The notes under the pieces were generated by a model that worked only from the letters and a program-made list of their open reading frames with translations, was not told the origin of the DNA and ran no database searches. Source: a virus. Taken from it: 64,000 bases of DNA. The DNA lies in IMG/VR virus record IMGVR_UViG_3300025030_000064, positions 1 to 64,000 of that record; one strand, given 5' to 3'. A program made the position numbers and the translations under genes. How positions within the stretch are numbered: the first letter of the stretch is position 1; every line of letters begins with the position of its first letter. Of the stretch, positions 1-64,000 are shown in pieces.

Positions 1-204
1 GATGTTATCCCTGATGTTATCCCTGATGTTATCCCTGATGTTATCCCTGATGTTATCCCTGATGTTATCCCTGATGTTATCCCTGATGTTATCCCTGATG
101 TTATCCCTGATGTTAGCCCAGATGTTATCCCTGATGTTAGCCCAGATGTTATCCCTGATGTTAGTCCCGATGTTAGCCCCGATGTTATCCCTGATGTTAG
201 CCCC
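1..204. repeat. 12-bp tandem repeat, 17 copies, continuing off the left edge
   Basis: The unit is GATGTTATCCCT. Seventeen units fill 1-204 without spacers; nine identical units come first, then variants GATGTTAGCCCA, GATGTTAGTCCC and GATGTTAGCCCC alternate with it. A degenerate 18th unit follows to about 216. Variation falls in the first two codons of each 12-bp unit, read leftward, so N-I is constant and the first two residues vary. This fits a protein-coding repeat, and copy number may vary between isolates. Confidence 0.95.
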
Positions 205-435
205 GATGCTAGCTAATATCTGACAGCCTAATGGAGAATCCATAAAAAATACTTTTGGCTTATCTTTTTTACAAAAAGAATATAACCATTCAATTCCTTC
301 TTTTGCTTTTACTTTATCTATTTCTTGATCTTTATAAAAAAGATTTAACCATTCATTTCTAATGATAGGAATTAAAGCCTCTTGTTCTGGAGTTAATGAT
401 TCTAATTTGACGATATCAGTTTTTTGTTGTTTCAT
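1..435 (-). CDS. Tetrapeptide-repeat protein, 3' end beyond the window (partial)
   Basis: The leftward frame opens with ATG at 435 and stays open for 145 codons to the window edge, so the C-terminus is missing. The first ~78 residues are ordinary globular sequence (start MKQQKTDIVKLESLTPEQEA; a DSPLGCQ motif near residue 70). After that it becomes a tetrapeptide array of the type [R/G/W][D/A/T]NI, encoded by the 12-bp repeat at 1-204. Phage and bacterial proteins with a DSPL..Q motif followed by RDNV/WANV-like repeats are known to me and are usually of unknown function; such short periodic repeats often form a solenoid. It is the last visible gene of the leftward block, 20 bp after the 456-1130 gene. 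The rightward frame through the array (MLSL repeats) is an artefact. Confidence 0.8.
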   Translation of the reverse strand, partial: MKQQKTDIVKLESLTPEQEALIPIIRNEWLNLFYKDQEIDKVKAKEGIEWLYSFCKKDKPKVFFMDSPLGCQILASIGANIRDNIGANIGTNIRDNIWANIRDNIWANIRDNIRDNIRDNIRDNIRDNIRDNIRDNIRDNIRDNI

Positions 436-455
436 ATTATATTGTTTTTATTGAT

Positions 456-1130
456 TTAAAGATTGTTAGATATCCATTGATTAACACGTTCAGGAGAATA
501 TATTACTTTTTCTTTATACATAGTACCAGAAATTAAATGTATTAATACTATTACTTCTTCTTTATTCCATGAATCTTTAATTTTGCGAATAGTGATATTG
601 TTTGCTTTATCTGTTTTAGGTGACATTCCACAAGCACATTCATACTTTGCTTCAATATAATTCCATGTATCACAATTAACACATCTTCTTCCTGCATATC
701 CACTGCTTTTTTCTGATTCCCAATTACCATTAGTTTCATATTCTACCATTACAAATTCGATTACAGAGCCTTTATTATATTCTGATATAAATACATCAAT
801 AAACTCTTTAGAAGGTGTAGGAAGACCTAATGAGGTATCTGTAGTAGCTATTATCTTTTTACTATTCCTACCTATTATTTGTATTCCACCAATATCTAAT
901 ATCTGAATAGGTTTTTGATGACGTTCGCTAAAATACCAATCGTTAAATTGTGGTTTGTTCTCACTTAAAAAATAAAGATGATGACTACTAGAATGCACAT
1001 TATGTAAATACTCTTGAGTTATATATCCCTTATGATAAGCTAACTTACCATTACTAAGGATAACAAGACAATTTTCTGCTTTTTCATTACTTGGCAGCAT
1101 AACAAGTTTTACTCTTTTAAAATTTGTCAT
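456..1130 (-). CDS. Unknown protein with a C-terminal zinc-ribbon-like motif
   Basis: A 224-residue protein of no recognised family. Residues 1-130 look like a compact beta-rich domain. Near residue 150 a CVNC...CAC motif with ~11 residues between the pairs resembles a metal-binding ribbon; the rest is soluble with no signal peptide or membrane segment. It lies between the tetrapeptide-repeat and hexapeptide-repeat genes. A TTAACTTT element lies ~42 bp upstream of the start, shared with other genes of this block. The -1 frame at 551-739 is a shadow. Role unknown. Confidence 0.7.
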   Translation of the reverse strand: MTNFKRVKLVMLPSNEKAENCLVILSNGKLAYHKGYITQEYLHNVHSSSHHLYFLSENKPQFNDWYFSERHQKPIQILDIGGIQIIGRNSKKIIATTDTSLGLPTPSKEFIDVFISEYNKGSVIEFVMVEYETNGNWESEKSSGYAGRRCVNCDTWNYIEAKYECACGMSPKTDKANNITIRKIKDSWNKEEVIVLIHLISGTMYKEKVIYSPERVNQWISNNL

Positions 1131-1253
1131 AGGACATTCATTTTTAAGGTTTATATTAATTGATTTGATTTAAAGTTAAAAAGAAAGATTCACTCTGCTA
1201 CATTGCAATATAAATTGTCAACTACATTGATATTGTCTTTCCTTTAATAGTTA

Positions 1254-1913
1254 TTATAAGTTATTTGCAGATTCTTTTAACTCATTAGATTTTTGTATTA
1301 ACTCTTCTGCTTTTAATAATAATTCTTGTTTTTTAGAATTATTATTATCATATGGTAATCCTGTTTCAACTAGAATACCATAAGCTATAGTTCCTGATTC
1401 TAATTTACCACAAGTAATAGTTTTTTCACTATCATTACTTAATTGTTTCCACCAACAAGTACCTGCAAAAATATTAAAATTTACAGAAAGTATAAATTTA
1501 CAAGTTATAGATAATCCACAAACGATTCCACTACCAACTTTGATTCCCCAACCAGCTTCGATTCCCCAACCAGCTTCGATTCCCCAACCAGCTTCGATTC
1601 CCCAACCAGCTTCGATTCCCCAACCAGCTTCGATTCCACTACCAACTTTGATTCCCCAACCAGCTTCGATTCCCCAACCAGCTTCGATTCCCCAACCAGC
1701 TTCGATTCCCCAACCAGCTTCGATTCCACTACCAACTTTGATTCCACTACCAACTTTGGCTAAAATATATCCTTTAGCTTTAAATGATATATTTTTAACA
1801 TAACCTAAATTTGATTCAACTTCGATATTACCATCAAAATTAGTTAAATCTTCTTTGCCAATATAATTATTATTAGCATCAAGATGTTCTTTTGTAATTA
1901 CAAATGTTTTCAT
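1254..1913 (-). CDS. Hexapeptide-repeat (GxGIxx) beta-solenoid-like protein
   Basis: A 219-residue protein in three parts: an N-terminal ~50-residue domain, thirteen exact or near-exact hexapeptides (EAGWGI or KVGSGI) spanning about residues 53-130, and a C-terminal domain with paired cysteines ending in a short charged helix. Gly/Ile hexapeptide arrays of this form are known in phage and bacterial proteins and are predicted to coil as a beta-solenoid; the function of the family is not established. The start ATG at 1913 is preceded by a TTAACTTTGA element and, further out, by a terminator that insulates it from the gene upstream. Confidence 0.8.
   Translation of the reverse strand: MKTFVITKEHLDANNNYIGKEDLTNFDGNIEVESNLGYVKNISFKAKGYILAKVGSGIKVGSGIEAGWGIEAGWGIEAGWGIEAGWGIKVGSGIEAGWGIEAGWGIEAGWGIEAGWGIEAGWGIKVGSGIVCGLSITCKFILSVNFNIFAGTCWWKQLSNDSEKTITCGKLESGTIAYGILVETGLPYDNNNSKKQELLLKAEELIQKSNELKESANNL
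1524..1757. repeat. 18-bp tandem repeat, 13 units, coding
   Basis: Thirteen 18-bp units encode the hexapeptides of the 1254-1913 protein. Nine are of the EAGWGI type and four of the KVGSGI type, in the order KV, KV, EA x4, KV, EA x5, KV (read leftward). Units of one type are identical at the DNA level, which suggests recent amplification or homogenisation. Confidence 0.92.
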
Positions 1914-1954
1914 AATTGATTGATTTATATTAGTATTTAATTAATTTCAAAGTT

Positions 1955-2001
1955 AAAAAACAACTGCTCATAAAGACCAAACATTATAATATGAGCAATT
2001 G
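1955..2001 (-). terminator. Rho-independent terminator of leftward transcript
   Basis: Read leftward, CAATTGCTCATA pairs with TATGAGCAGTTG (11 of 12 bp) around a 17-nt loop, followed directly by six T. It lies about 240 bp beyond the end of the HAD gene and just upstream of the promoter-like element of the 1254-1913 gene. Confidence 0.75.
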
Positions 2002-2244
2002 CTTTATAAAAAGACTCTTCATTATCCTTGCCAGATGGATATGCTGTATATTAGGGTTTCCTAACGTGGCTTTAACTCTAGAGTCTAGCCTTGCATCTTA
2101 CACAATAGATAACGCTACTCTGGCGTAGCTATGATAAAGCATATTCTCTATGCCAAGTTTCTATCCCATGTACAATGGTTATCATTATCATATAATTCAG
2201 TTTGAAGAGCCTTATATTACTAAACATTCCAAATTTATCAATAA
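2002..2244 (-). ncRNA. Possible structured RNA or 3' UTR upstream of a terminator
   Basis: There is no gene here. Leftward, the stretch holds several clean hairpins: GCATA-GAGAA-TATGC, GCTAC-GCCAGA-GTAGC and an ACTCTAGAGT palindrome, and it ends in the terminator at 1955-2001. No T-loop consensus was seen, so it is not a tRNA. It could be an independent small RNA or the processed 3' UTR of the HAD gene. No promoter was identified inside it. Confidence 0.25.
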
Positions 2245-2856
2245 TTAGGAATGATTGTGAATGTTAAAATTAGAATTATTTAAATAGTTTTTAATACGAT
2301 AACAAGTATTTGGTGTTAATCCTACATATGGATCTGTTTGAAAGAAATGTTCTTTTTGTTCAGGTAACATATCTGAATCGTCATCAATAATTACATAGTT
2401 GTCAATATTGTCATATTTATTAAGAAAGTCTTGTATTTCTGTTCCTCTTAATGTTCTACGTGTATTAGTGATTCCAACATAAGTGTTCCTTGGAAAACCA
2501 ATAGCATTGAACCATTTATCCCAATCATTAGTATCTTTAAAATGATTTTTCCATACAGATGAAATACAAATCTTAGCTTGTGTATCAATACATAATCTAT
2601 TCAACCATTCCCATTTAACAGAATCAGTTTCTTCTTTTAATCGCTTATAAGTATAATTATAACTAAACAGGTCTTTTGGTGATTTATGATTAAGCAATGA
2701 AACAGATTTGTATTTAAACCCATTAAATATCCACTTAATCTTTGATTTAAGCCACCATTTATATGTATTGTAATGTAGCCATCTCTTCCTATACCTTGCA
2801 AGGTAAAACAGCTCAGAATTCATTACTCCGTCAATATCAAGAAATATTACTTTCAT
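2245..2856 (-). CDS. HAD-superfamily phosphatase-like protein
   Basis: A 203-residue HAD-fold protein. The first strand carries FLDIDGV, with D7 as nucleophile and D9 as acid/base. ISSVWK near residue 99 fits motif II (Ser), and VIIDDDSDM near residue 156 fits the acidic motif IV that binds Mg. The inserted cap is rich in Trp, Tyr and Lys. The closest family I recognise is the HAD domain seen in RNA-repair and nucleotide-phosphatase contexts; the substrate cannot be read from sequence. Next to aberrant tRNA genes a role in RNA or nucleotide end-processing is conceivable but is only inference. The start is at the DxD strand, so no upstream extension is needed. Confidence 0.8.
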   Translation of the reverse strand: MKVIFLDIDGVMNSELFYLARYRKRWLHYNTYKWWLKSKIKWIFNGFKYKSVSLLNHKSPKDLFSYNYTYKRLKEETDSVKWEWLNRLCIDTQAKICISSVWKNHFKDTNDWDKWFNAIGFPRNTYVGITNTRRTLRGTEIQDFLNKYDNIDNYVIIDDDSDMLPEQKEHFFQTDPYVGLTPNTCYRIKNYLNNSNFNIHNHS

Positions 2857-2983
2857 AGTTAGTTATATTAAAAAGAAAGATGTAAATATAATAACAGAAA
2901 TACTGTAATTACTTCTATATAGTTGCATACTACCTCAGCGATTACTTCTCATGCCTACTTACACTACATCTTCCTTTATATTA

Positions 2984-3241
2984 TTAAAGACAACAATGTT
3001 TATATTTCTTTCCTGATCCACATAAGCATTTATTGTTTCTTTGTTGTTTTATCTCTGTTCTAACAGGAGATAATACTACAGATGGTCTATTTCTATATCT
3101 AAAGCTATTAAGTTCTTTCTGTAGTCTTGAATTCTCTAGTTCATTAGAATGAATAAGATATGGTTCCGGTGACATAATATTATTTATATCTACCAAAGTT
3201 GGATCATCAACAACTACTATTCTTTTACTATTCTTTTCCAT
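2984..3241 (-). CDS. SEC-C motif protein
   Basis: An 85-residue protein. Its last 18 residues form a classic SEC-C zinc-binding tail (CLCGSGKKYKHCCL: C-x-C, then HCC), as at the C-terminus of SecA and in many small phage proteins. The N-terminal 60 residues are polar and probably partly disordered. SEC-C tails bind Zn and mediate protein or ribosome contacts; nothing here shows a specific partner. The leftward transcript continues into a ~127-bp gap before the HAD gene. Confidence 0.75.
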   Translation of the reverse strand: MEKNSKRIVVVDDPTLVDINNIMSPEPYLIHSNELENSRLQKELNSFRYRNRPSVVLSPVRTEIKQQRNNKCLCGSGKKYKHCCL

Positions 3242-3303
3242 GTTAGTTTAATATTTAGTTTAACAATTAATAATACATCTACCTAACGGCAGATAAGTTT
3301 TGG

Positions 3304-3411
3304 TTTCACTACAGGCTTCGAACCTGTGACCTTTACGTATAACGTCATCATGCAAGTCTTTCATTGCAGAACTATTACCCATACTGCTCTAACCAACTGA
3401 GCTAAGTGAAA
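3304..3411 (-). tRNA. tRNA-like gene with an enlarged anticodon arm
   Basis: Read leftward there is a perfect 7-bp acceptor (TTTCACT/AGTGAAA), then TA, a canonical D arm (GCTC-AGTTGGTTA-GAGC) and a canonical T arm (ACAGG-TTCGAAG-CCTGT). The total is 108 nt instead of ~75; all the excess lies between D arm and T arm. That interval can fold as a GTATG/TATAC stem carrying a second stem TGCAA/TTGCA with loop TGAAAGAC, which contains T-GAA-A, the Phe-type anticodon context. Amino-acid identity is therefore uncertain. It may be a functional variant, a decayed tRNA or a tRNA mimic. Confidence 0.6.
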
Positions 3412-3437
3412 CTTGAAATTATATGGCGTATAATTCG

Positions 3438-3506
3438 AAGACAGTAAGGATTCGAACCTCTTTTGCTCAGAGCATTTACCAGGTGGAAGATATCATTCCC
3501 TGTCTT
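3438..3506 (-). tRNA. Degenerate tRNA-like gene
   Basis: Leftward, a 7-bp acceptor (AAGACAG/CTGTCTT) and a T-arm-like element with loop TTCGAAT (stem with one mismatch and one G-T) are present in the right spacing. The D region is only a GGAA/TTCC hairpin with no GG in its loop, and no standard 5-7-5 anticodon arm is found. At 69 nt it is short. It sits 26 bp upstream of the enlarged tRNA-like gene, so the two were probably one tRNA cluster. Most likely a decayed tRNA or a tRNA-like processing signal. Confidence 0.35.
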
Positions 3507-3558
3507 TCGTTATTTATAATTCCAATAGTCATTTGCTTTCCAGACTATCCTGAGTTAA

Positions 3559-3804
3559 TTAGTCAAGTATATTAATAGATATAATAGAGATATATTCATC
3601 TTTAAGAAATGGTACAGTCTCTCTAATACCTTTTAATACATTATCAAAGAATTCTTTTCTTTTTTCATCTGTATCTCCTACACTATTACCACTAATAGTT
3701 ATTACCTGAAATCCAAAGTTAGGAACTTTACGATATATAGGTAAAAACCAAGTATACCATTTATATGTCTTAATATGCATATAGCTGATAAATAATGTTC
3801 TCAT
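3559..3804 (-). CDS. Small unknown protein with a strong Shine-Dalgarno
   Basis: An 81-residue protein with no recognised domain. It begins MRTLFISYMHIKTYKWY, mixes aromatic and hydrophobic residues, and ends ISIISINILD; there is no clear membrane helix. The start is well supported by TAAGGAGG about 8 nt upstream, unusual in this window where most genes lack such a site. It lies 18 nt after the stop of the 54-residue gene at 3823-3987 and is probably co-transcribed with it. Confidence 0.65.
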   Translation of the reverse strand: MRTLFISYMHIKTYKWYTWFLPIYRKVPNFGFQVITISGNSVGDTDEKRKEFFDNVLKGIRETVPFLKDEYISIISINILD

Positions 3805-3822
3805 TTATAATCCTCCTTATAT

Positions 3823-3987
3823 TTAATTACTAAAATGTTTATCACAATAACCATAAGTAATACCAGCCTTTGATTTGAATACATGAATAGCTGAACAATC
3901 ACATCCAACAACCATACATACTATCCTACCAGTACTAATCTCATGCTTTCTTAGATCATTAGACTTAACTTTATATTTATTCTTCAT
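3823..3987 (-). CDS. 54-residue protein with Cys/His cluster
   Basis: Short leftward ORF from ATG 3987 to TAA 3823. It encodes MKNKYKVKSNDLRKHE... and contains CMVVGCDC, then H, then CDKH near the end, a spacing typical of a small zinc finger or ribbon. The strand, the tight fit before the next ORF (18 nt to ATG 3804) and the same leftward direction as its neighbours support it. Function unknown. Confidence 0.55.
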   Translation of the reverse strand: MKNKYKVKSNDLRKHEISTGRIVCMVVGCDCSAIHVFKSKAGITYGYCDKHFSN

Positions 3988-3990
3988 AGT

Positions 3991-4053
3991 TTATAAGATT
4001 ATCAAGTACAATAGCCCAACCATTAACGCAACATATTTATATACTCCACCCAT
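3991..4053 (-). CDS. Possible 20-residue membrane micropeptide
   Basis: A leftward ORF of 20 codons plus stop encodes MGGVYKYVALMVGLLYLIIL, almost entirely one hydrophobic helix. It ends 3 nt before the start of the 3823-3987 gene, which suggests translational coupling. No clear ribosome-binding site was seen. It could be a leader or a small membrane-active phage peptide, or chance. Confidence 0.3.
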   Translation of the reverse strand: MGGVYKYVALMVGLLYLIIL

Positions 4054-4433
4054 AAATACTAATCTACTAACTATATTACTAAATAAGAATAACCATCATA
4101 AGAGAATAGTATAGAGATTAGTTTTATCTTTCCCCTGTTTAGTACTCCCTCATCATCTCATGCTTCATATACTAAACATAAATAACTGTATATCATAGCT
4201 ATTACAATGTGATATTAAGTCTAATCTGATAGAGCAGAATAGTATCTTGTTTGATCGATTATATGTCCAAATAAGGCTTAAATATTTACAGCTGTCTTCA
4301 CTCGGGGATAAATTAGACTTTAGTATTGATAATCAGCATTATAATGTTTTTGTAAGTTATTGATAATCATTAAAAGAATATCAGCACATTACAGAGATAT
4401 TTACTAATCCATGCTTCATATACTAAAAGAAAC
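4054..4433. other. 380-bp gap with 18-bp direct repeat
   Basis: No convincing gene. An 18-bp sequence, CATGCTTCATATACTAAA, occurs at 4159-4176 and again at 4410-4427, and TATTGATAATCA is repeated near 4323 and 4358. In the leftward direction each long repeat places ATGAAGCATG in front of a very short ORF (MKHGL or MKHEMMREY). It may be leader or regulatory sequence, or remains of deleted genes. Confidence 0.4.
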
Positions 4434-4467
4434 AAAAAAAAGTACACCTATATATAATAGGTATACC
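4434..4467 (-). terminator. Terminator of the 4478-4921 gene
   Basis: Read leftward, GTATACCTAT and ATAGGTGTAC form a stem with one mismatch around a TATAT loop, followed by a run of T (eight A on the plus strand at 4434-4441). It starts 11 bp after the stop codon of the gene, so it likely makes that gene a separate transcription unit. Confidence 0.7.
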
Positions 4468-4477
4468 TTTTAATAGT

Positions 4478-4921
4478 TTATTCGAAGTCTATAAATGTTA
4501 AAACTGCACAATCAGTCCCTTGCCATTGTTTAAATTGAAATTCGCATACTAACTCAATACTACCTTTTAATAATTCAGTGTAAAAGGTTTTTACTTTGTC
4601 TGAGGTAATACGAATAGCAGTGTGTTGCTGGTCGTCAATATCTTTACCAATAACACCAAAATGTACACTGTAACCCTCTTTTTCTGTTACGCTCTTTACT
4701 TCAGGTCGTGGAACTTGCTGCATGGTTCTGAATGTAGCTTTGTAGTAAATTTCATTAACAGTAAGTTTAACTCTCTGAGCCTCTTTACCTGCCAAACATC
4801 TTTCACGAGCTTCTGACAACTCACCTAAGAGCAATCTACTTGCAGACTCTACATTACGCTGAACATGGCTGATTAAGGTATCAGCACTCAAACCATTAGC
4901 ATTTAATTTAATTTTTGCCAT
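4478..4921 (-). CDS. Unknown conserved-looking soluble protein
   Basis: A 147-residue protein, not recognised. The first half is helical and charged (LSADTLISHVQRNVESASRL...), the second half alternates in a beta-like way and ends in CAVLTFIDFE. No cysteine pairs, signal peptide or membrane helix. Codon use is visibly less AT-biased than in its neighbours. It has its own terminator downstream and a TTAACTTTGGG element 47 bp upstream of the start, so it is probably a monocistronic early gene. DNA or RNA binding is possible but unsupported. Confidence 0.75.
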   Translation of the reverse strand: MAKIKLNANGLSADTLISHVQRNVESASRLLLGELSEARERCLAGKEAQRVKLTVNEIYYKATFRTMQQVPRPEVKSVTEKEGYSVHFGVIGKDIDDQQHTAIRITSDKVKTFYTELLKGSIELVCEFQFKQWQGTDCAVLTFIDFE

Positions 4922-4975
4922 AATACATAAATTTAAGAATTAATAAATAGGTTTAAAATATATTCCCAAAGTTAA

Positions 4976-5234
4976 CCAGTGGTACACCTTGTGGAACAAG
5001 GTCTGACGGGGTAGTGTGTAGGATGGGTTAAGACTCTCACCATCACGGTAAAAAAATATTGGTTTGTATTTTAGGGGGTGATTTATTATGTATTGTATCT
5101 TGCTATTAGTATGTATGTAATATGATGTATGGGGGGGGTGTTTATTGAGTGGGTGGTATAGTGGGGGTATGCTTGCCTGCCGGTAGGTAGGTTTTTATGG
5201 TCGGGGGCTACGCCCTGGGGTTTGAATGGGGGTA
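4976..5234. other. G-run-rich non-coding segment
   Basis: A gap without a gene. The plus strand is sharply G-rich for this genome: a run of eight G at 5131-5138, and GGGGG, GGGTGG, GGGGGG and GGGG runs through 5234. It also holds a perfect hairpin ACCTTG-TGGAA-CAAGGT (4986-5002) and a GGGC-TAC-GCCC hairpin near 5205. A structural or replication role is possible. Confidence 0.5.
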
Positions 5235-5263
5235 TAAAAAAACCTACTTATTTAAGGTAGGTT
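5235..5263 (-). terminator. Terminator at the end of the 5285-6670 leftward operon
   Basis: Leftward reading gives AACCTAC / GTAGGTT (7 bp) around a TTAAATAA-type loop, followed by seven T. It lies 22 bp beyond the stop codon of the 57-residue gene, where the leftward operon from the 6701-6732 promoter would end. Confidence 0.75.
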
Positions 5264-5284
5264 TAGTATTTAATAACTCCTCTA

Positions 5285-5458
5285 TTATATTTCTTTTAGT
5301 TCTTGATAGATAATAGTTACATGATATGGTTGATGAACGATAGTATGAAGTATCTTTACTTCTGGGTTGTTGTCTAAGAATTTGTCCATGTTAAGGTTAA
5401 ATGATGGGCAGTTATCAATATACACTTGTTTTAGTACTTTTTTATATTCTTTATTCAT
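5285..5458 (-). CDS. 57-residue unknown protein
   Basis: Leftward ORF from ATG 5458 to TAA 5285, encoding MNKEYKKVLKQVYIDNCPSF... and ending VTIIYQELKEI. Its start lies 2 nt beyond the stop of the zincin frame (5460-5462) and it is followed by a terminator, so it is well placed as last gene of the operon. No domain recognised; a single cysteine and no membrane segment. Confidence 0.5.
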   Translation of the reverse strand: MNKEYKKVLKQVYIDNCPSFNLNMDKFLDNNPEVKILHTIVHQPYHVTIIYQELKEI

Positions 5459-5459
5459 A

Positions 5460-5775
5460 TTATAATTTCATTTTTTTAGCGATTTCTTTTGCAAGATAAG
5501 ACATTAGATAAGCATATGCTTCATCACTAGTATCTAAGTCTAATGTCATTCCTATTCTTTCTAATATAAAGGTAGTGGCATGAAAGACTTCGTGAGTAAT
5601 ATTATAAATAGTATCTGATTTCTTTAATTGACTCCTAAATCTTATTATCGTTTTGGTTTATTATATTCATTATTGTCTTTAATCCAAGATTAGATTCTAT
5701 ATTATAGAAATAGTTATTGTCATTTAGGTTACTCCAATCTTGTGGATACGTTATGGTTAATTGTAATTCTTCCAT
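5460..5775 (-). pseudogene. Zincin metallopeptidase-like gene with a frame break
   Basis: The first frame starts at ATG 5775 and stops at TAG 5635 after 46 residues (MEELQLTITYPQDW...). In the +1 frame, overlapping its end, an open stretch with no ATG reads TIIRFRSQL, then THEVFHATTF, then a helical tail with TSDEAYAYLM, to TAA 5460. HEVFH plus a downstream Glu in an EAYAY context matches small phage zincin-like proteins. The two halves look like one gene broken by a single-base indel, or joined by programmed frameshifting near the A-rich stretch 5640-5660. Sequencing error is also possible. Confidence 0.55.
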
Positions 5776-5779
5776 ATGG

Positions 5780-6112
5780 TTATTTAGGTTGTGTTTTACG
5801 TAATCTACTTTCTTCTGACTCTTGATTAGTATCTAAAGGAAATACAATATTGCAAAATTCATCAACTGCTTTTATTTGCACCTTACCTAATATCATTGCA
5901 TTATATGCCATACAATGTATTTTTTGTAATAATTCACATTTGATTTCTTTTGTATCCATGTCTATATGATCAAAAAAATATCCTGTTGTAATAGATATTT
6001 TATACCATTTACCTCTATGTTTTTTCCTAAGAGTTGTACTTAAGGATATCCCTATTTCATTTTCAAAAATATGTATCTCTGGATAAATATATCCTTCTGG
6101 TGACTTTTTCAT
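5780..6112 (-). CDS. Unknown 110-residue protein
   Basis: Not recognised. The protein starts MKKSPEGYIYPEIHIFENE and has an alternating beta-like middle. A helix follows (EIKCELLQKIHCMAYNAMI) and the tail is polar and charged. It lies 4 nt after the zinc-ribbon gene at 6117-6350 and 4 nt before the zincin frame, so it is part of the leftward operon. No secretion or membrane signal. Confidence 0.7.
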   Translation of the reverse strand: MKKSPEGYIYPEIHIFENEIGISLSTTLRKKHRGKWYKISITTGYFFDHIDMDTKEIKCELLQKIHCMAYNAMILGKVQIKAVDEFCNIVFPLDTNQESEESRLRKTQPK

Positions 6113-6116
6113 AAGA

Positions 6117-6350
6117 CTATTTATTTATTGTTTCTTGCTTATCTAATTTATCTAAATCTGCTTTAACTTTTCTTCTAAACATTATCAATGCTCTTAAATC
6201 CTCCTTACATTGATCGCATACAAGCAAATTGGTCTTAGGAAAATATTCTATATTGAAACTTTGATAACCATCACATAGTTCACATTTGAATGACAATACT
6301 CCAGTACCATCATCTCTCTTTACTACTGAATAAATAGTTTCATCTTCCAT
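6117..6350 (-). CDS. Small zinc-ribbon protein
   Basis: A 77-residue protein with a two-knuckle ribbon: CELC near residue 24 and CDQC near residue 45, separated by ~18 residues of beta-type sequence, followed by a basic helix (MFRRKVKADLDKL). Such mini-ribbons commonly bind nucleic acid or RNA polymerase; that role is inference here. Second gene of the leftward operon, 5 nt after the 6356-6670 gene. Confidence 0.7.
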   Translation of the reverse strand: MEDETIYSVVKRDDGTGVLSFKCELCDGYQSFNIEYFPKTNLLVCDQCKEDLRALIMFRRKVKADLDKLDKQETINK

Positions 6351-6355
6351 AGTTA

Positions 6356-6670
6356 TTATAACTTAAATTTCTTTTTGAATTCTTGCGTTGTACTGATATG
6401 AACTTCATCTCCTGCCTTTAAAGCATTCCAAGCTTCTTTAGTCATTGTCAGTTCTGCAGTATGGTCTTTACCTATTCCTATAGTCACACTTACTGAATCG
6501 ACATAATACTTTACACTATATCCTACCTTATTAAAGAATGCATTAGCTTTAGGGGAAACGACTATCTGTCTGCCAAACCTAAACATTCCTAAGATGTATT
6601 GCGTGAATTTAATATTCACTGGTCCATCTCCAACCATCTCTACATTTACATTTTCATTCTTATTTTTCAT
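6356..6670 (-). CDS. First gene of the leftward operon, unknown 104-residue protein
   Basis: Not recognised. After a polar N-terminus (MKNKNENVNVEM) the sequence is beta-rich with FGRQIVVSPKANAFF and ends in a basic tail. It is the promoter-proximal gene behind the host-type promoter at 6701-6732, so it should be among the first leftward genes transcribed by host polymerase, the position where phages often encode host-takeover proteins. This role is inferred from position only. Confidence 0.7.
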   Translation of the reverse strand: MKNKNENVNVEMVGDGPVNIKFTQYILGMFRFGRQIVVSPKANAFFNKVGYSVKYYVDSVSVTIGIGKDHTAELTMTKEAWNALKAGDEVHISTTQEFKKKFKL

Positions 6671-6700
6671 ATTCCGTATCTAAATATTAATTTATATGCA

Positions 6701-6732
6701 CAAATATATAAAAATAATTCTCTTTCTCCAAA
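6701..6732 (-). promoter_or_regulatory. Bacteroidota-type promoter driving the leftward operon
   Basis: On the minus strand TTTG (6732-6729), a 20-bp spacer and TATATTTG (6708-6701) match the Bacteroidota -33/-7 consensus TTTG / TAnnTTTG exactly. The -7 box ends about 30 bp upstream of ATG 6670. Confidence 0.8.
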
Positions 6733-7175
6733 TCTATTCATCAAATTTAACATTTATTTTTACTACTTATTTTCGTTTTATTCAATAGAACCTCTTTTAC
6801 CCTGATAAGATATTTTCTATAAGTAAACTGTTGTTACTTGCAGACCGTACCGTATTGTAGCAATTCCCCCCTGATAGACTTTCGTATTATAAAAGGCTGG
6901 GTTGTTAAAAGAGGAACGAAGGTGACGAAACCAAAACAACACAGCTAACTTTATTTACTAATAGAAAGAACGTTTATTTATATTTAGGTCACTGAGGTTA
7001 TCTAACTATATCTTTATCTCATCAGTCGCCAGTTGTTAGGTTAGAACAGAGCTGGACCTTTAACCTCACGGCTACACAGTACATCGTCATTCTTATTTAT
7101 AGAGGTATAGACGATTATTTATTTTATCCTACTATTGCCTTTTAAAGTAGCTATTATTGAACTTAGTCTAAATGC
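6733..7175. other. Non-coding part of the divergent control region with long inverted repeats
   Basis: No gene seen (the rightward ORF that begins at 7135 is judged spurious). Pairs of inverted repeats suggest folded RNA or DNA elements: CCTCTTTTA near 6791 with TAAAAGAGG near 6908; TGAGGTTA near 6989 with TAACCTCA near 7061; CCAG/CTGG nested inside the latter. AAGTAA-ACTGTTG-TTACTT lies near 6821, and CCCTGATA is directly repeated near 6801 and 6867. An origin, operators or structured RNAs are all possible. Confidence 0.4.
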
Positions 7176-7200
7176 AAAAAACCTCTGCGAATATAGAGGT
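7176..7200 (-). terminator. Intrinsic terminator ending a short leftward RNA
   Basis: Leftward reading gives ACCTCT-ATATTCGC-AGAGGT followed by six T, a typical intrinsic terminator. No leftward coding gene lies upstream within range, so it ends a short non-coding transcript. Its 5' arm overlaps a second possible partner, see the ncRNA entry. Confidence 0.75.
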
Positions 7201-7299
7201 AGCTATAAACACAAAGGCTTTTTACAGGAAGATATTTCTATCTCCTTGATATTTTCTTTATCTATTGCTACCTCAACAGATGATATAATGCAAATGAAC
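7176..7299 (-). ncRNA. Predicted ~125-nt structured leftward RNA in the control region
   Basis: A promoter matching the Bacteroidota consensus (7306-7338) should start transcription near 7299, and a terminator lies at 7176-7200. Between them is GAGGTAGC (7274-7267), which pairs perfectly with GCTACCTC (7203-7196), and an inner hairpin with AGGAGATA and TATCTTCCT around a GAAA tetraloop (7245-7226). The 8-bp closing stem uses the 5' arm of the terminator (7200-7195), so the two folds exclude each other. Both a stable small RNA and an attenuator-type switch fit; no ligand motif is recognised. Confidence 0.55.
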
Positions 7300-7305
7300 G
7301 TATTG

Positions 7306-7338
7306 CAAATATACAACCATTAATATCGTTTTTCCAAA
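7306..7338 (-). promoter_or_regulatory. Bacteroidota-type promoter for the leftward small RNA
   Basis: Minus-strand TTTG (7338-7335), 21-bp spacer and TATATTTG (7313-7306). Both boxes match the host consensus. It lies just 20 bp from the rightward promoter's -33 box, so the two divergent start sites could interfere. Confidence 0.75.
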
Positions 7339-7357
7339 TAATTTAACATAAATTTTA

Positions 7358-7389
7358 TTTGCATTATAATATGTTTCATTATATATTTG
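7358..7389 (+). promoter_or_regulatory. Bacteroidota-type promoter of the rightward block
   Basis: TTTG (7358-7361), 20-bp spacer and TATATTTG (7382-7389) match the host consensus exactly. ATG 7422 follows about 33 bp after the -7 box. Confidence 0.82.
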
Positions 7390-7421
7390 TATTTATTATA
7401 ACGAACACTTAATTTATTAAT

Positions 7422-7772
7422 ATGAAATATGCAATAGTAGAAACACGATCAGACATCTTTATTAGAAAGTTCGAAAAAGTATCAAGCAACAATGGTACTG
7501 CTATAAAAGAAATAAAAGATATCCTAAGTAAAGAGAATGTTAAGCACGACTCAGACGTAGTAAGAACACAGGTTGATGTTGGTATTGTAAATTCAAAAGT
7601 AGACAATAAAGAAAACAGGGATGTTAAGGTCGTTTCTATTATTACTGAGAAGGAGTATGGGTTATATAAGAAAGGCTCATTGACAATATCAGACATGATA
7701 GAGAAAGACAATACTCCGAATATGCATGATTGTAATAGATGTATTCACAATAATTTTGAACTTAAAAAATAA
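7422..7772 (+). CDS. First gene of the rightward block, unknown 116-residue protein
   Basis: Not recognised. The first 25 residues (MKYAIVETRSDIF...) look like a beta-alpha start; the middle is charged, and the C-terminus carries CNRCIHNNF with a single C-x-x-C pair. It sits directly behind the best rightward host promoter and 16 bp before the next gene, so it should be expressed early after infection if host polymerase uses that promoter. Confidence 0.7.
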   Translation: MKYAIVETRSDIFIRKFEKVSSNNGTAIKEIKDILSKENVKHDSDVVRTQVDVGIVNSKVDNKENRDVKVVSIITEKEYGLYKKGSLTISDMIEKDNTPNMHDCNRCIHNNFELKK

Positions 7773-7788
7773 TTTAAATTAAAAGCGT

Positions 7789-8199
7789 ATGGAAAATCAA
7801 GAACAAGTAACCAAACAGGTGCCTTTAACTAAAGCACAGATTCAACATCAGGAGAATATGCGTAAACAAACTATTCAAAGAGAGAAAGAACAAATGGATG
7901 CAATGCATAAACGTAGAGACTATCTACATTGCTTAGTAGATATTCGTGAACTGGAAGAGAAAGTATTTGGTCAGGATAGTATAATGAATAGTGCTAAACG
8001 TGATAGCTCAATCTTTGCATTAAGATCAGTGAAGGTTGAAGAAGAGGATATCTTATTATATCTTATAAAGAATAAGCTATCTACAGAGAATGATGATAAG
8101 TTATATGCAGAACTGCAGAAGGTAAAAGAAGAACCTAAAAAACCTACAATGAAAGTTTCTAAGAATAAGGCAGAACCAGAATTAAAAGAAGGGAAATAA
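7789..8199 (+). CDS. Unknown charged helical protein
   Basis: A 136-residue protein rich in Glu, Lys and Gln. The first ~50 residues (through a KEQMDAMHKRRDYL helix) and the last ~45 are predicted long helices with little hydrophobic core; it ends in a Lys/Glu-rich tail. No family recognised. It lies 3 nt before the GroES-like gene and is probably translated with it. Confidence 0.65.
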   Translation: MENQEQVTKQVPLTKAQIQHQENMRKQTIQREKEQMDAMHKRRDYLHCLVDIRELEEKVFGQDSIMNSAKRDSSIFALRSVKVEEEDILLYLIKNKLSTENDDKLYAELQKVKEEPKKPTMKVSKNKAEPELKEGK

Positions 8200-8202
8200 T
8201 AT

Positions 8203-8628
8203 ATGGCTAAGAAACAAGATGACTCAGTTATATTAAAAGTCCAATCTAATAATATAAAGAAAGACAAGACTACTACTCAAAAGGTAACAGATATCATAGC
8301 CAGAGAACTACAATCCCCTACTAAACTAAAGGTAATAGGTCAATGGATACTTGTAGAGACAGTAGAGATTAAACCCAGAGAAAAGACAAAAGCAGGAATC
8401 ATATTACCTTCAGGAGAAAACTCTCAGGATAATAAGAAAGAACTCTATTGGGATGAAAATCCTGCTCAGGGAGTAGTAATAGGTGTTGGTAAGTTAGAGT
8501 TAGAAAAAGGAGAGATAAAACCATTAGACTATGTCTACCTGGCAAAGGACCCGAGAAATGCTATCATGCATAATGGTAAATGGTACGCATTAGTAATTGG
8601 TCTTGATATTGCTACAGTAGTGGGCTAA
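8203..8628 (+). CDS. GroES-like co-chaperonin
   Basis: A 141-residue protein with the GroES barrel pattern: WILVETVEIKPREKTKAGIILPS (first strand and start of the mobile loop), GVVIGVG in the middle, and a terminal HNGKWYALVIG-type strand. Family members cap GroEL; phage versions such as T4 gp31 replace GroES for folding the capsid protein. The mobile loop is longer than in host GroES because of an inserted acidic stretch, and the first 40 residues are extra. Position before the head module fits capsid folding. No GroEL is seen in the window. Its stop overlaps the next ATG (TAATG). Confidence 0.65.
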   Translation: MAKKQDDSVILKVQSNNIKKDKTTTQKVTDIIARELQSPTKLKVIGQWILVETVEIKPREKTKAGIILPSGENSQDNKKELYWDENPAQGVVIGVGKLELEKGEIKPLDYVYLAKDPRNAIMHNGKWYALVIGLDIATVVG

Positions 8629-9032
8629 TGAAAAACACTATAGACATAGAAGTTCAGAAGAAAGATTTTTTAGATTATTATCTGAAAGTATTAACTCCTG
8701 TTATCAATAAGATATGCCATATCCTGTCGGGCAAGATATGCTATCTTAGAGATAGGGAGCTAAAGATAATAGCTGAACTCATGTATTATTATACTACGGC
8801 ACCACAGGTTCATCCGGAAGAAAAGAATAAGTATATATTCTCAGATGTGGTCACTAATGCTATAATGGATAAATATAATTTCTCAATCTATAATTATAAT
8901 AATCTATTATGTGGATTACGAACAGCTGGTGTAATACAAGGAAAAAGAAAACAAAGAACTCTTCATCCTATCTTTTATATGGACATACCTGAAAAAGAAT
9001 ATGTATTAACTTTACGGTTTAAGTTAACATGA
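8628..9032 (+). CDS. Unknown 134-residue protein, possible winged helix
   Basis: Starts on the TAATG overlap with the GroES-like gene. A helical N-terminal half (YYLKVLTPVINKICHIL...) is followed by a helix-turn-helix-like stretch around residues 60-115 (FSDVVTNAIMDKYNFS...LLCGLRTAGVIQGK) and a final pair of strands. This pattern resembles a small winged-helix DNA-binding fold, but the match is only by eye. Its end overlaps the next start by 4 nt. Confidence 0.6.
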   Translation: MKNTIDIEVQKKDFLDYYLKVLTPVINKICHILSGKICYLRDRELKIIAELMYYYTTAPQVHPEEKNKYIFSDVVTNAIMDKYNFSIYNYNNLLCGLRTAGVIQGKRKQRTLHPIFYMDIPEKEYVLTLRFKLT

Positions 9033-9241
9033 TATTAAATGATATAGCGACAGGGTATTGGAATCTTCTCTTCAAAGATGAGAACTTCGAGCCATTGGCT
9101 AAGCAGCGTGTGGAGAAATGTTTAAACAATGATTGCAAGAAGTTCTCTGCCTTTGGAGGAGGGTGGTGTAAACAATGCAGGTGTCTAATAAAAGCAAAGG
9201 TAAGATGTCCAGAATGTAAATGCCCTAAGAATCTATGGTAA
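9029..9241 (+). CDS. Small Cys-rich zinc protein
   Basis: A 70-residue protein with cysteines at 31, 36, 47, 50, 52, 60, 63 and 65: C-x4-C, CKQCRC and CPECKC. The spacing can hold two Zn ions in paired ribbons. The N-terminal 30 residues are a soluble helix. Small Cys-rich proteins of this type are common near terminase genes of Bacteroidota phages, without known function. It overlaps the previous gene by 4 nt. Confidence 0.65.
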   Translation: MILNDIATGYWNLLFKDENFEPLAKQRVEKCLNNDCKKFSAFGGGWCKQCRCLIKAKVRCPECKCPKNLW

Positions 9242-9256
9242 AATTATTATGACATT

Positions 9257-9313
9257 ATGGTTAAGAAATTAAATGGTATACGTAAAAACGAAACAACATT
9301 ACGTTACTTATGA
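9257..9313 (+). CDS. Possible 18-residue coupled micro-ORF
   Basis: ATG 9257 begins an 18-codon ORF, MVKKLNGIRKNETTLRYL, whose TGA overlaps the ATG of the next gene (ATGA at 9310-9313). The ATGA overlap and basic content suggest a coupling leader for the 9310 gene, but it could be chance. Confidence 0.3.
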   Translation: MVKKLNGIRKNETTLRYL

Positions 9314-9741
9314 TAATTAGTGAAGAGATGTTAGCTGCCATAAACAAGACAGCACAGGATTTGGGATTACAACCAAATGTTGTTCATAAGATATACGAAG
9401 AGCAAGTACACTACCTGGAATTTATGATGTCTCAGTTTAACTTACACGAACAGGGTAGTTATATAAACATTAAGATTCCTTTTATATGTAACTTCTATAT
9501 TAATAACTTAAAAGTATATATAAAGAGAATCAATCGTGAGAAGTCTGTCAAGTATCATAAGTATGTAGAACACGAAAATAAAAGAATAGAAAATTTATTA
9601 AGAACACATCCAAAGCATGTCAAATTTATTAAATCTCTCAGAAGGAATCGTAAATCCAAATGGAAGTTTATTACAGATACTCATCTTCAAAGAATTGTGG
9701 AAAAGAGACCAAAGCAAAGAAAAGGAAAGAGTGCTAAGTGA
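9310..9741 (+). CDS. Conserved small protein upstream of terminase
   Basis: A 143-residue protein. Residues 1-45 form helices (SEEMLAAINKTAQDLGL, VHKIYEEQVHYLEFMM); residues 55-72 give a YINIKIPFICNFYIN strand motif, and the C-terminal third is strongly basic. The helix pair followed by an IPFIG-type beta hairpin recalls the HU/IHF-like small proteins found near crAss-like terminases, but the match is weak. The last 125 nt are shared with the next gene in another frame. DNA binding is plausible because of the basic tail. Confidence 0.7.
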   Translation: MIISEEMLAAINKTAQDLGLQPNVVHKIYEEQVHYLEFMMSQFNLHEQGSYINIKIPFICNFYINNLKVYIKRINREKSVKYHKYVEHENKRIENLLRTHPKHVKFIKSLRRNRKSKWKFITDTHLQRIVEKRPKQRKGKSAK

Positions 9742-10186
9742 ATTAGCTTATATCTATTATAAGGTTGATTGGAAGAGTGAGTATTCACAGTATGGGATAG
9801 ATATGGATGCTCAAATAGGAGAAGATATATTTGGAGATAGAGATTATCAACCAGATATACTAATGGAGAAGTGTGTAGAGAAATATAGAGAGCTACAGTT
9901 TACTCCATCACTATCTCTGATAGGTACGACTCTGATGGCTGTTAACTCAGTAAAGTATTATTTTGAAGAGATAACCATAAAACAGAACGATACTGCTAAA
10001 GAGAAGAAAGACAAGTTAGAGAAGTTTGACTTAACGAAAGTATTAAAGAGCGTAAAAGAGCTAGGAGCAACTATAGATGCTTTAAATAGTCTTCAGGATA
10101 GAGTAATGAAAGATGAAAAAGAACTAAATATAAAGATACGAGGTGGTGGTCAAATAGGTATTTTTGAAGATGAAGCACCATGGTAA
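9617..10186 (+). CDS. Terminase small subunit candidate
   Basis: A 189-residue protein ending 9 nt before the large terminase. The motif IFKELWKRDQSKEKERVL followed by ELAYIYYKVDWKSEY is one I associate with a conserved protein next to TerL in Bacteroidota phages; the middle is helical and the tail acidic. Small terminase is inferred from position and helical makeup. That conserved motif begins inside the overlap with the 9310 gene, so the early start at 9617 is needed and the 125-bp overlap is real dual coding. Confidence 0.55.
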   Translation: MSNLLNLSEGIVNPNGSLLQILIFKELWKRDQSKEKERVLSELAYIYYKVDWKSEYSQYGIDMDAQIGEDIFGDRDYQPDILMEKCVEKYRELQFTPSLSLIGTTLMAVNSVKYYFEEITIKQNDTAKEKKDKLEKFDLTKVLKSVKELGATIDALNSLQDRVMKDEKELNIKIRGGGQIGIFEDEAPW

Positions 10187-10195
10187 ACCAATAAC

Positions 10196-12247
10196 ATGAC
10201 ACAATCAGAAGAGATATTTGTAGATATAGACAGAGTACAACCTAAGAAATTAGAAAATACTCATGAATGGAGAACAGAGGCTGCTCACTTTGAGAAGTTT
10301 GGTGTTTATACAAAGTCTCCAAGATCAGAAAATAAAAATAGTTCTTATTATAGATATTGGGTAGAACAAGCAAGAAGAAGTGTCTATGGTTACACAACTC
10401 CAAGTGGAGTATATCTTCCAGGTTATTATTATTTCTATCTTAACTTCTGCCAGATAAAAATTGTTGAAGCTGATGAAGAGAATACAGCGATAGGTAGACA
10501 AGTATTCACATTCCCTAATGTGTGGGATATAGACTATGAATATTTTTTATATTTAGATGAAGCAGAAAAAAAAGGACTTCATGGAGTAGTACTTAAAGCA
10601 CGTAGAAAGGGATTTAGTTACAAGGGAGGTGCAATGCTTTGTCGTAACTATTTCTTAATTCCTATAAGCAACTCTTATGCTATAGCGAGTAGTAAAGAGT
10701 TTTTACTAGGTGGTGATGGTATCTTATCAAAGGCATGGGATATTATGGACTTTGTAGATAAGAATACAGGATGGGCTAAAAGAAGACAGTCAAAGAGTAC
10801 AGATATGATAAGAAGGTCTTCATATCTTAAGAATAGTTATGGAGTAATATCAGAATCAGGATATAAGTCAAGCATTATTGGAGTATCGACAAATAAAGAT
10901 GTAGACAAAATAAGAGGTAAGGTAGCTAAATTAATACTATTTGAAGAAGGAGGAACAAACCCCTTACTTAAAAGAGCATGGATAATCGCACAACATTCAG
11001 TTAAACAAGATAGCAGATCGTTTGGTTTAATGTGTGCCTATGGTACAGGAGGTAGTGAGGGATCTGATTTTGAGGCTATGGAAGATATGTTTAATAATCC
11101 AAAAAAATATAAAATCCTTCCAAGAGTAAATGTATGGGAACCCAATCAATTAGGAACAGAATCAGGTTTCTTCGTACCAGCTTATATGTGTCGTGCAGGA
11201 TTTATAGACAAAGATGGAAATTCAGATATAAGAGGAGCAATACAACAAATAGCAGAACTTAGAGACTTAGCATTAGAAAACAATAGTACACCAGAAGATA
11301 CTGCAAGAGCATATGCAGAAGAACCTGTTTATCCATCAGAATCAATGATGAGAATAGATGGGAATCTTTTTCCAGTAGCTGACTTAAGAAAGAGAAGAGC
11401 AGAGATAGAATCACAACCTAATAAATATTATAATACCTTTTGGAGAGGAGATTTAATAATAACTGAGAAAGAAGAAGTACAACTAAGTATAAATACAAAA
11501 AAACATCCTATCTGGGAATATCCTTTCTATGGAAAGAATACTGATGGATGTGTGATAATATTTGAACAACCTGTTAAGCAAAATGGAGAAATACCTTATG
11601 GACTAAATATCTCAGGCTGTGATCCTTACAACCATGTACATGGAACTTCACTAGGAAGTATCTTTATTTTAAATAGAGTTACAGATAGGATAGTAGCAGA
11701 ATACACTGCCAGGCCATTAACTGATGAGATGTTTTATGAGAACTGCAGAAGACTTCTTATATACTATAATGCAAGATGTAACTATGAGAATAGTAGTACT
11801 GGTATGTTTACCTACTTCAATAGAATGAATTGCTCATGGCTTCTTACAGACACTCCTAGCGTACTATATGATAAGATACATGATAAGGGAACACTTGAAA
11901 GAGGTAAAGGAACACCACCTACAGAAAAGATTAATAAGTATGCCAGAGAAAGAATATTAGCCTGGTTAATGACTAAGATAGTAGAGATAAAAGATCCTGA
12001 TAGTAAAGATGAGAGAGTAGGATTATTGAACTTACATAAAATATGTTCTGTTCCGTTATTGAGAGAGTTAGAGATGTGGAATAAAGATATAAATGCAGAC
12101 AGGATATCCGCTTTAGGAATGTTAATGATACAAAGAGAAGAGGACTATCATATCTTCGTTGACCCAAGCAAACAGCCAAAGGCAATAGACCAAGATGAAT
12201 TCTGGAAACGTAGTTTAGGAATACGTCAGCAAGATGAAATAATATAG
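10196..12247 (+). CDS. terL: Terminase large subunit
   Basis: A 683-residue DNA-packaging motor. The ATPase domain shows a Walker A variant KARRKGFS (K134-S141), and a Walker B strand LILFEE (L246-E251) with catalytic Glu. The C-terminal RNase H-like nuclease shows ISGCDPY (D476), NYENSS (E531) and ADRISALG (D635), the expected acidic triad. It pumps genomic DNA into the prohead through the portal and cuts concatemers. The order small terminase, TerL, portal is standard. Length fits phage TerL proteins with an N-terminal extension. Confidence 0.92.
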   Translation: MTQSEEIFVDIDRVQPKKLENTHEWRTEAAHFEKFGVYTKSPRSENKNSSYYRYWVEQARRSVYGYTTPSGVYLPGYYYFYLNFCQIKIVEADEENTAIGRQVFTFPNVWDIDYEYFLYLDEAEKKGLHGVVLKARRKGFSYKGGAMLCRNYFLIPISNSYAIASSKEFLLGGDGILSKAWDIMDFVDKNTGWAKRRQSKSTDMIRRSSYLKNSYGVISESGYKSSIIGVSTNKDVDKIRGKVAKLILFEEGGTNPLLKRAWIIAQHSVKQDSRSFGLMCAYGTGGSEGSDFEAMEDMFNNPKKYKILPRVNVWEPNQLGTESGFFVPAYMCRAGFIDKDGNSDIRGAIQQIAELRDLALENNSTPEDTARAYAEEPVYPSESMMRIDGNLFPVADLRKRRAEIESQPNKYYNTFWRGDLIITEKEEVQLSINTKKHPIWEYPFYGKNTDGCVIIFEQPVKQNGEIPYGLNISGCDPYNHVHGTSLGSIFILNRVTDRIVAEYTARPLTDEMFYENCRRLLIYYNARCNYENSSTGMFTYFNRMNCSWLLTDTPSVLYDKIHDKGTLERGKGTPPTEKINKYARERILAWLMTKIVEIKDPDSKDERVGLLNLHKICSVPLLRELEMWNKDINADRISALGMLMIQREEDYHIFVDPSKQPKAIDQDEFWKRSLGIRQQDEII

Positions 12248-12337
12248 TCTATTATAATGCAGGCTATATAACAAAAAAAGATATATTATTTAAATAAATT
12301 ATGTTGTAATATTGAAAGATATATTATAATATAAGAT

Positions 12338-14749
12338 ATGAACACTACTGTATTGACACCGTGGCCTCAGCAAAAGCTTAGTGACAAAGAGAAAGATGAA
12401 GATTGGCACATAGACCATCTAAAGCACGGAACACAGTTACAATACTTCCAAAATGATCTCATTAAGAATGATCGTTCTAATATGATATCAAACTATAATT
12501 TATGGAATGGTATCGTAAATGAAGATGATATGGCGAAACAGTTCAATACAATGAACATTAAAAACCATACCATGCCAGGTGAACATAGGAACTATCCTAT
12601 AGAAGTAAGTAAATTTGAGAGGTTAGCTGGTGAAGAAGCCAAACGTAGATTTGAGTGGCACATTAAAGTAAGCAATGGAGATGCTACATCTATCAAAGAA
12701 GATAAGCATAAAAATGATTTATTCGAATTTGTACAGCAAACTATTCAGGCAGATGCTTTCTCTAAAGAAGAAGCACAAAGAAATCTTGAAAAGATAAATA
12801 AATATTATAACTATTCTTATAAAGACATACGAGAAGAAAGAGGGGATAGGATATTAAGATACCTATGGAGAGAGCAAGAGATGGCTCTTAAGTTTAATCG
12901 ATCATTCTATGATGTTCTTATTGGTGCTTCAGAAGTATTCTCTTGTGACATATTAGGTGGAGAACCGGTAATGGACAAGTGTGATCCTACTATGTTAACC
13001 ACATTAAGAAGTGGTACCTCAAATAGAATAGAAGATTCAGATGTGATACTTCATACTACATATATGCCTCCTGCAATGGTGCTCGATATATATAAAGAGT
13101 ATCTTGAAAGTGATGATGTTGATTATTTAGATGGTGGAGTATCTGCAATAAAGAGTGCAAGTAATTCTATGAACTATGGAACATTCACATCACAGATGCC
13201 AAATCCTCCAGACAGTACAAATATTTTATCTTTAGATGGTACTAATCCTTCTTACTATGGAGAGTTCTGGGATATGGATGGTAATGTAAGAGTTACTAGA
13301 ATGGTGTGGAAGTCATATAGAAAAGTATATAAACTTAAGTTCTTTGATGAGAATGATGATGAACAGAATGATTGGGTACCTGAAACATATAGACCAAATA
13401 AGTTAAAAGGAGAAGAGGTTACTGAATTATGGATACCTGAATGGAGAGAAGGAACACAGATAGGAGAAAATATATATGTTAAGCTTCAACCATTCCCTGT
13501 TAACATATATGATATGGATAGTTTACGATTAAAGACCAGTCCATATATAGGAACAAAATACAATATCAACAATAATAAGCCTGTCTCTTTAATGGATAGG
13601 ATTAAACCATATAAGTTCGATTATAATGTATTCCAAAGAAGATTAGGTATAGCTTTCTCAAAATGGAATCCAATGACTGAGTTGGACCTTGCAAAGAAAC
13701 CAGAACACTGGTCATTAGACGAATGGTTTACCTATGCACAGACACATGGTTATCTTATTATAGATAGTTTTGCTGAGAGTAATAAACCTAGGTTTAAAGG
13801 TCAGATGGCAGGAAACTTTAACACTACCGGAAAGACATTACAGATAGACCTTGGCAATTATATCCAACAGACAATAGGTATTCTTAATTACATAGAAAGA
13901 CAAGTAGCTTTAGTAAGTGGTATCAGTCCGGAACGTGAAGGACAATCTACATCTACCAATACTTTAGGTGGTCAGGAAAGTCTATTACAGAATTCTATGT
14001 TTATTACTGAACAGTACTATAATATACATGATAATACTAAAGTAAGGGTATTGCAGAATATGTTAGAAGTATCTAAGGTAGCCTGGAAAAACAGACAAAA
14101 GAAAATACCTTATATCTTAGATGATATGGTAATGGCTATTGACGAAATAGATGGAATGGATCATTATGAAACAAACTATAATCTATTTATAAGCAATAGT
14201 TCAGACGATAGTGAATTATTCAGAACACTTAAATCTCTTATTCCTACAGCTCTTAATGCTGATAAGGTTAATCTGTCTCAGGTAATGAGTCTCTATTCTA
14301 AACAATCTATCACAGGTATTCGTAAAGAAATAGAAGCAGCAGAACAGCAGAAGATGGATCAGGCAATAAAGGCACAAGAAGATCAGGCAAAAGCAGAACA
14401 GCAAAAAGTAGAAACTGCCTTGCAGATTAAACAAGCTGAGATGGACCTGGAGAAATATAAGATTGACACAGAAGCACAGACATCCATAAGAGTTAAAGAG
14501 TTAGAAATATATGCTAAAAAAACTGAATTAGATGCTAATAGTAATGGTGTTCCTGATTTTGTAGAATTAGCAGATTTATCTTTAAGAGAAAGAGAACAGT
14601 TAAGTAAGAAAGAAACTGAAGACAGAAAACTTCTTTTAGAAGAGAAGATAGCTAAGATAAAATCTGAAACAGAGAAGTACAAAGCGGACAAGAGCGTTGA
14701 GGTTGCTCGTGCTAACAGAAATAAATACGATTCTAAAAGTAAGAAGTAA
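12338..14749 (+). CDS. Portal protein
   Basis: An 803-residue portal, identified by position between TerL and the head genes and by the portal-type core: GERLAGEEAKRRFEW-like N-terminal helices, a tryptophan-rich wing region, and the long stem helix region QTIGILNYIERQVALVSGISPE. The last ~135 residues (from ~667) are a highly charged coiled coil. Within it D732 begins an EF-hand or dockerin-like loop, DANSNGVPDFVE. It forms the dodecameric DNA channel at one head vertex. A 90-bp AT-rich gap with repeated AAAGATATATTAT precedes it. Its stop overlaps the next start (TAATG). Confidence 0.85.
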   Translation: MNTTVLTPWPQQKLSDKEKDEDWHIDHLKHGTQLQYFQNDLIKNDRSNMISNYNLWNGIVNEDDMAKQFNTMNIKNHTMPGEHRNYPIEVSKFERLAGEEAKRRFEWHIKVSNGDATSIKEDKHKNDLFEFVQQTIQADAFSKEEAQRNLEKINKYYNYSYKDIREERGDRILRYLWREQEMALKFNRSFYDVLIGASEVFSCDILGGEPVMDKCDPTMLTTLRSGTSNRIEDSDVILHTTYMPPAMVLDIYKEYLESDDVDYLDGGVSAIKSASNSMNYGTFTSQMPNPPDSTNILSLDGTNPSYYGEFWDMDGNVRVTRMVWKSYRKVYKLKFFDENDDEQNDWVPETYRPNKLKGEEVTELWIPEWREGTQIGENIYVKLQPFPVNIYDMDSLRLKTSPYIGTKYNINNNKPVSLMDRIKPYKFDYNVFQRRLGIAFSKWNPMTELDLAKKPEHWSLDEWFTYAQTHGYLIIDSFAESNKPRFKGQMAGNFNTTGKTLQIDLGNYIQQTIGILNYIERQVALVSGISPEREGQSTSTNTLGGQESLLQNSMFITEQYYNIHDNTKVRVLQNMLEVSKVAWKNRQKKIPYILDDMVMAIDEIDGMDHYETNYNLFISNSSDDSELFRTLKSLIPTALNADKVNLSQVMSLYSKQSITGIRKEIEAAEQQKMDQAIKAQEDQAKAEQQKVETALQIKQAEMDLEKYKIDTEAQTSIRVKELEIYAKKTELDANSNGVPDFVELADLSLREREQLSKKETEDRKLLLEEKIAKIKSETEKYKADKSVEVARANRNKYDSKSKK

Positions 14750-15306
14750 TGCTATCTAAGAAGTTTCTATTAGAATTCCCGGAATTAAGGCAATGCTTTA
14801 ACTATTCATGTGGTGCTTCGGCACTACAGTCAATATTTACATATTATGGTACAGACGAAAGAGAAGATACCATAATGAAGTTACTTGATAAGGAATCTAA
14901 AGACCTTAAAAATAATGGAGCAGATATTAAGGCTATGAAAGCAGTAGCTTTAGAATATGGATATGAATGTGTAATAGAATACGATTTACCAATACTAACA
15001 TTAAAAACTCTTATCTCTAAAAAGATACCTGTTATATTAATCTTACAGGCATGGCATGAAGAAAAACCTTTTGATTATAAAGAAAGTTATGTTGATGGTC
15101 ATTATGTAATAGCTATAGGATGGAATAACGATAGAATCATATTTGAAGATCCTTTATCATATAATAGAGTATACTTAACTGAAAAGGAATTAGCTAACAG
15201 ATGGCATGCTATAGACGATAAGGGTAATCCTGATCCGAGAAGTGTTAGTATTATAATAGATGGAGAACCTAATTTTGATCAACATCTAATTACCCGATTA
15301 GGATAA
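14749..15306 (+). CDS. C39-like (papain-fold) cysteine peptidase in the head module
   Basis: A 185-residue protein of the peptidase C39-like family. Q15-C16-F-N-Y-S-C21-G-A gives the oxyanion Gln and the nucleophile C21; H118 lies in VDGHYVIAIGW and D134 in FEDPLSY, the expected Cys-His-Asp order and spacing. No signal peptide or membrane part, so it acts in the cytoplasm or inside the prohead. It is translationally coupled to portal and precedes the scaffold, the slot where many phages encode the head-maturation protease. The prohead role is an inference from position; most known prohead proteases are serine enzymes of other folds. Confidence 0.75.
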   Translation: MLSKKFLLEFPELRQCFNYSCGASALQSIFTYYGTDEREDTIMKLLDKESKDLKNNGADIKAMKAVALEYGYECVIEYDLPILTLKTLISKKIPVILILQAWHEEKPFDYKESYVDGHYVIAIGWNNDRIIFEDPLSYNRVYLTEKELANRWHAIDDKGNPDPRSVSIIIDGEPNFDQHLITRLG

Positions 15307-15360
15307 AACAACTTTTACTCATAATAAGAGAATTCGATATGTTAAAATAATTGCAGTTTT

Positions 15361-15394
15361 TTTGCAATAGTTATAATATACCGTATTATAATTG
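15361..15394 (+). promoter_or_regulatory. Possible promoter and palindrome upstream of scaffold and capsid
   Basis: TTTG (15361-15364), 22 bp, TATAATTG (15387-15394) is close to the host consensus with one -7 mismatch and a long spacer. A 7-bp inverted repeat TATAATA-TACCG-TATTATA (15372-15390) overlaps it and an ATTGC/GCAAT hairpin (15350-15368) precedes it. The arrangement suggests a promoter with operator for the capsid genes. Confidence 0.4.
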
Positions 15395-15421
15395 TTAAAT
15401 AATCAATAAATATCACTAAGT

Positions 15422-16678
15422 ATGGCAGGAGAAAAAATCAACTTAGACCTAGGATCAATGATGGGAGAAGTCGGGCAGACAATCTCTATCGAAGATGACG
15501 GTCAGGTTACAGCAATGGAGCAAAACAACTCTGAGAATTCAGATAAAGAAAAACAAGAAGAATTCAAAACAGGAGAGTTGGTACAATTAGAAGATGGTTC
15601 TGTAGTAGAGTATAATTCTAAGAAACACAAGAAGAAACAACAGGAAGAAAAAGAAACTACAGAGGAAACAGACGATACTGAAAAAAACAAAGATACTAAA
15701 GAGGCCCGACAGGAAGAAAATGAAAACCCCGAATCTGATAAGGATGATATTTCTCCTTATTCTCCATACGCTGTCGCCTTAAAAGATGAGGGGATTCTTC
15801 CTAATCTAGACATTGAAGCATTTAACAAGTTGCCTAAAGAAGAACAAGTACAGGCTCTTGTTAATGCTTACAAAGAACAGATTGACGGTGGTGTACAATC
15901 ATTCATTGATTCTCAACCAAAAGTAGTACATGATATTCTCAATGGATTAAAACAATCCGGAGAACATGTTCCTTTAATGAACCTTATCCAGACACAGTCT
16001 GAGATTATGGAATTAGAAGGAGTTACTGATGATGAGTTAAAAGAAGATGAATCATTACAAGAACAACTTATTAGTCTCCATTTATCTGAATCAACTAATT
16101 TCACAAAAGAAAAGATTCAGAAAGAAATAACAAGACTAAAGGCAAGTGGAGAACTTTATGAAGAATCAGTAGATGCTCATAAGGAACTATTAGTTGCTCG
16201 TACAGCTGAAAAGACAAAGCAGATAGCGAAAGCTAAAGAAGACAAGAAAGCTGCAGACGAGACAAGAAAGACTTATTTTGAAACTTTAGATAAGACTATT
16301 AATGAAGTAGTAGAATTATTCCCTGGCACAAAGGTTACTCCATCACAAAAGAAAGAATTAAAAGACTTCATGACAAAGCCAATGACTTATACTGAGGATG
16401 GAAGACCAATCACAAAAGCCATGGAAGTACGTTCTAAAAATCCAATGAGATTCGATATGCTTCTTAACCATTTTATTCAATTAGGATTCTTTGGTGACAA
16501 GGTAGATACAAGTAAGGTTGAACAGAATGCAAAGAGTAAGTCAGTAAAACAATTAGCTGAGATACTTGAAAACAGCACTAAGTTTACGGAGAAGGGAAGC
16601 GGAAGAACAGAGGATACAAACAAAGAGAAGCCATCAGCGAAAGCTGGTATGGCAGCAATACTAAATAAAAATAGCTAA
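15422..16678 (+). CDS. Scaffold-like head assembly protein
   Basis: A 418-residue, strongly acidic protein directly before the capsid gene. Residues 40-115 are low-complexity Glu/Lys/Asp/Thr and probably disordered; the remainder is almost all helix (e.g. NKLPKEEQVQALVNAYKEQ), ending in a Ser/Lys/Ala-rich tail. These are scaffold features, and position between portal, peptidase and capsid agrees. Scaffold would guide capsid assembly and then be removed, perhaps by the neighbouring peptidase. No sequence family is recognised. Confidence 0.7.
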   Translation: MAGEKINLDLGSMMGEVGQTISIEDDGQVTAMEQNNSENSDKEKQEEFKTGELVQLEDGSVVEYNSKKHKKKQQEEKETTEETDDTEKNKDTKEARQEENENPESDKDDISPYSPYAVALKDEGILPNLDIEAFNKLPKEEQVQALVNAYKEQIDGGVQSFIDSQPKVVHDILNGLKQSGEHVPLMNLIQTQSEIMELEGVTDDELKEDESLQEQLISLHLSESTNFTKEKIQKEITRLKASGELYEESVDAHKELLVARTAEKTKQIAKAKEDKKAADETRKTYFETLDKTINEVVELFPGTKVTPSQKKELKDFMTKPMTYTEDGRPITKAMEVRSKNPMRFDMLLNHFIQLGFFGDKVDTSKVEQNAKSKSVKQLAEILENSTKFTEKGSGRTEDTNKEKPSAKAGMAAILNKNS

Positions 16679-16690
16679 ATATAATTAACA

Positions 16691-18166
16691 ATGGTAAAAT
16701 TTAATCAATTACAGGAAACCTTTCCATCAGATTGGAATGGGTTTACATCGGAAAACAACTTACATGCTATAGGGGCTACAGAAGTCCAGATGGCAAGTGA
16801 GTTTACTTCTCGTCTTTATGAATCAAATTATGGGATGGACCTTGAAGGTTATCTTAATCAATTTGGAGTAAAATATTTAGAATCTGAAGAAGATTTTAGA
16901 TGGAATTTACAAGGTAATGAAGATAAGAATATCGCTTTAATCGAAGCTCGTCTTACTTCAGGTGGATCAGCTATCTCAGCAACAGATCAGGTAGGATTAG
17001 GCTTATTGCATTTCTATCTATTATTCCCTGAAAACTATTTCTCAGATACTAATATTATTATTGGTAACAGAGAACAGTATCCTATTCGTATCGTAGCCGA
17101 ACCAAAACCAGAAGGTGGAAATTGGGAATACGAATGCGAATTATTCTTAGGTGACTTAACTGCATTTATTCCTTATGATGAGTTACAAGGAAATATCCGT
17201 TTCTCAAAAGAATGGAGTCCAGTACCACAGACATTAAGTGATAAAGGTGGAACACCTAACTACACAAGTCCTTTCTCATTCAGAAATACATTTACTAATA
17301 TCCGTATGCAGGTAACACATCCGGGTAACATGCTTAATAAACCTGTAGTATTTAAATGGGTTACTAAAGACGAAAGAGGAAAGATGTCACAGCATTCAAC
17401 ATGGATGGAGTATGCTGACTGGGTATTTGAAAAACAACGTAGAGAGCAGAGAAATAAAGCTATGATGTTTGCTCGTCCAAACAAAGATGCTAATGACATC
17501 TATCGTAACATAGCTAGTAATAACTTTGCTATTCGTCAGGGTGCTGGTATTCGTGCACAGATGGAAACATCAAACTCTATTTATTATAGTAACTTCTCTG
17601 TTGATTGGTTGACTGAATGTATCATCGACATGACATCAGGAAGAATGAATGATGACAAGAGAAAAGTATTACTTCGTACAGGTGACTGGGGATTATTCCA
17701 ATGGAGTAGATCATTAGAGAACAAAGCTTCTTTATATACTCCTTTATTTGATCCTAGCCGTATTAAATACAACGGTAACGAGATTACTTTCAAAGGTCAG
17801 TTCTTTAACTATATTGGACCAAACGGTGTAGAAGTAAGTGTTCAGCGTGAATCAATGTATGATGATAGAGTAAGAAATAAAATCTTATCAAGTCAAGGTC
17901 GTGGTGTTGCTGAATCTTATCGTTATGATATTATCTTCTCAGGAACTATTGACGGAGAACCTAATATTCGTATCGTAAAACCAAAATCAGGAGCAGAATC
18001 AAGAACATTCATCCCAGGTATGAGGCATCCGTTCAAATTGGGCGAAAAGAACAGTATTGCAGCTACACCTATTGATGGATATTCACAGCATACAATGGAT
18101 ATTTTTGGTACAATGATCAAAAATCCAACGTTGACTGCTCAGTTTATTCCAAGTGAATTAGCATAG
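16691..18166 (+). CDS. Major capsid protein
   Basis: A 491-residue protein 12 nt after scaffold. The sequence resembles crAss-like major capsid proteins: GLLHFYLLFPENYFSDTNIIIG, then YPIRIVAEPKPEGGNWEYECELF in the core, and a QFIPSELA end. The HK97 fold is inferred from family. No clear propeptide: the first residues are already part of a helical start. Codons are more regular and GC slightly higher than in flanking hypothetical genes, as expected for the most abundant virion protein. Confidence 0.8.
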   Translation: MVKFNQLQETFPSDWNGFTSENNLHAIGATEVQMASEFTSRLYESNYGMDLEGYLNQFGVKYLESEEDFRWNLQGNEDKNIALIEARLTSGGSAISATDQVGLGLLHFYLLFPENYFSDTNIIIGNREQYPIRIVAEPKPEGGNWEYECELFLGDLTAFIPYDELQGNIRFSKEWSPVPQTLSDKGGTPNYTSPFSFRNTFTNIRMQVTHPGNMLNKPVVFKWVTKDERGKMSQHSTWMEYADWVFEKQRREQRNKAMMFARPNKDANDIYRNIASNNFAIRQGAGIRAQMETSNSIYYSNFSVDWLTECIIDMTSGRMNDDKRKVLLRTGDWGLFQWSRSLENKASLYTPLFDPSRIKYNGNEITFKGQFFNYIGPNGVEVSVQRESMYDDRVRNKILSSQGRGVAESYRYDIIFSGTIDGEPNIRIVKPKSGAESRTFIPGMRHPFKLGEKNSIAATPIDGYSQHTMDIFGTMIKNPTLTAQFIPSELA

Positions 18167-18195
18167 TATTAATTAAATAATAAGGAGAAATTAAA

Positions 18196-19080
18196 ATGGA
18201 GAATAGTTTATGTAACAAAAAAGTCCAAATCGTACCAGTTATCAGAGACAGCAGCTGGCTCGACAAAGGCAATGATGGTAAGTTTTTATTTTCAAATGCA
18301 CAGATAGAGTTAGAACTAAAACGTGAACCTAAAACAGGTCATTACATAGATCCTCTAAAAGGTGTAGATGACAAAACGAAAGATAAGATTGTGGAAGCAT
18401 TTGCTTTAGATAGCGTGAAAGATTTAAGTGTAAATAAGAAGGTAGATAATTTCTGGCTTGACAAACAGAGAAAGGTTATGCTTAATAAGAACGGAATGTA
18501 TCTTGATTTAAGTAATCCTATTGAGTTTGTTCAGTACAGACTATTATGTACCTACACTGAAACTTTCATTGCTTCTTCATGGGCTGAGGTAAAGAACAAA
18601 CAGACCTATAGATTTGCCTTTAAAGATGAAGACGAAGTAATAGATAACGCAGCTTTGACTGAGAAAGACAGAATGAAAGCTTATACTAAATTTGGAGCTA
18701 TGCAGACAGATGAACATAAAATGCATGAGTTCTTAATTATATACTTCTTTACAACAAAGAAGAAAGACACCTTTCCAAGTCACACATGGAAAGCAGGTAA
18801 GTTTATTGATGTAATAGGAAAAATCATTGATGAAGATATTAAGACTTTTATAAAAGTTGTTGAAGATACTAACTATAAATACAAAGCATTAATCTATAAT
18901 GGTTATGATCAAGGTATTTTAGAGTTAGTAGATAAACATAAATATCAGGTAAAAGGAAGTGATCATCCTATTGGAACAATAGAAGAGACAGTGAAGTATT
19001 TCTCTGACAAAAAAAATAATGAAGAGTATATGGAACTAAAAGCAAAAGTAGAATCAAAATTAAGAGCAGTTAAAGTATAA
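18196..19080 (+). CDS. Unknown head-associated protein
   Basis: A 294-residue protein following the capsid gene, with a good Shine-Dalgarno (TAAGGAG, 18179-18185), rare here. The N-terminal part carries KKVQIVPVIRD and PKTGHYIDPLKG; the middle is mixed and the C-terminal third helical with many lysines. No family is recognised. Location between capsid and connector genes suggests a head or decoration protein; that is positional inference. Its stop overlaps the next ATG (TAATG). Confidence 0.65.
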   Translation: MENSLCNKKVQIVPVIRDSSWLDKGNDGKFLFSNAQIELELKREPKTGHYIDPLKGVDDKTKDKIVEAFALDSVKDLSVNKKVDNFWLDKQRKVMLNKNGMYLDLSNPIEFVQYRLLCTYTETFIASSWAEVKNKQTYRFAFKDEDEVIDNAALTEKDRMKAYTKFGAMQTDEHKMHEFLIIYFFTTKKKDTFPSHTWKAGKFIDVIGKIIDEDIKTFIKVVEDTNYKYKALIYNGYDQGILELVDKHKYQVKGSDHPIGTIEETVKYFSDKKNNEEYMELKAKVESKLRAVKV

Positions 19081-19877
19081 TGACAGCTAATGAGATGAAG
19101 TATAGGTTCAACATCCTATACAACAAAATAACAAAGTTCGATGCTCCCGGATACAAGGATCGGGAGTTATCGGAATTGTTTTCTTTATCTCAAAATGAAA
19201 TAGTGAAGTTGATATATAATCCATTAGGAAATAAATATGGTAAAGGTTTTGAAAACTCAGAAAAAAGAAGAAAAGATTTAGATAAATTATTAAGAAACAT
19301 ATATCTTGATCAAACAAATTATGCATCATCACAATTAGCAGTACATAAAAATGGAATAATGTATAATTTACCTCCTGATTTATTATGGGTAGTTCAAGAA
19401 GAATGTTACATGAAAATTTATGAAGAAGATTGTACTGAAGTAGAAGTCGAAACAGATCCAAAAACAGGTTTTTACGATTTAGATTCTATAAAAAATTGGT
19501 CAGAATTAAAAATAGTAGGAGTAAAACCAGTTACTCATGATGAATATAATAAAAATATTAGAAATCCATTTAAAAAACCTTACGAAAATCTTATATGGAG
19601 ATTAGATTTTTCTTATGATGATACATTACCCAATAGTCAAATTCAACATGAATTAATAAACTATTCAGGATGGGATGTTTTAAGATATAGAATTGTATAT
19701 TTAAGAATACCTCAAAAAATAGTGGTAGATACTACTACATCTACAAATCAGGTAAATTGTGAATTGATAGAAACTATGCATGATGAAATTTTAGTGAGAG
19801 CCGTAGAGATGGCAACAGGAATTACAGCACCTGAAGAGTATAAGATTAAAGCTGTAGAGGCAAATAAAGTTGAATAA
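19080..19877 (+). CDS. Probable head-tail adaptor
   Basis: A 265-residue protein overlapping the previous stop. The opening ANEMKYRFNILYNKITKFDAPG and the following YKDRELSELFSLSQNEIVKLIYNP pattern recall the helical adaptor or neck proteins of Bacteroidota podoviruses, which dock below the portal. The rest is beta-rich with a late helical segment. From about 19240 the DNA becomes visibly more AT-rich than the first 150 bp of the gene. Family assignment is by resemblance only. Confidence 0.55.
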   Translation: MTANEMKYRFNILYNKITKFDAPGYKDRELSELFSLSQNEIVKLIYNPLGNKYGKGFENSEKRRKDLDKLLRNIYLDQTNYASSQLAVHKNGIMYNLPPDLLWVVQEECYMKIYEEDCTEVEVETDPKTGFYDLDSIKNWSELKIVGVKPVTHDEYNKNIRNPFKKPYENLIWRLDFSYDDTLPNSQIQHELINYSGWDVLRYRIVYLRIPQKIVVDTTTSTNQVNCELIETMHDEILVRAVEMATGITAPEEYKIKAVEANKVE

Positions 19878-19895
19878 TATTAAAATTTAAATATA

Positions 19896-21554
19896 ATGAA
19901 ATCAAAAAAACTTATTCCAACCGACAGACCTAGCGTAAATGCTATTCCTGTATACCAAGAACAGTATAATAAATTATGGTATGATCTTTTTGAAGGTGGC
20001 GGAGCTCTTGAAGTTACATCAATGACATTGTCAGGAGACTTGACAGTAATTGGAACAACAACATTAAATGGCAACCTAGTATTAGGTGATGCAGCAACAG
20101 ATAGTTTAACTATCAACGCAGAAGCAACCTATAGTGATATTATTAATTATTCAAATGCAACTACTATTACTGCAGGTACAACACAGACCATGGCAGGAGC
20201 TACTGCACTTACAGAAGAAATTAATAATGTAACTACTTGTGCTAACGCTAATGACGGTGTTGCTTTACCTACTGCACTTGCAGGAAGACATATTTATATT
20301 AAAAATAGTGGTGCTACCAACTTAAGAGTATGGACAGGTAATGCTTCAGATACTATAGATGCACAATCAGTAACTGCATTAGGTCGTTATGTAATCATAA
20401 CTCCGGGAGCTTCATTAGACTTTTACGCAAAAGATGCTATTACATGGGAAACAAATAAAGATGCAAGTTTATCTTTAAGTGCTCCTACTACAGCAAAAGG
20501 TGCTTTACAGATTCTTTCAGCAGACTCAGCAGGTGATACAGTAACTACTATTACTAATGCTTCACAGACAGCAGCAAGAACCTATACTATTCCTGATGCA
20601 GGAGCAGCAACGGCTAATTTCATGTTAGATCAAGGAACAACTACTGCAAAAACTATTACTACGCTTACAAGTACTACAGTAAATGCAACAACCCTTGATA
20701 CTAACGTAGCAGCAGCAGCAGTAACTTTAGCAGGTACTACTTTAGCAGCAGATGGAACAGATGGAGCAATACCAATTACAATTACCCCTAAAGCATCTAA
20801 TATCTTATCTGTAACAGGAACAGCAGCATTACCAACATATTCTTTTACTTCTGATCCTAATACTGGTATGTTTAGTTCAGGAGCCGATGCTATTGGATTT
20901 GCAACAGGTGGAACAGAAAGATGGATTATTAATTCTTCAGGAGCATTAAATCCTTTAACAGATAATACAAATGATATTGGTAATGGAACCGTAAATGTAA
21001 GAGATATTTATATCACAAGAGGTTTAAAAGGTATAAGTGCAAATTTCGGAACAAGAGGTGTTGCAGATGCTACATGTACATTAGAAACATATACAGATGG
21101 TAAAGATGTAGTATCAATATTAACTCTTACAAACTTTATTGTAGGTGCGATACCAGGAGCCGGAGCATTGTCAATAGGTAATTTACTTTTTACATTTCCT
21201 GCAGGAGTACATGTACAATCTCATATTTATTCAAACGTAGGATTTACTTGTCCTAATACAGCACAGACACCAGTATGGGGTATAGGTTCGGTACAGGGTT
21301 CAGGAGCGTTTGCAGTACTTAATGGTACAGCAACACAGATGGATTATATTACCGAACAGACAGCGCCAGATAGTGCAGGCACCGCAGATCCAACATTACT
21401 TGCTGTAACAGCAGGATTAATGACAGGCATTTCTCTTAATGTAGCAGGAAGTACAAAAACAGTATATCTTAATGCAGCAGAGACATGGGCAGCAGATAAT
21501 GCAGGTAATTTAACAGCTTCAGGAACAATTACTATTAAATGGACAATAATGTAA
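19896..21554 (+). CDS. Fibre-like structural protein
   Basis: A 552-residue protein dominated by Thr/Ala/Gly beta repeats with TTTLNGNLVLGDAAT-type blocks. Around residue 315-350 it has SDPNTGMFSSGADAIGFATGG followed closely by TERWIIN, a motif common in phage fibre shafts before a receptor or chaperone domain. The N-terminal 40 residues likely anchor it to the virion. It lies after the adaptor, so a head or tail fibre is the best guess. No enzymatic motif. Confidence 0.7.
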   Translation: MKSKKLIPTDRPSVNAIPVYQEQYNKLWYDLFEGGGALEVTSMTLSGDLTVIGTTTLNGNLVLGDAATDSLTINAEATYSDIINYSNATTITAGTTQTMAGATALTEEINNVTTCANANDGVALPTALAGRHIYIKNSGATNLRVWTGNASDTIDAQSVTALGRYVIITPGASLDFYAKDAITWETNKDASLSLSAPTTAKGALQILSADSAGDTVTTITNASQTAARTYTIPDAGAATANFMLDQGTTTAKTITTLTSTTVNATTLDTNVAAAAVTLAGTTLAADGTDGAIPITITPKASNILSVTGTAALPTYSFTSDPNTGMFSSGADAIGFATGGTERWIINSSGALNPLTDNTNDIGNGTVNVRDIYITRGLKGISANFGTRGVADATCTLETYTDGKDVVSILTLTNFIVGAIPGAGALSIGNLLFTFPAGVHVQSHIYSNVGFTCPNTAQTPVWGIGSVQGSGAFAVLNGTATQMDYITEQTAPDSAGTADPTLLAVTAGLMTGISLNVAGSTKTVYLNAAETWAADNAGNLTASGTITIKWTIM

Positions 21555-21603
21555 TAAATAAAAGCAGAAATAAATTAGTATTTAATTAAATAAATTTTCA
21601 ATC

Positions 21604-23049
21604 ATGAATGAATCAAATTATGTACGTACTTTCGTACTAACAACAAACCAAGCCATGAAAACTCAGGGAACCTATTTAAGAGGTGTTACTGATCTGGCAG
21701 ATGGTCAAATGGCATTAGTTAATTCAGCAGGGTTATGTTATGACTCTAATGCTGCATTAACAGCTACGACTACTCCTGTACGATTTGGAGTAAGAAATGG
21801 AAGTGATCTTCTTTATACTCCATTCTTTACATTAGCTTCTTTAACAACTGCTAAGAAAACCACATATGTACATGGAAGAAATCAGATATCCTATATTGGA
21901 TATAATACTTCATCAGGATCTTTTGAAGTAATCGATGATAATCAGTATCAGGTTAATCTTACTATCCACGAATGGGATATGGCAGGTTGTCCTCCTATGA
22001 TTAAATTTGGAACATATCTTTCTGATGCAACAGCAACACAGGCCGAAATAGCTAAAGGACTTTGCACAAGTTTAGTAAATAACTTCAGTCGTGAAGCGCA
22101 TCAGGATATTATCTTCTCTAGAGTTTACTCAGGTGCAGTAACAAATTATGCTTGGGTTAATGATTATCTAACTTTTACAGTTATTAAAGAAAGTCAGTAT
22201 ATCACTCCTGATTCAGGAGATGCTGCAACGTGGTTTACAACTGCAAGTGTAAGTGCAGATACGATATTATCATTAGGTGGAATTGCTTTTATAGTAGAAA
22301 GTGTAGATACTTCAACTGGAGTGACTAAATTAGACATGGCATGGCCTTATGAGTCTGGTACTGTGATTTGGGATGATACAGCAAGTCGTACTATTAGTGT
22401 ATATAATGGAAGTAAAGCTGCTACATTAGGAACAAGTATTGCAACAGATATTACATTAGCAGCAGGTGCAGTTATTTATTTAGATATAGCAGGAAAATTC
22501 TATAAAGCTAGAATGACTAATGCAACTACAGGAGTATTATTAGATCAACCTTATCAGGGAACAACTGATGCAGCCGCATTAATAGGTGGTGGAACAGCAG
22601 CTGCAGTAGGTAACTGGGGTATTCGTTGTGAAACTCAGAATAGAGAGTTCGCAGTAGAGACAAAACCATATAATAAACTTCGTTTTGAAATTCAATTTGA
22701 AGATATGGGAACTACAACAGGACCAACTTATACTACCAGTGTTACTGAAGGTTCAGGGACATATGAATATGTAGCTTGGAACGAATGGTTCTGTCAGCAT
22801 GCAGAAGGTAAGAGATACAATAACGATAAAGGATCTGCTCCAAAACGTGCTTTAGCAGTATCAACAAGTCTTTACAATATCGCTACACTACACTATGAAA
22901 ACAGTTATAATACTGGAAGCATGGCAGGAAGCGTTGTTGCTAAAGGAGAAATCGTTGTAGCTATCCCAGAAGCATGGGCAGCAGCCGGAGCAATGGCAAC
23001 TACATTACTTGGTAATCTTGACACTACCTTAAACGGTCAACTGGTTTAA
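21604..23049 (+). CDS. Abundant-type structural protein
   Basis: A 481-residue protein with no sure family. Residues 100-180 show QVNLTIHEWDMAGCPP, then FGTYLSDATATQAEIAKGLC and NNFSREAH, a block I associate with major virion structural proteins of large phages. The codon pattern is regular like that of the capsid gene. A strong intrinsic terminator begins 14 bp after the stop. Together these suggest high expression, e.g. a second major coat or tail component. Not assigned further. Confidence 0.65.
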   Translation: MNESNYVRTFVLTTNQAMKTQGTYLRGVTDLADGQMALVNSAGLCYDSNAALTATTTPVRFGVRNGSDLLYTPFFTLASLTTAKKTTYVHGRNQISYIGYNTSSGSFEVIDDNQYQVNLTIHEWDMAGCPPMIKFGTYLSDATATQAEIAKGLCTSLVNNFSREAHQDIIFSRVYSGAVTNYAWVNDYLTFTVIKESQYITPDSGDAATWFTTASVSADTILSLGGIAFIVESVDTSTGVTKLDMAWPYESGTVIWDDTASRTISVYNGSKAATLGTSIATDITLAAGAVIYLDIAGKFYKARMTNATTGVLLDQPYQGTTDAAALIGGGTAAAVGNWGIRCETQNREFAVETKPYNKLRFEIQFEDMGTTTGPTYTTSVTEGSGTYEYVAWNEWFCQHAEGKRYNNDKGSAPKRALAVSTSLYNIATLHYENSYNTGSMAGSVVAKGEIVVAIPEAWAAAGAMATTLLGNLDTTLNGQLV

Positions 23050-23062
23050 TAAAAATTAAGGG

Positions 23063-23090
23063 AAGGGAGAACAACTTCTCCCTTTTCTTA
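23063..23090 (+). terminator. Strong intrinsic terminator inside the virion block
   Basis: AAGGGAGAA-CAAC-TTCTCCCTT is a perfect 9-bp stem with a 4-nt loop, followed by TTCTTATT. It separates the capsid and core structural genes from the fibre cluster, probably lowering fibre expression. Confidence 0.85.
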
Positions 23091-23104
23091 TTATATTTAC
23101 AGTT

Positions 23105-23656
23105 ATGGCATTTACATTAGATTTTTCGGTATGCGATACACAGAGCTGTACTAACCTACAGTATACTGACACATCAACAAATTGGGCTGATGCTTCAATA
23201 GCTATTGGTGATTCTGTTTATGTTACTATTACCATGACAGATGATAATAGTATAACAGAGTCTTATGATGTATCAGCAGTATTTGATGCAGCAACAGTAC
23301 AATCTGATTTAGTATATAACTCAGAAGACTATAGTGGCGGTCCGTTTAGTGACGGAGTATATACCATTAACTATTCTATTTATGACGTATCAGGAGGAAC
23401 ATTATTATATGAACAGGAAAAAGATGTTTATATATACTGTACCCTTAATTGTTGTATAGAAAGTATGAAGTTAAAACTCAAAGATTATATAGACTGTAAT
23501 AACTGTGATACAAACTATGTAATTAATTATTTTAAAATGAAAGCTCTATTTGAAGCATTTAAAGTAGCTGTAGCATATAATAACCTCACAGAAGCAGCAA
23601 CAATATATGAGACATTAGAGACGATGTGTGATTTTGAAAATTGTAATTGTAATTAA
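23105..23656 (+). CDS. Cys-rich small virion-associated protein
   Basis: A 183-residue protein. The N-terminal ~110 residues are an Ig-like beta domain; the C-terminal ~70 residues are helical with cysteine clusters (CTLNCC, CNNC, and MCDFENCNCN at the end). I associate this Cys-clustered helical tail with small proteins repeated in Bacteroidota phage fibre regions. It is 2 nt before the next gene. Function in adsorption is inferred from the cluster. Confidence 0.6.
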   Translation: MAFTLDFSVCDTQSCTNLQYTDTSTNWADASIAIGDSVYVTITMTDDNSITESYDVSAVFDAATVQSDLVYNSEDYSGGPFSDGVYTINYSIYDVSGGTLLYEQEKDVYIYCTLNCCIESMKLKLKDYIDCNNCDTNYVINYFKMKALFEAFKVAVAYNNLTEAATIYETLETMCDFENCNCN

Positions 23657-23658
23657 TT

Positions 23659-24306
23659 ATGGGATGTGATGCTTGTGGTTCTGGATATACAGGTAACTGT
23701 TCAATTACCTCTCCAATAATTTTAGTTGCTACTGGTCCTACCGGACCACAGGGAACAACAGGAATTTCCGGAACAAATGGAACGACAATACTTTTTAGTA
23801 GTATTAGTTCATATAATTCAACTGTTGGAATAACAGGTGAAACTTTATTTTCATATACATTAGATAATACTCCTACTCAGAAATTAACTACAAATGGAGA
23901 TTATTTAAAAATAAAAGCAAGGTTAAGGTTTTATGATACTATTGATAATAGAGGATGTGATATTGTAGTTAACTTGGGAGCAGAAGCAGTAACCTTACCA
24001 AGAGCACAAGTTTATAATAGCAGTTATTCCTATTTAGATGTAGAAATATTTCTTAAAAAAGTAAGTAATTCTTCGGAAGGAATATTATGGCAAGCTCATT
24101 ATGGAGTAGGTGCTCCTTATATTACATTCAATACAGTATCAACACCTATTATAACAGGAGCTTTATTAGATTTTACTAATGATATTATAATAACTGTAGT
24201 TGCAACTTATGTTGACACAACAACACCTCCGGGTTCTAATATTGCATTTACAAGTGGTACTAATGCGAGAATAGAAGATATAATAATTACAAAATATTTA
24301 CAATAA
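23659..24306 (+). CDS. Collagen-like neck fibre or receptor-binding protein
   Basis: A 215-residue protein. After a Cys-containing start (MGCDACGSG) a short collagen-like GPTGPQGTTG run near residue 31 precedes a ~160-residue beta domain that looks like a trimeric TNF-like jelly roll (e.g. YLDVEIFLKKVS, DIIITVVATYV). Such collagen-plus-jelly-roll proteins are common head or tail fibre tips. The gene overlaps the next start (TAATG). Confidence 0.65.
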   Translation: MGCDACGSGYTGNCSITSPIILVATGPTGPQGTTGISGTNGTTILFSSISSYNSTVGITGETLFSYTLDNTPTQKLTTNGDYLKIKARLRFYDTIDNRGCDIVVNLGAEAVTLPRAQVYNSSYSYLDVEIFLKKVSNSSEGILWQAHYGVGAPYITFNTVSTPIITGALLDFTNDIIITVVATYVDTTTPPGSNIAFTSGTNARIEDIIITKYLQ

Positions 24307-25517
24307 TGCTTACTAAAGAAATATATGTAGTATCTGGAACTGATGGTGTCATTTACGCAACAGATATACAAGATACGTTTAGGGTATCAGGAACAGCAGT
24401 ATTAGGAGCAAATTGGGCTGTAGTATATACAGGTACTCCTGTACGTACAGAAATAAGAAAAATACGTTATGAAGCAAAAGGAATAACTCTTGGTGCTTTT
24501 GGAATTACATTTCTTGGACATAGTATGCCCGCTGAATATGTAGCAAAAGATTTAGATATAACAGCTCAATGGAATGGTACTTCATGGGAAGTTAATATGG
24601 TTCCTGATTTTGATGAAGATAGTATTATTAATGGTGGAACTAAGATAATAGCAGCTACTATCACAGGAGATAGATGTGTTAATAAGACTATAGATACTGG
24701 ACAGATAGCTGACGGTGCAATAGAAGCATTACAACTCAATACTAATGCAGTAACTACTATTAAGGTCTTAGATCAAAATATAACTCTACCTAAAATAGCA
24801 GCACAAGCGGACAATACTGTTTTAGTAAATGTATCTGGTGGAGTAGATTCACCTACAGCATTGGCCGCAGCAGTTTCAAGATTCTTAGGAAGATTAGCAG
24901 CTGGAGCATTAAAGTTCTGTACTGTAGCAGAGATGCAGACAGAATTAGCTATTAGAACTACAGCATTAGCAAGTGCAAATTTATGGGTCGGTAATGGAGG
25001 AGGAACAGCAGCAGCTGTAGCTCCAAGTGGTGATCTTACCATGGATAATACAGGATTATTTACTATTGCAAATAGTGTAATAGAACCAGATAACTTAGGA
25101 CAGAAAGTCGTTAGTTCAAGGACTACTGGTGTAGTAGCTGTAAAGATTATCGAAGGAGCAGTATTAAAAGCTTTATTAGATGCAACACTAAATGACCTAT
25201 GTGCATTCGCAACAGGAGATACCGTGCTAAGAGTATTATCAACAGTACAGACTCCTCATGGTGCTCCTATGACATTTGACATAGGTGTAGATGCTGTAAT
25301 AAGAACAGCAGGAGCAGATGCTAATGGATTAGTAGAAGTAGCTAATGGTGGAGCAGCAGGAAAATATGATTCTGATAATGCAACTTATTCAGGAGCCTTA
25401 TTAGATTTTGGTCAGTTTACTGCAGATGCAGCAGGTAATTTAACTATTACCTCAACGGTAGATGCAAGTGCAGGAGCATTTGTAGGATGTATTACTATAT
25501 ATTATTTACCAACTTAA
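24306..25517 (+). CDS. Fibre protein, unknown
   Basis: A 403-residue protein rich in Ala, Thr, Val and Gly with long beta-type repeats (e.g. IEALQLNTNAVTTIKVLDQNI), as in trimeric fibre shafts. The start is the TAATG overlap with the preceding fibre gene. The C-terminal 60 residues are a small beta domain. It probably belongs to the same adhesion apparatus as its neighbours; no catalytic motif was found. Confidence 0.65.
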   Translation: MLTKEIYVVSGTDGVIYATDIQDTFRVSGTAVLGANWAVVYTGTPVRTEIRKIRYEAKGITLGAFGITFLGHSMPAEYVAKDLDITAQWNGTSWEVNMVPDFDEDSIINGGTKIIAATITGDRCVNKTIDTGQIADGAIEALQLNTNAVTTIKVLDQNITLPKIAAQADNTVLVNVSGGVDSPTALAAAVSRFLGRLAAGALKFCTVAEMQTELAIRTTALASANLWVGNGGGTAAAVAPSGDLTMDNTGLFTIANSVIEPDNLGQKVVSSRTTGVVAVKIIEGAVLKALLDATLNDLCAFATGDTVLRVLSTVQTPHGAPMTFDIGVDAVIRTAGADANGLVEVANGGAAGKYDSDNATYSGALLDFGQFTADAAGNLTITSTVDASAGAFVGCITIYYLPT

Positions 25518-25520
25518 AAA

Positions 25521-26111
25521 ATGACACAGACAAGTTATAATAACTATATTTCTAACATGTTATTCCATTATCAATGGTATGCTTCACAAACTATTGGGAA
25601 AATAGTTGTAGGAAATTGCAATGCTGATAAAGCAATGTTAGATCTAGCTATTATATGGGAATATGTTGAAACATTATCAAACTTTGAATTAGCTTCATAT
25701 GATATAAATAAAGTGTTACATAATGATAATTGTCTTACTATAGAAGAAATGCAAAGTATAGTGCAATGGTTTAATAAAAAATTTAATGTTAATTATGTAT
25801 TAGATTTTATTAATTCTAATATTACTTACATACCTGCAGGAAGTTGTTCATGTGGAACCGGAACATATACTACTACTATAGATGAAACTAATGATGATAA
25901 GATATGGATTGGTGGAGATATAACTACAGAGATAGGTGCTAATAATATTACTCTTACATCATGTGACGGATTAACTACATACCTATCTGCAGCAACACCT
26001 GATTCGTTTGGAGTAGATATATATAGCAATACCTACATTAACCTAAACGTATTAAATGTACCTTTAGCCGGATGGGATAGGTCAGTAATTTATTGTTTAA
26101 CGATAGTTTAA
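25521..26111 (+). CDS. Unknown fibre-cluster protein
   Basis: A 196-residue protein: N-terminal ~95 residues helical (NADKAMLDLAIIWEYVETLSN), then a Cys-Gly hinge (CSCGTG, residue ~111) and a beta-type C-terminal domain. It resembles in plan the 23105 gene, which also pairs a helical and a beta domain with cysteines. Probably part of the fibre or receptor-binding set. No recognised family. Confidence 0.55.
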   Translation: MTQTSYNNYISNMLFHYQWYASQTIGKIVVGNCNADKAMLDLAIIWEYVETLSNFELASYDINKVLHNDNCLTIEEMQSIVQWFNKKFNVNYVLDFINSNITYIPAGSCSCGTGTYTTTIDETNDDKIWIGGDITTEIGANNITLTSCDGLTTYLSAATPDSFGVDIYSNTYINLNVLNVPLAGWDRSVIYCLTIV

Positions 26112-26123
26112 AAAAAATATAGT

Positions 26124-26438
26124 ATGCAAGAAGATTTAGATAAAATAACGACTCAGTTAAGATCGATAGCAAGACGTAATTCACATCTTAACGAACCACC
26201 AGACATCATAGAAGAAACAGATGACGGTGCAGGAACAGTAACTACTTATATAGGATATTCTGGTGTAGGAACATTAACAACAGCTAGTGCTTCATGGCTT
26301 ATAATAAAAATAGTAGAGACAACAGTAGGTTTAGTAGTTACAACTACCAAACAATATGCTGATTCTTGTCTTGCAAAGAATAAGGCATGGACAGGAAGAG
26401 CAGGATTTACTTATGGTTATTTACAGAAAGGATCATAA
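26124..26438 (+). CDS. Small fibre-cluster protein
   Basis: A 104-residue protein with a helical N-terminus (EDLDKITTQLRSIARRN), a short acidic linker and a beta-type remainder rich in Thr and Gly. Head-domain size and position suit a short tail or baseplate-attachment module of a fibre complex. Ends 2 nt before the next ATG. Confidence 0.55.
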   Translation: MQEDLDKITTQLRSIARRNSHLNEPPDIIEETDDGAGTVTTYIGYSGVGTLTTASASWLIIKIVETTVGLVVTTTKQYADSCLAKNKAWTGRAGFTYGYLQKGS

Positions 26439-26440
26439 TC

Positions 26441-27133
26441 ATGGGAGGATATAGATATAGAATGAATATGACAACAGGTAAACTAGATTTAGTTCGTGGG
26501 TTGTCTGGTGCGAGTACTTCTCCTGTAAGTGCTATAGATATATTTAAGCCAATAGCAATAGGAGATAATACCATTACTCATTCTGCTAATGCAAGAATGA
26601 GAACAATAGAAGTATATTCTCTTAATATGACAAATCTATTTACTTTAGCAAATGAATTAAAAACAGATTATAATTTACATATAGCAGATGCAGCACAACA
26701 TACATCTGGTGTCGATGGAGTAAATGTAGTTACTGCGGCAGATGCTATAGATTGGGATACATTATATACTTTAACAAATGATTTATTAACTCAATATACA
26801 GTACATAATGCAGATGCTGAATTAGGAATAGGATGGGTTTATCATGCAGGTACTAATACGGCTGATTATAGTTGTACTACTTCTCCTGTAGCAAATACTA
26901 ATACAGCAGTAGTAGCAGCGTTAAATGATTTAAAAAATGTATATAACCTTCATGATAATGATGGAACAAGTCATGGCATAACAGGAAGTCATCAAATAGT
27001 AGCAAGTGATGGCGAATCTGTATGGGAAATGAATACTATGTATGCACCAAAAGAAGATGCTACAGATCTATTAAATAATGTCATAATACCTGCTTTGGCT
27101 ATAGACTTTGTAAAAGTAACAGTGTATTTTTAA
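26441..27133 (+). CDS. Unknown structural protein, start chosen at 26441
   Basis: A 230-residue protein if translation begins at ATG 26441, two nt after the previous stop (an in-frame ATG at 26387 would overlap that gene by 52 bp and is not needed). The first residues are MGGYRYRMNMTTGKLDLV. The rest consists of repeated helices with DYNLHIADAAQHT / QYTVHNADAEL / VYNLHDNDGTSH, three related copies of a His-containing ~35-residue unit (around 65, 108 and 168). Function unknown, probably fibre shaft or linker. Confidence 0.6.
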   Translation: MGGYRYRMNMTTGKLDLVRGLSGASTSPVSAIDIFKPIAIGDNTITHSANARMRTIEVYSLNMTNLFTLANELKTDYNLHIADAAQHTSGVDGVNVVTAADAIDWDTLYTLTNDLLTQYTVHNADAELGIGWVYHAGTNTADYSCTTSPVANTNTAVVAALNDLKNVYNLHDNDGTSHGITGSHQIVASDGESVWEMNTMYAPKEDATDLLNNVIIPALAIDFVKVTVYF

Positions 27134-27143
27134 AAAAGAAACA

Positions 27144-28679
27144 ATGAAAAAAATATTATTAATAATAACAGTTTGTTTAATAGGATTAAGTTCTTATGGA
27201 CAATCATGGGTAAAAATAAGTTATACTCCTAAGTTCATGGGACAGACATGGACATTAGGTAATGCTCTTTTTTCCGACTTTGTAAGAAACTCAGATACAA
27301 CAGGAATAAGTGTAGCTACAGACAGTGCCAATATTTTCGTAAGAGGCAACTCTTTCGTAATGGAGAAAAATAGTATTTCAAATGCTTCAGGATCTAAAAT
27401 TTCTTTGTCGGAATCAGGTGTTTTTGGTTCTACACAAATAGGAACAAAATCTAATTATATTCTTATCGAGGAAGGTGCTGTAAATCCTATTCAGTTCACA
27501 GGGAATGCATTGTTTAATGACCCGGTTACAATGTCAGGGGGCTTTATTATGGGTAATGATACGGTAACTAACATTATCCCATTAGATTCTGCTACTGGCA
27601 ATATTGCTAATGGTACAACTTTTTTAGATTCTATTTTTTCAAGTAGATTTATCGGTAAAAGAATTGGATTAAATTCTTTAACAACGAATAGTAAATTGGA
27701 TGTGTTTGGCTCTTATTCTTTAGGAAAAGACATGTTTGTATTTTGTGATAAAAGTTCTAATTTAAACACAACTACTTTTGCAGAATCTATTGACAGTTCT
27801 GCCTTTAGCTTGACTTTTTCGCCATTAGGAAAGCCAGATTTATTATTAAAAGGAAAATCACCAACAGCAGCAAGCCAGACTAATAACATATTTCACATAG
27901 ATACTCTTGGGAATTTCGTATTTAGCATACAAAGTTCTAATATCGGAAATAAATACGTGTTTAATAATTTAAGTGCTGGGTATTTTTATAACTATTCTGC
28001 TAGTACTGGGTATATATTCTCGAATAATTATATTGCAGGAGTGGGAGGTAGAATAATTTTAGCGCAAAATACAGGTCTTGCGATGGCAGACAATAGAAGA
28101 TTAGGAAGTGTTGAGGGTGGAGGAAGTTATACAACTGGAAATGATAAAGGAACGCCGTCTGCATATATATGCTTTACAACAGAGGGTACTTGGTCTTCAA
28201 CAACCGACAGAGGAAGCAGATTTGAAACATGGACTTGCCCCGATGGACATGGAACCGTAACGCAAAGGGTAAATATTGCAGGAGGGAAAAAACTTTCCGA
28301 CAATACACCTACAAGTTTATTTACTTTTGCTCCAGTAGGGGCTACTGTTAATAGTTCTAAAGTAGACACAACAATAAGCATGAAGATTGATTTTTCTTAT
28401 ATCACTTCTGACGGCACAGATTCGCAGGTAGAGAATGGAATAATCTTTATTCAGGGCTATGTGAAGGACGGTGCTGGAACAACGAATATAACAGTAAGCC
28501 CTACGGCTCAAAGCGTATCAACTGGAACATTAGCCATAATAACACCGACAAGCGCATGGAATAATAGTTCTAAAGTATTCACTATTGCAATAGGATGGGA
28601 TAGTTCTTTAAATCAAACCGGAATGGCAAATTACGAGATTCATAATTACGGCTACGGAACAATAACACACGTACCATAA
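27144..28679 (+). CDS. Signal-peptide-bearing fibre-like protein
   Basis: A 511-residue protein with a typical Bacteroidota signal peptide (MKKILLIITVCLIGLSSYGQ, cleavage probably after SYG or YGQ), then beta repeats such as GNALFNDPVTMSGG and SKLDVFGSYSLG. The mature part looks like fibre or cell-surface repeats of hosts. A signal peptide on a fibre is unusual: virion proteins are normally assembled in the cytoplasm. Codon use shows more C/G-ending and TTG codons than the fibre genes upstream. Likely recently taken from a Bacteroidota genome; a cargo role is possible. It overlaps the next gene. Confidence 0.65.
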   Translation: MKKILLIITVCLIGLSSYGQSWVKISYTPKFMGQTWTLGNALFSDFVRNSDTTGISVATDSANIFVRGNSFVMEKNSISNASGSKISLSESGVFGSTQIGTKSNYILIEEGAVNPIQFTGNALFNDPVTMSGGFIMGNDTVTNIIPLDSATGNIANGTTFLDSIFSSRFIGKRIGLNSLTTNSKLDVFGSYSLGKDMFVFCDKSSNLNTTTFAESIDSSAFSLTFSPLGKPDLLLKGKSPTAASQTNNIFHIDTLGNFVFSIQSSNIGNKYVFNNLSAGYFYNYSASTGYIFSNNYIAGVGGRIILAQNTGLAMADNRRLGSVEGGGSYTTGNDKGTPSAYICFTTEGTWSSTTDRGSRFETWTCPDGHGTVTQRVNIAGGKKLSDNTPTSLFTFAPVGATVNSSKVDTTISMKIDFSYITSDGTDSQVENGIIFIQGYVKDGAGTTNITVSPTAQSVSTGTLAIITPTSAWNNSSKVFTIAIGWDSSLNQTGMANYEIHNYGYGTITHVP

Positions 28680-29575
28680 TGAAGTATTTATTAATAATAT
28701 TATTTTCATTTAGTATTTGTTACGGACAATCTATTAGTCATTCAAATATTCCATTAGCATCTAATATTGTTCTGGTAATTATTGTTGACGGTCAAAGTAA
28801 TGCAGAAGGCATATTCGCACCCAAGGGACAGGGGTTATATTATACGTCTACGTATATGAAATATACCTGCGACTCTATACTTGTTAATTGGGAAGGTGAT
28901 TATTTAACATCTGACACGAATACTATTGATTTTATTCCAATGGTTGTTAATACCAATACAACATGTGTTCTTTATTCTGATCCTGCAAACGATAATTATA
29001 ATGCCGGCAATTGGGGGGTAGAGCAAACAGCTTCAAGAAATTTGCAACAATTTTTAGGCAGAAAAGTTTATGTCATAAGAAATGGAATAGGTTCATTAGA
29101 TATTGTTAGATGGAATAGCCCTAATGGCACTCAATGGATAGCTTTAAAACGAAAGATAAACCATGCGATTTCAGATATTGAAGGACAAGGAAAGGTTCCT
29201 ATGTTTGTTAGCATGGCTTGGTTGCAGGGAGAATCTGACATAGTTTTGCATTATGCTTATTTATATGAGAATAAATTAAGAACATTAATTTCTAATATTA
29301 GGGCAATAAGTCCATATACTTCCAGTATGCAATTTTGCATGTTTAAATTATCTGCACCATACAATTCTCCCCCTGATTCAATGGCAGTAATTAACAATGC
29401 ATTCACTACATTAGCCGCAGAGAATCCGACATTAAACAAAGTAATTGAAACATCGGATGAGGTTATTTATGCAGGAGCGCACTATTCAATGTACGCACAA
29501 TTACACATGGGACAGAAGTGGTTTAATGAATTTATAGGAATTGTAAATAGGAAAAAATACGAATTTATTAAATGA
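28679..29575 (+). CDS. Secreted SGNH/GDSL hydrolase, sialate O-acetylesterase type
   Basis: A 298-residue protein with a signal peptide (MKYLLIILFSFSICYG). The catalytic blocks of the acetylesterase-type SGNH family are present: IIVDGQSNAEG with nucleophile S40, a MAWLQGESD block near residue 180, and an AGAHYS block near the C-terminus with the His. Enzymes of this family remove O-acetyl groups from sugars. A phage could use it to strip capsule or surface polysaccharide before or after lysis. It overlaps the preceding gene by 1 nt (TAATG) and both share the host-like style. Confidence 0.75.
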   Translation: MKYLLIILFSFSICYGQSISHSNIPLASNIVLVIIVDGQSNAEGIFAPKGQGLYYTSTYMKYTCDSILVNWEGDYLTSDTNTIDFIPMVVNTNTTCVLYSDPANDNYNAGNWGVEQTASRNLQQFLGRKVYVIRNGIGSLDIVRWNSPNGTQWIALKRKINHAISDIEGQGKVPMFVSMAWLQGESDIVLHYAYLYENKLRTLISNIRAISPYTSSMQFCMFKLSAPYNSPPDSMAVINNAFTTLAAENPTLNKVIETSDEVIYAGAHYSMYAQLHMGQKWFNEFIGIVNRKKYEFIK

Positions 29576-29613
29576 CCTTTACTCAAATACAAAACATAAA
29601 ATAGAATGATGAA

Positions 29614-30174
29614 ATGGCAAAAACAGACACTATAAATAGTAAAAGAAATTTACTGGATCTTTTAAAAAATAAAAAGACCTGGAAAACAATATTTATAAGT
29701 TTAACAAGTGCTTTACTCGTTGCTTTTTTTATATATATTGCACCTTCTTCGTTAACGTTCGTTAAAAATATTTTTACTATAAATAACTTGGTTAATGAAG
29801 TTGATTCATTAAAAACAAAAATAAGTGGTAAAGCGACATTAGATTTTGTGAAAACACAAGTTGATTTTACTTTAAAACATCAAGAAGATATTAATCAGAC
29901 CATGTGGAAAGTAAGAGATGAAGATAGACAAGCAGATAAACTAGAACGAGAAATGAATAAAAAAGAACACTTGTTAATTCTTTCAGCGTTAAGTAAGGTA
30001 TTAAAGGCAACCGATAAAGATAGATTATTTGAAGAATGGCTTAAACGTCAAGGTTCTGAAAAAATGTCTAAACCTTTTATAATAGAAGATAATTTACTGC
30101 AATGTGATACCTTAGTAAAAGTAGATTCAAATGTAGTTTTATTAAATAGTAATTTAATCTTAAATAATAATTAA
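29614..30174 (+). CDS. Membrane-anchored coiled-coil protein, lysis region
   Basis: A 186-residue protein with a basic N-terminus, one strong membrane helix (about residues 24-52, TIFISLTSALLVAFFIYIAP), then a coiled coil and a polar C-terminal domain. No lipobox. It could be an antiholin, an inner-membrane spanin-like partner or a lysis regulator. Placement directly before the holin candidate (2 nt) supports a lysis role; no family is recognised. Confidence 0.55.
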   Translation: MAKTDTINSKRNLLDLLKNKKTWKTIFISLTSALLVAFFIYIAPSSLTFVKNIFTINNLVNEVDSLKTKISGKATLDFVKTQVDFTLKHQEDINQTMWKVRDEDRQADKLEREMNKKEHLLILSALSKVLKATDKDRLFEEWLKRQGSEKMSKPFIIEDNLLQCDTLVKVDSNVVLLNSNLILNNN

Positions 30175-30175
30175 T

Positions 30176-30475
30176 ATGATACCAATTATTAACCTAGTAA
30201 GAGAACTCTTAATTAGAATTAAACTTAAAAGTCCTAAATTATTTATTCAGATCCAATGGTGGTCCGGTGCTATAGGTACTATTATCACAGCAACCTTATT
30301 ACTTAACTCAACATTTGATTGGGAATTTGAATTGATAGGCATTTTAAACATACCTTTTACAACTATTCTTTCAGGCATAGTAACATTCTTAGGTGGGTTA
30401 TTTGTAACGGCTAATCTAACCGTACAGGATACTAAAAGACTTGAAACTAAGTTAGACGAGAAGAGAAATGTTTAA
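30176..30475 (+). CDS. Holin candidate
   Basis: A 99-residue protein with two predicted membrane helices (about 25-45, WSGAIGTIITATLLL; about 55-80, IPFTTILSGIVTFLGGLFV) and a short charged tail (LETKLDEKRN). This is a class II holin layout with small size, and it overlaps the lysin gene by 8 nt. Function as membrane-hole former is inferred from topology and context. Confidence 0.65.
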   Translation: MIPIINLVRELLIRIKLKSPKLFIQIQWWSGAIGTIITATLLLNSTFDWEFELIGILNIPFTTILSGIVTFLGGLFVTANLTVQDTKRLETKLDEKRNV

Positions 30476-31049
30476 CTATTCACAGATAGAATCAGTCTTA
30501 AAAGAAAAGGAATACTCACTTGATAAACGAGTGGGTTATCCTAATTTTATAGGAGTACGTTTCTTTTCTAAGATGAATGCTTTCGATGATGAGTTGTATA
30601 TCATTACCTATGGTACTAAGACAAATGATTCAGAAAACAATATAACCATGTCTATTTATCCTTTCTCTACTGATCCGGGACTATATGCATTACATCATCC
30701 TATCAATGCTAAGGGAACATTTATAATGGCACCAGGTTATTATAAAGACCTTTGGACATTTGGACTACATAAAGGAAAGTATAAAGCATTTGTTCAGCTT
30801 AATCCATGTACAGGATATAGGGATAATAATAAAGATGACAAGTATGACTTGTTACCTAAGACATTAACTACAGGTATTAATGGTATCAATATGCATAAAT
30901 CAGGTATTGATTCAGTGACAGTCGACAACTACAGTTACGGCTGCCAAATTTTCAAGAAGAGTCCAGATTTTGCTAAAGTATTAAAGCAAGCAGAACAGTC
31001 AGGTTATACTAAATTCAATTACATCTTAATAAATTCTTATGAAATATAG
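30468..31049 (+). CDS. YkuD-like peptidoglycan enzyme, endolysin candidate
   Basis: A 193-residue protein with the L,D-transpeptidase signature in modified form: H143, 12 residues, then SYGC (S156-C159) in place of SHGC. The pattern MHKSG...VDNYSYGCQ is one I link to phage lysis-region proteins of Bacteroidota phages. YkuD enzymes act on peptidoglycan stem peptides with catalytic Cys; a hydrolytic or amidase-like role in lysis is inference. It lies between holin candidate and spanin; no signal peptide, so holin-dependent release fits. Confidence 0.7.
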   Translation: MFNYSQIESVLKEKEYSLDKRVGYPNFIGVRFFSKMNAFDDELYIITYGTKTNDSENNITMSIYPFSTDPGLYALHHPINAKGTFIMAPGYYKDLWTFGLHKGKYKAFVQLNPCTGYRDNNKDDKYDLLPKTLTTGINGINMHKSGIDSVTVDNYSYGCQIFKKSPDFAKVLKQAEQSGYTKFNYILINSYEI

Positions 31050-31560
31050 CATCATTATATTACTCGTAATACTTCTATCAGGTTGTGATATCCTTAAGAG
31101 TCATAGTAAGTATATACTTGAACATGCTGATGAGATACGATTGACCTTGTGCGATAAAGCTATTGATACTACTTCTCATGTTTCTATTATTGATACAGTT
31201 TATGAAATAGTTCAATCTGAAATGCAAGAAGTAGATAGTATGACTTTAATGTTATTTCTTTATTGTGATAGTAATAATCAAGTAATGATTAAAAATAGTG
31301 AATTGCTTCAATCTAAAAATGGAAAATTACTTTACGAACTGAATAAAAACAAGTTGTTGATAAGGTCATTACACGATAGTATAGAAGTTAAAGATAAGAT
31401 AATTTACAATACAAAAACCAAAACAATAACTAATACTATTGCGGTTCCTATTTGGACTAAAGGAGATACTGAGTATAAAATATGGTGGTGGGAATATATA
31501 GTATGGACATTGTCTGGAATAATTATTATATATTTATTCATTAAAAAAAGGTTTATATAA
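31039..31560 (+). CDS. Unimolecular spanin candidate (lipoprotein with C-terminal membrane helix)
   Basis: A 173-residue protein with a lipoprotein signal (IIILLVILLSGC, lipid-modified C16) and a C-terminal membrane helix (WWWEYIVWTLSGIIIIYLFI) followed by a short basic tail. The segment between is long and polar with helical content. This is the layout of a u-spanin, which links outer and inner membranes and fuses them in the final step of lysis. It overlaps the lysin gene by 11 nt. Family sequence similarity is not evident; the topology is the evidence. Confidence 0.75.
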   Translation: MKYSIIILLVILLSGCDILKSHSKYILEHADEIRLTLCDKAIDTTSHVSIIDTVYEIVQSEMQEVDSMTLMLFLYCDSNNQVMIKNSELLQSKNGKLLYELNKNKLLIRSLHDSIEVKDKIIYNTKTKTITNTIAVPIWTKGDTEYKIWWWEYIVWTLSGIIIIYLFIKKRFI

Positions 31561-32259
31561 ATGGCTACTTACGATAAGATAGTTTTTGATCTCATGAACA
31601 TTAAAAGAGGGCAACTTTCTGATGATGATATAGGAGATGAAAGACAATATGAATTTTGGTTAAATAATACCAGAGCATTACTTATCAGACAAGATAATAA
31701 TAAAGGACGTTCTCTTACAGAAAATATTATTCAGGATTTAGGATGTGTAGAAATAGAAACTGCAGACGTGGCAGAATGTTGTGATATGGAATATGGTTGT
31801 ATGATAAAAAGGACTAAGTTACAATTACCAAGACCAATCGAATTATCACAACAAGATGCTATACTAAGAGTAGGAACAATTGATAAGACTTCAAAAGCAT
31901 TTACATTTGTTCCATACGAACAATTTATTTTTTCTGGGAATGGAAGATTTAATAAGTATATTATATTTGTTACATATAGAAATGGAAGATTATATTTATC
32001 ATCGTCAAATAACCTTACTTTAAAAGGAATGAAATGGATTAACGTAAGAGGTATATTTGAAGATCCAAGATCAGTAAAAGATTTTACAAGATGTGATGGC
32101 ACTCCATGTTATACCGGAGATAGCGAATATCCTATGTCTAATTGGATGATAGAAGTAGTAAAAAAAATGATTCTTGATACAAATATTAAAACTATGTTAA
32201 CAATACCTGCAGATACAACTAATGATGCTTCTGGAGATCCACAAACACAAGTAAAATAA
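31561..32259 (+). CDS. Tail ring or connector protein candidate
   Basis: A 232-residue protein directly after the spanin. The text DIGDERQYEFWLNNTRALLIRQD and a later NVRGIFEDPRSV fit a conserved family I associate with the tail ring or adaptor set of crAss-like podoviruses. It has cysteines in the middle (CCDMEYGC) that could be structural. No enzyme motif. Assignment is by resemblance and by gene order next to the muzzle-type protein. Confidence 0.6.
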   Translation: MATYDKIVFDLMNIKRGQLSDDDIGDERQYEFWLNNTRALLIRQDNNKGRSLTENIIQDLGCVEIETADVAECCDMEYGCMIKRTKLQLPRPIELSQQDAILRVGTIDKTSKAFTFVPYEQFIFSGNGRFNKYIIFVTYRNGRLYLSSSNNLTLKGMKWINVRGIFEDPRSVKDFTRCDGTPCYTGDSEYPMSNWMIEVVKKMILDTNIKTMLTIPADTTNDASGDPQTQVK

Positions 32260-32260
32260 T

Positions 32261-32917
32261 ATGAGAGTAGCACACATAATACATGCTGGCATAAATGCTC
32301 AATATAATTATTATATACGTTCATTAACAGATAAGCAGAAAGAGTTATTGTGTAAAAAGGATGAGAATGGAGATAGTCAATTATTCTATTATCTATTTTC
32401 AAGAAAAGAATATTCTGATATTGTAAAAGTATTAAATGAGAATATAGGAGAAAAGATTACACAGGGAAACAAAATGAATCTTGGCAGATGTGGAGATATA
32501 TATATTGCAGGAGCAAGAAGAAATGTAGAGGTTAATAAAGATGGTAAATTCATTAAGAAATGTATGGGGGTTAACTGGAAGGAAAGTATAGAATTATGGA
32601 AAGAGTTATATCCAGATGTAGAACAGAAGATGAAGAAAGGTGCAAATATATCATATAAACATATAAAAGCAAAGCCTAAAGTATATTATGATAATAAGTA
32701 CCAGTATAAACTTATTTGGAACAAAGGAAGATCAAAGTTAAAACCTACAGGCCAACCATATTTCAATATGTTTACTAATGATAACTTTAAGAAAAGAATA
32801 ACTAAAGCTATAGGAGACACTGAAGGAACTCAGGTAGCTGCTGTAATTTATGATATTAAAGATTATCGTAATAAAAGGTTAAATGATATAGTAAAGCACA
32901 TGTATAAAATCGATTAA
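32261..32917 (+). CDS. Unknown virion-region protein
   Basis: A 218-residue basic protein starting MRVAHIIHAGINAQY. Its middle has NMNLGRCGDIYIAGARRNV and KLIWNKGRSKLKP, found by eye in similar positions of Bacteroidota phages, without known function. No signal peptide or membrane segment. It lies 1 nt after the previous gene and 1 nt before the next, so the group is tightly co-translated. It might be a tail accessory or assembly factor. Confidence 0.6.
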   Translation: MRVAHIIHAGINAQYNYYIRSLTDKQKELLCKKDENGDSQLFYYLFSRKEYSDIVKVLNENIGEKITQGNKMNLGRCGDIYIAGARRNVEVNKDGKFIKKCMGVNWKESIELWKELYPDVEQKMKKGANISYKHIKAKPKVYYDNKYQYKLIWNKGRSKLKPTGQPYFNMFTNDNFKKRITKAIGDTEGTQVAAVIYDIKDYRNKRLNDIVKHMYKID

Positions 32918-32918
32918 T

Positions 32919-33215
32919 ATGTATATAGAAAGTTCGATATTCTCAGCAACAGAATCTTCTACTGAAAATGGAGTTAAGACAACCATAGAAGTAGTAAAGA
33001 TTGAAAATGGTTATATCAATAAGGTAGAGAAAAGAAATGTATCTACAACAGGAGAATACCTTTCTTCTGAAAAAGAAGAACGCTCAGAGAAGATATATTA
33101 TTCTAAAGAGAATATATTAACTAAAGATAAGGAAGATGATCTTGATGAAACAAACGAAGAACCTAAGAAAGAAAGCATGAGTTTAGCTATAACTAAACTA
33201 TTAAATAGAGAATAA
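32919..33215 (+). CDS. Small acidic protein
   Basis: A 98-residue protein, highly charged with Glu, Lys and Ser (SSEKEERSEKIYYSKENI, then an acidic DKEDDLDETNEEPKKE run), probably mostly disordered. It lies 1 nt before the next ORF. It may be a small assembly chaperone for a tail protein; not recognised. Confidence 0.55.
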   Translation: MYIESSIFSATESSTENGVKTTIEVVKIENGYINKVEKRNVSTTGEYLSSEKEERSEKIYYSKENILTKDKEDDLDETNEEPKKESMSLAITKLLNRE

Positions 33216-33216
33216 G

Positions 33217-33945
33217 ATGTTAAACGGAAAATATGTATCATATAAGCGTATTATCGAAAAGCTATTTCAGAAGTATGGTTTTAAAGATAAAGTAGAGTGG
33301 TCAGTCATTCTTGAATGGATTGGTGACGGTATGGATCTGATAGGTGCAAATGATACTTATATTAATAAGGTGACAGGAATGGACCCTTTAACTCCTACGA
33401 TTAAGATAGTCGATTATAGAGGTGATCTTCCTTGTGACATATACAAATGTATTCAGGTAAGAGAATACTGTTCTAAGATACCTATGAGATATTCTACAGA
33501 TAGTTTTCATAGGACAAATAATAGTGAACGTAATCCAAACCCTAACTCCAATCCAGACTATACATATCAATTAACCGATAGTCATATCTTCACTAACTTT
33601 TCAGAAGGTGAAGTAGAGATGAGTTATACAGCTTTCCCAATAGATGAGCAAGGTTATCCTATGATTCCAGATGATGTGAAGTTTATAAGAGCCATGGTAG
33701 ATTACATAGCCTCTCAATTATCTATTAAGTTATGGATTGAAGGTTCTATAGATGATAAGAAGTTCCAATGGATACAACAAGAGAGTGGGTTCAGTACAGG
33801 TGCAGCACATACAAGGGCATCATTACAGAATCTCGATCAGGCAGAATCATTTAAGAATGCAATACTAAGACTTGTTCCTACAATAAATCAGCATGGTGAT
33901 GGTTTTGTTTATTTAGGACAGGCAGAAGAAAGACCTATATTATAA
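33217..33945 (+). CDS. Tail ring or adaptor protein candidate
   Basis: A 242-residue protein. The text EWSVILEWIGDGMDLIGAN at the start and FSEGEVEMSYTAFPIDEQGYPMIPDD later match a family found next to muzzle or stabilisation genes in podoviruses of Bacteroidota; I infer a ring below the portal. The latter strand-rich motif is typical of such ring proteins. The final ~60 residues are helical. It overlaps the next start (TAATG). Confidence 0.65.
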   Translation: MLNGKYVSYKRIIEKLFQKYGFKDKVEWSVILEWIGDGMDLIGANDTYINKVTGMDPLTPTIKIVDYRGDLPCDIYKCIQVREYCSKIPMRYSTDSFHRTNNSERNPNPNSNPDYTYQLTDSHIFTNFSEGEVEMSYTAFPIDEQGYPMIPDDVKFIRAMVDYIASQLSIKLWIEGSIDDKKFQWIQQESGFSTGAAHTRASLQNLDQAESFKNAILRLVPTINQHGDGFVYLGQAEERPIL

Positions 33946-36900
33946 TGAAAGTTAAGAATAGTTATTTAGGTGGACTAAATCAAGATATTTCAAAACAGTT
34001 ATATCCTAATAATAAAATATATGATTGCTTTGATTATAGGGTATTAACAGATGAAGGATTATCTACTGGTGCTTTAGAGAATGTAAAAGGCAACTTATTA
34101 ACTTATGATATTATTTCAAGTGCTTTAACTCAATTAGTAAATTATACTAATGTAGGAATTATAATATCAGATGCCACTAAAGTTATAGGAAGTTGTTTAG
34201 TAAGAGAAGAAAATGTTTTATTTGCCGTTAACGAGACTCCTGATTTAGATTATGCTGGAAGTACAGGAATAGATTATATAATTAAATTATATACAGAATC
34301 AGGAGTAAGAAAATCAAAAGTTATATGGTATTCAAATGCTAATACAGGAAGATTAAATTTTGCATTACAATATCCTATTAATGCTACGGTACCAAGATAT
34401 GAAAATAGCAGTTTAAGAAAAGTATATTTTTCAGATAATTATAATACATTACGTTATCTTAATATAAAGACATTAGAAGCAGATATAGATGCTAATATAA
34501 ATATAAGTACTATTGTATCAACTTTATTTGATATTGTTCCAGTAAGCAATTTAAAAGCACCACGGTTTGTAGAAATCATAACAGGTGGATCAAGAACATC
34601 TGGAATGATAAAGTATTATTATCAAGTTTATACTCCTAATGGTAGTATAAGTAATATTTCTCCTTCTACAGGATTAATACATTTAACAACTTCATCTGAA
34701 CAAATAATAGTCACTCCATGGTCACAAGAATATTATGGTGAAGATCCTGGAGTGGATACTGGAAAAGCAGTAAAGATAAAAATAACAAATGTAAATTCTG
34801 AATTTACGAGAATAAGAATAATATCAGCTCATCAATCTACTTATTTTGATTCTCCTATTATAGAAATAATATATGAAGGAACTATTGCAAATGGTTCAAT
34901 AGAATTTATAGATACTGGGAATACGGTATTGGGAAACTATACTCTTGAAGAACTTGTAGCATTAGAAAAAGGAGAATTTACATGTAAATCACTTACAACT
35001 AAAAATAATTATCTTATTGCTGGAAATATCAAAGAAATGATATTGGATAATGATGATATTAGAAATTTTGATTCTCGTGTATATAGATATGATACTTCTG
35101 GCTATTCACAAGTATATGAAGAAAATGGTGATTATTATAGAATAAATAATGTTGGAGATTGGGATTTTTTTCAATCAGGTATAGTCACGGAATCTTCAAT
35201 TAGTCCTTGGGATTTACCTGTAGATGCTGATTGCATAAATTTTTATAATAATAATGCTAATGATGCTGGAGGTTTATATAGATATTTTTACAAGTCTGAT
35301 GGAGTTACTATAGGAGCATCAGGAAAAAATCTATCATTAGAATTAGGAATTAAACAATTAAAAGAAGCTGAATTATCAGGCCCTTCACAATGGTATGTTA
35401 CACCAGATAATATATCTCATGCACTTAATGGAGTTAATTATATAAACAATTCATATCCTAATTATGCTAGTCCGATGATAAGGGAATTGTTTATGGGATA
35501 TAGACGAGGAGAAGTATATAGGATAGGTATTAGATTTTATGATAGTAAAGGAAGAAAAGGATTTACTAAATGGGTTTGTGATTTTAGAATGCCTTTATGT
35601 GGAGATATTAATTCTACATCAACATATCCAACAGAAGCAGGAACATTAAGATATGATTATCTTCTTACTAATAATTGGAATGGAGATGGATTACCAGATG
35701 AAAATGAATTTAAAGTAAATATTTTACATTTAAAATTATGGGTTGATATAACTAATGTTCCTAATGATTCTTTTGTTCCTTCTCAGAAATGTGGAATAGA
35801 AATAGTAAGAGCAAAAAGGACAGAATTAGATAAAACTATTTTATGTTCTGGATATTTAAATTCTATTTATGAAACTGCAGGATATTCAGATTTTCATGTT
35901 TTTAATAGTTTAATACATATTGACGTTCCAACAGCACAAGGAAGACTTTTAATGGGTAGTTATCCATGGGGAGGAACAAATACTTCACCATACTATCAAT
36001 TTTATTCTCCTGAAGTATCTTACTTTAATAATATAACTTTAAAAGATGATGACAGAATATGGATACAACAACTTTATCAAAAAGGTGTAACAAGTCCATC
36101 AGTTGTGCTTACGGAGTTACAGTGTAGAAAAAGTTTATATTCATCAGACTTACAATATGCTTCTCAATCTGAAAGAACCATTATGGATTCTGTTTATTGT
36201 CCATGGAAAAAAGATAGTCATAGTGCAACTGGAAATACTTTTACTGTATCTGGAAGTTATAGAGGAAATAATTCTAATGGTGGTAATATGTGGGCAGAAG
36301 CAGGAAGTCATATAATTTTAAATTTAGATAATCCTATCTATGCCTATACAGATATTGGAAGTTATGCATATTTAGAAGACAGGGCTATAGCATATGTAGA
36401 TATTAGAAGAAGTCTTCCTAAACAGTATGGAGGTAATAGTTATGACAATAGAAATATAACTCCTTATATAACAACTAATTCTTTGGTAGTTCTTTCTTCA
36501 TCAGGATGGATAGATGTATTTGGAGGAGATACTTTTTTAGGATTATATGAATTCATGTCTTCTATGTGGACGGACGAAGCACACGCAGGAGAAGGTTATA
36601 CTTGTTCAATGATGGGAGTAGTAGAATCATCTATTAACGGAAACATACAAAGTAGTGAATATACTTTTAAAAAAGCAGCTAATGTACTTATTCAGGAAAA
36701 AGCAGGAACGTATTCATGGATAAATTTAAATGGTAGTGCAGTTTCTTATACTCAGGTAGAAGATATCTTTTTATATAACTCAGCCTATTCGAGAGAAAAT
36801 GATACTTTTATTTCATACGAACTTCCTATAGATTTTAATTCGGATGAAAGAAATGATGTTATGGTTAAAATATCCGAAAAAAAATATAATGGAGAATTAT

Positions 36901-37994
36901 TTGACTCGTGGTCAATATTTTTAGTTAATGATTTTATCGAAGTCGATACTCAATATGGACCTATTACAGAAACAAATATATGTTTTGATAGAATATTTGC
37001 AATACAGGAAAAAGGAGTATCTGTAATTACTTTAGTAGAAGAACAATCAACTTTAACGTTATCATTAGGTGCTGGGATTAAATTAAATAAATATGATTAT
37101 ATTTCTACCACGTCAGGAAGTAAACATCAAAAATCTGTTATTGTAGGGAAAAAAGGTTTATATTATTATGATGTTCTTAATAATTCAATATGTCTTATAG
37201 GTAGTCTTAATATAGAATCTGAAATAACTAATATAGATGGATTATCTTCTTTCTTAGCATATAATACTCCACAGTCTATATATGATTATGATAATCCTTT
37301 TCTTACCGGACAAGGAAGTGTATTAGCAGTAAAAGATACTTCTTTTGAAGAAATATTATTTACATTTAGAGATAATGATGATACTACTTTAGATAATCAA
37401 GTACAATGTTTTACACTCGCAGTAAGTGAAAAGACAGGATTGTTTCATCATAGATATGGTTGTTATCCTGATTTATGGATATCTGGCAATGGAGAATATT
37501 TTTCCATGTTTCAAGAATATATTTCAAGTCTTAAAGGAAAAGTGTTTGTTCATAATAAAGGATTGAGAGGAGTGTGGTATGATAAAACAGCTACAAATTC
37601 ATATGTTGTAATCCTTATTAATCCTTTACAAGGTTCAGTAGCTATATTTAATAATCTTACATGGTTTACAGAGGTAACTCAAAAGATAGCAGGTATAGTA
37701 ACAGATGTTTATGACTTAACTCTTACATCATATAGAGCATGGAATGACTATCAGAATACAGGAACTATTACTCTTAATAATAATAATATAGACTCAGTAG
37801 GAGCAGAACAAAGGATAATGAGACAATGGAAGACTGATATAGAAAGAGATGCTTCAGTAGGTGCTCTTGACGAACCAAGGATGAGAGATACCTATATACT
37901 CTTACAACTCAACTTTACCAATCAACAAAGTGGTATAGATTATAGGATGGTATTACATGATGTAATTACAAGTATCACACCTTCTTCTTTTTAA
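33945..37994 (+). CDS. Muzzle or tail stabilisation-type protein
   Basis: A 1,349-residue protein beginning MKVKNSYLGGLNQDISKQLYPNNKIYDCFDYR. This start, a beta-propeller-like body with repeated Tyr/Asn/Asp-rich strands, and the position after ring proteins match the protein annotated as stabilisation or tail muzzle protein in crAss-like phages. It would close the DNA channel at the tail end. Its last 15 coding bases are part of a direct repeat found again at 39083. The end SITPSSF is at 37994. Confidence 0.7.
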   Translation: MKVKNSYLGGLNQDISKQLYPNNKIYDCFDYRVLTDEGLSTGALENVKGNLLTYDIISSALTQLVNYTNVGIIISDATKVIGSCLVREENVLFAVNETPDLDYAGSTGIDYIIKLYTESGVRKSKVIWYSNANTGRLNFALQYPINATVPRYENSSLRKVYFSDNYNTLRYLNIKTLEADIDANINISTIVSTLFDIVPVSNLKAPRFVEIITGGSRTSGMIKYYYQVYTPNGSISNISPSTGLIHLTTSSEQIIVTPWSQEYYGEDPGVDTGKAVKIKITNVNSEFTRIRIISAHQSTYFDSPIIEIIYEGTIANGSIEFIDTGNTVLGNYTLEELVALEKGEFTCKSLTTKNNYLIAGNIKEMILDNDDIRNFDSRVYRYDTSGYSQVYEENGDYYRINNVGDWDFFQSGIVTESSISPWDLPVDADCINFYNNNANDAGGLYRYFYKSDGVTIGASGKNLSLELGIKQLKEAELSGPSQWYVTPDNISHALNGVNYINNSYPNYASPMIRELFMGYRRGEVYRIGIRFYDSKGRKGFTKWVCDFRMPLCGDINSTSTYPTEAGTLRYDYLLTNNWNGDGLPDENEFKVNILHLKLWVDITNVPNDSFVPSQKCGIEIVRAKRTELDKTILCSGYLNSIYETAGYSDFHVFNSLIHIDVPTAQGRLLMGSYPWGGTNTSPYYQFYSPEVSYFNNITLKDDDRIWIQQLYQKGVTSPSVVLTELQCRKSLYSSDLQYASQSERTIMDSVYCPWKKDSHSATGNTFTVSGSYRGNNSNGGNMWAEAGSHIILNLDNPIYAYTDIGSYAYLEDRAIAYVDIRRSLPKQYGGNSYDNRNITPYITTNSLVVLSSSGWIDVFGGDTFLGLYEFMSSMWTDEAHAGEGYTCSMMGVVESSINGNIQSSEYTFKKAANVLIQEKAGTYSWINLNGSAVSYTQVEDIFLYNSAYSRENDTFISYELPIDFNSDERNDVMVKISEKKYNGELFDSWSIFLVNDFIEVDTQYGPITETNICFDRIFAIQEKGVSVITLVEEQSTLTLSLGAGIKLNKYDYISTTSGSKHQKSVIVGKKGLYYYDVLNNSICLIGSLNIESEITNIDGLSSFLAYNTPQSIYDYDNPFLTGQGSVLAVKDTSFEEILFTFRDNDDTTLDNQVQCFTLAVSEKTGLFHHRYGCYPDLWISGNGEYFSMFQEYISSLKGKVFVHNKGLRGVWYDKTATNSYVVILINPLQGSVAIFNNLTWFTEVTQKIAGIVTDVYDLTLTSYRAWNDYQNTGTITLNNNNIDSVGAEQRIMRQWKTDIERDASVGALDEPRMRDTYILLQLNFTNQQSGIDYRMVLHDVITSITPSSF
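37973..37987. repeat. Direct repeat copy 1, TATCACACCTTCTTC
   Basis: Identical 15-bp copy at the 3' end of the muzzle gene; the second copy is at 39083-39097. The ~45 bp after each copy are also related (TATAATA...ATCTTAT). The pair flanks the moron and its promoter. Confidence 0.85.
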
Positions 37995-38002
37995 TATTTA
38001 TA

Positions 38003-38033
38003 TTTGATTATATAATATATCTTATTATATTTG
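38003..38033 (+). promoter_or_regulatory. Bacteroidota-type promoter of the 38068 gene
   Basis: TTTG (38003-38006), 19-bp spacer and TATATTTG (38026-38033): both boxes match the host consensus. It is inside the virion block and only 34 bp upstream of ATG 38068, so it specifically serves that gene. Confidence 0.75.
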
Positions 38034-38067
38034 CATAGAAGAAGTATTAATTAAAAACAAATAATTT

Positions 38068-39075
38068 ATGATAGCGTATATTGTAGATACTAAACAAGGA
38101 TTCAATAAAAATGAATTTCGTAGAATAGGAATATATTTAATTTCAAAACAACAAGATTGTTGTGGAAAGAAAGTAAGTACAATTATTGTCACAAAAGATG
38201 GATTATCGAATCCTCAATATAAGACTATAGTAGAAGAGTTAGTAGTACATAATAGACCAGATAATACTAATGTGATATATCTTTGTCATGAAAAATCTCA
38301 TACAGAGAAACGGAAAAAAGAAGATGAAGATAAAGATTATGAATTAACATCAGAAAATAAATCATCTTATGAAGATAAGTTACGTGAGATGGCTGGACAT
38401 TCAGAATGTGGAGAAGTAGAATTCTATAGAAGAAGAGAAGAGGCAATAAAGATATATGAAGAATACATTAAAGATCTTGCAATAAACTTAAATATATCAG
38501 AAGAAGAGTCAAGAAAAAAAATAGAACAGTTATATGCTGCTGCTGATGGTGTTTCATTAGAAGAATGGTGTAAGAAATTTCCTATTGAAACATCAAATAT
38601 AAGTATGGGTTATCCTTTATGTAAAGAAGATGAATATAAGTTACCTGAAGAATATAATGATATTAATATTATTCCAGATGAACTTTTACCAAAAGAATTA
38701 GATAAATATATTACAAGAGAAGATGTAGAATCATTAGGATTCAGTAGAGATAGAGTAATGAGTAAGGTAATGATAGAGTTGTCAGGTCCATACAATAAAC
38801 ACAATAAAGAAATACGTGATATAAATAAAAATGATATGAGATTAACATATTGGATATGTTTTGAGCCATATGATTATAATAATTTTATGTTAAGTAAAGG
38901 TAAAAAAAAGACAGAACCTAAACTACCATATGTAAGGCTTATGAAGAGGATAAGTGAAAAAGAATTAACTACGAAATATAAAAATACTGGCTTAGTATGG
39001 AAACCTATTTTTGAAGGACATATAAGAACAAAAGAAGATTTAGAACTTATCATGCAGCAAGTAAGAATTGAATAA
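38068..39075 (+). CDS. Probable moron, unknown 335-residue protein
   Basis: Not a recognised virion protein. The N-terminal ~90 residues begin MIAYIVDTKQGFNKNEFRR and have a paired Cys (DCCGKK); the middle is helical and Glu/Lys-rich with KSSYEDKLREMAGHSECGEVEFYRRREEA, the C-terminal half mixed. No secretion signal. It has its own host-type promoter, sits between two large virion genes and is flanked by a 15-bp direct repeat, so it looks like a separately transcribed accessory gene (moron). A role in host takeover, defence or superinfection immunity is possible but not shown. Confidence 0.65.
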   Translation: MIAYIVDTKQGFNKNEFRRIGIYLISKQQDCCGKKVSTIIVTKDGLSNPQYKTIVEELVVHNRPDNTNVIYLCHEKSHTEKRKKEDEDKDYELTSENKSSYEDKLREMAGHSECGEVEFYRRREEAIKIYEEYIKDLAINLNISEEESRKKIEQLYAAADGVSLEEWCKKFPIETSNISMGYPLCKEDEYKLPEEYNDINIIPDELLPKELDKYITREDVESLGFSRDRVMSKVMIELSGPYNKHNKEIRDINKNDMRLTYWICFEPYDYNNFMLSKGKKKTEPKLPYVRLMKRISEKELTTKYKNTGLVWKPIFEGHIRTKEDLELIMQQVRIE

Positions 39076-39082
39076 TAGCCTA

Positions 39083-39097
39083 TATCACACCTTCTTC
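39083..39097. repeat. Direct repeat copy 2, TATCACACCTTCTTC
   Basis: Identical to the copy at 37973-37987. It lies 8 nt after the moron's stop codon, outside any gene. A TATATTTA box at 39176-39183 without a -33 TTTG precedes the next gene, possibly a weakened second promoter. Confidence 0.85.
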
Positions 39098-39196
39098 ATT
39101 CTGATATAATAAACCATCTTATAAAATAACTTCTTATTTATTAGGAGTAATAACTCATTCCTTGTTATATTTACCTTATAATAAAACATCATTATA

Positions 39197-42100
39197 ATGC
39201 CACGTCTTATAAAGAGTAAAAGGAAATATTTATTAGGTGGTCCTAAGAAGAGAAGTCAGTTAGATTCAAATCAAGATAATAGAACTGTATTAACTTCTGA
39301 TGAAGAATATGTGTATCAAAAATGGTATGCTTCATTACCAAAACAATATCAAACTCCAGGAACAAAAGAGAATTACGAAACTCCATCTTCTTATGATATA
39401 AGAGGTAACTGGAGAGATAATGAGGGAGAATATGAAATGAATCCTGATGGATTTTATCACATGCCATCATTTAGTGGTGCTACAGGAAAGTTTTTAAAGA
39501 CACCAGATAATAGTGAATCATTTATTAATGGATTAAATGGAATGCCTAAATGGTCATATCCGGGTATTGATATAGGTACAGGTCAGTTACAATTAAAAAG
39601 AAAAGATGAAGTTCCTGAAAGTAATCAAAGTAAATTAAAGTCTAAGAATAAATACGGTGGTAACACAGACAACGATATGAAAAGATACTTATTAAAAAGA
39701 AAGAGAAAATATGTAATGGCAGGATTAGAAGATCCTGATGTTGTAAATTCTGTATCGTATGGAGATAAAGAAATAGAAGCTATCTTAGCGAATAAACAAC
39801 GAAATTTAAATCCAAATTATACTAATGCTATTGCTTCTGGTACAGGGTTAATTACAGGTATTGGAACAGATATTTACGAGAATAAAAATCAAAATACTGC
39901 TAATGTAGGTGCTCATGCTATTAAGGGAATGGGCTCAGGGTTTAGTTCAGGTGCAATGGTAGGAACTATGTTAGGTGGTCCTGCTGGAACATTAATAGGT
40001 GGTGGAATAGGAGCTGGATTAGGATTAGTAGAAGGACTGTATAGTGGATTTTCTGAAAAAAAACAAATGAAACAAGATGATATTGAAAATAAACAAGAAG
40101 AATATAATAAGTCATCTCAAGATTTAATTGAAAAGAATCAACACTTTGGTTTAAACCAAGGATTTTTATATGGAGGTTTTGCTATGGGTGGTGGAAATAA
40201 TGAAAATATGGTAAACTTTAATGGTGGTGATGGAACGCAAGATAGTGTAGAGTTAGGAAATAAGTTTGTAGATAACGGAGAGACAGAGACAAAGAAGATG
40301 AACGAAAAGATTATTCATTCTAATGCTTTTGTTATCACTCCTGAGATGGCACAACAATATAATATCCCTTCTAAATATATTGGTAAGACACCTGCTGATG
40401 TATCAAAACTGATGATGGATACAAATTTAAGAATGGTATTTGGTGGAACAAAAGAAACTTTAGATATGACAAAGAGATTTTTAAAGAAAAGTGATATGTT
40501 TGCTAAAGGAGCAGACAGGGCAGATAAAAGAAATGGAGTAGGTCTATATGCTTTAGAACAACTATCTACTGACATGGGTGAGATGATGAGAGCACAGGAA
40601 GAAGGTATACAACAACCTATGGCTAAGTTTGGTGGTAAGATGAAGTATGCAGGTGGTGGTGGAGAACCTATACCAATACCAGAAGATTATGCAAATAAGG
40701 CAGAATATATACAGGCTATGTATGAATATACACAGAAGTATGGTACTAAAGGAATGGTTCCTCAGTCAGAAGCAATGCAATCTAATGAGATGATGGCAGA
40801 TATTAATGACCTAAAAGCAAATCCTAATAATATAAGACCAGAAGTAGATAATAGAGTCAAGGCAAATATCAATGATTTAAAATCAAGACCAAAATCAAGA
40901 TTCCTAAAGATAGATATTAATAATTTAAAAGCAAAACAAAGACAGACTAAAGGACCATCTGAACAATCTTTCCATAAAGAAGGATATGACGAATATGGCA
41001 AGAAGAGGTATATGGGTAATGCTGCTCAGTTCTTAGAAGGAGTATATAATCCAGAAGGTATTGTTCCAGAAAGAAAAAATATGAAAATGATGGAATCAAA
41101 AACATTAGTTCCTGAAGTGGTACGACCTACAATGGTAGAAAAAGGAATAAAAGAAAAAGAAGGTACTTTTAATGAAGAGTTTAAGAAAGCAAGAGAATCT
41201 GGACAAAAGACTTTTAAATGGCATGGTAAACTTTATGGTACTGAATTAAAAAAATCAGGTAATACGATGTTAGGAAGAAATACTACAGAAGGATTGCCAT
41301 TAGGTAAAGGTAAATTTCATGTAGGTGGTGGAGAACCTCATACTCATTCAGGAAGTGTTGATGGTGCGATAAGTGGTAGTGGTAATGCAGCAGAATGGGG
41401 AGATTTATTTAGTACTATAGGAGACATGGGAAGTGCAGGATATGATTATATTATAAATGATCCAGCAAGAGGACCCGGACAACCTATACAGTCTAAATTC
41501 AATAATGGTCCATCAGTTCGTAGTGTTCGTCCTACATTAACTACTACAGTTCCTAAGACTACAAAGGTAATTACCAATCCAAGGACAGGAAAGAAAGAAG
41601 TAGTACAAAGTAATTCTACATCTGCTGTTGCTACTGATTATAGTGGTACTCCATTTACAAGTTATAATGGAATTCCTTTTGTTGATGGCAGTTCTATAGG
41701 TTCATCTAACACTACAACTCCATTATATAATTGGCAGAATAAAGAACAAGACTTTTCAAATACAGTTACCGGAAGTGATAATGTATCTACAGTTAATCCT
41801 GATGGCACTATAGAAACAAAGGCTGGTACTGAATCTCCTGATAGTATAGATGAAAATGGCAATGGAATAGGAATTGATGGATTACAAGCAGCAGGATATT
41901 TAGGACAGATGGCTACAATGCTACGTAATGCATGGTTAGATAAACAACCTTTAGAGGTGGAATCGCCTGAACAGTTAGAGGCAAGATTAATAAATTTGTC
42001 AGAACAAAGAAGACAAGCAAGTAAACTAGCTGACAAGACACGTAACATAGGTTTACTACGTTCAAGAAGTACAGGTAATACGAAAGGTGCATTCATGTCT

Positions 42101-42577
42101 AATGCCAATGTACAAGATGCAAGTGTTCAAGATACATTAGGTAATCAATTAGGGCAGTCATATTTAACAGAAGAAACTACTAACAAAGGAATACAGTCAG
42201 CAACAGATAGAGCAAATGCAGCAGAGAGAGTACGTGCAAGAGATGTCAATGCTCAACGATTAGCAGCTAGAACAAACATTGGAACAAAAGCATATAAGAA
42301 TCTTGGAGATTTTAGTAGTCAGGTAGCACAAGATGCAATAGCTAATAAGACACAGAATACTATTATTAGAGATATGATTAAGACAGATATGTTGGAAATG
42401 TATCAAGATTCAAAAGGAAGATGGAAGATGAGAGCAACAGGGAAAGAACCAACTAATGCAGCAGAAAAATCTTTTCTTGCTTCTTTAGAGACAGAAGATT
42501 ATTCTGTATCTGAAAAGAAAAAAGTAAAAAAGATGTATGGTGGTAAGCTATTAAGTAAATATAATTTAGGAATATAA
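39197..42577 (+). CDS. Large internal virion protein with glycine zipper, cargo-type
   Basis: A 1,126-residue protein. Its hallmarks are short basic, glycine-ending boxes spread over the chain: KSKRKYLLGG at the start, KRKRKYVMAG (~170), KYAGGGGEP (~490), HVGGGEP (~710) and MYGGK near the end. A glycine-zipper membrane segment lies at about 245-285 (GMGSGFSSGAMVG, then LGGPAGTLIGGG), typical of pore-forming or injected proteins. The KxxxGG boxes recur in internal virion proteins of crAss-like phages. Likely packaged in the head or tail and ejected with the DNA; enzymatic activity not seen. Confidence 0.65.
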   Translation: MPRLIKSKRKYLLGGPKKRSQLDSNQDNRTVLTSDEEYVYQKWYASLPKQYQTPGTKENYETPSSYDIRGNWRDNEGEYEMNPDGFYHMPSFSGATGKFLKTPDNSESFINGLNGMPKWSYPGIDIGTGQLQLKRKDEVPESNQSKLKSKNKYGGNTDNDMKRYLLKRKRKYVMAGLEDPDVVNSVSYGDKEIEAILANKQRNLNPNYTNAIASGTGLITGIGTDIYENKNQNTANVGAHAIKGMGSGFSSGAMVGTMLGGPAGTLIGGGIGAGLGLVEGLYSGFSEKKQMKQDDIENKQEEYNKSSQDLIEKNQHFGLNQGFLYGGFAMGGGNNENMVNFNGGDGTQDSVELGNKFVDNGETETKKMNEKIIHSNAFVITPEMAQQYNIPSKYIGKTPADVSKLMMDTNLRMVFGGTKETLDMTKRFLKKSDMFAKGADRADKRNGVGLYALEQLSTDMGEMMRAQEEGIQQPMAKFGGKMKYAGGGGEPIPIPEDYANKAEYIQAMYEYTQKYGTKGMVPQSEAMQSNEMMADINDLKANPNNIRPEVDNRVKANINDLKSRPKSRFLKIDINNLKAKQRQTKGPSEQSFHKEGYDEYGKKRYMGNAAQFLEGVYNPEGIVPERKNMKMMESKTLVPEVVRPTMVEKGIKEKEGTFNEEFKKARESGQKTFKWHGKLYGTELKKSGNTMLGRNTTEGLPLGKGKFHVGGGEPHTHSGSVDGAISGSGNAAEWGDLFSTIGDMGSAGYDYIINDPARGPGQPIQSKFNNGPSVRSVRPTLTTTVPKTTKVITNPRTGKKEVVQSNSTSAVATDYSGTPFTSYNGIPFVDGSSIGSSNTTTPLYNWQNKEQDFSNTVTGSDNVSTVNPDGTIETKAGTESPDSIDENGNGIGIDGLQAAGYLGQMATMLRNAWLDKQPLEVESPEQLEARLINLSEQRRQASKLADKTRNIGLLRSRSTGNTKGAFMSNANVQDASVQDTLGNQLGQSYLTEETTNKGIQSATDRANAAERVRARDVNAQRLAARTNIGTKAYKNLGDFSSQVAQDAIANKTQNTIIRDMIKTDMLEMYQDSKGRWKMRATGKEPTNAAEKSFLASLETEDYSVSEKKKVKKMYGGKLLSKYNLGI

Positions 42578-42580
42578 GAT

Positions 42581-44950
42581 ATGCCAAACATAAATCAATA
42601 CATGACTCCTGCGGAGTATACTCCCAAGTCAATGTTCGCTGCGTTACCTTTAGAGTTAATGCAACAGAACTTACAAAGGAAACAAGAAGAGATAGACAGT
42701 ACTCTTGCTGCAGCCTATAAGATAGGTAAAGGTTTTGATGCTGCAGGTGTATCTAGTATGAAAGGTATAGATTATGAGAAAGATGCTAATGGACAATATG
42801 TAGATTATAATCCTGATCCAAATAAAAATGTTCCCGGATATCAACCAATGTATAAAGCAGTATATAAAGATTTTAATGTAGCTCCTGCAAGTTCTCAATA
42901 TACAGATATGATTAACGAAGATATAGATACACAAACATCTGATATAGTAAATAAGATAATGGCAGATAAGTTAAATGCAAGTAAGTATATGGGAGATATA
43001 CAGAATCTATATCAAAAGAAAAAGAAATATAGTTCTTCTATAGATAAAATTAAACTTCAAGAAGAGAGGTATAATAATACTATTAAGCAGATGCAAGAGA
43101 AGGAAGCAGATCCTACTCAATGGCAAAGAGCATATCAAGATATAGGAGATTGGGGAAATATTGCAGAGAAGGTCTCAGGCATGAGTAAAGAAGAAAAGAT
43201 GAATTATCTTTCTAATTTACCAGATCTTAATATAAGTGGTGCTACAAAATATTATGATTATAAAAAAGAGACATTAGATCAAGCAAAAGGATTTCAAGAG
43301 TCTGGACAATCAATAGGCTTATCTGTTAATCCTGTTACTGGCTTTTATAGTTATGGAAGTGTTAAAGGAGTAAAAGATTCAAGAGTACGAAATTTTGTAC
43401 AAAATACGTTATCTACAAAAGATGCAGTAGATCAAATGAAGAAAGGATATACTCAGTCTATGCTAGATTACGGAATGAGTCCTGTAGATTTTAAATACGA
43501 AGATGTTATTGAAAGAGATAAAAGTGGTAAACCAACAAAGACAAAGACATATAATGGTTTTCAAGCATATTATTTAAATGAAGTAGATAAGATTTCTGAT
43601 GCTGCAGTATCAAGAGAAGCAGGAGAATTACCAGATATGCATTATGCTCATTTTAATGCTAAAGCAGAGAAGTTAGCTGGTATGATGATTGATGAAATGG
43701 AGAAGCCACAAGGTATGCCATCATTTGCTGATGAGGCTTCTACTAATTCAAGTACTTTATCAAGTTCGTATAAAGAGAATAGTCCATTAAAAGTAAAGTT
43801 TGATCCTAAGACAGGAGAAATAATTGGATATGATAACGAATATGCACAATCATTAATGGATGGTAAATCATATACTGGTTCAGAGAATCCGGGATTATGG
43901 GGTACTGCTGGTGGAGCAATAGGATTATGGTTAGAGACAAAGACAGATAAATATAAATATGAAAAAGGTAAAGAGCAAATTGCTATGAAAGCATATTTAT
44001 TAGATGTAAAGAAAAAAGCTAAAGACATACAAAGTCAATATTATCAAAAGACAGGAACAAATATTACTCCAAAACAAGCTATGGAAGTTCTTGCACAAAA
44101 GAATGGTATTCAAGAAGCAATAACTAATAGAGGATGGGATTTAGTTGGTGATGCTCCTATGCAATATAAGAAAGATTTTATTCAACATGCTAATGAAAGA
44201 AATATCTTTGAATTTAAAGATGGTATGTGGGTAGAAGTATCAGATCCGGGAAACAAAGAAGATATTATTTCTGAAATGAGAGTTGATATGACAGCAGAAG
44301 GAAGTACAAATAAAGCACCATCAAAATTATATTTTAATAATGGTCTTGGTAATATAGGAAATAATGGAGTTAATGTAATAGCAGAATATCAGATGGGAGA
44401 TAAGAGATATGGTTATACATTATCACAAGAAGAAAATCAAGATGCTCAGATGGGAAAATATTATGGTGAGTTGATGAAACAATCACAAAATAATCCATCT
44501 GCAAGATTAATAAGAGTAAAAGATCCAAATGGTCAAAGAGGAGATTTGTTTATCGTAGCAAAAAATGCACAAGATCAAGAACAACAATTAATGAATGCTT
44601 TTGGAATTAAAGATAAAAAACAACTAGAAAATATAAAAGCATTTACTACAGTTACTACTTTTGATGATTTTGGAAATACTCATATAGATAAAAAATCAGG
44701 CAAGGTAATAGATTACTCTCAGAATTTTAATGAAGAAGATTATATCTATGACAATAAGACAAAAAAATTCATATCTAATAAATCAACCAGACCTTATATG
44801 GATGTTATGTATGATGTGTCAGGAAGATTGCAAGATCCGGGAGTACAGACACCAAATGTGGAACAAGGTTTATTTAAAGGTTCAGATAAGTCATATGGAT
44901 TAGATCCTAAATGGTTAATGAAACAACAGTTATTATTAGGAACTGAATAA
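42581..44950 (+). CDS. Large internal virion protein, helical
   Basis: A 789-residue protein 3 nt after the previous gene. It starts MPNINQYMTPAEYTPKSMFA with a helix-rich N-terminal half (coiled-coil-like QQNLQRKQEEIDSTLAAAYKIG) and a mixed C-terminal half. One weak hydrophobic stretch near 430-445 (GTAGGAIGLWLE). No family is recognised. Tight spacing with the two neighbouring giant genes suggests it is a subunit of the same internal virion complex. Confidence 0.6.
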   Translation: MPNINQYMTPAEYTPKSMFAALPLELMQQNLQRKQEEIDSTLAAAYKIGKGFDAAGVSSMKGIDYEKDANGQYVDYNPDPNKNVPGYQPMYKAVYKDFNVAPASSQYTDMINEDIDTQTSDIVNKIMADKLNASKYMGDIQNLYQKKKKYSSSIDKIKLQEERYNNTIKQMQEKEADPTQWQRAYQDIGDWGNIAEKVSGMSKEEKMNYLSNLPDLNISGATKYYDYKKETLDQAKGFQESGQSIGLSVNPVTGFYSYGSVKGVKDSRVRNFVQNTLSTKDAVDQMKKGYTQSMLDYGMSPVDFKYEDVIERDKSGKPTKTKTYNGFQAYYLNEVDKISDAAVSREAGELPDMHYAHFNAKAEKLAGMMIDEMEKPQGMPSFADEASTNSSTLSSSYKENSPLKVKFDPKTGEIIGYDNEYAQSLMDGKSYTGSENPGLWGTAGGAIGLWLETKTDKYKYEKGKEQIAMKAYLLDVKKKAKDIQSQYYQKTGTNITPKQAMEVLAQKNGIQEAITNRGWDLVGDAPMQYKKDFIQHANERNIFEFKDGMWVEVSDPGNKEDIISEMRVDMTAEGSTNKAPSKLYFNNGLGNIGNNGVNVIAEYQMGDKRYGYTLSQEENQDAQMGKYYGELMKQSQNNPSARLIRVKDPNGQRGDLFIVAKNAQDQEQQLMNAFGIKDKKQLENIKAFTTVTTFDDFGNTHIDKKSGKVIDYSQNFNEEDYIYDNKTKKFISNKSTRPYMDVMYDVSGRLQDPGVQTPNVEQGLFKGSDKSYGLDPKWLMKQQLLLGTE

Positions 44951-44962
44951 TAAAATTTATTT

Positions 44963-47900
44963 ATGAGAAAAGATTTATATCAGTCTATATTAAATGCACA
45001 AAAAAATAATGTAGATACTGAATCTGGAATACCTACTCAAAGCAGAAGAGTTTATGGAAGAAGTTTTGTAGGTGATTTGGTTGGAAAATCTCAATATGAT
45101 AAAGGGTTTATATCACAAGATTGGTATGAAACTACTCCATCTGACATAAACGAATATAGAGGACAAAATCAACCTTGGTATGACCAATTAGGCAATGCAG
45201 GTATGAGAACTCTTAGTGAGTTATCAGTAGGCACAATAAAAGGGATGACAGATATTCCTGATATGCTTAAAATGTTATTCTCTGAAGATGGTATGGCTGA
45301 TGTAGCGACTAAAGAATTTCAGAATGAAATATCAAGAAGTCTAGGCGAAACGGAAGAACAAGTTAACGAAGCTTTTCCTATTTATAGAACTCAGCATAAT
45401 AAAGGTTTCAGTCCATTACATTTCTCATGGTGGATGGAGGGGGTACCTTCTGCAGCATCTACAGCAAGTATGTTTATTCCTATTTTTGGTTCAGGTAAGA
45501 TAGCATCTATGATAGGCAGATATGGAACAAAGATGTTTACCGGAATAAAGATGGCTAAAAATGCAGAAGCTATATTATCTACTTTCGTAGGTACTACTTT
45601 TGGTAATCAGATAGAAACATATCAACAATGGCAACCACAGGCAATAGAACTTAGAGATAAGATGATCCAGAATGGCATGTCAGAAGAAGAAGCAGATGTT
45701 AAAATAAAAGAAGAAGGATGGAAGAATCTTGTTGGTAATTTAGCTAATATCCCATTAGATATGATAGGTGCTTATCATATGTTTAAGCCTATTGGTGGTA
45801 TCTCTCCACTTAAAAAAGACTTTTGGAAAATGTCTGGTTCGGGACCGAGAACTATATATGAGAAACCATCTGTTTTAGGTACGGTAAGAAAGGAAATGAT
45901 TCCTGAAGCTATACAGGAAAGTAATAACTATTATAATCAAGAAAGAGCAAATAGAAATGTAGATATTTCTTTAGGTTTATCTACAAAAGATTATACTTTA
46001 TCAGAGGCTATGACTGATCCTGAATTTTGGACAGCAACAGCATATGGTGGATTAGGTTCTTTAGCTTTCACAGGTGCAAGTAATATAGGAAGACAGGTTT
46101 CTGATAATGCAAGTTATCTTATGGATAGCGAAAAGATGAAGGAGTTATCAAAAGAACAGAAAGCAAAAGGATTAAATATATTTAGTAATGTAGGCAAGGC
46201 TTTTATTACCGGAGAGACTTCTACTGAAACTTCTATTTATCAGAAACAACAAGAGATATTAAAGCCAATAATGGATAATATCATTAAGTTATCTGACATA
46301 AAGAATGTAGCAGATATGACTGGTGATATGGCTGTTTATGATCAATCAAGAGCGGCATTAGAGACTGAACATGTTTTACTACATATGCATAGAGGTACAT
46401 TTGGAAAGTATATGGAGAATGTAGATAAAATGCAAAGTGTACTTAATGAACAAGAAGATTATGTAAAAAAACAATTAGAACAAACTCCTGATGATGTAAA
46501 TCTTCAACAGTATTTAAATAATATTAAAGAAACAAAACAATTAGTAGATAAATCTAAACCTGAATTATTATTAAAGGAACAAGATTTTATATCTGCTATT
46601 AATAATCATAATATTAATGACTCGTCACGTATTGGAGAATTTGTAAGAACAAAGAGTGAGATAAGACAAGTAAAGAAAGATATGAATGATGCATTAGGTC
46701 ATGCTAATGCTATTTATGATTATGATGATACTACTAAATATCTCGTAGGTACTACAGAGAGAATGCGTGAGATACAGAATGAGATAGAAGGATTACAAAA
46801 GAAGGTAGAGGAAAGTACTAAGTCAGTATTGACATTCTTTGATAAGAAGAAGATAAGAAGTTTACAGGATAAGTTATCTAACCTGGGGAAAAAGAAAGAC
46901 GGAACATTTGATGTTAATATAAAAGAAGATGAGTTAAGGGTATTGGCAAAGAAGACTCTTAAGCTATTATCTCTTGAAGATAATGTAAAGGATATTATTA
47001 ATGGTAAAGCAAGTGAGAAGATAGGTATAGAGGACCAGATACTAAAAGAAAAGAAGCATGAAGGATTAAAGAATTATATGTTTGGTAATACTACCAATAA
47101 AGGTATCTATGATAAGGTAGAAGAACAATATAATGAAGAACGTCTTATTAATATGCAACCTCTCAATGATAAGATTATTGAGAATCAATTAGAGAATGGT
47201 ATTACAATAAAGGATATATCTTCACAGGCTGTAGCAAATAATGCTACAGTATCAGAATCAGCAAAGACATCATTAAGAGATAAGATAACTAATGATGTAG
47301 ATGCTGCAGTTAATAGCGTATTACCTCTTCTTCCTAATGAGACATTAGAAGGATTAAAGAGTGCATTAAGAGATAAAGAGACATTAGAGAGTGTAATGCA
47401 AGATGAGTTTAGTAATTCTATTCCTAATGCTTCCAAGATAATAAAAACCTTATCTCCATTTATAGGATATAAACAAACTATAGAAAAAATTAATTCCTTA
47501 GACTCAAAAGAGAAAGAGATAAGAAGTGAAGAAGATATTTTAACAGATATATTAAAGAGTGATATCTCTGCAATAAAATCTATTGTTTCTAATATAGAGA
47601 ATGATAGTAATAATGCAGATGAATCTTTACTGAGAACAGTACACAATAACCTTGTTAACATACATAACTTTCTTATTAATGATAAGAGATATGAAGATGT
47701 TGATAAGACAAAGCTTATTGAGAGCGTAGAGAAGTTAGAGAAAAAGATTGAAGGATTGTTTCAAGAAATGAATAAGAGAAGAGATAATGAAGAAGCAAGA
47801 CAGATAGAAGCATATAACTCATGGATGAGATCCATCTCTTCAGGATTAAAAGAATTAGGGTTAAAAGAAGTTACTAATACTAAAGAACTCTATGAAGCAT

Positions 47901-50900
47901 TAGAATCCTTAAAGAAAGATGACAAGCTAAAATCTGATTTAGAGATATGGTTAAAAGAAGGATTATCTGAATTAAATAAATTGTCAGGTCTTGAAGGAAC
48001 TAAAGACATGGTTAACCTGGATGCATTTATTAATTCTTCAAAACTATTAGGTGGCAATCCTGTTATAGCTGAAACATCTTCATTTGCTAAATATAAAATA
48101 TCTCTTAATGTAAATGACATAGATGTATCAGAATTTCCAGACCGAACAATACAACAACGTCAACAGGCAGCAGAGATAATTAACCAATATAAAAAGGTTA
48201 AAGGACTACAAGTATTATCTGGGATGGTAAATAGTACTATCACAATTAAAGATGTAGTAAGTGATATTAATAAATGGTTAGATAAGAATCCTTCCGTTGC
48301 TCCATTTACTGAACAGGATGTAGTTATTAGAACAGCATTATTATATCTTTTTAATGAGGATATAGATATAGTTAATCTACAAGGTATAGGAGGCACTGGT
48401 AAATCTAAATTAGTTACTAAAATAGTATCTGATATCTTTAGAGAAAGAAATGGTAATGAAAGTGTAGTTGCTTTTGGAGAAGGTTTCAGAGCTAATGAGA
48501 TTATTAATGAATCATTGTTCGGTGATCAAGGCAAAGACTTATTGTCATTTAATAGAGATGGTAGTCTTAAAGATGAAAAAGCTTTTGAAGAAGCTATACG
48601 TGGTAAAAAGCTATTAGTTATAGATGAGATAGGAAGACTTAATAAAGAAAAGTATATTACTATTTCAAGATTATTATTAAAGATACAAAGAGAGAATAAA
48701 GGTTTTAAGATATTACTTACCGGAGATCAGAATCAATTATCAGGACATAAGTTTCCTACTATGAGAATTGATAACCCGGGATTTGACCTTACTAAATATA
48801 TTATTCAGTTACCTGCTCTTGCTATACCACAAAGAACTAACAATACAGAAGTACAAAGATTACAAGATGTATTTAATGGTGCTGGTGGAAGAAATGTATT
48901 TGAAGATACATTAAACTACATGCATGATTCAAGAGATACTAATGGAGTGGCACATGTAACAGGACCATTAGAATTCGAAAATACTATTGCCAGTAAAACA
49001 TTATTAGATGATAAAAAGAAAAGAGCAATAATAACTACTGACGATAAGGTACAATATTATAAAGGAAAGTTTCCAACTACTGAGGTTCTTACTGTAGGAG
49101 AAGTTGAAGGTAATAAGACTGGTAATGCTCATGGAGTAGAATATAATGAAGTCTTTGTAGATGTAGAATATTCTGCAAAGTATATGATGGGAGTAGCAAG
49201 TTATGATAAAGTTAATACTATGATGTATCAGACTCTATCAAGAGCAACAGATTATATTATGGTACTTAGTGATAGTTGGAAAGGAAGTGATAGTATAACG
49301 AGTATAGATAATTCTTCTATAGCAGAAGAAAAGAAAAAGAAGTTTGCTGCTAATAGAATAGCTTATGAGACATGGATAAAAGAAGAACTATCTGAGATGT
49401 CAGATGGTAAAGAAGAGTTCGTTAAACAAGAGGAAACAGGTGTTGTAATTCCAGAAGAAGAAATAATTGTTGATATCATAGATGAAGAAGATAGAGAAGA
49501 TGGAGATGTATTAGTTGAACAACCCATTGCAGAAGAAGAAAAGAATGAAGTTGAGAATACAGATGCATTATCATTACATAAACAAGTACTTCATGGAACA
49601 GAATATAAATATGAAGGAGTAAGTGCAGTAGAAGAAGGAAGTATAGTAGAATCATATTATAGAAGTAACGCAGAGAATGATGGAATACATAAAGTATATG
49701 TATATAAAAAAGTTGATGATAATTACGTAGAGGTGCTTACTAAAAATGCTACTATAAGTAAAGAAGAAGCAAAGAAACAAGGGTTCTTTATATTACCTAA
49801 AGAAGCAAGAGTAACACCACAAGGCAAATCTATATCTACTGCAAGAGTAACATATAAACATAAACTATCATTAAATTATAGTAAAGAAGGACTGCCTTTA
49901 AATGACACTACTGTAAAGAAGAATGAAAAGATAGTTAAGACCAGGCTAAATGCTAAAAAGATTATAGGCAGTGATATCATTACTGTTGATAATAAGTTTA
50001 TAGAAAAGAATACTAAGTCAGACAAAAATCCTAATGCTATTATTCCAAATGGTTTTACATTAGATAAAGGTAAGATATATCAGATAGTTACTTACGATAC
50101 TAAAGCAGATAAGAGAAAATATGCTTTTATTCCTATGGACACAAATAAGATGTCATTAGATAGTGTAGAAGTAGATATGCATGGTAACGTAACCGAAGGA
50201 TCATTATCTGTATTAAGCAATTTTGCCAATACTATTTCTGATTTTGAAAACCAGATAGAACAACTCACAGGATTAGAGATAGTCTATGGAAGCAATAACC
50301 CTACAGAGGAAAAGATAGGAGATAGTTTTATTCCTGAAGGTAGAGTGTTTATGGATATCCTAGATAACACTTCTATTAAAGAGGATGGAACTATAATATT
50401 AAAAAGTAAGTTAAAGAGTTCTAATGCAGTTATAGAGGAACTAAATAAGTTAGATGTAGAGATAAAAAAAGATATAGTAAGTCAGATTAATGACATTAGA
50501 AATAGTCTTTACGAAAGAAAGAAAGAGACTCTGGTAAATATAGAGAATGCAAAGAAAGTTGATGGTAGTGATAATAAGTATTTAGTACAAGGTGATTCTA
50601 CAAGAAAGCCATTAGGACATAATTGGAGATTGATAGAAGGAGTAACGTCATTAGGTCATGTAAGTGAAGATGTATTTAAAGACTATTCTATTGTAGAAGT
50701 AGGAAAGAAAGATAAGCATTATGAACTAAGACGTACATTTGAATTTGAAGGAACAGAACCATTAAAAGGCACACCTATATTATATCATGTGCTAATAGCT
50801 CAGAACCTATCTTCTAATGCAGGAGTATTAGAATTTGATGGTAAGCCAGAGATAGAGATATTCCTTGTAGCAGACACTAAGGATGGTGTATCTGAATACC

Positions 50901-53900
50901 ATAATGATAAGACAAGTCAACTTACTATAAGACAAAGAAAGATTAGTAATCTTGTTTTCAGAAATAATAAATACAATATCTCAGACATAAGAGATAATGA
51001 TATTGCAAATATAGATTCGTTCAATGCTGATATTATAACTGCAGCAAATGATGGTATCAATAAGAGGGTAAGAGGACCAGTTCAGACAGCATTTAATAGA
51101 ATAGCAAAAGCCAACAGAAAAATCTATTTAGGTACTGCAGATGTAAATAAAGAAGGTTTATATTTCGAAACAAGAAAACAAATCTCTAAGAGAGACGGTA
51201 AAGAATCAACTAACTTTATTTCCCTAACAAGTTTTGATGGAGAAGATATCTTTAATAAGTCAGACAATAAAGAAGGTTTATTGCCATTAAGAGATGTTGT
51301 GCAAACATTAATAGGTACAGATGAGAATGGAGTAAGTACTGTTAATGGTTCGATGGGTTTAAAAGAACAGGTAAGAAGTAACTTAGTTAAGAAAGCTTTT
51401 CATCCTAAAGACGATGCTAACCAAACAGAAGTAAGCAATATAAAAGAAGCGTTATCTAATAAGATAACTTCTAAGTTTAATGATGTGGTACCTACCTTTG
51501 TATTATTAGAAGAAGAGCAGGAACAGATTAGTCAGGAAGAAATATCTAAACCGGAAGTAACTTCAAATGTATTAATATCGATAAACAATATCCTATCACA
51601 AAGCATTTCTGATAATGATAAGATATTAAAGCTATCAGACTTATTAATAGCTAATGAAGATTCTGCGGTAGTTATTGGAAAGTATATTGACATGCTAGAG
51701 AATAAGGCTAACGATTCTACTACCGATACAGAAGAGATAGATCCTAATGATATTATAGATAGAGATTATATACCTAAGAGAATAACTACTTCAAGAACTG
51801 TTAATGCATCTCAGGTGTTTAATATTGCTAAGACATATATTAAAGACTTATCAAAAGAAGAAGTGGTAGTATTATCTGCTTTAGATTTTGAAGACCAGTT
51901 TGGTAAGATGCCAATAGGTAAGTTCGTTAATGGTATTATATATTTAAAAGAGAATAGTGATAATACCTTTGATAAGGAGACATTAAAGCATGAAGTATTC
52001 CATAAGATATTTAATCAATATCTTACTCCGGAAGCAAAAAATGCTATCCTTACGGTAGTACGTTACTCTTCTGAATTCTCTTATGTGGCAGAGAATGAAA
52101 ACAGGGATGTTCAATCTTATTCAGATATAGAACTTGAAGAGTATATAAGTTTATTATATCAGAAATATGACAGAGGAGAAAGAAAGACTTCTGACAATCC
52201 TCTTATGCAATTTATCTATGACATCTTAGGGTGGTTATCTGACATTATAGACACCTTTTATAATACTATTAAGGGTAATGATAAGAATAGTCTTTATAAG
52301 TTATTCAGAGACATTAATAGTGGCAAGGTTAATACAAGGATGGTTAACAATGGAGAAGTAGGAAGAAGCAGTAATTTACTATTAGTGACAAAACATTTTC
52401 CTGCTAATACCGAAAGATCATTAGAGATGTATCAACAGGCAAAAGAATTTGTTAAAGGGTTACTATATAAATACTCTGTTCTTAATCTTGATAAACCATA
52501 TTCTTTTATTGATGAGGATGGAATATTACAATCTAATGATATAGGATTACATGAAGCATTAGAAAGTGTTAAATATCTTTCCAAAGCAAAAGCTAAAAAA
52601 GCAAAGGTTCAACCTTCTTCAGAAAATAAATTTCTTGAACATCTTACAATAGAAAAGAATGGAAGATATCCTGTAATCGAATGGGTAATGTCTGAAGTAT
52701 CTAATATAGATAAGGAGATGCTTTTAGAGATGAAGAAACTTAATGCAGAGAAGATAAGATCAGAAGTAGCAGATATAACATCAGCAACTCTTGATGATGA
52801 GATAATGGATAATGCATTAAAGAATTGGGAGAAGAATATCTCCCAGGAACTAAAAGAGATGTTATCATTTATTAAAATAAATAGAATTAATTATAAAGGC
52901 ATTTCATTAGGACTTGATAATAAGGGTGATTGGTATGATATTTTACTTGATGGAAATATTATTGGAGAATATAAGTTATATTTAGCTAAAGGGAATGATG
53001 ATAATTATTCAATATCTATTAAAATAAATGAAAAATATCAAAATAAAGGTTATGGTCAAATTGTACATATTTTAGTAGCAGATAAAATTAGCATAAAATA
53101 TAATAAATCTCTTTATTCAGATTGGACCAATAGCATAAAAGAAATAAATGCATTAAATGCTTTAATTAAAAAAAGATATGCAGAAAAAATATCTGATTAT
53201 GGTGAATTAAAGGATGGTGTATATAGTTCAGATAAAAGATCTGTAAGAATAAAAACAAGTTTAGAATTATCTAAATTTATTAATTCACGTAGAGCATTTA
53301 TCCTTGTTCTTAATAATCTTAGAAAACTTGATTTTAGAACATACAATAAAGACTGGACAACTATTCTTCAACAGATAACAGAGGCTAAAGAAGGAATGGT
53401 AGAAGGTAGTTACGACTATGTTGCTATGTCAGCTATAGAAGACTTAATTAAAAAGGCTAATGAGTTATATAAGCTAGGAGATAGGTCTTACTCATGGGTT
53501 GATGGATTCTCTATTATAGGTAATAACGCTTATGTAGATGGTAAGGTTATAGAAAAAGGTCTTAATAGTAAACAATGGTTTGAAGATATTCTAAAGGCGA
53601 TAAAGAAAAGTGATAACGTAATGTCTGGATTAAAAGAATTTGTTACTAAACCAACAGATAATTTTATAGTAGGATATATTTCCAGATATTACAGAAAAGC
53701 ACAAGCTGAAGATATAGTAGGTAAACTTTATCATCAACTGTATTCTTTAGTAGAGAATAATCCTTATACCTTATTAGAATCTCTAAAGTCATATGATGGT
53801 AATGTAACAGGAGATATAAAGTTAGTAAGAAGAAATCCTAATGGCATCTTAGATGCTACTATGATGGATATATGGAGTGCATTATATAATCTTCATGTAA

Positions 53901-56900
53901 GCGCCAAGAATAATGATAAAGCAGTTAAATCAAAATATGATGAGATTGTTAATATTATTGTTAATAAGAAGTACGGTAAAGCATATAAGAAAAAAGGTGG
54001 TGGTCTTAATGCAGAAGGATTAAAACATGTATTTAATCTTATGAATTATCCTTTTGATGCTACAGGATATAAAGAAACAGAATTAACTTCTATAATCACT
54101 CAATTAGGTCATATCTTTAATTATGATTCATCAACGATTATGAATGATGATTTTGATGTAGCCTTATCAAATAGTTCAAATAGGATCAGAAATATTGCTT
54201 CTATCTTAATAAAGAATTCAGAGTTAGTAAGAGCACAGAACTATCTTAACTTTGAAGGAAAGAAGATATACCTTAACGTATCAGGTTCATGGTTTTTCGA
54301 TGTCATGACAAGTATATTAAAAGGATATAATAGCAGACCTGATTACCTGAAAGCTGATAACTATATTACAAGAAATAATATCTTTGATCAGAAGTCAAAG
54401 AATCCTATTAATACGATATATGAGTATAATAATGTAGATGGTTATACTAATACTGATAAAGACTATAGTATAGGGATAAATAAATATACTGACAGGACAT
54501 ATCATTTAACCAGGTTCCTTGGTAATTTCATCTCTACAGTATCGTTACAGAATGATCAAACCAACTTAACTTACTTTCAGAGCACCCAGACACAGGCTGA
54601 CCGTAAAGATATGGCCGCTGTACGAGTTAATATATTAAGTAAATATGATTTATTAAAAGGCATTAAAAAGGCAACTGAATTTGAATCAGAAAGAGATAAA
54701 GTTCTTAAAGACACAAGAACAAATGCAAATAACTTATCTGCTAAAAAATTCAATCAGTCTCCTGACGATATTTATAAAAGGTTAGAGAAAGAAGCGGAAG
54801 AAGATTTTAATGAATTTATGGAGTCTATTTCTTATACTAATAAGCAAGGTAAGGAAGTAGATGAATTGTATAAATGGGAAGGAAAGATTAATACTGCATT
54901 TAATAAAGTGTTTGGTAGTGATTATAAGGGAATAGAAAACCTTACTTTAAAAGATAAGGCTAAACTATTATTTAATACTTTCTCATTAAATAACTATGTT
55001 AACGGTTTTCATCTTGACATGTTGCTTACTGGTGATCCTGCATTATTAGGAAAGTCAGGTAACCTCGTTAAGAGGATGAAGATGTTAAAGGCTTCTGGAA
55101 ACAAGATGATGATAGGTAAAGATTATGCTAGTCCTACATCAGACTATGTAGTATTTAACGACCATGAAGAGTTCTATACTCAGTTAAGAGATATAGATAA
55201 AAGCTTTGGTGGATTATATGATAAGAAGATAGATACTACAGATGGAGTTACCTTCGTTCTTCCTGAGACCATGGATGAAATACGCAAAGGAACCAGAGAT
55301 GAGAGTATCGGACCACTATTAAAGAACGTGATAGCTTATGTAGATAATAATGGAATACCTTATTATATAAAGACTGCTACAGTAGAGTTGACAGATGCAT
55401 TAGTGACTATGATGCCTGAGTTAAATAAACAAAGGGATATAATGCGTAATGCTGGTATTAAACATTTAATAGCTAAGTCGTCAATGAAGATGGCAATGCC
55501 TATAAAAGAAGATATAGTAAATTGGGGAGATAATATATTAGATAACCATAAAAGAGTATTAGATAATCAATATTACAGAGTACAGTCTAATCCATTATCA
55601 GAAGCAGAGTATATTACTAATCCTTCACAGATGATGTATTGGCTTAACACTAATGGATTATCAAATGATGAAGCAGCAATAGCATATCAGGCTGATGCAG
55701 ATATAATGAGTTTACAATGGAAAGTATATAATGCAAAGAGAAAGATTATAGATGAGAATGGTATTGTCAATGAGGATAATCTAAGAAAAGCTATTATAGC
55801 TAACTTGGGGCCGGATAATGAAAAGATAACAGATATGTTATTTAATGGTTTATCTTTAAACTATCCTGCTATAACAGGTAAGATGACTATACAGATAGCT
55901 TCTATATTATCTAAACAGAGATCAACAATTAAACATTCCGGAAATAAGTTTGTTCTTGCTCCAGCTATAGGAAACTATGTATATCAAATAGGTGATGAAG
56001 TATTATCTTATGATAAGTTAAAAGATAAGAGTACTGCAGATATGTTTTTTGAGATACCATCTTTTCAAGTAAGAAATGCACTTATTGATACAGTAGATTT
56101 ACTTACAAGACCCGAAGGAAAAGAATGGGTTGGTAAATATCTTAATGAGTTTGATTGGGTAAAAGACTTATCTGAAGAGAATAGAAAAATATTTGATGAG
56201 CACTTGGCACATTATAAAGATGGCAAGATGCTTATACCACGTAAACTTAGGATGAGAGATAGTAAAGGATTTACTGAGGTTATCATGCCAAGAGAATTTG
56301 CACAGAAATATGATCTTAAGACAGGAGAAAAAGTTATTCTTAATGCTAAGATAAGTAAGTTACTTGCAGAGGCTATTGGTGTTCGTATTCCAACAACAGG
56401 AATACATTCTACCATTGCTATTAAGGTAATAGGTATCAATGAAAGCACAAATAGAATTATTGCTCCTGATGAATTGGTAGCTATTCACGGATCTGACTTT
56501 GACGTTGACTCACTCTTTATTATGAAGAGAGAAGTAGATGAGTTAGGTTATCCTATTGGATATACTAAAGAAGGTGTATGGAATGAAGCTTATGAGATAG
56601 AAGTTAATGCTATGGAAGAAGGTAAGGATAAATGGAAACTACAGATAGCATTGGCAAAGAATAAAAAATTTGATGCTATACAGAATGTTCTTACTAAAGA
56701 AGAGAATAGAGAAGATATGAATAAACCTATCTCTCTTGATCCGATAAAGAATGATATATTTAAAGGTATATCGAAGAATGATTATCAGCAATGGTTAGAA
56801 ATGCTTAATGATACTATTGAAAACTTTAAAGAATTCTTTAATGAACAGTTAGAACAAAATGTATCTATTGAAATAAGAGAACAGTTACCTACCCTATTTG

Positions 56901-59830
56901 ATAATAAGGGTAAAGTTCATAATGTAGATTATGATGCATTATATGAAGGTATAAAGAACGATAAGCTTGTACTGTCTGATGAGATCATAGAACAGATGAT
57001 GAAGTCTGACGTAGGAGTAGTGACTGTCCTTAAAGCTGCAAAAGGAAAATATGACATACAAGAGAATAGGGATATGAATAGATATTCCTCACAGTGGAAG
57101 AGTCATAAAGAGAATATGGATGGAAAAGAAGGAGTAGGTATCCAGGCAGCTATAATGAGAAACTTTGCTTATGCTATATATGCTAATGAAGGAAACAACA
57201 TAGCTATTACTAAAGGTAATAAAGGAGCAAGTAAATCATTTACTGTAATGGGAAAAACTTATGGTCCTATTAAAGGTGGAAGTAAGGTTTTTGATAATGG
57301 TGATACTCTTATTAATAGTTATGTAGATAACTCAAAGGAACAGACTACTGAATATCTTAATGCTACAGGAGTAACGATGAATTATATTGCTGCAAATGTT
57401 CAGAAAGAGATGGGATTAAAAGATGTGTCATTCCTTACTAATCAACCTATCTTAAGAACTATTGGTGCTATATCATTATATACTGATGCTGCAATAAAGA
57501 GATATGTAAAACAGATAGACGATATCACAGGAGAGGTATCAGATGGTGAACTTTCATTTAAAGAACTATTAGAAGGAATAAGAGATACACGTACTGTTGA
57601 TCAGATGATAAAAGCAAAAGATAAGAATGCTCTTACCACACAGAGAAAAGTATTACGTCTTTTTATAAGCAACAAACAAGATGTTGGTACTCTTAGAAAG
57701 ATAGGTAATGTTCTTAGTTCATTAAGAGAAGTTCCAGTATCTTTTACAGAGATACAAGACTTATTGAATGATGCTATTTATATCAATGGAGATAACTCTT
57801 CAGTAAAGACAAAGAATAAGATTACTGACATTCCACATATTAAAGAATCAGTAGAAACAGTAAGTCTTGCACAGAAGATACTATCTCAGGTAATGGGTAA
57901 GTATAATCCTAAAGTTACTGCTATAGTAAATGAGGCTATGGCTGTTGGTGGACTTGATGAAGATATGTTAGAGGAACAGTCAGGAATAAGTCAGCAAGAG
58001 GAATATGTCAGAAATGAGTTTGAAGGATTTGTGATGTCCTCTATCTTAGAAAGACTAGAAAAAGATGGTGAGATAGAGAGGTTAGATAAGATAGGGATAA
58101 GTTATAATGGTAAACTTGTCAATAGTAACGAGGTAAAGGCACTAGATAATAACATAACTTTCCTATCTAATAATGAGATAATGATACAAGAACAGATAGA
58201 TAAGATAAAAGAGATATTGAAAGATAATACAGTAAGACAAAATAATATCTTTCTTATGATGTTCAATATATCTATTAGTTCTAAGCCTTGGAATAAAGGA
58301 GTACAGTCATTAAGATACGATGCTGGTACTTCATTAGATCCTGATTTTGATATAGCATTACAGAAAGGATTCATGGCTTTACCTGATGACTATAAGAAAG
58401 CATTTAGATTATATGATCTTCTTGTTAACAAGTCAAGGTTTGGCTTTAAAGGTTATTCTACAGTAGTTCCTGTAATAGGAGATGAGATAGGAGATGCTAA
58501 GACAACGAGTAAATGGGATAATCTTAAATACTTTGATACTTTATACAATGAGAAATTAAAGAGCATACTTGCATTAGAAGATATGTCTGCTATAACAAGT
58601 AACTTTATCCATCAACATATCTTTAATAATTCAGATAAGTTATTTAATGACCTTGCTAATGGATTAGAGGTAAAAGAAAAGGAAAATATTCTGACTGGCA
58701 TGGGGAATATCTCTAAAGATGTATATGACTTATATGAAGTGTTAAATGGAGAAAGGTCATTATATGCTAAAAAGAATGACAGTATTTATGAATCACAAGG
58801 AATATACACTACTAATGAAAAGGTTTATACTATCTATAAGATGGTAGGAAAGAGAAATAAGATAGGAACCTATACTTATAATAGTGCATTTGAAACAGAG
58901 AAGTATGTCCCTGGAGAAATCGATACTGTTCTTATACCTAAAATATTCAATAAACTTAAAGAAGGAAGTATAAGAGAAACTAATTCATATTCTTATACTA
59001 AAAAAGAAGGTATTAATCCAGCTAAGACAATTTCAGAGAACGAAAGAGTAGTAGCTAATTCCATTACCGGAGAGAAGATGAAGATAACCTATGAGAGAAA
59101 GGTAGTTGTTAATGATAATGAGGTTAAAGTAACAGAGGTATATACTAATCCAAGAATACAGTATCAATATGTTGCTGACGAAATACCTTATACAGACATA
59201 CAAATAATTGAGTTGTTAGAACTATTATCTGACAAGTATGGTAATATAGAAACAAGCTCAGATAAGTTCGTAGAAGTACTTAATAAGACTTTAGGATATA
59301 GTGTGCCAAGGAATAACTATCCTGCAGCTTTTATCTATAGAAATAAGGTTTATATTAACACTACTGGATATGGTAAGAAGATAAGTCTTGATACACCTAT
59401 TCATGAGATAGCACATATCTATATTAATGATCTTAAAGAATCCAATCCTCAACTATACAGAGAACTTGTAAAAGAGTTAAAGAATAGTAATGAAGGTAAT
59501 GCTATTATAGAAAAGATAAGAGTAGCCAGAGAGTCTAACGAAGAGTTTAGAAACAGTGTAGGATTAGAGAGAGATATAATAGAAGAGGCTGTAGTTACTT
59601 ATATCGGAAGGATAGGGGCCAAGATAATTAATGGTACCGTAACGAAAGTAGAACAGTCTTTATGGGATAAGATAATGGCATTTATAAAAGCTTTTTTTAG
59701 TATTAATAAAAACAACTTAACTTTACAGAATATAGCAAAAGACATTCTTGATCCTAATAAAAAGATAAGATTGTATTTATCAAAAGAAGAAAGAGAAAGT
59801 ATCATGGAAGAATTCAAACATTGTTTTTAA
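44963..59830 (+). CDS. Giant virion polyprotein: SF1 helicase, zincins, GNAT-like insert, RNA polymerase
   Basis: 4,955 residues. In order: an internal-virion N-terminus with a hydrophobic motif (WWMEGVPSAASTASMFIPIFG, ~155-175); coiled coils (~400-1000); an SF1 helicase (~1130-1470) with Walker A GIGGTGKS (1141-1148), Walker B VIDE (D1221, E1222), GDQNQL and LSRATDYIMVL; zincin HEVFH (H2343-H2347); a GNAT-like stretch (~2640-2775, NKGYGQ); an RNA polymerase double-psi-barrel domain with DFDVD (D3845, D3847, D3849) preceded by VRIPTTGIHS; and a second zincin HEIAH (H4814-H4818). Fused polymerases of this type are known from crAss-like phages, where they are packaged. Likely cleaved into parts after synthesis; sites not identifiable by eye. 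Confidence 0.85.
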   Translation: MRKDLYQSILNAQKNNVDTESGIPTQSRRVYGRSFVGDLVGKSQYDKGFISQDWYETTPSDINEYRGQNQPWYDQLGNAGMRTLSELSVGTIKGMTDIPDMLKMLFSEDGMADVATKEFQNEISRSLGETEEQVNEAFPIYRTQHNKGFSPLHFSWWMEGVPSAASTASMFIPIFGSGKIASMIGRYGTKMFTGIKMAKNAEAILSTFVGTTFGNQIETYQQWQPQAIELRDKMIQNGMSEEEADVKIKEEGWKNLVGNLANIPLDMIGAYHMFKPIGGISPLKKDFWKMSGSGPRTIYEKPSVLGTVRKEMIPEAIQESNNYYNQERANRNVDISLGLSTKDYTLSEAMTDPEFWTATAYGGLGSLAFTGASNIGRQVSDNASYLMDSEKMKELSKEQKAKGLNIFSNVGKAFITGETSTETSIYQKQQEILKPIMDNIIKLSDIKNVADMTGDMAVYDQSRAALETEHVLLHMHRGTFGKYMENVDKMQSVLNEQEDYVKKQLEQTPDDVNLQQYLNNIKETKQLVDKSKPELLLKEQDFISAINNHNINDSSRIGEFVRTKSEIRQVKKDMNDALGHANAIYDYDDTTKYLVGTTERMREIQNEIEGLQKKVEESTKSVLTFFDKKKIRSLQDKLSNLGKKKDGTFDVNIKEDELRVLAKKTLKLLSLEDNVKDIINGKASEKIGIEDQILKEKKHEGLKNYMFGNTTNKGIYDKVEEQYNEERLINMQPLNDKIIENQLENGITIKDISSQAVANNATVSESAKTSLRDKITNDVDAAVNSVLPLLPNETLEGLKSALRDKETLESVMQDEFSNSIPNASKIIKTLSPFIGYKQTIEKINSLDSKEKEIRSEEDILTDILKSDISAIKSIVSNIENDSNNADESLLRTVHNNLVNIHNFLINDKRYEDVDKTKLIESVEKLEKKIEGLFQEMNKRRDNEEARQIEAYNSWMRSISSGLKELGLKEVTNTKELYEALESLKKDDKLKSDLEIWLKEGLSELNKLSGLEGTKDMVNLDAFINSSKLLGGNPVIAETSSFAKYKISLNVNDIDVSEFPDRTIQQRQQAAEIINQYKKVKGLQVLSGMVNSTITIKDVVSDINKWLDKNPSVAPFTEQDVVIRTALLYLFNEDIDIVNLQGIGGTGKSKLVTKIVSDIFRERNGNESVVAFGEGFRANEIINESLFGDQGKDLLSFNRDGSLKDEKAFEEAIRGKKLLVIDEIGRLNKEKYITISRLLLKIQRENKGFKILLTGDQNQLSGHKFPTMRIDNPGFDLTKYIIQLPALAIPQRTNNTEVQRLQDVFNGAGGRNVFEDTLNYMHDSRDTNGVAHVTGPLEFENTIASKTLLDDKKKRAIITTDDKVQYYKGKFPTTEVLTVGEVEGNKTGNAHGVEYNEVFVDVEYSAKYMMGVASYDKVNTMMYQTLSRATDYIMVLSDSWKGSDSITSIDNSSIAEEKKKKFAANRIAYETWIKEELSEMSDGKEEFVKQEETGVVIPEEEIIVDIIDEEDREDGDVLVEQPIAEEEKNEVENTDALSLHKQVLHGTEYKYEGVSAVEEGSIVESYYRSNAENDGIHKVYVYKKVDDNYVEVLTKNATISKEEAKKQGFFILPKEARVTPQGKSISTARVTYKHKLSLNYSKEGLPLNDTTVKKNEKIVKTRLNAKKIIGSDIITVDNKFIEKNTKSDKNPNAIIPNGFTLDKGKIYQIVTYDTKADKRKYAFIPMDTNKMSLDSVEVDMHGNVTEGSLSVLSNFANTISDFENQIEQLTGLEIVYGSNNPTEEKIGDSFIPEGRVFMDILDNTSIKEDGTIILKSKLKSSNAVIEELNKLDVEIKKDIVSQINDIRNSLYERKKETLVNIENAKKVDGSDNKYLVQGDSTRKPLGHNWRLIEGVTSLGHVSEDVFKDYSIVEVGKKDKHYELRRTFEFEGTEPLKGTPILYHVLIAQNLSSNAGVLEFDGKPEIEIFLVADTKDGVSEYHNDKTSQLTIRQRKISNLVFRNNKYNISDIRDNDIANIDSFNADIITAANDGINKRVRGPVQTAFNRIAKANRKIYLGTADVNKEGLYFETRKQISKRDGKESTNFISLTSFDGEDIFNKSDNKEGLLPLRDVVQTLIGTDENGVSTVNGSMGLKEQVRSNLVKKAFHPKDDANQTEVSNIKEALSNKITSKFNDVVPTFVLLEEEQEQISQEEISKPEVTSNVLISINNILSQSISDNDKILKLSDLLIANEDSAVVIGKYIDMLENKANDSTTDTEEIDPNDIIDRDYIPKRITTSRTVNASQVFNIAKTYIKDLSKEEVVVLSALDFEDQFGKMPIGKFVNGIIYLKENSDNTFDKETLKHEVFHKIFNQYLTPEAKNAILTVVRYSSEFSYVAENENRDVQSYSDIELEEYISLLYQKYDRGERKTSDNPLMQFIYDILGWLSDIIDTFYNTIKGNDKNSLYKLFRDINSGKVNTRMVNNGEVGRSSNLLLVTKHFPANTERSLEMYQQAKEFVKGLLYKYSVLNLDKPYSFIDEDGILQSNDIGLHEALESVKYLSKAKAKKAKVQPSSENKFLEHLTIEKNGRYPVIEWVMSEVSNIDKEMLLEMKKLNAEKIRSEVADITSATLDDEIMDNALKNWEKNISQELKEMLSFIKINRINYKGISLGLDNKGDWYDILLDGNIIGEYKLYLAKGNDDNYSISIKINEKYQNKGYGQIVHILVADKISIKYNKSLYSDWTNSIKEINALNALIKKRYAEKISDYGELKDGVYSSDKRSVRIKTSLELSKFINSRRAFILVLNNLRKLDFRTYNKDWTTILQQITEAKEGMVEGSYDYVAMSAIEDLIKKANELYKLGDRSYSWVDGFSIIGNNAYVDGKVIEKGLNSKQWFEDILKAIKKSDNVMSGLKEFVTKPTDNFIVGYISRYYRKAQAEDIVGKLYHQLYSLVENNPYTLLESLKSYDGNVTGDIKLVRRNPNGILDATMMDIWSALYNLHVSAKNNDKAVKSKYDEIVNIIVNKKYGKAYKKKGGGLNAEGLKHVFNLMNYPFDATGYKETELTSIITQLGHIFNYDSSTIMNDDFDVALSNSSNRIRNIASILIKNSELVRAQNYLNFEGKKIYLNVSGSWFFDVMTSILKGYNSRPDYLKADNYITRNNIFDQKSKNPINTIYEYNNVDGYTNTDKDYSIGINKYTDRTYHLTRFLGNFISTVSLQNDQTNLTYFQSTQTQADRKDMAAVRVNILSKYDLLKGIKKATEFESERDKVLKDTRTNANNLSAKKFNQSPDDIYKRLEKEAEEDFNEFMESISYTNKQGKEVDELYKWEGKINTAFNKVFGSDYKGIENLTLKDKAKLLFNTFSLNNYVNGFHLDMLLTGDPALLGKSGNLVKRMKMLKASGNKMMIGKDYASPTSDYVVFNDHEEFYTQLRDIDKSFGGLYDKKIDTTDGVTFVLPETMDEIRKGTRDESIGPLLKNVIAYVDNNGIPYYIKTATVELTDALVTMMPELNKQRDIMRNAGIKHLIAKSSMKMAMPIKEDIVNWGDNILDNHKRVLDNQYYRVQSNPLSEAEYITNPSQMMYWLNTNGLSNDEAAIAYQADADIMSLQWKVYNAKRKIIDENGIVNEDNLRKAIIANLGPDNEKITDMLFNGLSLNYPAITGKMTIQIASILSKQRSTIKHSGNKFVLAPAIGNYVYQIGDEVLSYDKLKDKSTADMFFEIPSFQVRNALIDTVDLLTRPEGKEWVGKYLNEFDWVKDLSEENRKIFDEHLAHYKDGKMLIPRKLRMRDSKGFTEVIMPREFAQKYDLKTGEKVILNAKISKLLAEAIGVRIPTTGIHSTIAIKVIGINESTNRIIAPDELVAIHGSDFDVDSLFIMKREVDELGYPIGYTKEGVWNEAYEIEVNAMEEGKDKWKLQIALAKNKKFDAIQNVLTKEENREDMNKPISLDPIKNDIFKGISKNDYQQWLEMLNDTIENFKEFFNEQLEQNVSIEIREQLPTLFDNKGKVHNVDYDALYEGIKNDKLVLSDEIIEQMMKSDVGVVTVLKAAKGKYDIQENRDMNRYSSQWKSHKENMDGKEGVGIQAAIMRNFAYAIYANEGNNIAITKGNKGASKSFTVMGKTYGPIKGGSKVFDNGDTLINSYVDNSKEQTTEYLNATGVTMNYIAANVQKEMGLKDVSFLTNQPILRTIGAISLYTDAAIKRYVKQIDDITGEVSDGELSFKELLEGIRDTRTVDQMIKAKDKNALTTQRKVLRLFISNKQDVGTLRKIGNVLSSLREVPVSFTEIQDLLNDAIYINGDNSSVKTKNKITDIPHIKESVETVSLAQKILSQVMGKYNPKVTAIVNEAMAVGGLDEDMLEEQSGISQQEEYVRNEFEGFVMSSILERLEKDGEIERLDKIGISYNGKLVNSNEVKALDNNITFLSNNEIMIQEQIDKIKEILKDNTVRQNNIFLMMFNISISSKPWNKGVQSLRYDAGTSLDPDFDIALQKGFMALPDDYKKAFRLYDLLVNKSRFGFKGYSTVVPVIGDEIGDAKTTSKWDNLKYFDTLYNEKLKSILALEDMSAITSNFIHQHIFNNSDKLFNDLANGLEVKEKENILTGMGNISKDVYDLYEVLNGERSLYAKKNDSIYESQGIYTTNEKVYTIYKMVGKRNKIGTYTYNSAFETEKYVPGEIDTVLIPKIFNKLKEGSIRETNSYSYTKKEGINPAKTISENERVVANSITGEKMKITYERKVVVNDNEVKVTEVYTNPRIQYQYVADEIPYTDIQIIELLELLSDKYGNIETSSDKFVEVLNKTLGYSVPRNNYPAAFIYRNKVYINTTGYGKKISLDTPIHEIAHIYINDLKESNPQLYRELVKELKNSNEGNAIIEKIRVARESNEEFRNSVGLERDIIEEAVVTYIGRIGAKIINGTVTKVEQSLWDKIMAFIKAFFSINKNNLTLQNIAKDILDPNKKIRLYLSKEERESIMEEFKHCF

Positions 59831-59839
59831 TTAAGTCAT

Positions 59840-62800
59840 ATGGCAAATCTATGTCCACCATTACACACTTCTGAATGGAAACACTTTCAGAGTAGATTTA
59901 ATAATATAGGAGAAGCTCTTCATGTATGGAAAACACATGATTTTAGAATACCTTCTAATATTGAATTAGCAAGAGAATATGGTATGATGGCTAGACTTAA
60001 GAGACAGCCAGATACTAAAGAAGAAAAAGAGAAAAAGGATATTGAGTTTAATAAACAGTATGATGACTATATTTCAACTAATGATAATGTTTATTATTTA
60101 TCTGAAGAAGATGCTATAAATAACTATAATGAGTTAAAAGATAAATATCCTAGTTTATATTTCGAACTAACAAGTAAGTTTCATCTTAAACCAAATACTG
60201 TAGGAGAGAAAGCTTATTTTACTTTATGGAAGTTAGAAGCTAGAGATGTTCGGTTTTTCCCAGGTATTAAGTTCCATTATACAGGTAATGATAATAAGAC
60301 TGATGAGAATAGTAAGTTTTATATTAATGGACTAGGAAAGAAGTCAGAGAGAAATAGTTCTTATATAGAAGATTTTATATTGCCAGAGAAAGACAATAAT
60401 GATATTGATCCTTCATATAGAAGAGCAAGAATAAGTGCAGAGAATTATCTTAGAAATAATGGTATAGATATAGGTTTTAAAGACTATAAAGAATATGTAG
60501 TAGATAGCAGACCTAATGACAAACTTACTTTTGATGAATATGTACAACATATAAAAAATAGTGGAGAAAAAGGAAGATTAATAGGTAAGGTATTTCATAA
60601 ACATCAAGAGATAGGTGCAACACCTACGGTAGAGAATAAAAAAGAGTTATCTATATTAGAATCAAGATATGGTAATACTGATAAGGATATTAAAGAATTA
60701 GAGAAGTTACAAGAGATATCAGAGAAGTATTATGAGAATCATGTAAAGCCAATGGTTACTGGAGCTTTAGATTTTGATTTCGAATTGCCGGTATCAATAA
60801 CAGGACTTGACTATACCTTTAATGATGGATTATCAGAAGTGAAGTCTGATACTGTTACAGGAGCTATAGATGCAGTATTTAAATATGATAAACATAAGTA
60901 TAGGATTATAGATTTTAAAACAGGATATATCAATCCTGATGAACCTGGGCCATTATTAAGAAAAGATTCTAAGTTAAGAAGTAATAACTATACTCATGGT
61001 ATGCTTAAGATTGTTCTTAATGCTATACAGTTTAAATCTTCTGTAGATAGAAATGCTAAGTTTGATGATATAGCATTATATAATGCAGATTTAAAGAATG
61101 GAAACAACTATATCTATTCTATCATGGGTAGTGAGAGTAGAATGTCAGAGTTGCAATTATTCCTTGATGAATGGGCTTATCATTTTAGGACTACACAGTC
61201 AGAATGGTATAAGAACAATAAAGACCTTTTCTCTTCAAATAATTATATAGCAGTTCCGGAAGAAGATAAAAAATTAATAGATAATCAACAGGCTATTGAT
61301 GATCTTATGGTATCATTAAATAACCTTGTAGAAAGAAGAATGTCTAAAGGATTAACAGAAGCTGAAGAAGATCAAGTAAGAAGTATTATCGATTCTATTT
61401 CTTTTCTTACAACTAAATCTACTCCTTTATCACAGGGTACCTTTGTTAGCAATAAAGGATCTATAGAGAGTAAAGGTATGCACTTCTTAGAAACATGGAC
61501 ATTAGGTATAAAAGACAAGAGTAATCCTTTAGTTCAGGTAATCAATAAGCTTCATTCAGAGAGGTCATTTAAATATAATAAGGAATATCTTTCCATGATA
61601 CAGGAATACCAAAGAAGATTAACTAAGTTATCAAAAAAGACAGCAGTACATGTAGGAGTAAGCTATAAGGATATTTATGACTTTATGTGGGTAAAGAAAG
61701 AAGATAGTGAAGATGGTATTATAAAAGGTGGAGAATATCTTACTACCTGGAGAGAAGAAGAGAAATGGAAGAGTCTTACTGCAGAACAGAAAGACTTTGT
61801 TAATTATCATAGATGGTTTATAAGATATAATCTCTTTGCTACTATGGACCCAAGAGAAGGTGTAAAATATATCAATAGTGAGTTAAGAGATAGAAAAGAT
61901 TTAAGTGAAGATGATATAAAGTATTTAAAGAATCAGATTGATGAATTAAATAAGTTACCTGATCTTAATAAATTTGCAACAGCTGGAATGAAATGGTTTA
62001 CATATTATGAAGGATGGACACCAAGAGTAATACGTCAACCAGAAGAAGAACAGAATATCCAAAAACATTTAGGTAATATCTTTAAAAATACATGGAGATT
62101 CAATCAGGATGATCTTGCTTCAGTTATTAAAGATAGAGATAGTCAAAACTACATAGGTTTACTAATAAAGTATATGGGTAAAGCTAATGCTCCACAGTTA
62201 CAGGAAACAGATTATACATACAACCCTGAGATAATAGCAGTATCTTTTTATGATAATATGTCAAAGAAAAGACATTTTGATGATGTACATAATCTATCTA
62301 ATGCTATAGTACATATTCTTACTGAGATAAATCATAAAGCTAATTCTAAAGAGATAAAGAATATTATCAATTATACTAGTGAGTTTGCTAATCAGATAGC
62401 TGACATGAAAGCTAATGAGCTTAATGAGACAACAAAGAGAATAGTATCATTAAAGAACTTAGTAGGCTTTACTTCATTAGCATTACGATTCTTATCTCCT
62501 ATGAGAACAGGTGTTACTCAACAGATAGGATTAACTAATCGTGCAGTAGCAGGAACTATATCACGTTTATTAGCTGATAAGATGGGTATAGATAAGAAGA
62601 ATATAGATTTCTCCGGAAGGAATGTTGCAAAGGTTACCAGTATCACTTCTCGATTAATGAAAGATATGGTATGGGGAAGAGATAAGTTGAATAAGAATAA
62701 GATGCACTTCTTTAATAATATCTTTGGTAATACAGTAGAGTCTTATACTAATATGGCTTATAATAAAAGTAAGATGGTATCTGCTATGTCATTCTTATTA

Positions 62801-63925
62801 GGAAAAAAAATAACTCTTAATGGACTATATTTCATGTATAGAATATGGGATATAATAACCTATTCACAATACCTATCTGATCAGTTATTAGACATGAAGG
62901 TTCCTTCTAAGGATGGTAAGACTATGATATCAATGTATGATGCCTATGAATTTAATGAAGAGAAACAAGCATTTGAATATGTAGGAGGAGCAAGAGGAAA
63001 GACAGTTGACGGTAGAATACTAACAGATATTACTTTTAAAGAAGTAGAGACAATGAAGACTGTTGGTAGGAAGTCATTAGGAGAAATGAGAAATGAAGAA
63101 AGATCTATAGCGGAGAATACTTTATTAGGATTATTATTCTTTCAATTCAAATGGTTCTATCCAGGCATGATGAATTCAGCATGGAAATCAAAACAGAAAA
63201 GTGCTTCATTGACAAAATGGATGGAGAATGGAGAATACTTTGTATCTGATGAAAATCACGTAGACTATAATAAGAATTTCAGTAGATATACAGATGATAC
63301 TAAGACTACAGAAACTGAATTATATAAAAAATATAAAGAATCAGGAACCCAGATACTACCAGTACTTATAGCTACTCAGATGACAGATGAAGGATATATG
63401 AGGACATTAGGTACTGTAGGAATGATGTTAAAACTATATGCTAAGAATCCTCAGAAGTTCAAAGACGAATGGAGTAACCTCTCAGACTATCAAAAACAGA
63501 ATATCATATTAGCAGGAGTTAAGTTAGCACAATGGATAAGTCTTGGTGTATTAGTTGGTCTTGCATTTGGTGGTGGTGGAGATGATGATAAAGGAAATAA
63601 GTGGTCATATAATCTATCAGCATTACAGAAAGAAACAGGATTTGAATTTATCTTTACAGACTTACAAGGACATGCTAATACTCTTACTTCATCAGCAACA
63701 ATAAAAACTACGGCTGACTTCTTAGGAGCTTTATATGAGTTCTCAGGAGCATTAATAACAGGAGATAAGATTGAGACAGGTCCACATGCTGGATGGTACA
63801 GAGGTCTTCCTATGACATTAAAGAAAGCGCCAGGTACTTCTATCTTCTATGATGTATGGAGAACAAAGTATGACTATGATGAATTTGAGAAGACATTAAG
63901 TAAGTGGGAGAGAGAGTACCATTAA
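59840..63925 (+). CDS. Giant internal virion protein with RecB-like nuclease
   Basis: 1,361 residues, 9 nt after the polyprotein. A PD-(D/E)XK core of RecB/Cas4 type is visible: GKVFHKHQE (His motif, ~250), TGAIDAVF with D344, and IIDFKTG with D358 and K360. A long helical body follows; near the C-terminus KLAQWISLGVLVGLAFGGGG looks like a membrane segment. A nuclease in an injected protein could process host or phage DNA, or act with the helicase of the neighbouring polyprotein. Membrane and helicase partners are inference; the nuclease motif is direct. Confidence 0.75.
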   Translation: MANLCPPLHTSEWKHFQSRFNNIGEALHVWKTHDFRIPSNIELAREYGMMARLKRQPDTKEEKEKKDIEFNKQYDDYISTNDNVYYLSEEDAINNYNELKDKYPSLYFELTSKFHLKPNTVGEKAYFTLWKLEARDVRFFPGIKFHYTGNDNKTDENSKFYINGLGKKSERNSSYIEDFILPEKDNNDIDPSYRRARISAENYLRNNGIDIGFKDYKEYVVDSRPNDKLTFDEYVQHIKNSGEKGRLIGKVFHKHQEIGATPTVENKKELSILESRYGNTDKDIKELEKLQEISEKYYENHVKPMVTGALDFDFELPVSITGLDYTFNDGLSEVKSDTVTGAIDAVFKYDKHKYRIIDFKTGYINPDEPGPLLRKDSKLRSNNYTHGMLKIVLNAIQFKSSVDRNAKFDDIALYNADLKNGNNYIYSIMGSESRMSELQLFLDEWAYHFRTTQSEWYKNNKDLFSSNNYIAVPEEDKKLIDNQQAIDDLMVSLNNLVERRMSKGLTEAEEDQVRSIIDSISFLTTKSTPLSQGTFVSNKGSIESKGMHFLETWTLGIKDKSNPLVQVINKLHSERSFKYNKEYLSMIQEYQRRLTKLSKKTAVHVGVSYKDIYDFMWVKKEDSEDGIIKGGEYLTTWREEEKWKSLTAEQKDFVNYHRWFIRYNLFATMDPREGVKYINSELRDRKDLSEDDIKYLKNQIDELNKLPDLNKFATAGMKWFTYYEGWTPRVIRQPEEEQNIQKHLGNIFKNTWRFNQDDLASVIKDRDSQNYIGLLIKYMGKANAPQLQETDYTYNPEIIAVSFYDNMSKKRHFDDVHNLSNAIVHILTEINHKANSKEIKNIINYTSEFANQIADMKANELNETTKRIVSLKNLVGFTSLALRFLSPMRTGVTQQIGLTNRAVAGTISRLLADKMGIDKKNIDFSGRNVAKVTSITSRLMKDMVWGRDKLNKNKMHFFNNIFGNTVESYTNMAYNKSKMVSAMSFLLGKKITLNGLYFMYRIWDIITYSQYLSDQLLDMKVPSKDGKTMISMYDAYEFNEEKQAFEYVGGARGKTVDGRILTDITFKEVETMKTVGRKSLGEMRNEERSIAENTLLGLLFFQFKWFYPGMMNSAWKSKQKSASLTKWMENGEYFVSDENHVDYNKNFSRYTDDTKTTETELYKKYKESGTQILPVLIATQMTDEGYMRTLGTVGMMLKLYAKNPQKFKDEWSNLSDYQKQNIILAGVKLAQWISLGVLVGLAFGGGGDDDKGNKWSYNLSALQKETGFEFIFTDLQGHANTLTSSATIKTTADFLGALYEFSGALITGDKIETGPHAGWYRGLPMTLKKAPGTSIFYDVWRTKYDYDEFEKTLSKWEREYH

Positions 63926-63963
63926 AAAAAAAATAGGGCAAAGCATTTCTGCCTCACCCTATT
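63924..63963 (-). terminator. Terminator between the rightward block and a probable leftward block
   Basis: AATAGGG (63932-63938) and CCCTATT (63957-63963) form a 7-bp stem, extended inside by GCA/TGC. On the plus strand its left side is an A-run, so leftward transcription would read the hairpin followed by nine T, a strong intrinsic terminator. Rightward it is followed by CAACC and is weaker. It suggests convergent genes to the right of the window. Confidence 0.7.
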
Positions 63964-64000
63964 CAACCTATTTATAAAAACTAAACTAATCTATTTCATC

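Follow-up and report, generated by a model that had tools for sequence, protein, structure and literature searches.

A predicted short leftward RNA with a bistable intrinsic terminator in the divergent control region of a crAss-like phage

Transcription attenuators, such as the T-box leaders, the Bacillus subtilis rplJL leader (PMC4538822), and transcriptional riboswitches, share a 1:2/2:3/3:4 layout of alternative pairings in which the terminator comes last and sequential folding decides the outcome. The short leftward RNA predicted here has the same layout but differs from these leaders in having no regulated gene directly downstream, no known aptamer or protein site, and no leader peptide, and in standing at the head of a phage genome arm. 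The OOP RNA of phage lambda, which is antisense to the cII mRNA and which, to our knowledge, has not been described as bistable, is likewise a short leftward RNA with its own promoter and terminator near a divergent/origin region; opposite the present RNA, however, there is only an unlikely 62-codon frame with a TTG start. Antisense regulators of the P4 CI RNA/P22 sar type, which bring about termination by base pairing with complementary segments, are also short phage RNAs with complementary segments, but here both segments reside in a single RNA, and no trans target longer than 12 nt was found in the phage. The kissing-loop complex of ColE1 RNA I and RNA II offers a parallel for two hairpins with fully complementary loops, although in our case the loops belong to one RNA, one of them lies in the terminator, and the kissing is predicted from complementarity only. 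Finally, the intergenic sRNAs of Bacteroides combine a sigma-ABfr-type promoter with a Rho-independent terminator (PMC7366714), as does the element described here, which differs in being phage-borne and for which no sequence relationship to these sRNAs was found.

The window, i.e., the whole stretch of DNA that was analyzed, comprises 64,000 bases of a 93,498-base virus record. Judged by its gene content, its source is a crAss-like phage: the terminase is 33-42% identical to the terminases of many crAss-like phages, a GroES-like gene is found at 8203-8628, and an uninterrupted frame of 4955 residues (44963-59830) has a size that fits the giant crAss-like polymerase (as judged by length). The rightward genes extend from 7422 to 63925, and the leftward genes occupy two stretches, 6670-456 and 93278-63986. 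Tandem arrays of the 12-bp unit GATGTTATCCCT, which translate as MLSLMLSL on one strand, are found at both ends of the record (window positions 1-223 and record positions 93,440-93,498). The genome probably closes at these arrays and, since the same array is present at both ends, the leftward genes probably form one arm of ~36 kb. The frame at 1254-1913 (minus strand) contains many tandem GSGIEAGWGIEAGWGI-type units, and among the leftward genes the one at 2245-2856 (minus strand) encodes an RNA-repair-type HAD domain (PF18143, E value of 1.6e-21). In the crAss-like phages crAss001 and phi14:2, the virion polymerase makes the early genes and the host enzyme probably makes the later ones (PMC8375218, PMC10136315).

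The predicted RNA element is located in the 751-bp gap between the two arms (6671-7421), where it heads the leftward arm, close to the GC-skew minimum. The features of the element and of its surroundings are as follows.

7338-7306, minus strand: promoter of the sigma-ABfr (Bacteroidota) type, TTTG-N21-TATATTTG, full consensus; predicted RNA start at ~7303-7299
7299-7176, minus strand: predicted RNA of ~124 nt, free of ATG, delimited by the promoter and the terminator
7281-7260, minus strand: H1 (pairing 1:2), 8-bp hairpin AUCUGUUG-AGGUAG-CAAUAGAU with its loop at 7273-7268, from folding
7274-7256, minus strand: segment 2, GAGGUAGC-A-AUAGAUAAAG, the 5' strand of the competing (antiterminator) helix in fold A
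7246-7226, minus strand: H2, GAAA-capped hairpin common to both folds, from folding
7223-7176, minus strand: H3 (pairing 3:4), intrinsic terminator of 14 bp, a 2x2 internal loop, and 5 bp, from folding
7216-7196, minus strand: segment 3, CUUUGUGUUUAUAGCUACCUC, the 3' strand of the competing helix in fold A
7358-7389, plus strand: divergent host-type promoter of the rightward (late) arm, consensus match
6732-6701, minus strand: separate host-type promoter of the gene at 6356-6670, consensus match, 30 nt ahead of the ATG
7284-7298 and 7354-7368, no strand assigned: arms of a 15-nt inverted repeat, TATAATGCAAATGAA and TTTATTTGCATTATA (14 of 15 positions), straddling the divergent promoters

The sigma-ABfr consensus consists of TTTG near -33 and TAnnTTTG at -7 (PMC7366714), and the host promoter reported at 7338-7306 in the initial annotation matches it in full. 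Strict matches to this consensus number three in the gap, namely the three promoters listed above, and eight in the whole 93.5-kb genome; shuffled versions of the gap carried 0.03 on average, and none of the 300 reached three. The rightward transcript would start at about 7395. On the minus strand, the promoter and a strong terminator are 125 nt apart, and the existence of a transcript is predicted from these two signals.

The terminator is a 48-nt hairpin with the 6-nt loop CUACCU at 7202-7197, six U residues at its end, and a folding energy of -20.4 kcal/mol. The initial annotation correctly recognized an intrinsic terminator here but misplaced its boundaries: the 7200-7176 segment is a weaker sub-fold (-6.5 kcal/mol) of the hairpin at 7223-7176. 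The 8-bp inverted repeat that it listed (GAGGTAGC at 7274-7267 with GCTACCTC at 7203-7196) is present and extends to 11 of 12 positions; however, such 8-bp repeats with arms 20 nt or more apart occur in 11.7% of shuffles and therefore carry little weight on their own, and the competing stem has 18 bp, not 8. This 2:3 helix (fold A) is formed by three blocks with one mismatch, and its segment 3 spans most of the 5' arm of the terminator plus the terminator loop. The GAAA-capped inner hairpin was found where it had been seen, whereas H1 and the match of its loop to the terminator loop had been overlooked; H1 is the missing anti-antiterminator.

Folding of the growing RNA bears out the proposal that the long stem and the terminator are mutually exclusive. 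Until it is about 96 nt long, the nascent RNA forms H1 and H2; it adopts fold A at 104-116 nt with a probability of ~1; at 120-124 nt, H1 re-forms and the terminator fold (fold B) appears. At full length, the terminator fold has an energy of -34.9 kcal/mol versus -29.5 kcal/mol for fold A (Vienna energies, i.e., those of the RNA alone, without RNA polymerase, pausing, or pseudoknots). The Findpath estimates, which are upper bounds, are about 8 kcal/mol for the path from H1 to fold A and about 22 kcal/mol for that from fold A to the terminator, so the outcome is expected to be kinetic and hard to reverse. RNA polymerase covers about the last 10-12 nt of the transcript, so that at the U-tract the exposed RNA would still be within the range that prefers the long helix. 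The promoter, the terminator, both folds, and the order and energies of their formation are all computed.

Several comparisons address whether this architecture exceeds chance; because the site was chosen by eye, all of these figures are somewhat generous. The fold of the whole RNA has a z score of -4.47, with none of 200 shuffles equally stable, and the energy of fold A was matched by the best fold in only 1 in 1000 shuffles. When the terminator was kept and the upstream 74 nt were shuffled, only 5 of 3000 sequences produced a competing fold that equaled fold A both in strength and in the number of pairs to the terminator arm. In the energy gained by hiding the terminator arm (-11.9 kcal/mol), the site ranks third among 202 terminator-like sites of this and related phages and first among the 8 in this genome. 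The H1 loop, AGGUAG, is exactly complementary over 6 bases to the terminator loop, and a pair of short loops complementary over at least 6 bases was seen in 1 of 4000 shuffles and in none of ~2060 native 124-nt pieces of the window; this match is not independent evidence, as the 2:3 pairing already implies the complementarity of the loops. A kissing contact between them in the terminated RNA is possible. Each of folds A and B contains four G-U pairs, located in H1, H3, and the 2:3 helix, and the plus strand folds poorly (z score of -1.59; -21.8 kcal/mol versus -34.9 kcal/mol for the minus strand), which together favor an RNA function on the minus strand.

We favor, tentatively and with somewhat less than even confidence, the view that the element is a leader RNA with a conditional intrinsic terminator (attenuator). 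The terminator lies in an untranslated leader (the RNA has no ATG), the exclusive antiterminator is preferred before the 3' arm of the terminator emerges, and H1 provides the 1:2 hairpin. The spacing of 125 nt between a full-consensus promoter and a strong terminator, the fold switch, the shuffle tests, the rank among the terminator-like sites, the strand specificity of the G-U pairs, the kinetic choice suggested by the path estimates, and the position at the head of an arm, at the GC-skew minimum, all support this reading. Under the proposed mechanism, host RNA polymerase would start at about 7300 and move leftward, and H1 would fold first. The emerging segment 3 would then open H1, with the H1 loop as a toehold, and form the long 2:3 helix, which would mask the 5' arm of the terminator and let the polymerase continue into the leftward arm. 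If H1 held, or if a ligand, protein, or RNA steadied it, segment 3 would remain free, the terminator would form, and the ~124-nt RNA would be released. Faster opening of H1 would thus favor readthrough, and its stabilization would favor termination; in the finished short RNA, the H1 loop could kiss the terminator loop over 6 bp, which would lock this state. Such a scheme presumes that the region is transcribed, that termination is regulated through an effector, and that readthrough matters for the leftward arm, all of which we infer. A terminator that acts on host polymerase where this arm begins could exclude host transcripts or admit them at a chosen time.

Several observations speak against this reading: no homologue was found in the collections searched, the gene at 6356-6670 has its own consensus promoter and is separated from the terminator by ~440 untranslated nt, and no effector, ligand pocket, or leader peptide was seen in the predicted RNA at 7299-7176. 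The earlier suggestion that the switch controls readthrough toward this gene is possible but not required, and the dependence of the gene on readthrough is doubtful, given a promoter (6732-6701) only 30 nt before its ATG. Between the terminator and that promoter lie about 350 gene-free nt (6780-7130) with a G+C content of ~36% (31% in the genome). On both strands, the folding of this segment does not exceed that of shuffled sequence, and it matches no Rfam family, so it was rejected as a structured RNA.

Searches with the Rfam covariance models gave no match at gathering scores, and the subthreshold matches (mir-255, STnc130, and IS009) are at chance level, so that the RNA was rejected as a known riboswitch or a member of a curated RNA family. 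Its likeness to transcription attenuators concerns the mode of action, which we regard as the favored but still tentative interpretation, and not membership in a known attenuator or riboswitch family. Leader-peptide attenuation was rejected for lack of an ATG on the minus strand between 7299 and 7176, and a cis-antisense RNA of the OOP type was rejected for lack of a credible gene opposite 7176-7299. A Y RNA with a TROVE/Ro60 partner was likewise rejected, as PF05731 was not found in the 93.5-kb record. The comparison with 6S-like RNAs in the initial annotation did not hold: those are long rods of ~180-200 nt with a central open bubble and a match to the Rfam 6S family, whereas the present RNA has 124 nt, three hairpins, and no Rfam match. 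The central proposal of that annotation, a short minus-strand RNA that has a host-type promoter and a terminator of its own as well as attenuator-type exclusive folds, is supported computationally.

No DNA homologues of the RNA were found in phages by blastn; of two exact-pattern searches of viral contigs, one gave seven matches, all unrelated on inspection, and the other gave none. No relatives were found through the neighboring proteins encoded at 7422, 6356, and 8203, and the protein encoded at 9617-10186 retrieved only a contig of the same species (L001) that is too short to reach the RNA. Two near-identical contigs are known, and both end before the RNA region. Apart from the same species, the terminase relatives are at most 48% identical, and none of their 32 divergent gaps contains a minus-strand TAnnTTTG with a comparable terminator. 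A single-sequence covariance model run on 1.1 Mb recovered only the RNA itself and its own reverse complement. A gene-poor segment of ~1 kb with a higher G+C content lies in the divergent region of one relative (L022, 4260-5300, with a counterpart in L036), and no Rfam family was found there apart from a nearby tRNA. The present element is likely real and specific to its lineage, either a leader or a small RNA, with a terminator that is bistable and well formed.

The best-surviving alternative, which we consider possible but somewhat unlikely, is a stand-alone phage sRNA, in which the terminator would be constitutive, the compact ~124-nt RNA would act in trans, and the long helix would be a folding intermediate. 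Bacteroides sRNAs are usually recognized by an intergenic promoter paired with an intrinsic terminator (PMC7366714), the full-length RNA is more stable in its terminated fold, and complementary loops are as rare as the above counts indicate. In such an sRNA, the H1 and H3 loops would kiss, or GAGGUAG or the single-stranded 5' end would be exposed to host or phage mRNA. However, the phage genome has no perfectly complementary target longer than 12 nt, the loop match follows automatically from the 2:3 pairing, and no homologues were found in the collections searched.

Control at the DNA level appears rather improbable. In that case, GAGGTAGC/GCTACCTC and the related GTAGCWAT words would be operators of a phage regulator at the divergent promoters, and the RNA folds would be by-products. 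GTAGCWAT occurs four times in the gap (at 6857, 7147, 7199, and 7264) and five times in all intergenic DNA, versus about one occurrence expected from coding DNA; this word was chosen post hoc, however, and two of the four gap copies are the inverted repeat itself. The separate 15-nt inverted repeat, which straddles the two divergent promoters and overlaps the -33 element of the plus-strand promoter and the 5' end of the RNA, is a possible operator pair, with a third copy, TTTGCATT, after the terminator (7181-7171). A further AUAGCUAC just beyond the terminator counts on the same side and, in readthrough RNA, could also pair with segment 2. On the other side, both the terminator stem and the 2:3 helix contain G-U pairs, for which DNA offers no symmetry, and the stability is confined to one strand. 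Operator sites of a phage regulator may also coexist with the RNA switch, or they may be the actual function.

A transcript linked to a replication origin, serving as a primer or in DNA opening from a position comparable to that of lambda OOP, is very unlikely. The GC skew has its minimum at 7408 and its maximum at 63938, and in crAss-like phages a GC-skew inversion separates the replichores (PMC10136315), but the skew also tracks the coding strand, which switches in the gap, and neither iterons nor a known origin motif was found there. Chance, meaning either that an ordinary terminator happens to have a complement upstream or that there is no transcript at all, is highly improbable: although this is one genome, with a site picked by eye and with 2 of the 202 sites having a stronger competing fold, the promoter, terminator, H1, 2:3 pairing, and loop match all fall within 130 nt.

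If the element is a conditional terminator, the RNA may switch the early-gene (leftward) arm. A more specific version, which we consider quite unlikely, is a kinetic switch at the divergent hub, where host polymerase would halt after ~124 nt or else gain entry to the 36-kb leftward arm, and kissing loops would lock the off state. The hand-over between the virion RNA polymerase and the host enzyme in crAss-like phages is known in outline only (PMC8375218, PMC10136315), and such a switch, if true, would be a phage-timing attenuator of a kind not described in Crassvirales. Searches of the open-licence literature yielded no comparable leader or sRNA from a crAss-like phage, so that even an RNA acting solely as an sRNA would be an element type unreported for these phages within the literature searched. 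A conditional terminator at this position would provide a regulatory element that is both concrete and testable, as well as a simple natural example of hairpin opening by a nascent-strand toehold.
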